Shown here piece after piece: positions 1 through 41,459 of a DNA stretch of 41,459 nt (position 1 is the stretch's first letter; each line of letters starts with the position of its first letter). Below the pieces are notes generated by a model, which saw nothing but the letters and a program-made list of their open reading frames with translations, did no database searches and was not told where the DNA came from. The DNA comes from a bacterium (GTDB lineage: Bacteria; Verrucomicrobiota; Verrucomicrobiia; Limisphaerales; UBA11358), in the NCBI GenBank assembly GCA_021813325.1, contig JAKALA010000034.1, positions 1 to 41,459 on the forward strand, given 5' to 3'. Made by a program: the position numbers and the translations under genes.

Positions 1-3
1 CCA

Positions 4-51
4 ATCAAAAAAAGAAAAACCACTGTCGGTCTGACATTTTCCTGACAGTGG
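4..51 (-). terminator. Intrinsic terminator downstream of tRNA-Phe
   Basis: On the minus strand an 8 bp stem (CCACTGTC at 51-44 pairing with GACAGTGG at 27-20) is followed by a T-rich run (TTTTTCTTTTTTT, 19-7). This is a standard Rho-independent arrangement and would end the minus-strand transcript that carries tRNA-Phe and possibly aceE. Confidence 0.75.
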
Positions 52-84
52 CTTAAAAATCCTCGAAAAACCCTTTAAATTGAG

Positions 85-160
<76 letters not shown>

Positions 161-219
161 GAACCAGTGGGAGGCGAATAAAACCAAACTTTCGCCCCCA
201 TGACAAGCGTCAAATCAGG

Positions 220-2952
220 TTAAACCAACTGCGGCTGGACCATTTCGGGATCAACGCCCAGATCTTTGATGGCCTGGGCCACGACTTGCCGGTCGATTAA
301 CTTCTTTTCAGCCAAGGCGTAAAGTGTCCCGATGACCGTCGATTCCGCATCCACACCAAAAAAACGGCGCAGCCGTGCCCGCGTGTCGCTCCGGCCAAAA
401 CCGTCCGTGCCGAGTGTAAACAGTCCGCCAGGAACCCATGGCGCGACTTGATCCGGCACCGTGCGGATATTGTCGGATACGGCGATGAACACCCCCTGTT
501 CTTTTTCGAGCAGGGTTTCCATGTAATTCTTCTTCGCGGGTTGCGTCGGGTGCAGCATGTTCCAGCGCTGGGTGCGGATGGCATCGGTGCGCAACAATTT
601 GTAGCTGGTGGCGCTCCAGACATCGGCGCTGACGCCGTGTTTTTCGGCCAGAATGGTTTGGGCCTTCAAGGCGGATTGCATGATCGAGCCGCTGCCAAAG
701 ATTTGGGCTTTGACCTTTTTTCCACCAACGCCGGGCTTAAATTTATACAACCCCTTCACGATGCCTTCTTCCGCACCTTCCGGCATGGCCGGCATGGCGT
801 GGGTTTCGTTGTAAAGCGCGATGTAGTAAAAAATATCTTCGTTTTCAACATACATGCGGCGCAGGCCATCCGAGATGATCACTGCCAGCTCGAATCCGAA
901 AGCCGGATCGTAAGGCAGGCACGTTGGAATGGTGCTGGCGTGCAGCAGACTGTGTCCGTCTTGATGTTGCAAGCCTTCGCCATTCAAAGTCGTGCGGCCG
1001 GATGTGGCTCCCAGCAAAAAGCCTCTGGCCTTGATGTCGCCTGACAACCAAAATAGATCGCCCACCCGTTGCGGGCCGAACATGGAGTAATACGTGTAGA
1101 ACGGAATCATCGGCACGCCGTGCGAGGCATAGCTGGTGCCGGCGGCAATGAACGATGACATGGCGCCCGCTTCACTGATCCCTTCTTCAAGGATTTGTCC
1201 ATCCTTGGTCTCGCGATAATAGAGCAGGGACTTTTTATCCACCGGCTCATATAACTGCCCTTTCAGCGAATAAATGCCGTAGTCCTTGAACAAACCGTCC
1301 ATGCCAAACGTCCGCGCTTCATCGGGAATGATGGGCACGATGTGTTTGCCGACACCTTTGTGACGCAGCAGGGCCGTGATTTGCTTCACGAAAGCGGTGG
1401 TGGTGGATATTTCCGTAACGGAGCCTTTCAAGAAATCCGCCAAATAATCCAGCTTGGGAATGTCCAGACTCGGCGGCTTGACCAGGCGCGATGGCACAAA
1501 TCCGCCCAGCGCTGCGCGGCACTTCAACAGATACTTCGTTTCCTCGCTGTCCGGGGCCGGGCGGAAGAACGGCGTCTCGGCAATCACGTCATCGCTGATC
1601 GGAATGTTGAAACGTTTGCGGAACTCGCGGAGTTCCTTTTCGTTCATCTTCTTTTGCTGGTGCGAAATATTTTTGCCTTCGCCGGCTTCACCCAGACCGT
1701 AGCCTTTGACGGTTTTGGCCAGGATCACCGTCGGCTGGCCTTTGCATTCCATGGCGGCGCTGTAGGCCGCATACATTTTGCGCACGTCATGGCCGCCGCG
1801 CAAAAGTTTGCTGATCTGCTCATCGGTGAGATGACTCACCAGTTCCAGCAGTTCCGGGTATTTGCCGAAGAAATGCTTGCGGGTGTAACTGCCTGGTTCA
1901 ACAACGTATTTTTGGTAATCGCCGTCAACGCATTCTTCCATGCGTTTGAGCAACAAGCCGGATTTGTCACGCTTGAGGAGATCGTCCCAATCGCCGCCCC
2001 AAATCACTTTGATGACGTTCCAGCCCGCGCCCCGGAAAAGGCCTTCCAATTCCTGAATGATCTTGCCGTTGCCGCGCACCGGACCGTCGAGCCGTTGCAG
2101 GTTGCAGTTGATCACCCAAATGATGTTGTCGAGATTTTCCCGCGCCGCCAGCGTGATGGCGCCGAGCGATTCGGGTTCATCGGATTCGCCGTCGCCGAGG
2201 AACGCCCACACTTTGGGTTCGTCTTTCCAAGTCACCAAATTGCGCGCTTGCAGGTAGCGGTTGAACCGCGCCTGATAAAGCGACATGATCGGTCCAAGCC
2301 CCATTGAGACGGTGGGAAATTGCCAGAAATCCGGCATCAAGTAAGGATGCGGATACGACGAAAGCCCGCCGCCTTCGGCCAGTTCCTGCCGAAAGTTTTG
2401 CAGATGTTTTTCATCCAAGCGTCCTTCCATGTAGGCGCGGGCATACATGCCGGGCGCGGCGTGGCCTTGAAAATAGACCTGATCGCCGGGAAACTCGTCA
2501 GTGCGGCCGCGGAAAAAGTGGTTCTGGGCCACTTCGTAAAGCGTGGCGGATGATGCAAACGACGCGATGTGGCCACCGACATTCGTGGTGGAGTTGGCCT
2601 TGACCACCATGGCCATGGCGTTCCAACGCATGATGCTTTTAATCCGGCGCTCCAACGTGCGATCACCCGGATATTCGGGCTGCTGGTCGGGTGGAATCGT
2701 GTTGACGTAGGGCGTGGTCATCCCCGCAGCCGGGCGCGGCGCGGTGCGAAGCTGCACGGCCAGCCTTTCAAGCAATTGTGCTGTGCCTTCAATGCCCTTG
2801 GTTTCCATGGACAATTCCAGAATCGACCGGAAGGAATCGGTCAATTTATCGCTTTTGGCGTCAGTTGAGGCCGTGGTTGAACCGTAAATTTCTTTTTTGA
2901 GTGCTTTCACTTGGTTAATCTCGTTTTGTGACACAAAACAACTCTGGCACAT
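220..2952 (-). CDS. aceE: Pyruvate dehydrogenase E1 component, homodimeric type
   Basis: This is a 910-residue homologue of the proteobacterial-type homodimeric pyruvate dehydrogenase E1 (E. coli AceE is about 890 residues). It uses thiamine diphosphate to decarboxylate pyruvate and acetylate the lipoyl group of the E2 subunit. The ThDP-binding signature runs from GDGESDEPES (Gly253-Asp254-Gly255) to INCNLQRLDGPV. Other family blocks are visible: NTIPPDQQPEYPGD, SSYPHPYLMPDFWQFPTVSMGLGP, DEARTFGMDGLF and LGTDGFGRSDTR near the C-terminus. ATG at 2952 was chosen because the open frame further upstream overlaps the divergent lipoate ligase gene and is unlike the family. E2 and E3 genes are not in the window. 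The 48 bp gap to the divergent lipoate ligase start suggests shared regulatory DNA, which fits because E2 needs lipoate. Confidence 0.95.
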   Translation of the reverse strand: MCQSCFVSQNEINQVKALKKEIYGSTTASTDAKSDKLTDSFRSILELSMETKGIEGTAQLLERLAVQLRTAPRPAAGMTTPYVNTIPPDQQPEYPGDRTLERRIKSIMRWNAMAMVVKANSTTNVGGHIASFASSATLYEVAQNHFFRGRTDEFPGDQVYFQGHAAPGMYARAYMEGRLDEKHLQNFRQELAEGGGLSSYPHPYLMPDFWQFPTVSMGLGPIMSLYQARFNRYLQARNLVTWKDEPKVWAFLGDGESDEPESLGAITLAARENLDNIIWVINCNLQRLDGPVRGNGKIIQELEGLFRGAGWNVIKVIWGGDWDDLLKRDKSGLLLKRMEECVDGDYQKYVVEPGSYTRKHFFGKYPELLELVSHLTDEQISKLLRGGHDVRKMYAAYSAAMECKGQPTVILAKTVKGYGLGEAGEGKNISHQQKKMNEKELREFRKRFNIPISDDVIAETPFFRPAPDSEETKYLLKCRAALGGFVPSRLVKPPSLDIPKLDYLADFLKGSVTEISTTTAFVKQITALLRHKGVGKHIVPIIPDEARTFGMDGLFKDYGIYSLKGQLYEPVDKKSLLYYRETKDGQILEEGISEAGAMSSFIAAGTSYASHGVPMIPFYTYYSMFGPQRVGDLFWLSGDIKARGFLLGATSGRTTLNGEGLQHQDGHSLLHASTIPTCLPYDPAFGFELAVIISDGLRRMYVENEDIFYYIALYNETHAMPAMPEGAEEGIVKGLYKFKPGVGGKKVKAQIFGSGSIMQSALKAQTILAEKHGVSADVWSATSYKLLRTDAIRTQRWNMLHPTQPAKKNYMETLLEKEQGVFIAVSDNIRTVPDQVAPWVPGGLFTLGTDGFGRSDTRARLRRFFGVDAESTVIGTLYALAEKKLIDRQVVAQAIKDLGVDPEMVQPQLV

Positions 2953-3000
2953 TAAACCGAATTTGTCTCCGTTTCGCCAGTTAAATCCAAACCACAAGAA

Positions 3001-3723
3001 ATGCATAGTCTCCAACTGCCGCCGCTTTCCGCCGCAGAAAATCTCGCTGCCGATGAGCTGATTTTGGATCACTGTGAGGCGGGCTTGGCGGGCGAAACCC
3101 TGCTGTTCTGGGAGCCGTGTGAAACTTTCGTGGTGGTGGGCTATGCCAACCAGGTGGCCAAGGAAGTAAACGTCGCAGCTTGTGCGGTTCGTGATGTTCC
3201 CATTTTCCGCCGCTGCTCCGGCGGTGGCACGGTGGTGCAAATGCCGGGTGGATTAAACTACAGCCTGATTCTGCCAATTTCGGAAACTGGTCCGACGCGT
3301 AATATTTCAGCCGCAAACCAGTTCATCATGGAGCGCAACCGGCAGGCCATTTCAAATTTGTTGCCCCACGCTCAAATTTCCGTTCGCGGCCACACTGATC
3401 TATGTCTGGGCAACCTCAAGTTCGCCGGGAATTCGCAACGGCGCCGGAAGAATTTCCTGTTGTTTCACGGCACGCTTTTGCTGAATTGCGATCTGGCGCT
3501 CATTACCGAACTGCTGCAGATGCCGTCGATGCAGCCGGATTATCGGGAAGACCGCGCGCACGCCGAATTTGTAACCAATTTGAAGTTGCCATTTGAAGCG
3601 GTGCGGGATGCGTTGATCAAAGAATGGAGAGCTCAGGTTTCACCTGATCATGCCCCGCTCGAAGATGTAAAAAAACTCGCGCGGGAAAAATATTCAACGC
3701 GCGAGTGGAATTTTAAATTTTGA
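3001..3723 (+). CDS. Lipoate-protein ligase A family protein
   Basis: A 240-residue protein of the biotin/lipoate A/B protein ligase fold (LplA family), which attaches lipoate or an octanoyl group to target lysines. Visible motifs are RRCSGGGTVVQMPGGLNYS (the RRxSGGGxVxH/Q loop, about residues 70-88), GNLKFAGNSQRRRKNFLLFHGTLLL (the lysine motif and HGTLL, about residues 137-161) and a C-terminal helical tail. It is divergent from aceE, whose partner E2 is a lipoate acceptor, and the window also holds gcvH and lipA. LplA-type ligase and LipM-type octanoyltransferase cannot be separated by reading alone. Its last 50 bp contain a terminator that serves the opposite strand. Confidence 0.85.
   Translation: MHSLQLPPLSAAENLAADELILDHCEAGLAGETLLFWEPCETFVVVGYANQVAKEVNVAACAVRDVPIFRRCSGGGTVVQMPGGLNYSLILPISETGPTRNISAANQFIMERNRQAISNLLPHAQISVRGHTDLCLGNLKFAGNSQRRRKNFLLFHGTLLLNCDLALITELLQMPSMQPDYREDRAHAEFVTNLKLPFEAVRDALIKEWRAQVSPDHAPLEDVKKLAREKYSTREWNFKF
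3668..3706 (-). terminator. Minus-strand intrinsic terminator embedded in the lipoate ligase 3' coding end
   Basis: A perfect 9 bp inverted repeat (ACTCGCGCG at 3675-3683 and CGCGCGAGT at 3698-3706) has a 14 nt loop. Read on the minus strand the stem is followed by TTTTTTT (3675-3669). The fumarate hydratase gene on the minus strand ends at 3748, so its transcript would stop here, inside the 3' end of the convergent gene. Confidence 0.75.
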
Positions 3724-3747
3724 CGAAACAGCGACGTTTTGGCGTGT

Positions 3748-4323
3748 TCACAACCTTTCCGCCAGTGCCGCCTGACTTTCAGCAAGAACCTTTTCGTGCA
3801 GTGAATTGCCGTGGGCGTCAATGGTAACGACCGCCGGAAAATTAACCACATCCAGTTCCCAGATGGCTTCGGGCGAACCGAACTCATCTTTAAAATAGAC
3901 GTTGCGAACTTTTTTGATGCTCTCCGCCAGAACCTGCGCGGCCCCGCCGATCGCGTGCAGATAGACGCATCCGTATTCCTTGCAGGCGGCCTGGGTTTTG
4001 GCGCCCATGCCGCCTTTGCCGATGACCCCGCGCAGACCGAAATCGCGAATGATCTGCCATTGATAGGGCTCTTCGCGAATGGAAGTCGTGGGGCCGGCGG
4101 CATTGCAGGTGTAAGTGCCGTCCGCTTGGGGCATCATCACCGGGCCGCAATGATAAATGATGCCATCTTTGAAACTCACTCCCGGCGGCAATTTGCCACC
4201 GTCATGCAGATATTTGTGGACGGCGTCCCGCCCGGTGAACACCACGCCGGAAATCAAAACTTCATCGCCAACTTTGAGCGCGCGAATTTGTTCCTCGGAA
4301 AACGGAAAGGTCAGTTTTGTCAT
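3748..4323 (-). CDS. Class I fumarate hydratase / tartrate dehydratase beta subunit
   Basis: A 191-residue protein covering the C-terminal (beta) region of class I iron-sulfur hydro-lyases such as fumarase and L(+)-tartrate dehydratase. Family blocks are GDEVLISGVVFTGRDAVHKYL near residue 20, IYHCGPVM, NAAGPTTSIREEP, GVIGKGGMGAKT and WELDVVNFPAVVTIDAHGNSL. The alpha region that carries the [4Fe-4S] cluster is not encoded next to it: upstream is recN and downstream a terminator. Two-subunit fumarases normally have adjacent genes, so the partner is either unlinked or lost. ATG at 4323 is preferred to the in-frame TTG at 4332. Reversible hydration of fumarate to malate is the likeliest reaction, but the substrate cannot be fixed from this subunit. 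Confidence 0.88.
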   Translation of the reverse strand: MTKLTFPFSEEQIRALKVGDEVLISGVVFTGRDAVHKYLHDGGKLPPGVSFKDGIIYHCGPVMMPQADGTYTCNAAGPTTSIREEPYQWQIIRDFGLRGVIGKGGMGAKTQAACKEYGCVYLHAIGGAAQVLAESIKKVRNVYFKDEFGSPEAIWELDVVNFPAVVTIDAHGNSLHEKVLAESQAALAERL

Positions 4324-4380
4324 AAACGTCAAAGATATGCCTCACAGTCGCACCAACGTCCGCCTGGGAAAAGCCAAAAA

Positions 4381-6036
4381 TCACTTCAACAGTGCTTCGG
4401 CGTGTTTGCGGGCGGCATCAGATTGCCCCCCCAACATCCGGGCCAGTTCGCTGACACGCGACTTTTTATCCAGCAATGTGATATCGGAAATCGTCCGGCC
4501 ATTTTTGACCTGCTTGCTGACGAGGTAATGCGCGTCTGCCGCCGCCGCCACTTGCGGTAAATGGGTGATGCAAAACACCTGCCGCTTGGCGGCGATTTGT
4601 TTCATCTTCTCGCCGACGGCATTGGCCGTTTCGCCGCCGACATTGGCGTCCACTTCATCGAACACCAGAACCGGGATTTCGTCTGCCGCCGCCAGCACAG
4701 TTTTCAAAGCCAACATGACGCGTGCCATTTCGCCGGATGAAGCAATCGCGCGAAGCGCTTTGGCTGGCTCACCCGGATTGGGTGCAAACTGGAATTCAAT
4801 TTCGTCCAAACCGGTCGCACCAACTTCGTGAACTGCTGAAACCGTCACATCGAATTTGCTTTGTTTGAAACCTAAATCTTCAAGTTGTTTGCTCACGGAT
4901 TTGGCGAGCTGAGGGATGACTTTTTTCCGGGCGGCGGATAATTTTTTTCCGGCGGCAGAAATGTCGGCGTCCAGTTTGTCGAGCGCGGCATTCAAGCGGG
5001 CAAGTTCCGCATCGCGACTTTCCAATGATTGCAGTTTCGCCTTGGCTTCTTCGCCGAATGCCAGCACTTCTGCCAGCGTCGCGCCATATTTGCGTTTGAG
5101 CGAATGGATCAAATTGAGCCGTTCTTCCAATTCCGCCAGTCGTTCCGGGTTCACGTCCACCTTGTCGGCATAGCGCGAAAGTTCCATCTGCAAATCACGC
5201 AGCGTTTCGCCGGCTTGCGCGTGCAATTCGACCAGTTTGGTGGCGCTGCCATCCACCCGCTGTAGCTCGGTCAAAACTCGTCCGATGGCGCCCGCCTGCG
5301 AAAGGAGCGAATTTTCGTTTTCACTCAAGGCGTCCAATGCGGTCCGGCTCAATTGCAGCAGTTTGGCGGCGTTGCTGGCACGATGATATTCCTCTTCCAC
5401 CGATTGCTCCTCGTCCGCGCGCAATCGGGCGGCGGTAATTTCCTGAACTTGAAAACGCAGCAAATCCAACTGCTGGGCGTAAGTTTTTTCATCCACGATC
5501 AACGCGGATTTTTCCTCGGCCAGCCGGGCGCGACGGCGAACCAATTCGCCGAAGGCATTACGCTCATTTTCCAGGCCGCCAAAGGCGTCCAAAATAGCCA
5601 GTTGCTTCCCGGCATGAAGCAACGATTGGTGATCGTGCGGGCCGTGCATATCCACCAGCCATTCTCCCATGGTGCCCAGCGTGGCCAGCGTGGTCGGCGA
5701 GCCGTTGATAAACTGGCGATTGGTGCCGGCGCTGGTGAACGTGCGTTTGAGCACGAGCTGATGGTCTTCGCACGGTTCCACGCCGTTTTCTTCGAGAAAA
5801 ATTTTTATCGGGGCGCGTAGTTTTCGGACGTCAAAGGCGGCTTCCACCGAGCAGCTTTCCTCGCCGCTACGGATCAGCGTGCGATCAGCGCGTTCGCCGA
5901 GCACGAGATTTAGCGCGCCGATAATGATGGATTTGCCGGCGCCGGTTTCGCCCGTGATCACGTTGCAGCCCGGCTGCAACTCCAGCGTCAGGTCGCTTAC
6001 GAGAGCAAGGTTTTTGATGCGCAACGTCGTCAACAT
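4381..6036 (-). CDS. recN: DNA repair protein RecN
   Basis: A 551-residue SMC-like ATPase, the usual length for RecN, which acts in double-strand break repair by holding DNA ends. The Walker A motif GETGAGKS is at residues 29-36. A long helical, coiled-coil region follows (about residues 160-360, rich in Glu, Lys, Leu and Ala). The C-terminal half-site has SSGEMARVMLALK (ABC signature), VLVFDEVDANVGGETANAVGEKM (Walker B) and CITHLPQVAAAADAHYLV. The frame stays open upstream of 6036 into the Nfn large subunit gene, but that extension is arginine-rich shadow translation, and the start MLTTLRIKNLALV matches the family. The fumarate hydratase beta gene lies 57 bp downstream on the same strand. 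Confidence 0.95.
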   Translation of the reverse strand: MLTTLRIKNLALVSDLTLELQPGCNVITGETGAGKSIIIGALNLVLGERADRTLIRSGEESCSVEAAFDVRKLRAPIKIFLEENGVEPCEDHQLVLKRTFTSAGTNRQFINGSPTTLATLGTMGEWLVDMHGPHDHQSLLHAGKQLAILDAFGGLENERNAFGELVRRRARLAEEKSALIVDEKTYAQQLDLLRFQVQEITAARLRADEEQSVEEEYHRASNAAKLLQLSRTALDALSENENSLLSQAGAIGRVLTELQRVDGSATKLVELHAQAGETLRDLQMELSRYADKVDVNPERLAELEERLNLIHSLKRKYGATLAEVLAFGEEAKAKLQSLESRDAELARLNAALDKLDADISAAGKKLSAARKKVIPQLAKSVSKQLEDLGFKQSKFDVTVSAVHEVGATGLDEIEFQFAPNPGEPAKALRAIASSGEMARVMLALKTVLAAADEIPVLVFDEVDANVGGETANAVGEKMKQIAAKRQVFCITHLPQVAAAADAHYLVSKQVKNGRTISDITLLDKKSRVSELARMLGGQSDAARKHAEALLK

Positions 6037-6182
6037 GGTCGGATTCGTGCGCGCTGAATTTGGCGGTTCGCCGGCGTTTCGGCAAAAAGAAAATGAACGA
6101 TCCCGCCAGCAAGGTTGGAGTAAGCGTGACTCACGGTGTGAATCGGCAACAAAATTTGGCATTGTTATCTGCTCGTCACCCA

Positions 6183-6218
6183 AAGAAAAAAAAGCCGCGA
6201 AGTTGCGCTTCGCGGCTT
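6183..6218 (-). terminator. Intrinsic terminator after the Nfn/GltD-like gene
   Basis: An 11 bp perfect stem (AAGCCGCGAAG at 6192-6202, CTTCGCGGCTT at 6208-6218) has a 5 nt loop. Read on the minus strand it is followed by an uninterrupted T run. It lies about 22 bp past the stop of the minus-strand gene at 6240 and separates that operon from recN. Confidence 0.9.
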
Positions 6219-6239
6219 GGGTGAATTGCAAAATATCGG

Positions 6240-7664
6240 TTACGCCGTGACAGCCGCGGTCTTGGAAAGATAACTGTGCATGGCTTGCGCCGCTTTCTTG
6301 CCGTCGCCCATGGCGAGGATGACGGTTGCGGCGCCGCGCACAATGTCGCCGCCCGCGAACACGCCAGGAATGCTGGTGGCCCCGTTTTCGTCGGCGACAA
6401 TGTTGCCCCATTTGTTCAGTTTCAGGTCCGGGCAGGTGGCGGTCAGCAGCGGATTTGCCTTGGTGCCGATCGCAACCACGACGGTGTCGCAATCCAAAAT
6501 GAATTCGGAACCCGGAATCGGTTCGGGGCGACGGCGACCGGAGCTGTCGGGTTCGCCGAGTTTCATTTTCTGGCATTTCATGCCGGTCACCCAGCGCTTG
6601 TCATTCCCCACGACTTCCAGCGGAGCGGTGAGGAATTCAAAACGCACACCTTCCTGCTCGGCGTGATGCACTTCCTCGGCGCGGGCCGGCAGTTCATCAT
6701 GAGTGCGGCGATAAACAATCATGGCCTCCTCCGCGCCCAGGCGTTTGGCGGTGCGGACGGCATCCATGGCCACATTGCCGCCGCCCACGACGGCCACGCG
6801 TTTGCCCTGCAGCACGGGCGTGTCGGAACGGGGGAACTCATACGCCGCCATCAAATTGATGCGGGTGAGGTATTCATTGGCCGAGTAAACACCCTTGAAG
6901 TTTTCGCCGGGCACGTTCATGAACACCGGCAAGCCGGCGCCATTGGCAATGAAGATGGCGTCAAAATTCTGCTGCAATTCAGGAATGGTGTAGGTGCGGC
7001 CAATGACGACGTTGCACTCAATTTTTACGCCGGCTTCTTCGAGGCGTTCGACTTCCTGCGCCACGATTTTCTTGGGCAGGCGGAATTCCGGGATGCCATA
7101 GACCAACACGCCGCCGGGTTTATGCAACGCTTCGTAAATCGTGACGGCGTGGCCGTGCTTGGCCAGTTCGCCGGCGGCAGTAAGACCAGCGGGACCGGAA
7201 CCAACGATGGCCACTTTTTTGCCGCTCGGCTGGGGCTTGTTTTGTGGCAATTGATCGCGGTGTTCCCGCGCCCAATCCGCCACGTAACGTTCCAAATAAC
7301 CCACGCCGACGGGCAAGCCTTTGGCCGCGCGCACACATTCGGCTTCGCACTGGGTTTCTTGCGGACAGACGCGCCCGGTGACGGCGGGTAGCGCATTGTC
7401 GCAGAGCAGGCTTTGCGCGGCTTCCGCGATTTTTCCATTGCTCAACAGGTCGAGAAATTGGGGAATGTTCACGCCGACCGGACACCCCTTGGCGCAACGC
7501 GGATCTTTGCATTGCAGACAGCGGTCGGCTTCCAGCAGCGCCAGCCGTTCGGGGAAACCGAGGTTGACTTCGAGGAAATTGTGCGAGCGCTCGGTGGCAT
7601 TTTGCTCCGGCATGGCTTGCCGGGTGATCTGCATCCGTTCTTTGGCGGTAATTCTGGGTGGCAT
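6240..7664 (-). CDS. NADPH-binding flavoprotein subunit, NfnB/SudA/GltD-like
   Basis: A 474-residue pyridine nucleotide-disulfide oxidoreductase of the type often annotated as glutamate synthase (NADPH) homotetrameric or small subunit. The N-terminus binds two [4Fe-4S] clusters (C49, C52, C57 and C61 in CLQCKDPRCAKGCPVG; a second set in CPQETQCEAECVRAA). An FAD Rossmann motif, VAIVGSGPAGLTAAGELAKH, is near residue 145 and an NADPH motif, VAVVGGGNVAMDAV, near residue 285. GVFAGGDIVRGAATVILAMGDGKKAA is the C-terminal FAD block. Its start nearly abuts the stop of the upstream ferredoxin reductase-like gene, so the two are translationally linked. That pairing is typical of NADH-dependent ferredoxin:NADP+ oxidoreductase (NfnAB) or sulfide dehydrogenase (SudAB), not of glutamate synthase, whose large subunit is absent here. 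Confidence 0.88.
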   Translation of the reverse strand: MPPRITAKERMQITRQAMPEQNATERSHNFLEVNLGFPERLALLEADRCLQCKDPRCAKGCPVGVNIPQFLDLLSNGKIAEAAQSLLCDNALPAVTGRVCPQETQCEAECVRAAKGLPVGVGYLERYVADWAREHRDQLPQNKPQPSGKKVAIVGSGPAGLTAAGELAKHGHAVTIYEALHKPGGVLVYGIPEFRLPKKIVAQEVERLEEAGVKIECNVVIGRTYTIPELQQNFDAIFIANGAGLPVFMNVPGENFKGVYSANEYLTRINLMAAYEFPRSDTPVLQGKRVAVVGGGNVAMDAVRTAKRLGAEEAMIVYRRTHDELPARAEEVHHAEQEGVRFEFLTAPLEVVGNDKRWVTGMKCQKMKLGEPDSSGRRRPEPIPGSEFILDCDTVVVAIGTKANPLLTATCPDLKLNKWGNIVADENGATSIPGVFAGGDIVRGAATVILAMGDGKKAAQAMHSYLSKTAAVTA

Positions 7665-7665
7665 A

Positions 7666-8523
7666 TCAGGCTTTGGCTTGAGCGGATAACTGTTTCTCGA
7701 TGCGGCAGTTTTCGGAGGCGCAGGCGAGGGATTTTTGTTCGAATTCGCGATAAGTCGCGAGCCGGTCCTGCAATTCGTCGAAATTGACCAGATGACCGTC
7801 GAATTCCGGACCGTCCACGCAGGCAAACTTGATTTCGTTGCCCAACGAAACCCGGCAGCCGCCGCACATGCCCGTGCCGTCAATCATCACTGGATTCAGG
7901 GAAACGATCGTATGCACGCCGAAGGTTTTCGTGAGGTTGGCCACCGCGCGCATCATCGGCACCGGGCCGACGGCGTAAACGATGTCCACCTTGTCGTTGG
8001 CCAAAATTTCCTTGGCCGCGTCGGTCACGAATCCTTTGCGGCCATAGCTGCCGTCATCCGTGCAAACGACCACCTGGCCGTAACGCTTCAGTTCCGGTTC
8101 AAAAATCACCCATTCTTTGGAGCGTCCGCCGATCACGCTCGTCACTCGCACGCCGCGTTGCTGCAGGCTTTGCGCGATGGGATGCACTACCGCCGTGCCA
8201 ACGCCGCCGCCAATGCACAGGGCGTGCCCGGACTCGATCATCTCGGTCGGATGCCCCAGCGGCCCGGCGACGTCGCGAATCGCATCGCCGACGTTCAAAG
8301 CCACCAGCTCATTGGTGCTTTTGCCGACGGCTTGGATGACCAGCGTGATGGTGCCGGTTTCGGGGTTGGAATCAGCGACCGTGAGCGGGATGCGCTCGGA
8401 ATTCTCCGCGAGGTGGACGATGGCAAATTGCCCTGCCTGCCGGATCTGGGCGATGCGCGGCGCTTGAACGTCCAACCGTGTGACGTTCGGACTCAAAGTT
8501 TGTTTGGCCAGGATACGATGCAT
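7666..8523 (-). CDS. FAD/NAD-binding [2Fe-2S] subunit, NfnA/SudB-like
   Basis: A 285-residue ferredoxin-NADP reductase-fold protein. The N-terminal FAD barrel has the ERIPLTVAD block, the nucleotide domain starts at ALCIGGGVGTAVVHPIAQSL, and the C-terminal [2Fe-2S] site shows C220, C223 and C235 in MCGGCRVSLGNEIKFACVDG, with Asp215 at the position that ligates the cluster in Nfn proteins. ATG at 8523 (MHRILAKQTLSPNV) matches the family start; an in-frame ATG at 8544 would add seven residues. The gene leads a two-gene operon with the GltD-like subunit. In Nfn the pair bifurcates electrons between NADPH, NAD+ and ferredoxin; a sulfide/polysulfide role is the alternative. Confidence 0.87.
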   Translation of the reverse strand: MHRILAKQTLSPNVTRLDVQAPRIAQIRQAGQFAIVHLAENSERIPLTVADSNPETGTITLVIQAVGKSTNELVALNVGDAIRDVAGPLGHPTEMIESGHALCIGGGVGTAVVHPIAQSLQQRGVRVTSVIGGRSKEWVIFEPELKRYGQVVVCTDDGSYGRKGFVTDAAKEILANDKVDIVYAVGPVPMMRAVANLTKTFGVHTIVSLNPVMIDGTGMCGGCRVSLGNEIKFACVDGPEFDGHLVNFDELQDRLATYREFEQKSLACASENCRIEKQLSAQAKA

Positions 8524-8716
8524 TGGTGACAGAAAATAACCCATCAGCGGCTTACGGCTGTTCGGGAATTGCCCAATGCTTGGCATATTTTGACTTGGCA
8601 AAAGGCTTGGGGAGAAACTCTGTGAAAATCGGGAAAAAGGCGGAATGTATTTTCTCGTTTTGTGCGATTTTTCCGGCCGTTGAGAAAGGTGCTTTTGTTT
8701 TGCTGGGGCTTGTTCC

Positions 8717-9856
8717 ATGATGCCTGACATGTTGAAGCGCACTCCACTTTTTTCTGCCCACCAAAAACTTGGCGGCAAGCTGATTGATTTTGGCGGTTGG
8801 GAAATGCCGGTCCAATATACCAGCATTACCGACGAGCACTTGGCGGTTCGCAACGCCGCCGGCATTTTTGACATTTCCCACATGGGCGAAGTCACCGTCA
8901 GCGGGCCGGGGGCAGTGGCTTTTCTGAACTCGGTTTTGACCAATGACATTAGCAAGCTGATCTCGGGTCAGGGACAATACACGCTGATGTGCCATGAGCA
9001 TGGCGGTGTGATTGACGACCTTTATGCTTATCGCCTCTCGGTGGATGTTTATTTCCTAGTCATTAACGCTTCACGGATTGAGGCGGATGTCGCTTGGTTG
9101 CAGGCGCAAGTGTCGAAATTTGCCGGTGGCGAAGTCAATTTGACGGACGCGTCGCATCATTACGCGGCGATTGCGGTTCAAGGGCCGCGAGTGAAGGAGT
9201 TTATTGATGCGTGTATTCCCGGCCCCTCGACTTCCGTGTTTTCCGTCGATAAAGTGACGACGCTCAAGAAAAATGAAATTGCCGGTTTTCATTTTGAAAC
9301 CAGCAATATTTTGGTCTCGCGCACGGGCTACACCGGCGAAGACGGTTTTGAAGTTCTTGGCATCGATTCAGCCATTCAGCATCTTTGGGATAAAATTCTC
9401 CAGGCTGGCCAGCCATTTGGAATCAAACCAGCCGGCCTGGGGGCGCGCGACACGTTGCGAACGGAAGTTTGTTATCCCCTTTACGGCCATGAGCTGGATG
9501 AGCAAACCACACCGATTGAGGCGGGCGTGGGATTTTTCGTAAAATTGGACAAGGGAGAATTCAACGGTCGTGCTGTGATGGCCGGGCAAAAAGCCAATGG
9601 AGTAAAAAAGAAGCTCGTTGCTTTCAAAATGACGGATAAATCGGCCCCGCCGCGTCCGCATTATGCGATTTTCGGGAATGGAGCGAACATTGGCATTGTG
9701 ACCAGCGGGACGCAGAGTCCTTCGTTAAATCAAGGGGTTGGCATGGGATTTGTGCCGCCCGCATTCGCCCAGCCGGACACCGCCATCGAAATCGAGATAC
9801 GCGGCAAACGCTATGGCGCCGTGGTCGTGCCCAAGCCGATTCTCAAGCTGACATGA
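8717..9856 (+). CDS. gcvT: Glycine cleavage system T protein (aminomethyltransferase)
   Basis: A 379-residue GcvT, which transfers the methylene group from aminomethyl-lipoyl GcvH to tetrahydrofolate and releases ammonia. Family blocks are LKRTPLFSAHQKLGGKLIDFGGWEMPVQY at the N-terminus, AGIFDISHMGEV, GQYTLMCHEHGGVIDDLYAYRL (folate-site Asp), SRTGYTGEDGFE and GLGARDTLRTEVCYPLYGHELDE. Three in-frame ATGs lie close together (8717, 8720, 8729), so the exact start is open by four residues. It is divergent from the Nfn-like operon across about 190 bp. Its partner gcvH lies 13 kb downstream on the other side of the complex I operon; gcvP is not in the window. Confidence 0.95.
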   Translation: MMPDMLKRTPLFSAHQKLGGKLIDFGGWEMPVQYTSITDEHLAVRNAAGIFDISHMGEVTVSGPGAVAFLNSVLTNDISKLISGQGQYTLMCHEHGGVIDDLYAYRLSVDVYFLVINASRIEADVAWLQAQVSKFAGGEVNLTDASHHYAAIAVQGPRVKEFIDACIPGPSTSVFSVDKVTTLKKNEIAGFHFETSNILVSRTGYTGEDGFEVLGIDSAIQHLWDKILQAGQPFGIKPAGLGARDTLRTEVCYPLYGHELDEQTTPIEAGVGFFVKLDKGEFNGRAVMAGQKANGVKKKLVAFKMTDKSAPPRPHYAIFGNGANIGIVTSGTQSPSLNQGVGMGFVPPAFAQPDTAIEIEIRGKRYGAVVVPKPILKLT

Positions 9857-10000
9857 CTTCCCATATGCTTGATTTTCAACATTTTACATCCGATGGCGGC
9901 AGGAGATCGTGCCGGCGGTGCGCGCTATCATTTGTTGAGAAATTAGCAATTTTTGTGAAGCGGGAAGCCGGGCTGTAATCCCAACATGTGACCGCTGAAA

Positions 10001-10378
10001 ATGGAAACCAATCACAATTCGTATCTGGCGTTGTTTTTGCTGGCGCTCGTGGCGGTCGGATTCGCCCTGGCCCCGCTGGGAGCGGCGTGGTTGTGGGCGA
10101 AATTCTTCTCTCCCAACAAGCCGGGCAAGGACAAAAACGCCATCTACGAATGCGGTTTGGAATCCAAAGGCGACGCGTGGATTCACTTTCGTTCGGAATA
10201 TTACCTCTACGCGATCATCTTTTTGGTGTTTGATGTGGAAACGATCTTTCTCCTGCCCTTCGCCGTGTCATTTGGCGGTTTGTCCGTGGGCGCGTTTGTG
10301 GCGATGGTGGTATTTTTGGGGTTGCTCGTCGAAGGTCTGGTCTGGGCCTGGCGCAAAGGAATTTTAACCTGGAAATAA
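10001..10378 (+). CDS. nuoA: NADH-quinone oxidoreductase subunit A
   Basis: A 125-residue membrane subunit with three predicted helices (about residues 8-34, 66-86 and 92-116). The conserved loop KNAIYECGLESKGDAW carries the family cysteine, and FRSEYYLYAIIFLVFDVETIFLLP is the hallmark second-helix block with its acidic residues. It opens the complex I operon. The 144 bp gap to gcvT should hold the promoter, although no convincing -35/-10 pair stands out. Confidence 0.95.
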   Translation: METNHNSYLALFLLALVAVGFALAPLGAAWLWAKFFSPNKPGKDKNAIYECGLESKGDAWIHFRSEYYLYAIIFLVFDVETIFLLPFAVSFGGLSVGAFVAMVVFLGLLVEGLVWAWRKGILTWK

Positions 10379-10396
10379 CGCCGAACTGATTTGGTC

Positions 10397-11008
10397 ATGA
10401 TCGAAGAAGGCCTCAAAAACGAAATGCAGAAGCAAGGCGTGTATGTCACGTCGCTGCAGGAACTGTATAATTGGGGCCGGGCGAATTCCGTGTGGCCGCT
10501 GACGTTTGGTCTGGCCTGCTGTGCCATTGAAATGATTGCGGCTTCAATGTCTCGCTTTGATATTTCCCGCTTTGGCGCTGAAGTATTTCGTCCTTCGCCC
10601 CGGCAGGCAGATTTGATGATTGTGGCCGGCACGGTGACCAAGAAAATGGCTCCCATGGTGGTGCGGCTGTATAACCAAATGCCCGAGCCGAAATACGTGA
10701 TTGCCATGGGTGCCTGCGCGATTTCCGGCGGGCCGTTCAAGCAGGGGTATAACGTGCTCAAAGGTGTGGATCGCTATATTCCGGTGGATGTCGTGATTCC
10801 AGGATGTCCGCCGCGACCGGAAGCACTGTTGCATGCGCTGATTACGTTGCAGGAAAAGATATTGAACCAGAAACTCACGGGGCCGGATCGGCCGCGCCAT
10901 TTGCAGCCGGATGCGCCCAGTGAATTTCCGGTGCCGGAATACGGCAAACATGATCTCGAACCGCCGAACAATCCTCAAATCTGGCAGCCGCCGGTGATCA
11001 AGCGTTAA
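10397..11008 (+). CDS. nuoB: NADH-quinone oxidoreductase subunit B
   Basis: A 203-residue subunit that binds the N2 [4Fe-4S] cluster, the last electron carrier before quinone. All four ligands are visible: the tandem C41-C42 in [10 protein letters not shown]107 in [10 protein letters not shown] and C137 in [16 protein letters not shown] at 10397 is preferred to the TTG two codons upstream. It lies 18 bp after nuoA, and nuoC begins 3 bp after its stop. The C-terminus adds a Pro-rich tail of about 40 residues. Confidence 0.95.
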
Positions 11009-11011
11009 ACT

Positions 11012-11674
11012 GTGGAAACCCTCGAACAAATCAAGGCCCGCCTCGAAAAGGTGTTGCCACTGACAAAAATTGACATCGTGCCGAATGAATGTCCGGCCGG
11101 TGAAGCGTCTTTGTTGGTGGAAACAGCCCGCGCGTTGGAAGTGGCCCGGTTTCTCCGGGATGATGCCCAGTTGAAACTGGATTATTGTTCCAATGTCACG
11201 GGAGTTGACTGGCCGGAAGCCAAAATCAAAACCAAGGTTAAAAAGAAGGTTTTGGTTGAAGGGGTGGAGAAGGAAGTTGAGGAGGTTGTTGAGACGATTC
11301 GTTCCGGTTATCTCGAAGTCGTTTATCACCTGTATTCGCTGGAGTTGAAGCACGGCCCGGTGGTTTTGCGGCTGCGCACCGAAAACCGCTTGGACAAGAC
11401 GCAATTGCCGTCGTTCACGCCGGTCTGGCGCGGCGCGGAATTTCAGGAACGCGAAATTTACGATCTTTACGGTGTGATTTTCACTGGCCATCCCGACCTG
11501 CGCCGCATCTTGATGTGGGATGGTTTTGAAGGCTTTCCCATGCGCAAGGATTACGTGGCGCCCGATGACTATGAATATGAGCCGACGCCGCACGACGAAG
11601 TGCTGGAAGCGGCCAAGAAGCATTATCCGGTGGAAGCCAAACCCGATGAAGTGAAGGCGGAGGTAAAACCGTGA
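11012..11674 (+). CDS. nuoC: NADH-quinone oxidoreductase subunit C
   Basis: A 220-residue 30 kDa-type peripheral-arm subunit with the signature [36 protein letters not shown] and FPMRKDY. The start is GTG. An unusual Lys/Glu/Val-rich segment (about residues 70-95, [24 protein letters not shown]) is inserted before the conserved core, and the C-terminus is charged. The gene is separate from nuoD, unlike the fused E. coli nuoCD, and its TGA overlaps the GTG of nuoD. Confidence 0.93.
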
Positions 11675-12840
11675 ACACCTTTGCCATGCCGCCAAAAAGT
11701 TTTGAGGTCACGTCCAAACTGGATGCCGATGGTGCGCCCTTGGGCGAATTGCTTGAAGTCTCGATGGGACCGCATCACCCGTCCACCCACGGCGTGTTCC
11801 GCATGGACGTGACGCTGGATGGCGAAACGGTGGTCAAACTCAAGCCGGTGTTTGGTTATCTGCACCGAAATCACGAGAAGATTGGCGAAAATATTTCCTA
11901 TCTCGCCACGATGCCTTATACGGATCGGCTCGATTATTTCTGTTCGATGACCAACAACTGGGCCTACGCGCTCACCATCGAAAAATTGGCCGGGTTGCAG
12001 GTGCCTGAACGCGCCGAATACATCCGCGTCATCATGGCGGAATTGACCCGCCTGCAGAATCACACTTCGCTCATTGGTTTTTTTGTGCAGGACATGGGCG
12101 CGCTGGGCACGCCGTTGATGTATGCCTTCCGCGAACGTGAAAAAATCCTTGATCTATTCGAGGAAGTCAGCGGCGCCCGGCTCATGTGCAATTACATGCG
12201 CTTTGGTGGCGTGCGCGTGGATGTGAGCGACGACTGGATTGCCCGCACCAAAAAGATCGTCGCCGATTACGGCCGATTCCTCGACGAATTTGAGACGTTC
12301 CTGAACGAGAATGAAATCCTCCTGGGCCGCACCCAGGGCGTGGGGGTGATTTCAAAAGAACTCACCGTAAACGCCTCGATTTCAGGACCCCTGTTGCGCG
12401 CCGCTGGTGTCAATTACGACATCCGCAAGGTGGATAAATACGGCATTTACAGCCGGTTTGAGTTCAAGGTGCCGCTGGGCGAGCACAACGACGTTTACGA
12501 TCGTTACATGGTGCGCGTGCTGGAAATGCGCGAAAGCATCAAGATTTTGAACCAGTCTCTGGTTGGCATTCCTGCCGGCCCCATCATGGATCCAAAGGCG
12601 AAGCTGCGTGGTTTCCGGCCGAAAGCCGGCGAAGTCTATGGCCGCATTGAAGCGCCCAAAGGCGAGCTCGGTTTTTATGTCATCAGCGATGGCAGTCCGA
12701 ATCCGTATCGGTATCGCATTCGTCCGCCCAGTTATATCAACCTGACCGTGTTGGAAGATATGTGTCTGGGACAGAAAATTGCCGACGTCATCGTGATTCT
12801 CGGCAGCGTGGACATCGTGTTAGGAGAAGTTGATCGATAA
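11671..12840 (+). CDS. nuoD: NADH-quinone oxidoreductase subunit D
   Basis: A 389-residue 49 kDa-type subunit that forms the quinone pocket with NuoB. Conserved blocks are [14 protein letters not shown] (quinone-site histidines), [34 protein letters not shown] and the C-terminal [37 protein letters not shown]. It starts with GTG in a 4-base overlap with nuoC. Downstream, where nuoE, nuoF and nuoG or nuoG-H would often follow, there is instead a GxxExxY gene flanked by repeats. Confidence 0.95.
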
Positions 12841-12873
12841 TTTTATTAGGAAGCCAGGAAACCATGAATTTCT

Positions 12874-13248
12874 ATGGCGCTGGAATTTGAAGAATTGACG
12901 GGAAAGATCATCGGCGCGGCGATCGAAGTGCATCGCCAGTTGGGGCCGGGGTTTATTGAGTCAATTTACGAGCACGCGCTGGTTTATGAGTTGCGCAAGC
13001 ACGGGCTGAAGGTCGAACAGCAGCTCGAAGTGTCGGTGTTTTATGCCGGGGCAGTGGAAGTCGGCAAGCATCGGCTGGATTTGCTGGTAGAAAATGAGAT
13101 CGTGATTGATCTCAAGGCCATCAGCGAATTGCATGACGTGCATTTTGCGATTGTGAAATCACAATTGCGCGCGGTGAAAAAGAAACACGGGCTGTTGTTG
13201 AATTTTGCGAAAGTGAAACTCGAAGCTAGGCGCGTGATAGCTGAATAA
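12874..13248 (+). CDS. GxxExxY family protein
   Basis: A 124-residue protein of the GxxExxY family (PDDEXK-like fold), whose function is unknown. The defining motif is G26-F-I-E29-S-I-Y32. The nuclease-like core shows HRLDLLVENEIVIDLKAI, with D69, D79 and K81 placed as in PD-(D/E)xK enzymes, followed by the usual VKSQLRAVKKKHGLLLNF ending. Family members are common and often multicopy in Planctomycetes, Verrucomicrobia and Bacteroidetes genomes. Here the gene interrupts the complex I operon between nuoD and nuoI and is bounded by inverted repeats, which suggests later insertion. It is in the operon direction, so it should be co-transcribed. Confidence 0.88.
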   Translation: MALEFEELTGKIIGAAIEVHRQLGPGFIESIYEHALVYELRKHGLKVEQQLEVSVFYAGAVEVGKHRLDLLVENEIVIDLKAISELHDVHFAIVKSQLRAVKKKHGLLLNFAKVKLEARRVIAE

Positions 13249-13297
13249 TTAAAATTTTAACAATGAAACCAAGAAGCCATGAAGTGAATGGAAGTCA

Positions 13298-13339
13298 GCC
13301 GAAAAAAACAATTCGGCGTGGCGGGCCTTTCGCCATGCC
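13298..13339 (+). other. Two overlapping hairpins upstream of nuoI
   Basis: GCCGAA (13298-13303) can pair with TTCGGC (13312-13317). The overlapping GGCGTGGCG (13315-13323) can instead pair with CGCCATGCC (13331-13339) across a 7 nt loop, with one G-U pair. The stems share 13315-13317, so in RNA they exclude each other. No T run follows, so a terminator is unlikely; an RNA processing or stability element in the leader of the distal nuo genes is possible. Confidence 0.35.
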
Positions 13340-13397
13340 CAGTTTCCAGTTTTCTTGGCCTCCTGGTTTCCTTATAAAAACCTGATTTCCTAATCTC

Positions 13398-14042
13398 ATG
13401 CTCGGCGAGCAAATCATCAAAGGCATGGCGGTGACCGCCAAGAATTTCTTCGGGAGTTACGTCTCGAAGGAACGCCTCACCACCGTGCAATATCCCGAGG
13501 AACGCCTCACGCCGAAAGAAAACACCCGGCAATTTCCGTTCCTCGTTTATGATGGTGACGACGCGGAGAAAGGCCTGCGCTGTGTGGCCTGCCAGATCTG
13601 CGAGAAGGAATGTCCGCCCAAATGCATTTACATCGTCAAGAGCAAGGACAAGCGGGTTGATTACAAGGGCCAGCCGCAGGTGTATCCGGTCACCTTCGAC
13701 ATTGATATTTCCGTCTGCATGAGCTGTTCGATTTGTGTCGAGGTGTGCCCGTTTGAGTCCATCAAGATGGACACCGAATTTGAGTTGAGCAACGACAACC
13801 GGTTTGAAGGACTGCTGCTGACCAAGAAGGAACTGGCCAAGCCGAACGCGCATTATCACAAGGTTCATCCGCAGGACGCCCAGGATTCCGACGCCGTGCT
13901 CACCGCGGAAAAGGCCAAGGCTGAAGCCAAGGCAAAAGCCGCTGCGGAAGCCAAAGCCGACGCCGAGGCAAAAGCCAAAGCGGCTGCGACACCTGCCGCA
14001 CCAGCACCGGCGCCGAACACACCTCCTCCGCCAGCCAAATGA
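13398..14042 (+). CDS. nuoI: NADH-quinone oxidoreductase subunit I
   Basis: A 214-residue ferredoxin-like subunit that binds two [4Fe-4S] clusters (N6a/N6b). The first set is C62, C65, C68 and C72 in CVACQICEKECPPKC; the second starts at C106 in CMSCSICVEVCPFE. The last 50 or so residues form an Ala/Lys/Glu then Ala/Pro-rich low-complexity tail (AEAKAKAAAEAKADAEAKAK and so on, ending PAPNTPPPPAK) that canonical NuoI of about 160-180 residues lacks. It is the first gene after the GxxExxY cassette, and the order I-H is reversed relative to the usual H-I. Confidence 0.94.
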   Translation: MLGEQIIKGMAVTAKNFFGSYVSKERLTTVQYPEERLTPKENTRQFPFLVYDGDDAEKGLRCVACQICEKECPPKCIYIVKSKDKRVDYKGQPQVYPVTFDIDISVCMSCSICVEVCPFESIKMDTEFELSNDNRFEGLLLTKKELAKPNAHYHKVHPQDAQDSDAVLTAEKAKAEAKAKAAAEAKADAEAKAKAAATPAAPAPAPNTPPPPAK

Positions 14043-14056
14043 TCATAGGTTTTTAA

Positions 14057-15307
14057 ATGGTTGATAAAATCCATCAAGTTTTAGAGCACTTCCAGCGGCT
14101 GTCGCTGGCGGAGAAAGTGGATCAAATCTTCGTTACGCTGAAGCAGTTGATCATGGCCTGCGTGCCGGACAGCCTGCATTCCTTGGTGTCGGTGGTTTTG
14201 TCCATCGCGCTCATCATGATGGTTTTTCCAGGCGTTTTCGCCATTATCACGGTTGTCGAACGCAAGGCGCTGGGTCGCATCCAAAATCGTTTGGGACCTA
14301 ACCGCGTTGGTATTCCTTTCACCAATATCCGCTTGTGCGGTTTCGGCCAGTTCATTCCAGACGGCATCAAGGCGATCATCAAGGAAGACGTGGTGCCTTA
14401 CGCGGCCGATAAGGTGGTTCATTTCCTTGCGCCGGTGGTGATGCTCATTCCCGTGCTGCTGGCCTACGCGGTGCTGCCGTTCGGGCGCAACATGAGCGTG
14501 GCCAACTACGACGCGGGCGTGCTGTTTTTCTTCGCCGTTGGCGGCGCGGTGGAAGTTTCCGTTTTTATGGCCGGCTGGTCCAGCCGCAACAAATATTCGC
14601 TCCTCGGCGCCATGCGCGCCATCGCCCAAATGATCAGCTACGAAATTCCGCTGATCCTGTCGGCGGTGACAGTGATCATGATTGCCGGGTCGTTGAACAT
14701 GAATGAAATTGTCGCCCGGCAGAATGTTTACACGTTTGGCATCGCGCATTGGTATGTGCTCACGCCGTGGGGATTTGTAGGCTTTATTCTCTTCCTGATT
14801 TCGGCGCTGGCGGAATCCAATCGCTCGCCGTTTGATTTGCCGGAAGCGGAATCCGAAATCATTGCGGGCTATTTTACAGAATATTCCGGCTTCAAGTTTG
14901 CGCTCTTTTTCCTCGCGGAATATCTCGGCATGTTTGCGATCTGCACGCTGGGCGTCACGTTGTTCCTCGGCGGCTGGACGGCACCGGTTTCATTCCTGAC
15001 GTGGATTCCTTCGTGGGCCTGGTTCTTCGTCAAGATGATCAGCCTGGTATTTCTGTTTATTTGGATTCGCGGCACGCTGCCCCGTCTGCGCATGGATCAA
15101 CTGATGAATTTCGCCTGGAAGTTCATGCTGCCGCTGGCGCTGATCAACATCCTGGCTGCGGGCATCTGGCATTTCATGGGCACCAATGCCGGCTGGCAAC
15201 GCTGGCTCGTCTGCGGTGCGATTCTCGCCGCCGCCTATGTCGGGCTGGGACGCGGCCTGATGCACAACAAAAAACTCGGCAAACGCACCTATCGCTACGC
15301 GGAATAA
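14057..15307 (+). CDS. nuoH: NADH-quinone oxidoreductase subunit H
   Basis: A 416-residue membrane subunit linking the quinone site to the proton-pumping arm. Blocks include VVERKALGRIQNRLGPNRVGI (about residues 66-87), FIPDGIKAIIKEDVVP, SRNKYSLLGAMRAIAQMISYEIPL, ESNRSPFDLPEAESEIIAGYFTEYSG (acidic loop) and IRGTLPRLRMDQLMNFAWKFMLPLAL. It is longer than the E. coli protein (325), with an N-terminal amphipathic extension of about 45 residues before the first helix. It is 14 bp downstream of nuoI. Confidence 0.95.
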   Translation: MVDKIHQVLEHFQRLSLAEKVDQIFVTLKQLIMACVPDSLHSLVSVVLSIALIMMVFPGVFAIITVVERKALGRIQNRLGPNRVGIPFTNIRLCGFGQFIPDGIKAIIKEDVVPYAADKVVHFLAPVVMLIPVLLAYAVLPFGRNMSVANYDAGVLFFFAVGGAVEVSVFMAGWSSRNKYSLLGAMRAIAQMISYEIPLILSAVTVIMIAGSLNMNEIVARQNVYTFGIAHWYVLTPWGFVGFILFLISALAESNRSPFDLPEAESEIIAGYFTEYSGFKFALFFLAEYLGMFAICTLGVTLFLGGWTAPVSFLTWIPSWAWFFVKMISLVFLFIWIRGTLPRLRMDQLMNFAWKFMLPLALINILAAGIWHFMGTNAGWQRWLVCGAILAAAYVGLGRGLMHNKKLGKRTYRYAE

Positions 15308-15310
15308 ACC

Positions 15311-15829
15311 ATGTCACTGCCATTTCTCATAACTGCCGTCGTTACGCTGTTTGCCGCTGCCGCTGCGATGAGCCTGCGTAATCTCGTCCACTGCGCGTTG
15401 TCGTTTATCATCGTTTTTGCCGGACTGGCGGCCATGTATTTGCAACTGGACGCCCAATTCGTTGGCTTCGCGCAGATCCTGGTTTATGTCGGGGCGGTGG
15501 CCATTCTGATTGTATTCGCGATTTTGCTGACCCGCGCTGGAGAAACTCCCAACCAGGCAGTCCTCGCGCCGGGCTGGTTCTATGGAATCATTGTTGCCGC
15601 GACCGTTTTCACCATGCTGGGCTGGTCGGTTTTGAACAGCAAGGCGCTGCCTTCGGATCAATCCGAAGCGCCGGTCGCCACGGTCAAAGGGATTGGTGAT
15701 GTGTTGATGAACAAATACGTTTTGCCGCTGGAACTGATCGGATTGTTGCTGACGGCCGCCATGATCGGCGCGGTGGTCATTGCCATGAAAGAAAGCCCCA
15801 AAACGAACGAGGCCGGGAGGAAATCATGA
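15311..15829 (+). CDS. nuoJ: NADH-quinone oxidoreductase subunit J
   Basis: A 172-residue protein with five hydrophobic helices. The third carries the family block FAQILVYVGAVAILIVFAILLTR, which includes the pi-bulge helix of complex I. The stop TGA overlaps the ATG of nuoK, so the two are translationally coupled. Confidence 0.93.
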   Translation: MSLPFLITAVVTLFAAAAAMSLRNLVHCALSFIIVFAGLAAMYLQLDAQFVGFAQILVYVGAVAILIVFAILLTRAGETPNQAVLAPGWFYGIIVAATVFTMLGWSVLNSKALPSDQSEAPVATVKGIGDVLMNKYVLPLELIGLLLTAAMIGAVVIAMKESPKTNEAGRKS

Positions 15830-16137
15830 CGCCACTGCAAATTTGCCTGATCATCTCTGCCCTTTTATTCGCCATCGGACTTGCCGGTGCCGTGACGCGG
15901 CGCAATGCCATCCTCGCTTTGGTGGGCGTGGAACTGATGCTGAATGCGGCAAATCTGAACTTCATCGCCTTCTGGCGCTACGGCGCTCACCCGGAGGCAT
16001 TGACCGGAGTTCTGTTCGTGATTTTTTCGATTGCCATTGCGGCGGCGGAAGCGGCGGTAGGACTTGCGCTCATCATTGCCATCTATCGTCATTACAAAAC
16101 ATCCAACTTGGATGAAGTGAAGGAATTGAAAGGATGA
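15826..16137 (+). CDS. nuoK: NADH-quinone oxidoreductase subunit K
   Basis: A 103-residue three-helix membrane subunit. Two buried glutamates of the proton relay are visible, in ALVGVELMLNAANLNF (helix 2) and AIAAAEAAVGLALIIAIYRHY (helix 3). It overlaps both neighbours by four bases. Confidence 0.94.
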   Translation: MTPLQICLIISALLFAIGLAGAVTRRNAILALVGVELMLNAANLNFIAFWRYGAHPEALTGVLFVIFSIAIAAAEAAVGLALIIAIYRHYKTSNLDEVKELKG

Positions 16138-18245
16138 TCTGGATTGTCAAATATCTCTGGCTGATCCCGGTGCTGCCGTTGGTGGCAGCCGGTATCATTG
16201 CGGTGAACAAACAGCCCAAGCGCAAACTCGCGGCGTCGCTGGCCATCGGCTCCATGGCCATGGGTTTTCTGCTCTCGCTTTGTGCGTTTGCGGCCACGCT
16301 CGGTCATCATGGCGAAGGTGCGTTCCGCGAAACGTTCAGTTTCAACTGGATTCAGTTCGGCGGCCAATGGATGAGTTTGGGCTGGGTGCTGGATCCGCTG
16401 ACGGCGGTCATGCTGATGATGGTGACGTTTGTCGGCATGCTGATCTTCATCTTCAGTATCGGCTACATGGCGCACGACCAGAATTTCATGCGGTTCTTCT
16501 GTTTTCTGGCGCTGTTTGCATCGGGCATGTTGGGCGTGGTCATCGCCAACAATTTGTTATTGCTGTTCATTTCTTGGGAAATCGTCGGTCTGACCAGCTA
16601 TCTGCTCATCGGGTTCTGGTATCATAAACCCAGCGCGGCGGCGGCGGCGAAGAAAGCCTTTATCACCACGCGCATTGGCGACTTGGGATTATTGATTGGC
16701 ATGGTTTGGCTCTATGCTGAAACGGGAACCTTGAATTTTTACGATCACGGTCATGGCTGTCTCGAAGCGACGGCCCTCTCGCAGATGCTGACGCACCTTA
16801 CGATTGGTGGAATGTGTGTGACGACCGCCATCGGCCTGCTGATTTTCCTTGGCGCGGTTGGCAAATCCGGCCAGTTGCCGCTGCATGTGTGGTTGCCGGA
16901 CGCGATGGAAGGTCCGACGCCGGTTTCAGCTTTGATTCACGCCGCCACGATGGTGGCCGCGGGGGTGTTTCTGGTGGCGCGCGTTTATCCGTTGATGGCC
17001 GCCGGCGCTCACCCGATGGAACATGGCACCCCGGTGACAACCGCGTTGACCGTGGTGACTTGGATTGGCGCCATCACCGCGCTGTTTGCCGCGACCATTG
17101 CCGTGGCGCAAAACGACATTAAACGCATTCTCGCTTATTCCACGGTTTCGCAGCTCGGTTACATGATGCTGGGCCTGGGCGTTGGTGGTGTGGCGGTGGG
17201 GATGTTTCATTTGATCACCCATGCCTGTTTCAAGGCGCTGTTGTTCCTCGGTTCCGGCTCGGTCATTCATGGCTGTCACGAGGAGCAGGACGTGCGTAAA
17301 ATGGGCGGACTGAAAAAATTCATGCCCGTGACGTTCGTGGTTTATGCCATCGGCATGCTGGCGCTTTCCGGCTTTCCGCTGTTGTTCTCCGGCTTTTGGA
17401 GCAAGGATGAAATTTTGCATCAGGCCAAAAATTGGCCGGTTTCGCACCTGCCGTTTTACTTCGGCGTCATCGGCGCGCTGTTCACGGCGTTTTACATGAC
17501 GCGGCAGATGGGGTTGGTTTTCTTTGGTGAATACCGTGGCCATCAGGAGGAATCCGCCCATGGCCATTCCGCGCATTCCTCCCATTCCCATTCCCCGGCT
17601 CACGGCCATGATCCGCACGAAAGCCCCGTAGTCATGACCGCTCCTTTGATCATCCTCGCGGGGCTTGCCGTTTTATTGGGCCTGGTGGGAACGCCTGCCT
17701 GGCCGTGGTTTGATGGCTACCTGACCGGTGAAGCATTTAAATTCGATCTCAGCAAACTCACCGAGAGCGGCACCCTCACACTGATGGTTTCCTCGGCTGT
17801 CGTGGTGTTCTTCGGCCTTGGCCTGGGTTGGTTCCTCTATGGCAAACGCCAGCGCAAAACCGCCGGAGAAAAGGACGTGCTGGAAGCGGCGCAGCCGCTG
17901 GTTTTCAAAGTGCTCCAGAATAAATACTACGTTGATGAACTATACGAGGCCACCGTCATCCGTTTCAACGCGTTTGCCGCGTGGTTCTGTAATTTTTGCG
18001 ATGAATGGATTTTTGGCGGTGTGGTTCTGGGGGTGAAATATGTCACCCTGGGGCTGGCTTGGCTGTATCGCCTGACGGACGAATATTTCGTGAATCTCGG
18101 TTTCGACGCTGGTTGCGACACGTTGCGCAAGGGCGGCGGCGGACTTTCCAAATTGCATGGCGGCCGCGTGCAGGCGTATTTGCGCATCATCGGCGTGGCC
18201 TTGGTGTTGTTGATCCTGTTCCTGATCTGGGGGCACAAAGCATGA
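16134..18245 (+). CDS. nuoL: NADH-quinone oxidoreductase subunit L, extended
   Basis: A 703-residue distal antiporter-like proton-pumping subunit, long for the family (E. coli about 613). Channel residues are intact: Glu in FISWEIVGLTSYLLIGFW, Lys and His in LPLHVWLPDAMEGPTPVSALIHAATMVAAG, and Lys in IKRILAYSTVSQLGYMMLGLGVG. A His-rich cytosolic or periplasmic loop lies at about residues 467-500 (GHQEESAHGHSAHSSHSHSP and on). The C-terminal segment from YYVDELYEATV to the last helix (QAYLRIIGVALVLLILFLIW) is about 80 residues, roughly 30 longer than my recollection of the E. coli lateral-helix region. This fits a complex that must span an extra NuoM. The gene overlaps nuoK and nuoM by ATGA. 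Confidence 0.94.
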   Translation: MIWIVKYLWLIPVLPLVAAGIIAVNKQPKRKLAASLAIGSMAMGFLLSLCAFAATLGHHGEGAFRETFSFNWIQFGGQWMSLGWVLDPLTAVMLMMVTFVGMLIFIFSIGYMAHDQNFMRFFCFLALFASGMLGVVIANNLLLLFISWEIVGLTSYLLIGFWYHKPSAAAAAKKAFITTRIGDLGLLIGMVWLYAETGTLNFYDHGHGCLEATALSQMLTHLTIGGMCVTTAIGLLIFLGAVGKSGQLPLHVWLPDAMEGPTPVSALIHAATMVAAGVFLVARVYPLMAAGAHPMEHGTPVTTALTVVTWIGAITALFAATIAVAQNDIKRILAYSTVSQLGYMMLGLGVGGVAVGMFHLITHACFKALLFLGSGSVIHGCHEEQDVRKMGGLKKFMPVTFVVYAIGMLALSGFPLLFSGFWSKDEILHQAKNWPVSHLPFYFGVIGALFTAFYMTRQMGLVFFGEYRGHQEESAHGHSAHSSHSHSPAHGHDPHESPVVMTAPLIILAGLAVLLGLVGTPAWPWFDGYLTGEAFKFDLSKLTESGTLTLMVSSAVVVFFGLGLGWFLYGKRQRKTAGEKDVLEAAQPLVFKVLQNKYYVDELYEATVIRFNAFAAWFCNFCDEWIFGGVVLGVKYVTLGLAWLYRLTDEYFVNLGFDAGCDTLRKGGGGLSKLHGGRVQAYLRIIGVALVLLILFLIWGHKA

Positions 18246-19777
18246 ATCATTGGTTGACCATACTCACTCTCATTCCGTTTCTCGGCGGTGTCATTATTGC
18301 CGGGCTGGGTTCCGGACGCCAAGCTTTGGCGCGCGGCCTGGCGCTGGTGGCCAGCCTGATCTCGCTGGGCGGCGCGGTGTGCCTGTGGATGCATTTTAAT
18401 TCGGCCTCGGGCGAACTCCAATTTGTCGAGCGAGTCGCTTGGGTGAAATCACTCGGCATCGAATATTTTCTCGGTGTGGACGGCCTTGGCCTGCTGATGG
18501 TGACCTTGACTGCCCTGGTCACGCCCCTGGCGATTCTGGCCTCATGGAATGTCAATGACCGGCCACAGGTTTTTCACGCGCTGGTGCTGTGGTTGCAGGC
18601 CGGGTTGTTTGGCACGTTCACGGCGCTGAACTTTTTCCATTGGTTCCTGTTCTGGGAACTCGGCCTGATCCCGGCGTTCTTCCTCGTCAAACTGTGGGGC
18701 GGACCCAAGCGCGGCCCGGCAGCGACACAGTTCTTCATCTACACCATGGTGGGCAGCGTGGCCTTGCTGTTGAGCTTTTTGGCGATCCGCTATGCCACGG
18801 GCAGTTTTGATTTTATTAAACTCGCCGACATGGCCAAGGACGGCACGCTCCAAAGTTCGCTGGCGGCGCACTTCGGCTGGAAAAATATCGGGATGATTGT
18901 GTTCTTTGGCGCGTTCCTCGGGTTCGCGGTGAAGGTGCCGGTAATTCCGTTTCACACGTGGTTGCCCGCCGCGTATTCGGAAGCTCCCAGTCCGGTAACC
19001 ATGTTGCTCACGGGGGTCATGTCCAAAATGGGCGTTTACGGATTCCTGCGCATTTTGCTGCCGATTTTCCCGGAACAAATCCGGCAAGCGCTGCCGTTGA
19101 TGTTGATTCTCTCGGTGGCCACCATCGTTCTTTCGGCTTGCGCGGCGTTTGCCCAGCGCGATCTGAAACGCATTCTGGCGTATTCCTCGATCAACCATCT
19201 GGGCTACTGCCTGCTGGCGATGTTCGCGGCGATGAGCGTCGGTGCCGGTGTGAATCAACCGGAAATTCAAAGAGCCGCCGCGCTGAACGGCGTCTTGCTG
19301 CAAATGTTCAACCACGGACTTACCGCCTCGACCTTGTTCCTGTTTGTGGCCCTGATCGAACGCCGCAGCGGTGGTCTGCGCGGTCTCGATGATTTTGGCG
19401 GCATCCGCAAGATTGTTCCCGTCTTTACCGGATTAATGGGCATCGCGCTGTTCTCTTCGCTGGGCCTGCCAGGTTTGAACGGGTTCGTGGGGGAATTCCT
19501 GGTTTTCAAAGGGGTGTTCCCGTTGGCGCCCTGGGCGGCGGCGATTTCCACCCTGGGTATTCTGGTCACGGCCATTTTCATTTTGACAGTGATTCAACGT
19601 GTTTTCTGCGGCCCGCTCAACGAGCGCTGGGCGCAAATGCCCGATCTGACCACAGCGGAACGTTTTCTCGTGGTGCCCAGCATTGCCCTGATGTTTGCGC
19701 TCGGCATCTGGCCTCAATTCATCCTGGGTGTCACGGATGCGACCGTCATGAAGCTGTTGCAACAACTCAATTTCTAA
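18242..19777 (+). CDS. nuoM: NADH-quinone oxidoreductase subunit M (first copy)
   Basis: A 511-residue antiporter-like membrane subunit. Key channel positions are present: Glu in FHWFLFWELGLIPAFFLVKLWG, Lys in FHTWLPAAYSEAPSPVTMLLTGVMSKMGVYG and Lys in QRDLKRILAYSSINHLGYCLLAM. The start is ATG in a 4-base overlap with the nuoL stop; the frame is open further upstream but only as a shadow of nuoL. A second, distinct NuoM follows after a single base. Confidence 0.94.
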   Translation: MNHWLTILTLIPFLGGVIIAGLGSGRQALARGLALVASLISLGGAVCLWMHFNSASGELQFVERVAWVKSLGIEYFLGVDGLGLLMVTLTALVTPLAILASWNVNDRPQVFHALVLWLQAGLFGTFTALNFFHWFLFWELGLIPAFFLVKLWGGPKRGPAATQFFIYTMVGSVALLLSFLAIRYATGSFDFIKLADMAKDGTLQSSLAAHFGWKNIGMIVFFGAFLGFAVKVPVIPFHTWLPAAYSEAPSPVTMLLTGVMSKMGVYGFLRILLPIFPEQIRQALPLMLILSVATIVLSACAAFAQRDLKRILAYSSINHLGYCLLAMFAAMSVGAGVNQPEIQRAAALNGVLLQMFNHGLTASTLFLFVALIERRSGGLRGLDDFGGIRKIVPVFTGLMGIALFSSLGLPGLNGFVGEFLVFKGVFPLAPWAAAISTLGILVTAIFILTVIQRVFCGPLNERWAQMPDLTTAERFLVVPSIALMFALGIWPQFILGVTDATVMKLLQQLNF

Positions 19778-19778
19778 A

Positions 19779-21281
19779 ATGCTGGCCTGGACCATTTATA
19801 TTTCATTTATCGGCGTGCTGGTGCTGATGCTCCTGCCGCGTGACAACGCGAAGGCGGCGCGCGCGGTGGCGTTGCTCACGGCTTTGGCGGGATGCGTGGT
19901 GGCGATTATTGGCGCGATGCAGCAGCCGCATCCGGGCGAGGTGACCACGATCGTCAAAACTGATTGGATTCCGCAAATCGGGGCAACGTATTATCTCGCG
20001 GCGGATGGCATCAGTCTGGTGCTGGTGGTGCTCACCGGCCTTGCGGCGGTGACGGGAATTTTATTTTCCTGGAACATTGAAAAGCGAACCAAGGAATTTT
20101 TCGCGTTTTACCTGGCGTTGATTGGCGGCGTGTATGGCGTTTTTCTGAGCTTTGATTTGCTGCTGCTGTTCGTGTTTTACGAGCTGACGATCATTCCAAA
20201 ATACTTCCTCATCGCCCGCTGGGGCAGCACCCGCAAGGAATATGGCGCGATGAAACTGGCGCTGTATTCGTTTGTCGGCAGCCACTTGGTGCTGATCGGC
20301 ATGATCGCCGCGTGGGTGGTGGCAAAACATCAACTCGGCCATGCTTCGTTGGATTTGATGGAGCTTTCGAAAGTCACTTTCTCGGCGAGCTTCCAGCATT
20401 GGATGTTTCCGCTGGTATTTATCGGGTTCGCCATTCTGGCCGGCATGTGGCCGTTTCACACGTGGGCGCCCACCGGTCACGTGGCGGCGCCAACCGCCGG
20501 TTCCATGTTGCTCGCCGGCGTGGTGATGAAGCTTGGCGCCTATGGCTGCTTGCGGGTGGCCATGGGGCTGTTCCCGGAAGGCATGCGGGAATGGCAATGG
20601 GCGGTTGCCGCGCTGGCGGTGGTCGGCATCGTTTATGGGGCTGGCGTGGCGCTGGTGCAACGCGACTTTAAATTTGTCATCGGCTATTCCAGCGTCAGCC
20701 ACATGGGTTTTGTGCTGCTGGGGCTGGCGACGCTCAACACCATCGGCCTGGATGGCGCGGTGTTGCAGATGTTCTCGCACGGCATCATCGCCGGACTGCT
20801 GTTCGGTGTGGTGGGCCGGATGGTTTATGACCGGACGCACACACGGGATTTCAACGATCTTGAACGGATGGACGTTGGCAAGTTGCTGCCGTTTGCCGGA
20901 ATCACGTTTGTTATCGCCGGCGTGGCTTCGATGGGATTGCCGGGGTTCAGCGGATTTGTGGCGGAATTGCAAGTGTTGATGGGCGCGTGGGCCGTCTTCC
21001 CGAAAATAACCATGCTGGCCGGCGTCGGCATCGTGGTGGGCGTCGCCTACACGTTGCGCGCGGTGCAAAAAGCTTTTTATTCTGATGCAAAACCGGACGG
21101 CCATGGCGGACAGCACGATCATCCGCTGGAGCCGATTTCGGTTCCGGAACGGGTTGGTGCCGTGATCCTCATTGGTGCGTCACTTGTGATCGGGCTTTTT
21201 CCAACTCTGCTGATGAACTGGATTGAACCTTGTTTCCAATCGCCGCTGTTTGAACGCCTGTTGAAAGGAGGTTCGCTGTGA
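19779..21281 (+). CDS. NADH-quinone oxidoreductase subunit M (second copy)
   Basis: A 500-residue NuoM paralogue clearly different in sequence from its upstream neighbour, so not a recent tandem duplication. It keeps the functional positions: Glu in LLFVFYELTIIPKYFLIARWG, Lys in FHTWAPTGHVAAPTAGSMLLAGVVMKLGAYG and Lys in QRDFKFVIGYSSVSHMGFVLLG. A short His-rich loop (GHGGQHDHP) precedes the last helix. With NuoL, the first NuoM and NuoN this makes four antiporter-like subunits in one complex, a composition known for some complex I types with duplicated NuoM. It overlaps the nuoN start by GTGA. Confidence 0.93.
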   Translation: MLAWTIYISFIGVLVLMLLPRDNAKAARAVALLTALAGCVVAIIGAMQQPHPGEVTTIVKTDWIPQIGATYYLAADGISLVLVVLTGLAAVTGILFSWNIEKRTKEFFAFYLALIGGVYGVFLSFDLLLLFVFYELTIIPKYFLIARWGSTRKEYGAMKLALYSFVGSHLVLIGMIAAWVVAKHQLGHASLDLMELSKVTFSASFQHWMFPLVFIGFAILAGMWPFHTWAPTGHVAAPTAGSMLLAGVVMKLGAYGCLRVAMGLFPEGMREWQWAVAALAVVGIVYGAGVALVQRDFKFVIGYSSVSHMGFVLLGLATLNTIGLDGAVLQMFSHGIIAGLLFGVVGRMVYDRTHTRDFNDLERMDVGKLLPFAGITFVIAGVASMGLPGFSGFVAELQVLMGAWAVFPKITMLAGVGIVVGVAYTLRAVQKAFYSDAKPDGHGGQHDHPLEPISVPERVGAVILIGASLVIGLFPTLLMNWIEPCFQSPLFERLLKGGSL

Positions 21282-22738
21282 ACTATCTCCAGATGCTTCA
21301 ACTGGCCGCGCCGGAAACCATTGTAACCATCACGGTGCTGGCAGTTCTGGGTGTGGATTTGACTTTGCTGCGGGGCAAATCCGTGTCAACGCGGTTTCAT
21401 GTCGGTGCGGTTGTTTCGATTCTGGGGTGCGCGATGGCCGGTTGGTTTGCGCTGGCGCGCCATGAAGAATTTAATTTGCTGAACGGCATTCTCGTCGTCA
21501 ATCCGGTCACGGATTTTGTGAAGTGCGCCCTTTTGATCCTCACCATTTTCACCGTGATGATTTCGGTGACGGGCAAATACACCGAGCACGCGGGCGAATA
21601 TCTCTCCATTGTGCTGCTGGCGACGATCGGTTTGATGTTTCTGGTCAGTGCCGAGGATTTGTTGATTATTTTCATTGCGCTGGAACTGGCGAGCCTTTCG
21701 CTCTACATCCTCACCGCGTTCAACAAACACAACGCCCGTGCAGCGGAGGCGGCCTTGAAATATTTTCTGTTTGGTGGCATGTCCGCGGCGTTCCTGCTGT
21801 TTGGCTTCAGTCTGCTCTATGGCATGTCGGGTTCAACGAATTTGACGGAGATTGCGCGCAGTTTGCAGGGCCGGGGAATGGATCCGCTATTGCTGGTGGC
21901 CATTGTCACCACGGTCATTGGTTTTGGTTTCAAAGTGGCGGCGGTGCCGTTCCATCTTTGGGCGCCGGATGCCTATGAAGGGGCGCCGACACCGAGTGCG
22001 GCATTTATTGGCGCCGGTTCCAAGGTGGCGAGTTTTTACATCGTGGCCAAAATTTTCACGCTCGCCTTTGCCGGAGCGGAGGGCAGTGCGGTCTGGCACG
22101 GCTATGTGGCCGGCTGGACCCCCACCATCGCGGTGGTGGCGGCGCTGTCGATGGTGCTGGGAAATCTCACGGCCATTGTCCAGTCCAGCGTCAAACGCCT
22201 GCTGGCCTACTCGGCGATTGCGCACGCGGGTTACATGTTGCTCGGCGTGCTGGCCCATACCTCTGCCAGCAACAGCGCGTTGATGTTTTATGTCATTACC
22301 TACGCGTTGACCACGATCGGCGCGTTTGGTGTGGTGGCGGTGGTGGAGAGCGCCACGGGCAGCGATCGTCTGGACAATTTCGCCGGATTGAGCCGCCGCG
22401 CTCCGGGGCTTTCGTTGTGTATGCTGGTTTTTCTGCTGTCGCTGGGTGGCATTCCGCCGCTGGCGGGCTTTATCGGAAAATTCTTTCTGTTCAGTGCCGT
22501 GGTCAATATGGATGCGCAAAATTTGGGTTTGCTCTGGCTGGTCATTCTGGCGGTCGCCATGAGCGCGGTCTCCTTCTACTACTACCTGCGTGTGTTGAAA
22601 CAGGTCTATGTGCAAGATGCGGCGGCGGAAGCTCCGGCCATCATAGTTCCGCCAATGACCATGCTTGCTTTGGCCTTGCTGGCGGCCTTGGTGATTGTGC
22701 TGGGTTGCGCGCCCAGCCTGTTGATCAGCCACTTGTAA
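21278..22738 (+). CDS. nuoN: NADH-quinone oxidoreductase subunit N
   Basis: A 486-residue antiporter-like subunit with about 14 helices. Visible blocks are IIFIALELASLSLYILTAF (channel Glu), VPFHLWAPDAYEGAPTPSAAFIGAGSKVASFY (Lys), VKRLLAYSAIAHAGYMLLGVLA and SLGGIPPLAGFIGKFFLFSA. The start codon is GTG. It is the last subunit gene of the operon. The 115 bp before gcvH holds only a weak inverted repeat (around 22747-22767) without a T run, so transcription may continue into gcvH. Confidence 0.95.
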   Translation: MNYLQMLQLAAPETIVTITVLAVLGVDLTLLRGKSVSTRFHVGAVVSILGCAMAGWFALARHEEFNLLNGILVVNPVTDFVKCALLILTIFTVMISVTGKYTEHAGEYLSIVLLATIGLMFLVSAEDLLIIFIALELASLSLYILTAFNKHNARAAEAALKYFLFGGMSAAFLLFGFSLLYGMSGSTNLTEIARSLQGRGMDPLLLVAIVTTVIGFGFKVAAVPFHLWAPDAYEGAPTPSAAFIGAGSKVASFYIVAKIFTLAFAGAEGSAVWHGYVAGWTPTIAVVAALSMVLGNLTAIVQSSVKRLLAYSAIAHAGYMLLGVLAHTSASNSALMFYVITYALTTIGAFGVVAVVESATGSDRLDNFAGLSRRAPGLSLCMLVFLLSLGGIPPLAGFIGKFFLFSAVVNMDAQNLGLLWLVILAVAMSAVSFYYYLRVLKQVYVQDAAAEAPAIIVPPMTMLALALLAALVIVLGCAPSLLISHL

Positions 22739-22853
22739 AAGGGTCTGAATTTTCCGCTTCGGAATTCTCCGCGAATGAACCGGGGGGCGATGGGATTGGG
22801 GCAAAATTGAGTTTGAGAATTTGCCCCGTCCGCGTAACCTTTCGGCATCATTT

Positions 22854-23237
22854 ATGAGCAATATTCCTTCCGACCTCAGATACGCCAAATCGCACGAATG
22901 GGTGCGCGTCAGCGACGACATTGGCACCATTGGCATCACGGACCATGCCCAACATGAGTTGACGGACATTGTCTTTGTGGAACTGCCGGCGGTGGGTCGC
23001 AAGGTGAGGGCGGGCGAAGCTTGCGCCGTGGTGGAATCCGTCAAAACCGCGAGTGACATTTATTCCCCGGTGAGTGGCGAAATTCTCGAAATCAACCCGG
23101 CTGTGGTGGATAATCCGGCCTTGGTTAACACCGATCCGCACGCGGCTGGCTGGTTTTACAAGCTCAAATTGAGCGACGCGACCGAAGTGAAGGCACTACT
23201 TTCGCCGGAAGATTACCAAAAGCAGATCGGCGCGTGA
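22854..23237 (+). CDS. gcvH: Glycine cleavage system H protein
   Basis: A 127-residue lipoyl carrier that shuttles the aminomethyl group between the P, T and L proteins. The lipoylation site is K64 in VVESVKTASDIYSPVSGEI, and the N-terminal YAKSHEWVRV and the D-P-H-x(3)-GWFYKLKL block are typical. ATG at 22854 is chosen because the upstream extension has no family similarity. It is followed by a glutaredoxin-like gene (GTGA overlap) and lipA, so the lipoyl acceptor and the lipoyl synthase are likely co-transcribed. Confidence 0.96.
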   Translation: MSNIPSDLRYAKSHEWVRVSDDIGTIGITDHAQHELTDIVFVELPAVGRKVRAGEACAVVESVKTASDIYSPVSGEILEINPAVVDNPALVNTDPHAAGWFYKLKLSDATEVKALLSPEDYQKQIGA

Positions 23238-23476
23238 ACATACGACTTTTCATCAAGCCTTATTGTCCTTGGTGCCACAAGGCCATGGCTTGGTTGGACG
23301 AGCGCGGGATCAAATATGAGACGCTTGATGTCATCACGGACAAAGAAGCGATGACCGAAATGGTCCGGCTTTCCGGGCAAACGTTTGCACCGGTGATTGA
23401 CGTGGATGGCCGGGTGCTCGCGGATTTCGGTCCGGAGGAACTGGCCGTGTTCTGGGATAAACTGGCTCGCCAATAG
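23234..23476 (+). CDS. Glutaredoxin-like protein
   Basis: An 80-residue single-domain thioredoxin-fold protein. The active site is C11-P-W-C14, followed by the cis-proline block FAPVIDVDG and a GPEEL helix start. It starts with GTG overlapping the gcvH stop and lies between gcvH and lipA. A role in thiol or Fe-S maintenance for lipoyl synthase would suit the position, but that is inference. Confidence 0.88.
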   Translation: MNIRLFIKPYCPWCHKAMAWLDERGIKYETLDVITDKEAMTEMVRLSGQTFAPVIDVDGRVLADFGPEELAVFWDKLARQ

Positions 23477-23542
23477 CCCGGCGCCGTTGGCTTGCTCGCT
23501 GGAAGGCGTTGGGGTTCCGGCAAAACTGAACTGTTAAATTTA

Positions 23543-24439
23543 ATGGAAACTGCTGAAACAAACGTAAAAACCCGTCCGCGCCTGCCGGAGTGGTTACGCA
23601 TGCCGCTGCCCACCGCCGACACGTTTGGGCAGACCCGCGGTTTGCTGGGCGAACTGAAGTTGCACACGGTTTGCGAAAGCGCCAAGTGTCCCAATCATTG
23701 GGAATGCTGGAGCAAAGGCACGGCCACGTTCATGATCGCCGGCGACCGCTGCACGCGCGCCTGTGGTTTTTGCGCGGTGGATACGTCCAAACCGCTGCCG
23801 TTGGAGGCGGACGAGCCGTTGCGCGTCGCCGAGGCCACGCGGCGCATGAAGTTGAAGCACGTGGTCATCACGGCGGTGGCGCGCGACGATTTGAAAGATG
23901 GCGGCGCGAATCATTTTCGCCGGACCATCGAAATGGTCCGCGAACTGAATCCGGGCATTGTCATCGAAGTTTTGGTGCCGGATTTCAATGACAGTGACGA
24001 AGCCATTGAATCCGTGCTGGCGGCTAGTCCGCACATTTTCAACCACAATCTTGAGACCGTCCGCCGGTTGACTCCCAGCGTGCGTCACCGAGCGGCCTAC
24101 GACCGGTCTCTGAGTGTTTTATCCAAGGTGAAAGTCCGCCGCGGTGGCGGCATCTACACGAAATCCGGCATGATGCTGGGGCTGGGCGAAACCGAGGCGG
24201 AAGTGGTCACGGCCATGGAAGATTTGCGCCGGGCGGGGTGCGATATTCTGACGCTCGGCCAGTATTTGCAGCCCACGTTGAGCCACCTGCCGCTGGTGGA
24301 ATACATCACGCCCAAACAATTCGTGGAGTATGCGCGCCGGGCGCAGCAAATGGGATTTGTCCACGTGGCCAGCGGGCCGCTGGTGCGCAGTTCCTACCAT
24401 GCGGATGAATTTCAGTTGCCGGCGGTAAAACCGGTTTAA
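23543..24439 (+). CDS. lipA: Lipoyl synthase
   Basis: A 298-residue radical SAM enzyme that inserts two sulfurs into protein-bound octanoyl groups. The auxiliary cluster ligands are in CESAKCPNHWECW, the radical-SAM CxxxCxxC is C70, C74 and C77 (CTRACGFC), and the C-terminal RSSYHADEF motif supplies the serine ligand. Other blocks are VITAVARDDLKDGGANHF, NHNLETVRRLTPSVR, KSGMMLGLGE and LTLGQYLQP. ATG at 23543 is preferred because the upstream open frame runs through the intergenic region without similarity. Confidence 0.96.
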   Translation: METAETNVKTRPRLPEWLRMPLPTADTFGQTRGLLGELKLHTVCESAKCPNHWECWSKGTATFMIAGDRCTRACGFCAVDTSKPLPLEADEPLRVAEATRRMKLKHVVITAVARDDLKDGGANHFRRTIEMVRELNPGIVIEVLVPDFNDSDEAIESVLAASPHIFNHNLETVRRLTPSVRHRAAYDRSLSVLSKVKVRRGGGIYTKSGMMLGLGETEAEVVTAMEDLRRAGCDILTLGQYLQPTLSHLPLVEYITPKQFVEYARRAQQMGFVHVASGPLVRSSYHADEFQLPAVKPV

Positions 24440-24448
24440 GCACGTCGG

Positions 24449-25069
24449 CTATGGATGGGGAAGCGGGTGTCGGTGAAACAGCAGGTAGAAGAATATGGCA
24501 AATCCGACCAGGGCGAGGCCAAAAAACAGCACCGTCAAAAACATTCGAAGTTTGCGCCCTTGCTCGGCGATGCGGGCGGTTTGTTGCTTCTCCGCATTCA
24601 TAAACCCGGCGAACTGGCCGCCGATGGCTTGGTTGATGGCTTCCTCGTTCTTCAATTCCAAAGTCAGCCAGTTGCCCGGGCGCGTTTTCCACGCCTCTGG
24701 CAAAGCTTCCATGACCTCGGTGCTGGCTGGGTGGAATCCCCAGTGGGTCCAGAAGGGCGAGGTTTCCTGCGTCCAAATCCGAAAAACTCCCAGATTTGAA
24801 ACGAGTTTTTGTATGCGTTCCCAAAACAGTTCCCGGGCCGGATCGGCGATGGAAAAATCCACGTAATCTTCGGAGTGGAGCAGGGCGTGTTGGGCGATGA
24901 CCTGGACGCCCAAAGCTCCGGAAAATTCTCCGTGGGACTCCACCACCTGGAATTCAGTCAGACGGCTTTCCAGTTCATCCGCCGGAAAATGCGCGTTGGT
25001 CCAGAGGTTTTTGAGTGCGGGCAGATCCTCAACGGTGGCCCGGCGAACGTGGAGCGATGGGTGGTTCAC
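24449..25069 (-). CDS. GNAT-like protein with a C-terminal membrane helix
   Basis: A protein of about 206 residues. The N-terminal two-thirds resembles a GNAT acetyltransferase fold (VRRATVEDLPALKNLW at the start, EYQV/FQVVESHGEFSGALGVQV, and FWTHWGFHPAS, which fits the late beta-strand motif). The C-terminus has a hydrophobic helix (MFLTVLFFGLALVGFAIFFY) and a short His-rich tail, so it is probably tail-anchored. The acetyl-CoA binding Q/RxxGxG/A motif is not obvious, so enzymatic activity is doubtful. GTG at 25069 is the best start; a TTG at 25168 would add 33 unlikely residues. It is divergent from the nitroreductase gene. Confidence 0.65.
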   Translation of the reverse strand: MNHPSLHVRRATVEDLPALKNLWTNAHFPADELESRLTEFQVVESHGEFSGALGVQVIAQHALLHSEDYVDFSIADPARELFWERIQKLVSNLGVFRIWTQETSPFWTHWGFHPASTEVMEALPEAWKTRPGNWLTLELKNEEAINQAIGGQFAGFMNAEKQQTARIAEQGRKLRMFLTVLFFGLALVGFAIFFYLLFHRHPLPHP

Positions 25070-25181
25070 ATGCCGACTTATACCGAAGCGGAGGGCCGGA
25101 TGGCAACTCCGCGACGCGGTAAAATTCGAGGAAAAATTTGCATTTCTGGCGGGCTGTGCAATTTTCAACAGACTTTAAAAT

Positions 25182-25829
25182 ATGAGCAACTCCATCACCC
25201 AGCTTCTCGACGCCATGCAATGGCGCTATGCCACCAAAATTTTTGACGCCGGAAAAAAAATTCCGGCGGACGTCTGGTCCGCCCTGGAAAAGACGCTCGT
25301 GCTGACGCCCACGAGCTACGGCATGCAACCCTACCAATTTCTGGTGGTGCAAGACCCGGCCAAACGGGCGGCGCTGCTGCCGCATTCCTGGGGGCAAAAA
25401 CAAGTCGTGGATTGCTCGCACTATGTCGTCTTCACCGCGCGAACGGAAATCAAGGAGGCGGACGTGACGCGGTGGATCTCACGCATCTGCGCGGTGCGCG
25501 GCATTCCGGCTGAATCGCTGAATTTTTATCGGGAGATGATGCTGAAGGATGTGGTGAACGGTCCGCGCGGCAAAGTGGCGCATGAATGGGCCGCCCGCCA
25601 GTGTTACATTGCCCTGGGCGATTTGATGACGGCGGCGGCGTTGCTCGGCGTGGACGCCTGTCCCATGGAAGGCTTGGTGCCTTCGGAGTATGACAAGATT
25701 CTAAACTTGGATGGCACCGATTATCGCACCGTAGTGGCGCTGGCGTTGGGATATCGCGCCGAGGGCGACAAATATGCCAGTCTGGCCAAGGTTCGTTACG
25801 AGGCTTCGGAACTGATCAAGGTGGTCTGA
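25182..25829 (+). CDS. Nitroreductase family NAD(P)H-dependent oxidoreductase
   Basis: A 215-residue flavoprotein of the NfsB-like nitroreductase family, which binds FMN and reduces nitro-aromatics, quinones or enones with NAD(P)H. The N-terminal WRYATKIFDAGKKI holds the FMN-phosphate arginine region, TPTSYGMQPYQFLVV is the FMN/substrate strand block, and QCYIALGDLMTAAALLGVDACPMEG and VVALALGYRAEGDKYA are the C-terminal family blocks. The natural substrate cannot be told. A strong terminator follows. Confidence 0.88.
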   Translation: MSNSITQLLDAMQWRYATKIFDAGKKIPADVWSALEKTLVLTPTSYGMQPYQFLVVQDPAKRAALLPHSWGQKQVVDCSHYVVFTARTEIKEADVTRWISRICAVRGIPAESLNFYREMMLKDVVNGPRGKVAHEWAARQCYIALGDLMTAAALLGVDACPMEGLVPSEYDKILNLDGTDYRTVVALALGYRAEGDKYASLAKVRYEASELIKVV

Positions 25830-25845
25830 ATTTTGCCGTCGCGCG

Positions 25846-25878
25846 ACCTCTGCTCGAAATATCGGGCAGAGGTTTTTT
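25846..25878 (+). terminator. Intrinsic terminator after the nitroreductase gene
   Basis: An 8 bp stem (ACCTCTGC at 25846-25853, GCAGAGGT at 25866-25873) with a 12 nt loop is followed by a T run to 25878. It begins 17 bp past the nitroreductase stop. Confidence 0.85.
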
Positions 25879-25936
25879 ATCGGGTTTGACTGGCAAGCCG
25901 GTTGAAAAAAACGGCGGCATCCGGCAAGCTGTGCCC

Positions 25937-26314
25937 ATGGATATTGATCTCTCGGAATTTTCCGCACCGCAACAGCAGGCATTCTTTGAGTTGTTGATTC
26001 TAGCCATGTATGCGGACGGCCACTTGGCGACCGTGGAGGACGAGTTTTTGCAAAAATTACTCGAATCGATGGGATACAAAGAGCCCTTTGAGCGGCAGCG
26101 CGAACTGGATGCCGCTGTCACCCAAATCAGACCGTGCATTCAATCGCTGGCCAAGGCCAAAGAACTGGCGCTTTCCTTGGCGGATGGCTTCACAACCCGC
26201 CAACAGCAGCGGAAGGTTTATGCGGCAGTGGAAAGGATGATGGCGAGTGATGGGCACGTGACCGTTTGGGAAGGCATGCTGCTTTCGGAACTGCGCCTGA
26301 AATTCCGGGTTTGA
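25937..26314 (+). CDS. TerB-like domain protein
   Basis: An all-helical protein of about 125 residues resembling the TerB/DjlA-N fold (tellurite-resistance TerB family). The repeated acidic helix pairs LAMYADGHLATVEDEFLQKLL and RMMASDGHVTVWEGMLLSEL show the D-G-x-(L/V)-x(2)-x-E pattern linked to metal binding in TerB. No other ter genes are nearby, so a stress or tellurite role is not implied. ATG at 25937 is used; a TTG at 25886 would add 17 residues that overlap the spacer just after the upstream terminator. Confidence 0.7.
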   Translation: MDIDLSEFSAPQQQAFFELLILAMYADGHLATVEDEFLQKLLESMGYKEPFERQRELDAAVTQIRPCIQSLAKAKELALSLADGFTTRQQQRKVYAAVERMMASDGHVTVWEGMLLSELRLKFRV

Positions 26315-26782
26315 ATTCCACCGGAGAGCAAATCCATAAATGAGCGGTGAATAATTCCGTTTTGCGCTGTATCAGTTCCGGGATGCTTAGAAAGACCAAT
26401 TGCGCGCAGGTTTGGCACGCGCAACGAAAAATTCCGACTTTTCATCCGGCTGGGCCGGAAATCTTTTAAGGGCAACCAAGACTGGTGGTCTGGCCTTGGC
26501 GTTCATGTTTCTCAAAATCCGCCAGTCTGAGCTTGCAACACTGATAACACCGGTTTTTAGACTTGGCGGATGAGCTTGCCCTGAACCCGTAAACGTGCAT
26601 AGTAAACGCCGGATGAAACATAACGGATTAAGTTTGAACACTGTGTTTTCAGCCGGTTTTTCCCAGACTTGGCAGCCGTTGGCTGTTTTCCATTGGTTTT
26701 CACGCAGCCAGTATGCAAAACCAGTATGCCAATCGAAATCCGAAGAATTAAGTCATCATAATCGTATTGATTTTATTGGTGT
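26315..26782. other. Gene-free spacer with one structured repeat
   Basis: This 468 bp stretch between the TerB-like gene and tRNA-Arg has no credible coding sequence: its short frames lack family features. It contains one notable structure. TCCGCCAGTCT (26518-26528) and AGACTTGGCGGA (26559-26570) form an inverted repeat with a one-base bulge, and each arm is followed by the same TGAGCTTGC (26528-26536 and 26571-26579). A small RNA or an element remnant is possible. The end of the spacer should carry the tRNA promoter. Confidence 0.5.
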
Positions 26783-26859
26783 GCGTCCGTAGCTCAGTTG
26801 GATAGAGCATCTGCCTTCTAAGCAGGTGGTCGCGCGTTCGAATCGCGCCGGACGCACCA
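26783..26859 (+). tRNA. tRNA-Arg (UCU)
   Basis: A complete cloverleaf: acceptor GCGTCCG/CGGACGC, D-arm GCTC/GAGC, anticodon stem TCTGC/GCAGG around CTTCTAA (anticodon TCT), T-stem GCGCG/CGCGC around TTCGAAT, discriminator A and encoded CCA; 77 nt. It reads AGA, and AGG by wobble. Confidence 0.97.
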
Positions 26860-26943
26860 TTTTTATGCCGGCAAAACTTCGTTTGCACCGGTTTTCATAA
26901 TCAAGTTGCATTTTATTGAATTGTGCGGATGCCTCCGTGCCTC

Positions 26944-27639
26944 ATGAAAATTGAAATCTTTCCCAATGCTGGCGCCGTTGCCCAGGCTGCGGCCCGATTT
27001 ATTGCCGCCGAGGCTCGTGATGCGGTCAGCGCTCGCGGGCAATTCACCTTGGCTGTCAGCGGCGGCAAAACACCGTGGCAAATGCTGCGGGCGCTGGCAA
27101 ATGAAGCAGTGCCGTGGGCGGGCCTGCAAGTTTTCCAAGTGGACGAACGGGTGGCTCCTGCTGGCGACGCTGACCGCAATTTGACGCATTTGCGCGAAAG
27201 CCTGCTCTCTCACGCGCCGTTGTGCGAAGAACAGATTCATGCGATGCCGGTGAACGATGCGGATTTGGCGGTTGCCTCGGCCGATTACGTCAAAACGCTT
27301 CAGCAATTTGCCGGCACGCCACCCGTGCTGGATTTGATTCATCTCGGCCTCGGCGCGGATGGGCATACGGCGTCGCTGGTGCCGGGCGATCCGGTTCTTG
27401 ATGTGACTGACCGTGACGTAGCGATGACTGGAATTTATCAAAAGCGTCTGCGCATGACGCTGACCTATCCGTTGATTAATCGCGCCCGGAAAATTCTCTG
27501 GGTGGCGACAGGTGGTGAGAAAGGCGAAATGCTGGCGCGTTTGCGCGCCGGAGATCCCACGATTCCCGCCGGACGCATCGATCCGCGCGCGGCTTACGTG
27601 CTCGCCGATCAGGCGGCGGCTAATTTGAAATTGGCCTGA
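26944..27639 (+). CDS. pgl: 6-phosphogluconolactonase
   Basis: A 231-residue DevB-type 6-phosphogluconolactonase, which hydrolyses 6-phosphogluconolactone in the oxidative pentose phosphate pathway. Blocks are FTLAVSGGKTPWQMLRAL (near residue 38), FQVDERVAPAGDADRNLTHLRESLL and LIHLGLGADGHTASLVPGDP, with the catalytic-site His. The start at MKIEIFPNAG is ATG 26944; seven further in-frame codons upstream are unlikely to be coding. Zwf and Gnd genes are not in the window. It converges on the Gfo/Idh/MocA gene with an 8 bp gap. Confidence 0.93.
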   Translation: MKIEIFPNAGAVAQAAARFIAAEARDAVSARGQFTLAVSGGKTPWQMLRALANEAVPWAGLQVFQVDERVAPAGDADRNLTHLRESLLSHAPLCEEQIHAMPVNDADLAVASADYVKTLQQFAGTPPVLDLIHLGLGADGHTASLVPGDPVLDVTDRDVAMTGIYQKRLRMTLTYPLINRARKILWVATGGEKGEMLARLRAGDPTIPAGRIDPRAAYVLADQAAANLKLA

Positions 27640-27647
27640 CCGTTGGC

Positions 27648-28994
27648 TTAACCCACAAAGTCGTAATTAAACGGCTTCCGCATTTCGCGGGCGCGATGCG
27701 AATTGGCTACATCTGCGCCGTCGCCGGTGAAAATTTCCTTGTCCGGATCCCACTGCAATTTTAGTCCGGTGCGAAGCGAGATGATGATGAGGTGGCCGAT
27801 GCAGGCCGAAAAATGGCCGGTTTCCACGTTGGCGATGGGATCTTTCCGGGACCGCACGCAGTCAAAGAAATTGCCCATGTGGTCATTGCTGACTTCCAGT
27901 TTAATGGCGTTGTCGGGCAGCGGCGTGACGAGCAGTTGCCGGTCGCTGGCATTAATTTCATCGCGATTCACCCAAATCCAACCTTCGGTGCCGGTGAATT
28001 TCACGCCATTGCGCTGGCCGTTCGGATCAAGGATCGCGCCGAACGGACTGTCGGCGGTGGTGGTTTTGACCGTTTGCTTCACGCCATTGGCCCAGGTCAG
28101 GGTGGCTTCAAATTCGCTGGGCGTGGTATAACCGTTTAGCAGTGGCGGCGTGATGACGCGGGCCTCAATCTGCGTGGGGCCGTTCAAACCAATGCCCCAG
28201 CGCGCAATGTCGTTGTGATGCGCGCCCCAGTCCGTGACCGGTCCGCCGGCGTAAGTAAACCACCAGCGAAAGGTGCTGTGGCAGCGTTCGGTGAAGTATT
28301 CTTCCAACGGCGCCTGGCCGAGCCAGAAATCATAATTGAATCCATCCGGCACAACCGCGGGTTTGAATGGGCCGGCGCGCAATCCGGCGGGGACAAAGAC
28401 GTTTACTTCCTTGAGCGTTCCGATGCGGCCGTTGCGAACCAGTTCACAGGCAAGGCGGAAACGTTTGCTGCTCCGCTGTTGGGTGCCCGTTTGAAAAACC
28501 ACGTTGTGATCGCGAACGGCCTTGATGACATGGCGGCCTTCATCAATGGTCAAGGTTAATGGTTTTTCACCGTAGATGTCTTTCTTGGCCTTGGCGGCGG
28601 CGATGTTGACGAGCGTGTGCCAGTGGTCGGGCGTTCCCTGAACAACGACATGAATGTCGTCGCGCTCCAGTAATTTTCGAAAATCGCCGTATTTATCGGG
28701 CGTTTTGCCGTTCTTGGTAAACCGTTTGGCGGCGGCTTCGGCATGACTTTGATCCACGTCGCACACGGCAACAATGTCACCAAAACGGGTGGCATTCTCG
28801 GCATCGCCCTGGCCCATGCCGCCGCAGCCGATGAGCGCAACGCCCGGACGATCATTCGGACTGGTGACTGCCGGCGCGGTTTCAGCGGCGGACAATTCAC
28901 GTTCGACAAACCAGAGTGGCAAGCCGGTGGCGGCGGCCGCCAAAGAGCAGCGCTGGAGAAATGACCGGCGGTTGATGTTAAAGGCGGGTTTCAT
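27648..28994 (-). CDS. Gfo/Idh/MocA family oxidoreductase with Tat signal
   Basis: A 448-residue NAD(P)-dependent oxidoreductase-fold protein. The N-terminus carries a twin-arginine signal (NRRSFLQR, then SLAAAATGLPLWF), so it is exported folded with its cofactor. The Rossmann motif VALIGCGGMGQGDAENATRFG is near residue 58, and GEKPLTLTIDEGRHVI holds the EKP catalytic lysine of the family. WWFTYAGGPVTDWGAHHNDIARWG supplies the conserved Asp/His pair. Exported Gfo/Idh/MocA proteins of this kind are abundant in Verrucomicrobia and Planctomycetes and usually act on sugars; some members cleave glycosidic bonds through transient oxidation. ATG at 28994 is preferred to TTG at 29009. It lies 23 bp downstream of the GH3 gene on the same strand, so the two probably form an operon. 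Confidence 0.9.
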   Translation of the reverse strand: MKPAFNINRRSFLQRCSLAAAATGLPLWFVERELSAAETAPAVTSPNDRPGVALIGCGGMGQGDAENATRFGDIVAVCDVDQSHAEAAAKRFTKNGKTPDKYGDFRKLLERDDIHVVVQGTPDHWHTLVNIAAAKAKKDIYGEKPLTLTIDEGRHVIKAVRDHNVVFQTGTQQRSSKRFRLACELVRNGRIGTLKEVNVFVPAGLRAGPFKPAVVPDGFNYDFWLGQAPLEEYFTERCHSTFRWWFTYAGGPVTDWGAHHNDIARWGIGLNGPTQIEARVITPPLLNGYTTPSEFEATLTWANGVKQTVKTTTADSPFGAILDPNGQRNGVKFTGTEGWIWVNRDEINASDRQLLVTPLPDNAIKLEVSNDHMGNFFDCVRSRKDPIANVETGHFSACIGHLIIISLRTGLKLQWDPDKEIFTGDGADVANSHRAREMRKPFNYDFVG

Positions 28995-29017
28995 AGTTTT
29001 GTCAGTCAATGGTGAAT

Positions 29018-30829
29018 CTAGCGGGTCAGACCGTAGCCAAACGGGAACAAGGGTTTTTCAGAAGTGTCGCCGGAGCGCAGATGGGTGTTGCTGGCCGGCC
29101 AGACGCGCGGCAGTTTGCCGGTGAACGGGTAGTCGCCAAACAGCACGTCGGTCAGGCCCAAACCTTCCGTGCCGGGCAGCCACCCGGCCACGATCGCATC
29201 GCTGTCCGCCAGCGCCGAACGGAGAATCATCGGCCGACCGGACAATATAATGGTGATCACCGGAGCACCCGTGGCGTGGGCCTTGGCAATCAAATCCAGA
29301 TCTTCGCCGGACAAATCCAAATCCTCGCGGTCGCCTTTCATTTCCGCGTAGGGCGCTTCGCTGACGACGACAATGACGGCGTCGGCCTTGGGCAAATCAC
29401 TTCCGTCCGCGGAAAACGTAATTTTGGTTCCCGGCGAAACCGTCTGGCGGATGGCGGCCAGCAAGGTCGTGCCGCCATGCGTCACGTTGCCGTGCGCACC
29501 CTGCCAGTTAATCGTCCAGCCGCCGCATTGCGCGCCCAGATCATCCGCCGTGCCGACCACGGCGAGATGTTTGATGGTTTTGGCCAGCGGCAACGCGCGT
29601 TTTTTGTTTTGCAGCAACACCAGCGATTCCCGCACGCATTGACGCGCGATCGAGCGGTGCTCCGGCGCCCCGATGGCGGCGGTCAATGCCGGATCGGTGG
29701 CGGTGCTTTCAAAAAGCCCCATTTGAAATTTGATGCGGAGAATGCGGCGCACCGCGTCGTCGATGCGCGCCATGGGCACTTTGCCTTCGGCCACGAGTTT
29801 TTTCAATTGGGTGATGAAATCCACGTAGTTGTTGGGCTGGCCGGGACCGTTGGGGATCATGATCATGTCCAAGCCGGCGTTGATGGACTGTTCGATGTCG
29901 CGTTTGTAATCAGGCGAAAGCTGATCAATCGCGGCCCAGTCGGATACGAGGAATCCGCGAAAGCCGAGCTCGTTTTTCAGCACATCGGTCAGCAAAAATT
30001 TGTTCGCGTGCATTTTCACGCCGTTCCAACTGCTGTAGGAAACCATGATGGAGCCGACGCCGGCCCGGACGGCGGCCGCGTATGGCGGCAGATAAATCCG
30101 GCGCAAGGTGGCCTCGTCGCAAAGGGTGTTGCCCTGATCCACGCCGTTGGTGGTGCCGCCATCGCCGATGTAATGCTTGGCGCAGGCGAGCACGGAATCC
30201 GGCGCCGGCGAAAGCGTGTCGCCCTGCAAGCCTTTGACGGCGGCCACGCCAAGTTTGGTCACCAACGCCGTGTTGTCGCTGTAACCTTCGTAAGTGCGGC
30301 CCCAACGTTCGTCCTGCACGACGGCGACGCACGGAGCAAAGGCCCAGCGGATGCCCGTGCCGGCGACTTCCTGGGCCGTGACGTGTTCGGCCTGTTCCAC
30401 GAGCCTGGCATCGTGCGTGGCGCCCAGCGCAATGTGATGCGGAAAGATGGTGGCGCCATCGATGTTGTTGTGCCCGTGAACGGCGTCGATGCCGTAGAGC
30501 AAGGGGATTTTGAGGCGTGTTTTCAACGCGTAACTTTGAAAGCTTGTGGAAAATTCCAGCCAGTCGCGGGCGGTATTGCCAGCGGCGGGATCAGAGTTGC
30601 CGCCGCTGAGGACCGAGCCGAGAAAGTATTTTTGCACATCGGCCTTGTCCTTGAGCGCGCCGGAATCGGCCTGGACCATCTGGCCGATTTTTTCATCCAG
30701 CGTCATCCGGCCCAGCAGCGCTTCGACCTGCTGCTCATGTTCGGAAAACAGCGGCGCGCCATAGCTCATGGCCAGGACCAGATGAAGCAGAATGCCGGTG
30801 GCAACCAATTTGGTGGAGGACGTTTTCAT
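29018..30829 (-). CDS. Glycoside hydrolase family 3 beta-glucosidase-like enzyme
   Basis: A 603-residue secreted GH3 enzyme of the two-domain ExoI type without a FN3 tail. A signal peptide (MKTSSTKLVATGILLHLVLA) precedes MTLDEKIGQMVQAD. Substrate-pocket blocks are IPLLYGIDAVHGHNN, FAPCVAVVQDERWGRTYEGYSD and ACAKHYIGDGGTTNGVDQG. The nucleophile is Asp297 in FLVSDWAAI. The second domain has SLVLLQNKKRALPL and SGRPMILRSALADSDAIVAGWLPGTEG, then PLFPFGYGLTR at the end. Beta-1,4- or beta-1,3-glucan oligosaccharides or beta-xylosides are likely substrates. ATG at 30829 gives a proper signal peptide. It is divergent from the lipoprotein gene across 337 bp. Confidence 0.92.
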   Translation of the reverse strand: MKTSSTKLVATGILLHLVLAMSYGAPLFSEHEQQVEALLGRMTLDEKIGQMVQADSGALKDKADVQKYFLGSVLSGGNSDPAAGNTARDWLEFSTSFQSYALKTRLKIPLLYGIDAVHGHNNIDGATIFPHHIALGATHDARLVEQAEHVTAQEVAGTGIRWAFAPCVAVVQDERWGRTYEGYSDNTALVTKLGVAAVKGLQGDTLSPAPDSVLACAKHYIGDGGTTNGVDQGNTLCDEATLRRIYLPPYAAAVRAGVGSIMVSYSSWNGVKMHANKFLLTDVLKNELGFRGFLVSDWAAIDQLSPDYKRDIEQSINAGLDMIMIPNGPGQPNNYVDFITQLKKLVAEGKVPMARIDDAVRRILRIKFQMGLFESTATDPALTAAIGAPEHRSIARQCVRESLVLLQNKKRALPLAKTIKHLAVVGTADDLGAQCGGWTINWQGAHGNVTHGGTTLLAAIRQTVSPGTKITFSADGSDLPKADAVIVVVSEAPYAEMKGDREDLDLSGEDLDLIAKAHATGAPVITIILSGRPMILRSALADSDAIVAGWLPGTEGLGLTDVLFGDYPFTGKLPRVWPASNTHLRSGDTSEKPLFPFGYGLTR

Positions 30830-31166
30830 TCGGGAAAAGGTGGTGGTTAAAAGTGATTTACGGACTGTGGAGAAAATCCGGGGCCGACGCAAGCAACCAA
30901 GCTGGCGTGCGGATAAATTGTAACGTCGCCTGCGGGGCCGTGGCCCATACGGGGAATGGCCGGCGGGCAAAGTTGCGGCGCGAGGTTTCCATCGGGTTGG
31001 GTTTGATCGGCAAATAATGGAGGGAAATGTGCGCCGCCGCCTGTCGTCACTTTTGAGGACATTACAAAGGGAAATGATGATTTATGCTATTCGTAATAAA
31101 CCCCAACTGTCTGAAACCACCCGTATGATCCCGCGCGCGCTCGCGAACCCGGCCAGCCAACCCGCT
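30830..31166. other. Divergent control region between GH3 and lipoprotein genes
   Basis: This 337 bp gap probably holds promoters for both directions. The clearest element is the 20 bp palindrome at 31042-31061. A partial resemblance (ATCACTTTT, minus strand, around 30847-30857) lies close to the GH3 start. A frame open through this region on the plus strand has no coding features and contains the palindrome, so it is treated as non-coding. Confidence 0.5.
31042..31061. promoter_or_regulatory. Palindromic operator-like element, copy 1
   Basis: TGTCGTCACTTTTGAGGACA is a dyad of the form TGTCnTCA-N4-TGAnGACA, with seven of eight positions matching between half-sites. It differs at one base from the copy at 32699-32718. 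It lies upstream of the small lipoprotein gene and about 210 bp from the divergent GH3 start. The layout suits a homodimeric transcription factor; no such regulator gene is in the window. Confidence 0.6.
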
Positions 31167-31691
31167 ATGGTTTGCAATCGGGTCCGCCGTCGCAGGCCAG
31201 TGCTATTTGAGACCTCTGAAAAACTCGTGGCGGCGGCGCCTCGCCGCCGTAAGCATGGTTGCCTGCTCCATGTTTTCACCCGGTTGCCCAAGCGACGGGG
31301 CGTCGCTTCCACACTTTTTCAGAAGTCGCTATTTGGGTTGGGCATCATGCTGGCGGTGGCGCTTTGCGCGATTGGTTGTCGCAAGGCGAGTCCACCGCCG
31401 GCAAATGCCCCGCAGGTTCCGAGCAACACGGTGGCAACCGCAGATCAGCCGCCGCCGCCCGTATATCCCCAGCAGGCGGTGGCCACGCAACCGCTGGTGA
31501 CGGCCACGGGCGAACCGGATTTGGGGGAATTAAACCGGTCCTTGCTGCGATGGGTGATGGGGCATCGACGCAAGCCGGCCAGTTTTGAGGAGTTTGCCGC
31601 TTCGGCCAACATCACGATTCCGCCGGCTCCGGCCGGCAAAAAATACGGGCTGGATAAAAGCACCATGCGCATCGTTTTGGTTCAACCATAG
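31167..31691 (+). CDS. Small lipoprotein interrupted in frame by a palindromic element
   Basis: A 174-residue predicted lipoprotein of unknown function. The hydrophobic core and lipobox (LGIMLAVALCAIGC, lipid-attachment Cys71) are followed by a Pro-rich linker and a C-terminal domain (DLGELNRSLLRWVMGHRRKPASFEEFAASANITIPPAPAGKKYGLDKSTMRIVLVQP, given here only in outline). Residues 15-56 come from an inserted palindromic element; without it the N-terminus would read MVCNRVRRRRPVLFG and run straight into the hydrophobic core with Cys29, a textbook lipoprotein signal. ATG at 31167 is the start that best explains this; others at 31122, 31227 (GTG), 31338 (TTG) and 31347 cannot be excluded. It is 21 bp upstream of a pseudopilin gene. 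Confidence 0.6.
   Translation: MVCNRVRRRRPVLFETSEKLVAAAPRRRKHGCLLHVFTRLPKRRGVASTLFQKSLFGLGIMLAVALCAIGCRKASPPPANAPQVPSNTVATADQPPPPVYPQQAVATQPLVTATGEPDLGELNRSLLRWVMGHRRKPASFEEFAASANITIPPAPAGKKYGLDKSTMRIVLVQP
31202..31335 (+). mobile_element. Palindromic MITE-like / RPE-like element with target duplication
   Basis: Terminal inverted repeats GACCTCTGAAAAACT (31211-31225) and ACTTTTTCAGAAGTC (31313-31327) match at 13 of 15 positions. They are flanked by a direct repeat GCTATTTG (31202-31209 and 31328-31335), an 8 bp target-site duplication. Inside are three hairpins: GGCGGCG/CGCCGCC (31229-31248), CATGG/CCATG (31254-31272) and AAGCGAC/GTCGCTT (31290-31308). Insert plus one target copy is 126 bp, exactly 42 codons, and is open in the host frame. 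No transposase is encoded, so it would need help in trans. Confidence 0.75.
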
Positions 31692-31712
31692 CCGCATTTT
31701 TCAAAGTTTTTC

Positions 31713-32672
31713 ATGAATTTTGAGCGCAACTGTCAGATTCAGGACGGGGCAAAAACAGACGGGCCGCCCGATGGAATGCGGCGCGGGTTTACCTTGATCG
31801 AGCTGCTGGTGGTGATCGCCATCATTGCCATTCTGGCGGCGATGCTGCTGCCGGCGCTGGCCAGCGCCAAGGCGCGGGCGCAGCGCATCCAGTGCATGAA
31901 CGGCATGCGGCAACTCGGGGTGGGCATGAATATTTTCACCACGGATAACAACGATTCGTATCCGCCCGCCGGCTGGGCCAACGGGACTTACCAGCTCGCG
32001 TGGGATTCGTGGATCAACAAATACATCGGCGGGCAGGCGGCACAGGCGGATTTGCAGGTGGGCGTGATGTTTGCCGATGCCGCCCCCAAGATCGAGCTTT
32101 GTCCGGCGGATCGCTTTCCGAAAGTGGACTGGATGGGCGGCACTTCGCCGTATCTGGCCATGCGTTCTTACGCGATGAACGCGGTGGGGCCAAACTGGCA
32201 AAGCGACTATCAAGTGCCGGACCAAAACCGGGCCTATCCATTGCCTGACCTGATGAAGAACAACCGGCACGGCGTGGGCATTTACTGGACCGACACCGGG
32301 AGCACGCCGGATTGGGACGCGCATGGCTATAAAACCTCCGTGGTGCGCGACAACGCGGGAACCCTTTTGCTGGTGGAAAACACGCACGGGCAACAGGCCG
32401 CCGGCAACATCTGGACCTGTGTTTGCCTCGGGCCGCAATACAACACCGGCCAGAACAATCTCTACCAGTTGAATCCCAATTCGATCATGCCGCAGAATCC
32501 CAACACGAGCACGGCGGTGAATCAGGGCGACCTGCTGTATCGCGCGCACAAGCACCGGTTCAACTACGTTTTCTGCGACGCGCACGTCGAATCGTTGAAA
32601 GTCGAGGACACGATCGGAACAGGAACGCTGACGGCGCCCAAAGGCATGTGGACGGTGCTGCCGGGAGACTGA
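31713..32672 (+). CDS. Prepilin-type N-terminal cleavage/methylation domain protein (pseudopilin 1)
   Basis: A 319-residue type II secretion/type IV pilin-like protein. A 25-residue basic leader ends at [21 protein letters not shown], with the prepilin peptidase site after Gly and Glu at mature position 5. The helix continues as [26 protein letters not shown], and a soluble domain follows that includes YPPAGW and CPADRFP. Near the C-terminus [17 protein letters not shown] fits the H-x9-D(G/A)-H motif of this verrucomicrobial/planctomycetal group. Such proteins are numerous per genome and often sit beside secreted enzymes; here the next genes are secreted proteins. Their role, pilus component or secretion-related, is not established. 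Confidence 0.9.
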
Positions 32673-32698
32673 CGCTCATCACCTAATGAACTGGATTA

Positions 32699-32718
32699 TG
32701 TCATCACTTTTGAGGACA
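32699..32718. promoter_or_regulatory. Palindromic operator-like element, copy 2
   Basis: TGTCATCACTTTTGAGGACA matches copy 1 at 19 of 20 positions, including the non-palindromic spacer. It lies 26 bp after the pseudopilin 1 stop and 177 bp before the start of the secreted 682-residue protein. The 70-codon frame that spans it is therefore unlikely to be a gene. Confidence 0.6.
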
Positions 32719-32894
32719 GGCGCAAAGAATGGGGGGCTGCTAAGGTGGAGTTGTAATCCCCGCAGAGCATTTATGCATGACGATTTGATTTATCAAAACG
32801 GCGGCCACGTCAGCCCCATGGGTTTTTCCGTCCCGCGGCAAACAAAACCCCGATCAACCCCAACCAAAACGAGTCACGCAGTCATCAAACCCTT

Positions 32895-34943
32895 ATGAAA
32901 CAAAAATCACTACTCAAATATGCCAGCATTGGCCTGGCGGCGTTCGCGCTGGGAGGCGCGGGCACGGTTCTGGCGCAAACCGCCGACATGACGATCCAGA
33001 CCTTTGACGCCGATCCGGGCGGCAACCTTGGTCACGAGTGGGGGCCGGGAACGCAGGCCTTTGATGCCGGCAACGGCAACCCGCCGGGGGCCGCGCTCGT
33101 CTCCGCCATTTTTAGCAACTCATCCGACACGCCCTGCACGACGTATATTTGCCTGAACGGAAATCCGTGGTATGTGGGCACCGCCATCAATTTTTCACAA
33201 TACAAGGCCATCGAATTTGACCTCAAGTGGGATAACACCTCGGACATCACGCTGGATGAGTTCAATAATGTGGCGACCATTCCGCTCACGGCCACCAACA
33301 GCTACGGAGCCACCATTTTGAATCACGCTTTGGACGCCGGCGCCATCGGCGGGATTGAAATCGATCTCTGCGGCGGCCCGGGCGGCCAGATGGCGCCGTT
33401 CATCTGGAACACGAACATTCCGGCCGCCGCCGCCAATGGCTGGGTCCACATGGTCGTGCCGATCGATTCGACCACGGCGAATCTGGACGGATGCAGCGGG
33501 TTTGTCTTCCATAAATGGGTGAGCCAATACAGCGGGCAGATCGCCAATGATTTTCAAGGCCGGTTCTGGATTGATAACGTGACGCTGCAAGGCACCGCCG
33601 GTCCGCCGCCGCCGCCCACGGTCCATGTGCCCGCCAAAGCCACCAAGGGATTGAATGTCTTCACGAGCACGGCGGGCGTGTATGATCGCCAGTCGGCGGT
33701 GTTGCGTCAGAATTCAGGTTTATCCTGGGTCGGAGCCGCTACGCCGGCCAATCCGGTGACCTATTCTTTCACCATCGCCGGTTATCCGAACTCGGTGAAT
33801 TGCGAAGCCTGGATGTTCCTGATTCCGAACCCGAACTACCTGGACGGCGCGCCCGACTGGAATGAAACCAATGCGGTGAAAATCCGCCTGCAGGGCAATC
33901 CGGGCAGCGCGACCATGCAATTCCAATACAAGGTCAACGAGCCTAACCAGCAGGCGATGTATGGCGGCGGAAACGACGGGGCCAAATACTACACCAACGC
34001 GCCGGGAAGCTGGGACGGCGTCTCGGCCAATTATCTGGAAAGTGGCTATCTCGGATCCGTAACCAACAATTCAATTTTGGGCAAATGGCAGATCAAGTTT
34101 ACTTCGGACACCAACATCACTCTGATTGCGCCCAATGGCAACAGCACGAATTTGGTGATGCCACCCTATAATGCCGGGTATTTTGCCGAAACCGCCAGCC
34201 CCGGTTTCTACCTTTACCTGGGCATGCAGGCAAACAACGCCGATGCCTTGAATCAATCCGTGGTCTTCTCGGATTTCTCCGTGACGGGCACCACCGCTCC
34301 CTACAGTGAAAACTTCCTCGGCGAAGACGCCCTGGATACCACCAACATTTGGACAACCGCCGCTGCCACCGGTCCCAAAGGCGTGTTCATCGTCCCGGCG
34401 AGCGGTTCAAAATGGATCACCTGGACGCTGCCCGATACCGGCTTCAGCCTGCAAGCGGCAAAGACCTTGTCCGATCCGCTCGGCTGGTCTTCCCCCAGTC
34501 AGGGACCGATCGTGGGCATGAACGGAATTCGCGCCCAATTGCTGGCCACCAATGAAGTGCCTGCCGGTGACACGGCGTTCTTTGAACTCATCAAGCGGTC
34601 GGCGACCCAGTTGCAGGTGTTGCTGCCCGGCGAGACGAATGCGCCGAACACGGTGACCGGCAAGGTGGGCGTGCCCGCGCCCGTGGCCGCCTTTACGCCG
34701 GTGGTGGCCACCATTAACGCGGTGGATGCCACCTTCCATATTGTCAGCAGCACTGATGCCCTTAATGTGACCACCGGTGATCCCGGGGCCTACTTCACCA
34801 CCCCGGCCACGCCCTCGCTGGTCAACGGCACCGCCACGGTCGAAATCTATTTCGGCACCCCGGGCAGTTGGACGGTCGGCGCCGCGGACACCACCAGCAC
34901 CAACCTCACTTCCGGCACCAGTTCACCCATCACCATTCAGTGA
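32895..34943 (+). CDS. Large secreted protein of unknown function
   Basis: A 682-residue exported protein. A signal peptide (MKQKSLLKYASIGLAAFALGGAGTVLAQ) is followed by an all-beta region rich in Asn, Thr, Gly and aromatics (about residues 30-235), which reads like a carbohydrate-binding beta-sandwich. A PPPPP linker comes next. A second beta region (about 245-475) has FYLYLGMQANNADALNQSVVFSDFSVTG near its end. A module around 490-575 (SKWITWTLPDTGFSLQAAKTLSDPLGW to FFELIKR) is like the C-terminal module of the arabinofuranosidase-like enzyme downstream. A Thr/Ala-rich Ig-like tail ends the protein. No catalytic motif is recognised. It is bracketed by two pseudopilins, has an operator-like palindrome upstream and a strong terminator downstream. 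Confidence 0.75.
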   Translation: MKQKSLLKYASIGLAAFALGGAGTVLAQTADMTIQTFDADPGGNLGHEWGPGTQAFDAGNGNPPGAALVSAIFSNSSDTPCTTYICLNGNPWYVGTAINFSQYKAIEFDLKWDNTSDITLDEFNNVATIPLTATNSYGATILNHALDAGAIGGIEIDLCGGPGGQMAPFIWNTNIPAAAANGWVHMVVPIDSTTANLDGCSGFVFHKWVSQYSGQIANDFQGRFWIDNVTLQGTAGPPPPPTVHVPAKATKGLNVFTSTAGVYDRQSAVLRQNSGLSWVGAATPANPVTYSFTIAGYPNSVNCEAWMFLIPNPNYLDGAPDWNETNAVKIRLQGNPGSATMQFQYKVNEPNQQAMYGGGNDGAKYYTNAPGSWDGVSANYLESGYLGSVTNNSILGKWQIKFTSDTNITLIAPNGNSTNLVMPPYNAGYFAETASPGFYLYLGMQANNADALNQSVVFSDFSVTGTTAPYSENFLGEDALDTTNIWTTAAATGPKGVFIVPASGSKWITWTLPDTGFSLQAAKTLSDPLGWSSPSQGPIVGMNGIRAQLLATNEVPAGDTAFFELIKRSATQLQVLLPGETNAPNTVTGKVGVPAPVAAFTPVVATINAVDATFHIVSSTDALNVTTGDPGAYFTTPATPSLVNGTATVEIYFGTPGSWTVGAADTTSTNLTSGTSSPITIQ

Positions 34944-34971
34944 CGCGGCGGTGCCCGCGTGCGCTCTCACT

Positions 34972-35005
34972 GCGGGCGCCAGTCCCCCTCTGGCGCCCGC
35001 TTTTT
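34972..35005 (+). terminator. Intrinsic terminator after the secreted 682-residue protein
   Basis: A perfect 11 bp GC-rich stem (GCGGGCGCCAG at 34972-34982, CTGGCGCCCGC at 34990-35000) with a 7 nt loop is followed by TTTTT. It lies 29 bp past the stop and 26 bp before the pseudopilin 2 start, so that gene needs its own promoter or read-through. Confidence 0.9.
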
Positions 35006-35030
35006 AAAACCGTTCATCCTGCTTCACCCA

Positions 35031-35984
35031 ATGAAAATCCCCTCACCCGATTCTCCGTTCAGGGGGCGCCGGTTCGCCACCGGGTTTACCTTGATTGAAC
35101 TGCTGGTGGTCATCGCCATCATCGCCATTTTGGCGGCCATGCTGTTGCCCGCCCTGACCAAGGCCAAGCAACGCGCCCAAAGCATTGCCTGCATGAACGA
35201 CACCAAGCAAATCATGATCGCTTGGAACCTGTATGCTTCCGACAACAACGACTTTCTGCCGCCCAACGATTATCCCTACCTGACCGCCTACTTTGGCGCC
35301 GGGGCCAATCAGGCCAAGATGAAGAACTGGGTGGTGGGCACCATGGCCCAGCCCGCCGATGCGGGTGACTTGGGCACCAAGACCGGCAAGGGCAGTGAAT
35401 TGTTGGATCCCAATAGCCTGCTTTCCCCCTATCTGCGCAGCATCAAGGTTTACCATTGTCCGGCGGACAACTATGTGGACACTTACGCCGGGAACCAGGT
35501 GCATGTTCGGAGTTATTCGATGAACTCGGCAGTGGGAACGGTCTGGTCCACGTATTACTCCAGCGGTTCGCCGGCGATCGGATCGGCGGTGCAAGGCGGA
35601 TGGCTGCCGGGCAGCAGTTACAATGGTGGTCAGACAGCGTGGATGACGTATGGAAAACAGGGATCGTTTACGCGCCCTGGCCCGGCCAACACGTGGGTGA
35701 TCATGGACGAAAATCCGATTACGATCAACGACGGCTCGTTTGCGGTGTCCGCCATGGCGGATGCGGGCAAAACGTATTTAATCGATTATCCGACCGGAAA
35801 CCATGGCGGAGCGGGGGCATTGTCGTTCGCGGATGGACACGCGATTGTGCATAAATGGCAGGACCCGCGCACCTACAACCCACCCGTCAGCCTCCACGGC
35901 AACGGCGGCAGCGGCAACACCCGTCAATCTCCGGACAATCAGGACTGCATGTTCCTCGCTCCGCTCACTTCCGCGCTGAGATGA
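35031..35984 (+). CDS. Prepilin-type N-terminal cleavage/methylation domain protein (pseudopilin 2)
   Basis: A 317-residue pseudopilin of the same family as the one at 31713. The leader ends at [21 protein letters not shown], with Glu at mature position 5. The soluble domain has [10 protein letters not shown] and CPADNYV, and the H-x9-DG motif is exact in [19 protein letters not shown] near residue 265. ATG at 35031 gives a 19-residue leader; the longer upstream frame runs through a terminator and is rejected. It lies 65 bp upstream of an arabinofuranosidase-like gene. Confidence 0.92.
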
Positions 35985-36020
35985 GAAACAACTGGCTTTT
36001 GAATTGCTACTTTGAATGTT

Positions 36021-36048
36021 CAGTTCCTGTTGAGCTGGGTTGGAACTG
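36021..36048 (+). promoter_or_regulatory. Inverted repeat abutting the arabinofuranosidase-like start
   Basis: CAGTTCC (36021-36027) and GGAACTG (36042-36048) form a perfect 7 bp inverted repeat that ends one base before the ATG at 36050. In RNA it would occupy the ribosome-binding region; in DNA it could be an operator. No Shine-Dalgarno sequence is otherwise evident. Confidence 0.4.
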
Positions 36049-36049
36049 A

Positions 36050-38191
36050 ATGATGCACTTTTCAATTAGACAAATCACCCGGCCCCTGGGGCGACTGCTG
36101 CTGGGCGGTCTCATTTTTGGAACCATGCCCAAGGTGTGGGCACAGACCAATTTCTCGATTTATTCCGATCAGCTTGACAACGGCTTCCAGGATTGGAGCT
36201 GGGGCACACATAATTTTTCCAGCGCCGCGCCGGTGCACAGCGGCAACGCGGCCATCAGCTTCAACGGTTCCGCGTGGCAGGCCATCTCCATTTGGCACGC
36301 GGACCTGAATCCCGGTTCGTTTACCAATCTCAATTTCTGGATCAACGGCGGTTCCGCCGGCGGTCAAATCGTCCAAATCTATTTTGAATACGGCACAAAT
36401 TCGACGCCGGCCTACCAGTTGCCGCCCTTGGCCGCCAACACCTGGCAACATTATTTCATACCTTTCGTTCAGCTTGGTTTGTCAGGAGTCACCAACTTGA
36501 ATCGCCTGACGTTTCAACTCACTTCCGGCGGAGCCACGGGGCCGTTTTACTTGGATGACTTGAACTACACGGCCATCCCGCCGTCGCCGGTGCATTTGAC
36601 GGTGGACGTCAATCAGCGATTGCGCCTGGCGGATGCCCGCTGGTTCGGGCTGAACACGGCGGTGTGGGACAGTTATTTTGATACGCCTGCCACCGCCACC
36701 GCCGTGGCGGAGCTCGGCACCCGCATTCTGCGCTTTCCCGGCGGATCGCTCTCGGATGAATATCATTGGGCGACGGGCAAAAGTTTGAACAATACCTGGG
36801 CGTGGGGCACGTCGTTTGCCAATTTCATTCACATTGCGACCAATGCCAGTTCCCAGGCGATCATCACGGTCAATTACGGGTCCGGTTCCGCGGCCGAAGC
36901 CGCCGCCTGGGTGCGTCACGCCAACCTGACCAACCACCTGGCCTTCAAATATTGGGAGGTGGGCAATGAAAATTATGGCACTTGGGAAACCGATACGAAC
37001 GCGCTGGCGCATGATGCCTACACCTATGCCGTGCGGGCCGCGAATTACATCGCCCAAATGAAGGCGGCCGATGCCAGCATCAAGATTGGCGTGCCCGTGA
37101 CGACCGGCGAAAATAGCTCGATCAATGGCTACACCAATCATCCCGCCTACAATGCCCGCACTGGCGAAACTAATTACGGCTGGACTCCCGTGCTGTTGAC
37201 CACGCTGAAATCGCTGGGCGTGACTCCGGATTTTCTCGTCTATCATTTTTATCCCGAATATCAGTCGGATAACGATCAGAACTTGCTTCAGGCATCGGCC
37301 AATTGGGCCAATGACGCCGCCGATCTGCGCCAGCAAATTTCCGACTACCTTGGGAAGGCCGGCACCAACGTGGAATTGCTTTGCACTGAAAACAATGCCG
37401 ATGCCGGCAGTCAGGGACGCCAATCCACCAGCTTGGTGAATGGCCTTTATCTCGCTGACAGCCTGGCGCAACTCATGAAAACGGAATTCAACAGTTTCAT
37501 CTGGTGGGATCTGCGCAACGGCTCCGATACCGGCGGCGATTTCAACGCTGCACTCTATGGCTGGCGCACCAACGGCGATCTGGGAATCATCGGCGGCTCT
37601 AACACCTGTTACCCAACATTTTACACGTTCAAACTCATGCAATTTTTTGCGCAGCCCGGCGACACGATCCTGGCAGCCGGCAGCGATTATTCATTGCTAT
37701 CCGCGTTTGCTTCGCGAAAAGCCGACGGTGCGCTGGCGGTGCTGGTGATCAACAAAGACAATGCCACGACGTTCACTGCGCAACTGAATCTGGGCAGCTT
37801 TCAGCCAGGCACCAATGCCCTGATGCGTTCGTTTGGCATCGCTCAGGATGAAGCCACCCGCACCCAGTCCGTTGTCGCCGGCGCGCAAGACCTTGCCACG
37901 AACAACGTGCTGATTGCAGGGAATGTTTTCAGCGCCGCCTTTCCACCTTATTCGGTGACGTTGTTGACCATTCCACCGGCGAGTCCGGCGCTTGAAGTGC
38001 AAATCCCCGTCTCGGGGAAATGCGTGTTGCAGGTGAGCGGACAGCCTGGCGCATCGTATGTGTTGCAGCGCTCAACCGATCTGCAAACGTGGAGTTCCAT
38101 CGCCACCAACCAGTTCACCGGCAATACGTGGAATTTCACCAACGACCTCGCCGCGCCGCAAATTTTTTGGCGTGCCGCGTGGTTGCCTTGA
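36050..38191 (+). CDS. Secreted alpha-L-arabinofuranosidase-like glycoside hydrolase
   Basis: A 713-residue exported enzyme. A signal peptide of about 31 residues ends at VWAQ. An N-terminal carbohydrate-binding-like beta-sandwich (about residues 33-178) ends in GPFYLDDLNYTA. A TIM-barrel domain follows, with ILRFPGGSLSDEYHWATG, ITVNYGSGSAAEAAAWV and KYWEVGNENYGTWE, where Glu307 is the likely acid/base. VELLCTENNADAG supplies Glu447 as likely nucleophile. The overall plan is like clan GH-A arabinofuranosidases (GH51-like), but the exact family is uncertain. A C-terminal module of about 65 residues (LQVSGQPGASYVLQRSTDLQTWSSI to FWRAAWLP) is a type repeated at the ends of many verrucomicrobial secreted proteins. 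Arabinose side chains of plant polysaccharides are the likely target. Confidence 0.78.
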   Translation: MMHFSIRQITRPLGRLLLGGLIFGTMPKVWAQTNFSIYSDQLDNGFQDWSWGTHNFSSAAPVHSGNAAISFNGSAWQAISIWHADLNPGSFTNLNFWINGGSAGGQIVQIYFEYGTNSTPAYQLPPLAANTWQHYFIPFVQLGLSGVTNLNRLTFQLTSGGATGPFYLDDLNYTAIPPSPVHLTVDVNQRLRLADARWFGLNTAVWDSYFDTPATATAVAELGTRILRFPGGSLSDEYHWATGKSLNNTWAWGTSFANFIHIATNASSQAIITVNYGSGSAAEAAAWVRHANLTNHLAFKYWEVGNENYGTWETDTNALAHDAYTYAVRAANYIAQMKAADASIKIGVPVTTGENSSINGYTNHPAYNARTGETNYGWTPVLLTTLKSLGVTPDFLVYHFYPEYQSDNDQNLLQASANWANDAADLRQQISDYLGKAGTNVELLCTENNADAGSQGRQSTSLVNGLYLADSLAQLMKTEFNSFIWWDLRNGSDTGGDFNAALYGWRTNGDLGIIGGSNTCYPTFYTFKLMQFFAQPGDTILAAGSDYSLLSAFASRKADGALAVLVINKDNATTFTAQLNLGSFQPGTNALMRSFGIAQDEATRTQSVVAGAQDLATNNVLIAGNVFSAAFPPYSVTLLTIPPASPALEVQIPVSGKCVLQVSGQPGASYVLQRSTDLQTWSSIATNQFTGNTWNFTNDLAAPQIFWRAAWLP

Positions 38192-38231
38192 GCCACGATT
38201 CTTCGTAAGGTTCTTGCCGCCACATTCTAAT

Positions 38232-39551
38232 ATGAAAATTCGTCACGCCCTCTTGTTACGGCTTGGAGCCGTTGTTTTCACCGCGTTTTTTGCGATTTCC
38301 CTCCTGGCGCAGGATTATGAAACCAAGCCGGCGGATCTCTATTTCGCGAAGTTTGATGCGCTCAAGGCCCCGGCGATCAGCGGCCTATATTTAAAGCCCG
38401 GCGACCGGCTGGCCATCATTGGCGATTCCATCACCGAGCAAAAAATGTATTCGCGCATCATCGAGACATATCTCACCGTCTGCGTGCCGCAATTGAAAAT
38501 TACCGCCCGCCAGTTTGGCTGGAGCGGCGAGACGGCGGAAGGTTTCCTGCATCGCATGACCAATGACTGCCTGCGGTTTCAGCCGACGGTCGCCACGCTG
38601 TGTTACGGTATGAACGATTTTCGCTACCGTGGTTACACGGATGACATTGGCAACTGGTATAGCAACAACTACTCCGCCGTGGTGCTGTCTTTGAAAGATG
38701 CCGGCGCCCGGGTGGTGCTCGGCTGCGCCGGCGCGGTGGGCAAAGTCCCGCCGTGGGCTGCCAACAACCACGCAACCATGGACGACATGAATTTAAGCCT
38801 CTGCCATCTGCGCAACATTGACGTGGCCATGGCGCAGAAATATGACGTGCGGTTTGCGGATGTCTTCTGGCCGCTCCTCACGGAAGGGTTCGCCGCCAAG
38901 CAGGAATATGGCGAGAATTACATGCTGTCCGGTCCCGACGGCGTGCATCCGCATTGGGCCGGCCATCTGATCATGGCCTACGCGTTTTTGAAGTCGATGG
39001 GTTTGGACGGCGACATCGGCACGTTCACCGTGGACTTGGGCGCCAATCAGGCTTCTGTTTCCGAAGGTCACAAGCTTGACACCTTTGCCAATGGCACGTT
39101 GACCATTACGAGCAGCCGGTATCCCTTTTGTGCCACGGGCGAGGCCAACAGCGATAATTCCATCCGCTCCGGCATGGCGCTGGTGCCCTTCAATCAGGAA
39201 TTAAACCGTCTGACGCTCATCGTGAAAAACGGCACTGCGGCACGTTACAAAGTGACCTGGGGCAAACAGGCCCGCAGTTATTCCGCCGCCGAGCTGGCGG
39301 CGGGCATCAACCTCGCGGCGGATTTTGCGGAAAATCCCTTTTCCGATGCGTTTGGCAAAGTGGACGCCGCCGTGGCTGCCAAGCAAAATTACGAAACTCG
39401 CCAGATCAAGGATTTGTTCCATGGCCCGGAAGGCAAAACCGACATCAATGCCACCGTGCATTTGACCGAAGAAGTCCGCACGCCGCTGGCGGATGCCATT
39501 CCGGCGGCTTTTGTGCCGGTGACTCATACCATCAGCATTGTTCCGGAATGA
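38232..39551 (+). CDS. Secreted SGNH/GDSL hydrolase
   Basis: A 439-residue exported protein with a signal peptide (MKIRHALLLRLGAVVFTAFFAISLLAQ). SGNH blocks are all present: IIGDSITEQ with the nucleophile Ser66, GWSGETAEGF (Gly), CYGMNDFRY (Asn) and GPDGVHPHWAGH with Asp236 and His239. The last 150 or so residues form an extra region without a recognised motif. Proteins like this are often carbohydrate acetyl esterases, which suits a neighbourhood of arabinofuranosidase-like and GH3 enzymes. ATG at 38232 lies 40 bp after the upstream stop, and a terminator follows, so the two genes probably form one transcript. Confidence 0.87.
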   Translation: MKIRHALLLRLGAVVFTAFFAISLLAQDYETKPADLYFAKFDALKAPAISGLYLKPGDRLAIIGDSITEQKMYSRIIETYLTVCVPQLKITARQFGWSGETAEGFLHRMTNDCLRFQPTVATLCYGMNDFRYRGYTDDIGNWYSNNYSAVVLSLKDAGARVVLGCAGAVGKVPPWAANNHATMDDMNLSLCHLRNIDVAMAQKYDVRFADVFWPLLTEGFAAKQEYGENYMLSGPDGVHPHWAGHLIMAYAFLKSMGLDGDIGTFTVDLGANQASVSEGHKLDTFANGTLTITSSRYPFCATGEANSDNSIRSGMALVPFNQELNRLTLIVKNGTAARYKVTWGKQARSYSAAELAAGINLAADFAENPFSDAFGKVDAAVAAKQNYETRQIKDLFHGPEGKTDINATVHLTEEVRTPLADAIPAAFVPVTHTISIVPE

Positions 39552-39618
39552 CCGCTTGAAAAGACTTGGGGGATTATTCCATCAAACCCGTTGAGAATTC
39601 TGACGGAATTCCACATTC

Positions 39619-39661
39619 AACCCAGGGGGGCGACAGGGTCGCTACCTTGGGTTTTTGTTTT
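39619..39661 (+). terminator. Intrinsic terminator ending the carbohydrate island
   Basis: AACCCAGGG (39619-39627) pairs with CCTTGGGTT (39645-39653), with one G-U pair. An inner GCGAC/GTCGC stem extends the hairpin, and a T-rich run (TTTGTTTT) follows. It is 67 bp past the SGNH hydrolase stop. Confidence 0.8.
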
Positions 39662-39713
39662 AAAAAATTATCATTGCCGACTCATCGGGTTGAGGGTTTT
39701 GGGGAATAAAAAA

Positions 39714-39781
39714 GGTTGGCTTACCGATTTGAACCCTGCCACAAGGAAGGGGTGAAAAACAAATCTCAACGTAAGCCAACC
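39714..39781 (+). repeat. Long inverted repeat over the IS4 transposase start
   Basis: GGTTGGCTTAC (39714-39724) and GTAAGCCAACC (39771-39781) are perfect 11 bp inverted copies. An inner pair GATTTG (39726-39731) and CAAATC (39760-39765) extends the stem. The putative ribosome-binding site (AAGGAAGG) and GTG start at 39752 lie in the loop. In IS10 and IS50, structures of this kind block translation from read-through transcripts. Confidence 0.55.
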
Positions 39782-40963
39782 GCCAGCAAGTTCTCTTTGT
39801 TGCGCCAAATTTGCAACTTCCGCCACATCTGGTGCCGCGTCTGGCCCGCGAAACTGGCGTGGATAAACAAGCCCGCAGCTTCAGTCCCTGGAGCCATGTC
39901 GTCAGCCTGCTCTACGCCCAAATCACCCACAGCCTCGGCCTCAACGACGGGTGTGACGCGCTGCGTCTTCACTCCGGCCCGCTGTCGGCGGTGCGGGGAG
40001 CCACGCCGCCGCCCAAAAACACGCTTTCCCATGCCAATCGCACCCGCGTCCGCAAATGGCCGTGCAACTCTTCTGTTCGGTGTTGGCACATCTGCAAACC
40101 TTGCAACCCGCCTTCGGCGGCAACCGACGTCCAAAGTTCGCCTTTCGTTTCAAGCGGCTCATTCAGGTCGTGGATTCGACCACCATTCCGTTGATGGCTC
40201 GTTCCCTGAACTGGGCCAAACATCGCCGCCGCAAGGCCGCCGTCCAATGCCATGTCCGGCTCAATCTCCAGTCCTTCCTGCCCCGCTGCGCCATCGTGGA
40301 CACCGCCGCCGAGCATGACTCGACCCGGGCCAGAGAGCTTGTTCAAGCGGGTAAATCGTCATCTTCGCCAAGGCCTATGCGGACTTCGCCCATCTGGCCG
40401 ACCTGGCGATGCGCGGCGTCTTCTGGGGCGCCCGTGCCAAGGATAACTTGCAATGCCGGGTCGTTCGCAAATTTCAGGACGGAGTCGACGGAAACATTCT
40501 CCGCGACGACCTCATCGCCCTAACCGGTCCGGCGGCTGAACATTATCCCGGCGAACTGCGCCGCGTCACCGTGCTTGTCGAGGTGGATGACGAACTCCGC
40601 GAAATGGTTTTCCTGACCAACCACCTCGAATGGAGCGCCCAGACCATCGCCGACTTGTATCGCTGCCGCTGGAGCATAGAAACCTTCTTCAAGGAACTCA
40701 AACAAACCCTCCAACTGGCCGACTTCCTGGGCCACAGTGAACGGGCCGTCAAATGGCAGGTCTGGACGGCGCTGCCGGCCTATGTCCTCCTGCGCTTCTG
40801 CGCTCACCTGGGTCAGTTGGGGACCCAGCTCTTTGCGTTGATCCGCTCGGCCCTCTGGCAACACTGGGAACTCCGCAGTCTGCTCGAAGTCTATGGGACA
40901 GCCGGCGGTGGTGGCCGCTTTCTCGGCACGCCACAACAAGCCTATCTGACCGGCTTCGGCTGA
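39752..40963 (+). pseudogene. IS4-family transposase, broken by frameshifts
   Basis: Translation in three frames rebuilds one IS4-type DDE transposase of about 400 residues. The N-terminus KPTASKFSLLRQICN is in the frame of the GTG at 39752. PPHLVPRLARETGVDKQARSFSPWSHVVSLLYAQITHSLGLND continues from about 39812 in the next frame. FKRLIQVVDSTTIPLMARSLNWAKHRRRKAAVQCHVRLNLQSF (first Asp) follows from about 40050. A last shift near 40350 leads to AKAYADFAHLADLAMRGVFWGARAKDN and YRCRWSIETFFKELKQ, an exact Y-2-R-3-E-6-K signature. All three shifts go the same way, as if single bases were lost. The second catalytic Asp, expected in FDKAYxDF, reads Ala. The element is almost certainly inactive; sequencing error could account for some of the shifts. 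Confidence 0.85.
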
Positions 40964-41428
40964 CCCTCCGGAGGGTGTTACGAAATGGTGGGGAGGTATC
41001 GTGGCTGGAGCGGGTAGCGTTTGTAGAATGTAGTTTTGGGGATTGGAGGCGACCGGTAGCGTCCGAAGGGGTGCTTCTTTGGTCATGCGCAAAGAGCTGC
41101 CTGCGGTTGGAACAGCGGAGTTGTTGGAACGCCTCTCGGCGCCCGCGCCCGCTGTTTTCATCAATCAGTTGCGGCCTCGGCGCAGGGGTGTGGGACGCCG
41201 GGGTTGTTTCAGAGCGGGCGCAGTCAGAACATAGGTAACACATGTGGTTCAATACATGGGTAACGCAATGATGGTTTCATCTTACCGGTTGGCTTTGGGG
41301 TTGACCAGCTTCCAAGGGGCGGCCAGCCGCCCCTGGGCGCATCTTGACACTGCCCCCGGGATTTGAGAAAGGGAGTGGCATTGGTTCCTCATCCGAGAAC
41401 GACAGCAACCCTCAACGAAAGGAACTGG
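40964..41428. other. Gene-poor stretch with mobile-element edges
   Basis: This 465 bp stretch has open frames on both strands but none with recognisable features; the longest are arginine-rich. It contains a 7 bp hairpin GGGGCGG/CCGCCCC near 41319-41336 without a T run and a paired motif CATAGGTAACACATG (41230-41244) and CATGGGTAACGCAATG (41255-41270). Repeated GGTAAC units of this type occur at the ends of IS481-like elements, so a second insertion sequence may begin here. Confidence 0.35.
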
Positions 41429-41459
41429 ATGAAACAGGAACAAGCCGACGTGCCGTCCT
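41429..41459 (+). CDS. Start of a gene cut by the window end
   Basis: An ATG preceded at a good distance by AAAGGAA begins a frame (MKQEQADVPS) that runs off the window. It follows the paired GGTAAC motifs, so a transposase or accessory gene is possible, but ten residues are too few to identify it. Confidence 0.3.
   Translation, partial: MKQEQADVPS

Follow-up and report, generated by a model that had tools for sequence, protein, structure and literature searches.

The nuo cluster of the window (the whole analysed stretch of 41,459 nucleotides) encodes a complex I of the 2M type, an enlarged variant of this respiratory proton pump that is already known, though uncommon, and the preliminary description is for the larger part right; the underlying clade comparison covered Verrucomicrobia and Acidobacteria. 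Chadwick and colleagues (ISME J, 2018) reportedly characterised this type, whose cassette encodes two NuoM and whose NuoL has a longer lateral helix, and the preliminary description was right to recognise both traits together in a single cluster. With a probability of roughly 75%, the product would be a complex carrying four antiporter-like subunits on an 11-subunit core devoid of the NADH module, with a longer lateral helix, a ferredoxin-type donor, up to five protons pumped and two NuoM subunits (M1 and M2) of different lineages. The 2M design is already known; the cluster bears on how a fourth pump gets added and whether it would pump: a helix longer by 25 residues, an added subunit that is no copy of its neighbour and one NuoM devoid of an "essential" lysine lead to testable claims on the residues and the spacing that complex I needs.

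Gene cluster and lateral helix of NuoL

The genes are ordered nuoABCDIHJK-L-M1-M2-N (Table 1), in a genome near Verrucomicrobia subdivision 3 that also encodes a canonical complex I. The two distinct NuoM genes noticed at first reading are indeed present, both between nuoL and nuoN, and the products of L, M1, M2 and N all pass the curated NCBI cut-offs. The survey of relatives covered its best 150 matches. Loci of Acidobacteria (Granulicella, Paracidobacterium, Edaphobacter and others) share the cassette, with an M2 that is 64-66% identical. In the window, NfnAB adjoins the cluster. No match to NfnA or NfnB was found in stretches of 4-10 kb around the upstream side in six relatives, and NfnAB was dropped as a functional partner.

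Table 1. Features of the nuo cluster, with positions in the window
Feature	Position	Strand	Evidence
nuoA	10001..10378	+	Pfam Oxidored_q4 7.9e-32
nuoB, Cys motifs (14 protein letters not shown), presumably N2-type	10391..11008	+	Pfam Oxidored_q6 3.3e-30; motifs read in sequence
nuoC, not fused to nuoD	11012..11674	+	Pfam Complex1_30kDa 1.3e-37
nuoD, GPHHPSTHG motif	11671..12840	+	Pfam Complex1_49kDa 2.8e-91; sequence
PDDEXK_3 ORF within the cluster, no complex I subunit, presumably GxxExxY-type	12874..13248	+	Pfam PF13366 4.7e-35
nuoI, CxxCxxCxxxCP motif twice, C-terminal tail rich in Ala/Lys/Pro	13398..14042	+	Pfam Fer4_7; E. coli NuoI match; sequence
nuoH	14057..15307	+	Pfam NADHdh 2.4e-110
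nuoJ	15311..15829	+	NCBIfam NuoJ models, top 110 bits, under cut-off 154
nuoK	15826..16137	+	NCBIfam NuoK models, one above cut-off (104 vs 57 bits)
nuoL, 703 aa, lengthened lateral helix	16134..18245	+	TIGR01974 624 bits (NDH_I_L cut-off 407.5); model vs E. coli NuoL Z ~40
Predicted continuous lateral helix of NuoL, aa 597-671	17922..18146	+	AlphaFold2 model; low confidence from ~aa 651
NuoL lateral-helix insertion, 25 residues, aa ~637-661, ends alignment-dependent	18042..18116	+	Aligned to the genome's own canonical NuoL
nuoM1, 511 aa, retains E139, K231 (TM7), K262 (TM8), E418 (TM12)	18242..19777	+	TIGR01972 478 bits (NDH_I_M cut-off 263.8)
nuoM2, 500 aa, retains E135, K251, E396; Leu220 at TM7 Lys site; TM5 Lys141	19779..21281	+	TIGR01972 452 bits (NDH_I_M cut-off 263.8)
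nuoN, 5/5 scored residues retained	21278..22738	+	TIGR01770 397 bits (cut-off 332.6)

In ordinary complex I, the lateral helix of NuoL runs along the L, M and N subunits. Its span, with the D of DELYE and the G preceding R-x-Q as end points, is 76 residues in the window NuoL; the canonical NuoL encoded in the genome has 51 and that of E. coli 47. The initial estimate of about 80 versus 45-50 residues is thus borne out between fixed anchors. All 80 distinct 2M NuoL have a span of 76-77 residues, whereas each of the 16 distinct single-M NuoL, among them that of E. coli, has one of 47-52, distinctness being decided on the last 250 residues and NuoL shorter than 580 aa being excluded from the helix alignment. 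Three loci with one M by score and a 76-residue helix (L046, L067 and L098) were reassigned to the 2M group, as their M2 is present but truncated where the locus stops or close to it; another (L125), with L only and a helix of 51 residues, was placed in neither group. Relative to the genome's canonical NuoL, the gain is 25 residues in 79 of the 80 sequences and 26 in the remaining one. In the tree, the 2M NuoL sequences form a single clade.

It had been set beforehand that the extra residues should fall within the lateral helix itself. The alignment maps them there, after the segment aligned to E. coli P564-N566, and the AlphaFold2 model (mean pLDDT 76.4) predicts one helix over aa 597-671. 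The confidence per block is 76-86 at 601-650 and falls to 59 and 49 at 651-670, so the last third of the predicted helix is unsure. The fold of the model matches that of E. coli NuoL, and the 50 matches listed are apparently all NuoL, ND5 or NdhF by title and chain. The window NuoL is also longer outside the helix, for example in a His-rich loop ahead of HESP. The E. coli segment P564-N566 is a NuoM contact according to PMC3274701. By arithmetic, 25 residues amount to about seven helical turns; at 1.5 Å per residue, they would add about 37 Å and allow the helix to reach past one more subunit.

An internal duplication of the lateral helix was considered as well. The self-match is best at an offset of 26 (region of DEWIFGG and DEYFVNLGF), and was equalled by 172 of 2000 pattern-preserving shuffles (offsets 12-44) and by 102 of 5000 (offsets 22-29), so the match is suggestive at best and the duplication is not claimed. 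A preserved amphipathic phase was dropped as support, since the direction of the hydrophobic moment drifts along both helices: in the window NuoL, it lies at ~254-308 degrees before the insertion, at 343-20 in its first half and at 123-149 starting with aa 649, and in the canonical one at ~284-331 and then 65-118 degrees.

Ancestry and channel residues of the two NuoM subunits

M1 and M2 differ strongly, as had been noticed: they share 32.5% identity across 480 aligned residues and are no nearer to each other than either is to E. coli NuoM (35.9% for M1, 35.1% for M2). Each forms one clade in the tree, M2 grouping with NuoM of Bacteroidetes and Verrucomicrobia, and M1 with actinobacterial and Paracoccus plasmid NuoM. 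A joint clade of M1 and M2 is rejected (AU p 0.00014), so they are no sister sequences and the idea of an old duplication, in the form given, finds no support: as far as the sampled sequence tree goes, the two appear to be of different ancestry, with no duplication within the cluster. The 51 NuoM rows make up one branch (100/100), separate from MrpA, MrpD and HyfB/D/F, so neither copy groups with Mrp or hydrogenase subunits. The L and N trees, consulted for the origin of the cassette, have an unresolved backbone; holding 2M together with the canonical rows of Bacteroidetes and Verrucomicrobia is not rejected in the L tree (AU p 0.206) or in the N tree (AU p 0.376).

The Glu-Lys switch is regarded as essential in antiporter-like subunits. 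L, M1 and N retain the scored residues, and the initial claim that the channel Glu and Lys are conserved in the two NuoM stands in full for M1. For M2, it stands in part: the TM5 Glu, TM8 Lys and TM12 Glu are retained, as are three histidines, but the TM7 lysine (K234 in E. coli) is missing in all 93 distinct M2. Instead, every one of these M2 has a lysine in TM5, six residues past the channel Glu in the window, which occurs in no other NuoM compared. Most NuoM ORFs no longer than 450 aa were excluded from these counts, L134, whose single M matches M2 best, was removed from the M2 count and L034 (E. coli) from the canonical one; in L082, the gene for M1 is fragmented and two key positions of M1 are gaps. 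The lysine loss reaches the ordinary complex I of sampled relatives: the TM7 Lys is also missing in canonical NuoM of the host's order (14/14 distinct) and of two sampled Bacteroidetes, each of these being the sole NuoM of its cluster.

Mutations of K234 in E. coli NuoM lead to loss of function (PMC3046159), so M2, with this lysine missing, may not pump in the standard manner. All four subunits could then assemble with M2 as a non-pumping spacer or regulator, its TM5-TM7 Glu/Lys pair broken and the yield staying at four protons. This is rather unlikely: the absence of the lysine in all 93 distinct M2 speaks for it, but the other channel residues and the histidines are retained, the sole NuoM of the order's canonical clusters does without the same lysine, and a conserved TM5 Lys is found instead. 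A more specific proposal, in which two distantly related NuoM lineages are combined in a hybrid arm, a standard M1 and an M2 from the Bacteroidetes/Verrucomicrobia line that lacks the TM7 Lys and has gained the TM5 Lys, is put forward tentatively. If M2 pumps, a Glu-Lys switch can be rebuilt on another helix, a fourth pump can come from outside and not via duplication, and the TM12 residues along the arm would read K-E-E-K.

Electron input

The window, the 80 named loci and a further 25 loci of the 2M type gave no match to nuoE, nuoF or nuoG, whereas both canonical control loci match all three. The cluster most likely encodes a ferredoxin-linked (or otherwise non-NADH-linked) quinone reductase with four antiporter-like subunits. 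Reduced ferredoxin or another low-potential donor would most likely supply the electrons, which would pass via NuoI and NuoB to quinone; three matches to POR_N (2-oxoacid:ferredoxin oxidoreductase) are present in the genome. One proton per antiporter-like subunit and one in the E-channel would give up to five per two electrons, and the complex could also work in reverse.

The complex might, on the other hand, be an NADH dehydrogenase that borrows NuoE, NuoF and NuoG from the canonical complex or from a separate diaphorase. The genome encodes a canonical nuo cluster with nuoE (L009:4433-4942, by match), nuoF and nuoG, and a separate NuoE-NuoF-HoxU-like set; with three NuoF-family loci elsewhere in the genome, NADH supply via a shared module is possible, and a separate NuoF has been proposed for the 2M complex of Nitrospira (PMC6606698). 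Such borrowing nevertheless seems doubtful, given E/F/G matches in 0 of 80 named loci and 0 of 26 further sequences, and given that PMC9038741 reads an archaeal complex I, which has two M but lacks E, F and G, as possibly ferredoxin-linked. Furthermore, a genome of the same genus (G008) has a 2M NuoD, without a match to canonical NuoD or to NuoF; it makes a weak case, being 90% complete and 7% contaminated. Two others of the genus (G004 and G017) have no match to NuoF or to any NuoD, yet canonical-type L or N is listed for them, so gaps in genomes such as G008 are real.

Relation to known complexes and subunit order

The closest counterparts are the published 2M complexes, which share two NuoM in one nuo cassette and a NuoL helix insertion (~26 residues published, 25 here). 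Clade 3 of Nitrospira (PMC6606698) also has a lengthened NuoL and a cluster without nuoE/F, but that cluster is devoid of nuoH and its nuoG is enlarged, whereas the window has nuoH and no nuoG. The 2M type of Chloroflexi (PMC7117926) has a fused nuoCD, with nuoBCDI apart; in the window, C and D are separate and lie in one cluster with H-N. Acidobacterium capsulatum, known here by description, has an unusual complex I with a duplicated nuoM and expression data (PMC11636273), in line with the cassettes of other Acidobacteria. Compared by description too, the archaeal complex I of Nitrososphaerales and Angelarchaeales (PMC9038741) lacks E, F and G, has a duplicated M and is suggested to use ferredoxin. 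The green complex I of rhizobia, as summarised in a section of PMC9040806, likewise has a fourth antiporter-like subunit, but there two MrpD-like subunits replace NuoL, while the window NuoL is a true one by score and grouping.

According to the same section, a lateral-helix insertion of 26 residues occurs in MrpD2 of Manganitrophaceae, and Nitrospira NuoL has one that is alike in length and position. In Manganitrophaceae, complexes I_1 and I_2 carry insertions too, and are not credited there with extra pump subunits, so a fourth pump does not necessarily follow from an insertion by itself. These cases, the distance and different ancestry of M1 and M2, and the single clade of 2M NuoL, by which the association of helix and two M may be a single event, would fit M1 and M2 being alternative subunits, one per complex, with the long helix as a neutral trait of the NuoL lineage; this is nonetheless improbable, because the insertion always comes with two M genes (80/80 versus 0/16 distinct), M1, M2 and N adjoin one another directly in the window and the tree of M1 broadly resembles that of M2 in its branching.

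In the favoured complex with both NuoM subunits, the order along the membrane arm would probably be L-M1-M2-N, M1 and M2 having come from separate NuoM lineages and been co-inherited since. On the DNA, M1 precedes M2 in 77 of the 80 named loci; in the remaining three, M2 starts at locus base 32, 115 or 1520. One further locus (L132, genome G224) has M2 and N without adjoining L and M1. A 955-aa ORF in another (L028), considered as an M1-M2 fusion, was rejected as such: it is an out-of-frame 5' extension.

Gene content and assignment of the cluster

The nuo cluster lies in a genome of 4.28 Mb (123 contigs, 95% complete), whose closest named records, among the best matches of the M2 scan, are mostly MAGs of Verrucomicrobia subdivision 3, Limisphaerales and Pedosphaera. 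At its downstream end, the L and M1 genes overlap in ATGA, the M2 start follows directly on the M1 stop, and the end of M2 is overlapped by nuoN. No match to nuoE, F or G was found anywhere in the window; hence, the cluster has no NADH site. Contig C59 carries a canonical nuo cluster that includes E, F and G, so that two complex I forms coexist in this genome.

The complex I type with two NuoM subunits (2M) was reportedly published by Chadwick et al. in 2018. The testable defining traits of this type are present here, and the assignment of the cluster as a real 2M complex I of known kind is well supported, even if it fits neither the Nitrospira clade 3 layout nor that of Chloroflexi. As far as could be checked, three points are new: the near-constant 25-residue step in NuoL, the different origins of M1 and M2, and the arrangement of lysines in M2; for Verrucomicrobia as 2M carriers, novelty is not claimed. 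The 2M type is touched upon in PMC6606698, PMC9040806, PMC7117926, PMC11636273, PMC12342949, PMC9038741 and PMC7419157.

PDDEXK_3-like ORFs, as found between nuoD and nuoI, also occur in the clusters of L014/L043, L038 and L051, with no match in most other clusters; an ORF of locus L013 resembles that of the window by eye. NuoI has a long C-terminal tail rich in Ala, Lys and Pro. NfnB- and NfnA-like genes adjoin gcvT; the stretches retrieved beside the 2M cluster of six relatives show no NfnA/NfnB match.

Features of the 2M cluster and of the compared loci
Feature	Location	Coordinates	Strand
NfnB- and NfnA-like genes	Window	6240-8955	-
nuoA, B, C, D, PDDEXK_3 ORF, nuoI, H, J, K, L, M1, M2, N	Window	10001-22738	+
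PDDEXK_3 (GxxExxY-type) ORF	Window	12874-13248	+
nuoI	Window	13398-14042	+
nuoM1 (M1)	Window	18242-19777	+
nuoM2 (M2)	Window	19779-21281	+
Canonical NuoM without TM7 Lys	L009, own genome	16091-17653	
HyfB-like pair and associated genes	L010, own genome, C32	6995-16416	
NuoE-NuoF-HoxU-like set	L011, own genome	488-3372	
ORF resembling the PDDEXK_3 ORF	L013, own genome	1124-1429	
NuoF-family protein	L013, own genome	1426-2796	
M2 of M2-N pair	L132, G224:C14	555338-556774	

The NuoL lateral helix

NuoL sequences from the compared loci, where they reach 580 aa or more, were aligned with those of E. coli and of the canonical cluster, and the lateral-helix span was counted as the residues between two fixed anchors, the D of DELYE and the G of G-R-x-Q. 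This span is 76 in the window NuoL, 51 in its canonical counterpart and 47 in E. coli. Among distinct sequences, it measures 76 in 79 of the 80 2M NuoL (77 in the other) and 47-52 in all 16 from single-NuoM clusters. As the 2M NuoL, with 8 rows in the tree, group as a single clade, the association of a long helix with two NuoM represents few events, perhaps one, and not 80.

The 25 extra residues are found at about aa 637-661. The canonical C59 NuoL, aligned to Thermus Nqo12 and E. coli NuoL, shows no such insertion. In the same alignment, the segment that directly precedes the insertion matches E. coli P564-N566, described in PMC3274701 as contacting NuoM; the added length thus separates the NuoM contact from the NuoN side. 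At 1.5 Å per residue, it amounts to about 37 Å. AlphaFold2 (37 sequences) predicts a single helix at aa 597-671 with a mean pLDDT of 76.4; the block values of 76-86 over 601-650 drop to 59 and 49 over 651-670. The model fits E. coli NuoL with an rmsd of 2.7-2.9 Å when the alignment ends at residue 620-621, and more poorly when it extends into the lateral helix. Outside this helix, the FWSKDE-to-HESP stretch counts 51-100 residues in 2M NuoL and 50-55 in 15 of the 16 single-NuoM sequences (77 in one). Since lateral-helix insertions are, according to PMC9040806, also present in other complex I forms of the Manganitrophaceae, the insertion alone is no proof of a fourth pump.

A further complex-I-related cluster (L010) encodes two adjacent HyfB-like subunits, 59.6% identical, both ending in a GR-Q motif as NuoL does, together with HyfC- and HyfF-like proteins. 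Its large subunit is devoid of any CxxC motif; hence, it is probably not a [NiFe] hydrogenase.

Ancestry and key residues of M1 and M2

M1 and M2 share 32.5% identity, and 35.9% and 35.1%, respectively, with E. coli NuoM. In a 76-row tree including L, N, Mrp and Hyf subunits, the 18 M1 rows form one group (100/99) and the 18 M2 rows another (100/99). The NuoM rows as a whole separate from Mrp and hydrogenase subunits, neither copy grouping with these, which upholds the identity of both as NuoM. A 45-row tree, with extra NuoM from named plasmid records, places M2 with canonical NuoM of Bacteroides, Prevotella and Verrucomicrobia (100/100), and M1 with NuoM of M. avium, Pseudonocardia and Paracoccus plasmids (96/93). 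The preliminary description had proposed an old duplication; this was not borne out, as a joint M1+M2 clade is rejected (log-likelihood lower by 76.5, AU p 0.000136). The pair is better described as the putative recruitment of a second, distant NuoM into the cassette, in trees where NuoM of other phyla are thinly represented. Both NuoM of Acidobacteria are placed within the Limisphaerales rows, adjoining L025 (M1 weakly in the 45-row tree, 93/67), a pattern suggesting transfer of the cassette between Verrucomicrobia and Acidobacteria as one unit.

In E. coli numbering, E144, D178, K229, H254, H338, K342 and K399 of L are kept in 86/86 rows, and E133, K158, K217, K247 and K395 of N in 94/94. 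The claim that both NuoM keep the channel Glu and Lys holds for M1, where 88 distinct sequences retain E144 (88), K234 (87), K265 (87) and E407 (88), each missing one being a gap. For M2, it stands for E144, K265 and E407 (93/93 distinct) and fails for K234, the TM7 lysine, replaced by Leu in 92 and Met in one. All 93 carry instead a TM5 lysine at the position of E. coli M150, seen in 0/88 M1 and in none of 14 distinct canonical NuoM of the order, two Bacteroidetes and eight other NuoM. The TM7 lysine is also missing in those 14 (L009 and 13 others) and in both Bacteroidetes rows (Bacteroides, Prevotella; L137, L140), and kept in the eight others. This lysine is regarded as essential, and its mutation in E. 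coli NuoM leads to loss of function, according to PMC3046159; no earlier notice of its absence was recognised in the portions of the literature searched.

Distribution and probable electron donor

A 13-sequence M2 alignment served as query, and the best 80 of 460 relatives were kept. Of these loci, 77 have M1 upstream of M2; in the remaining three, the locus reaches M2 at base 32, 115 and 1520. The loci are 4.5-22 kb long, many ending at contig ends, and nuoA and nuoN are both seen in 26/80. A match to nuoE, F or G occurs in 0/80 loci and 0/26 further sequences (the window plus 25 loci of 2M type); all three are matched in each of the two canonical control loci. An M2-like protein with 55-61% identity occurs in 14 of 288 genomes sampled from the phylum, not counting the own genome, and these 14 belong to the class; one further match reaches 47% (L134, a single-NuoM cluster) and the others listed at most 40%. 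Six such places were fetched: three are L-M-M-N and one L-M-M. L132 is M2-N without adjoining L and M1; another M-like match lies elsewhere on its contig. Seven records (L051, L070, L080, L084, L094, L098, L104) are titled Proteobacteria, Klebsiella pneumoniae or Akkermansia muciniphila; their M2 are 66-68% identical to that of the window, which makes these MAG names doubtful.

The N2-type cysteines are retained in NuoB, and NuoI keeps two motifs of four cysteines each. In G008, of the same genus (90% complete, 7% contaminated), a 2M NuoD match is present, with no match to canonical NuoD or NuoF. G004 and G017, of the same genus, have no NuoF or NuoD match though canonical-type N or L matches are listed; the missing genes may thus be gaps, which counts against the argument from G008. 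The own genome encodes three POR_N proteins, hence reduced ferredoxin is probably produced. Midpoint potentials are about -420 to -500 mV for ferredoxin, -320 mV for NADH and about -80 mV for menaquinone. With menaquinone assumed as the quinone, five protons would have 136-168 mV each available from ferredoxin vs. about 96 mV from NADH. Reduced ferredoxin is the probable donor, and PMC9038741 likewise reads archaeal complexes that have two M but lack E, F and G as possibly ferredoxin-linked. In the view of PMC7419157, on Mrp, NuoM stands apart by its TM12 residue, Glu against Lys in the others, which may make NuoM work in antiphase; a K-E-E-K arm would have two subunits of each kind.

Apart from both complex I clusters, the genome carries a NuoE-NuoF-HoxU-like set (L011) and a further NuoF-family protein (L013), which we take to be RnfC/PduS-like.
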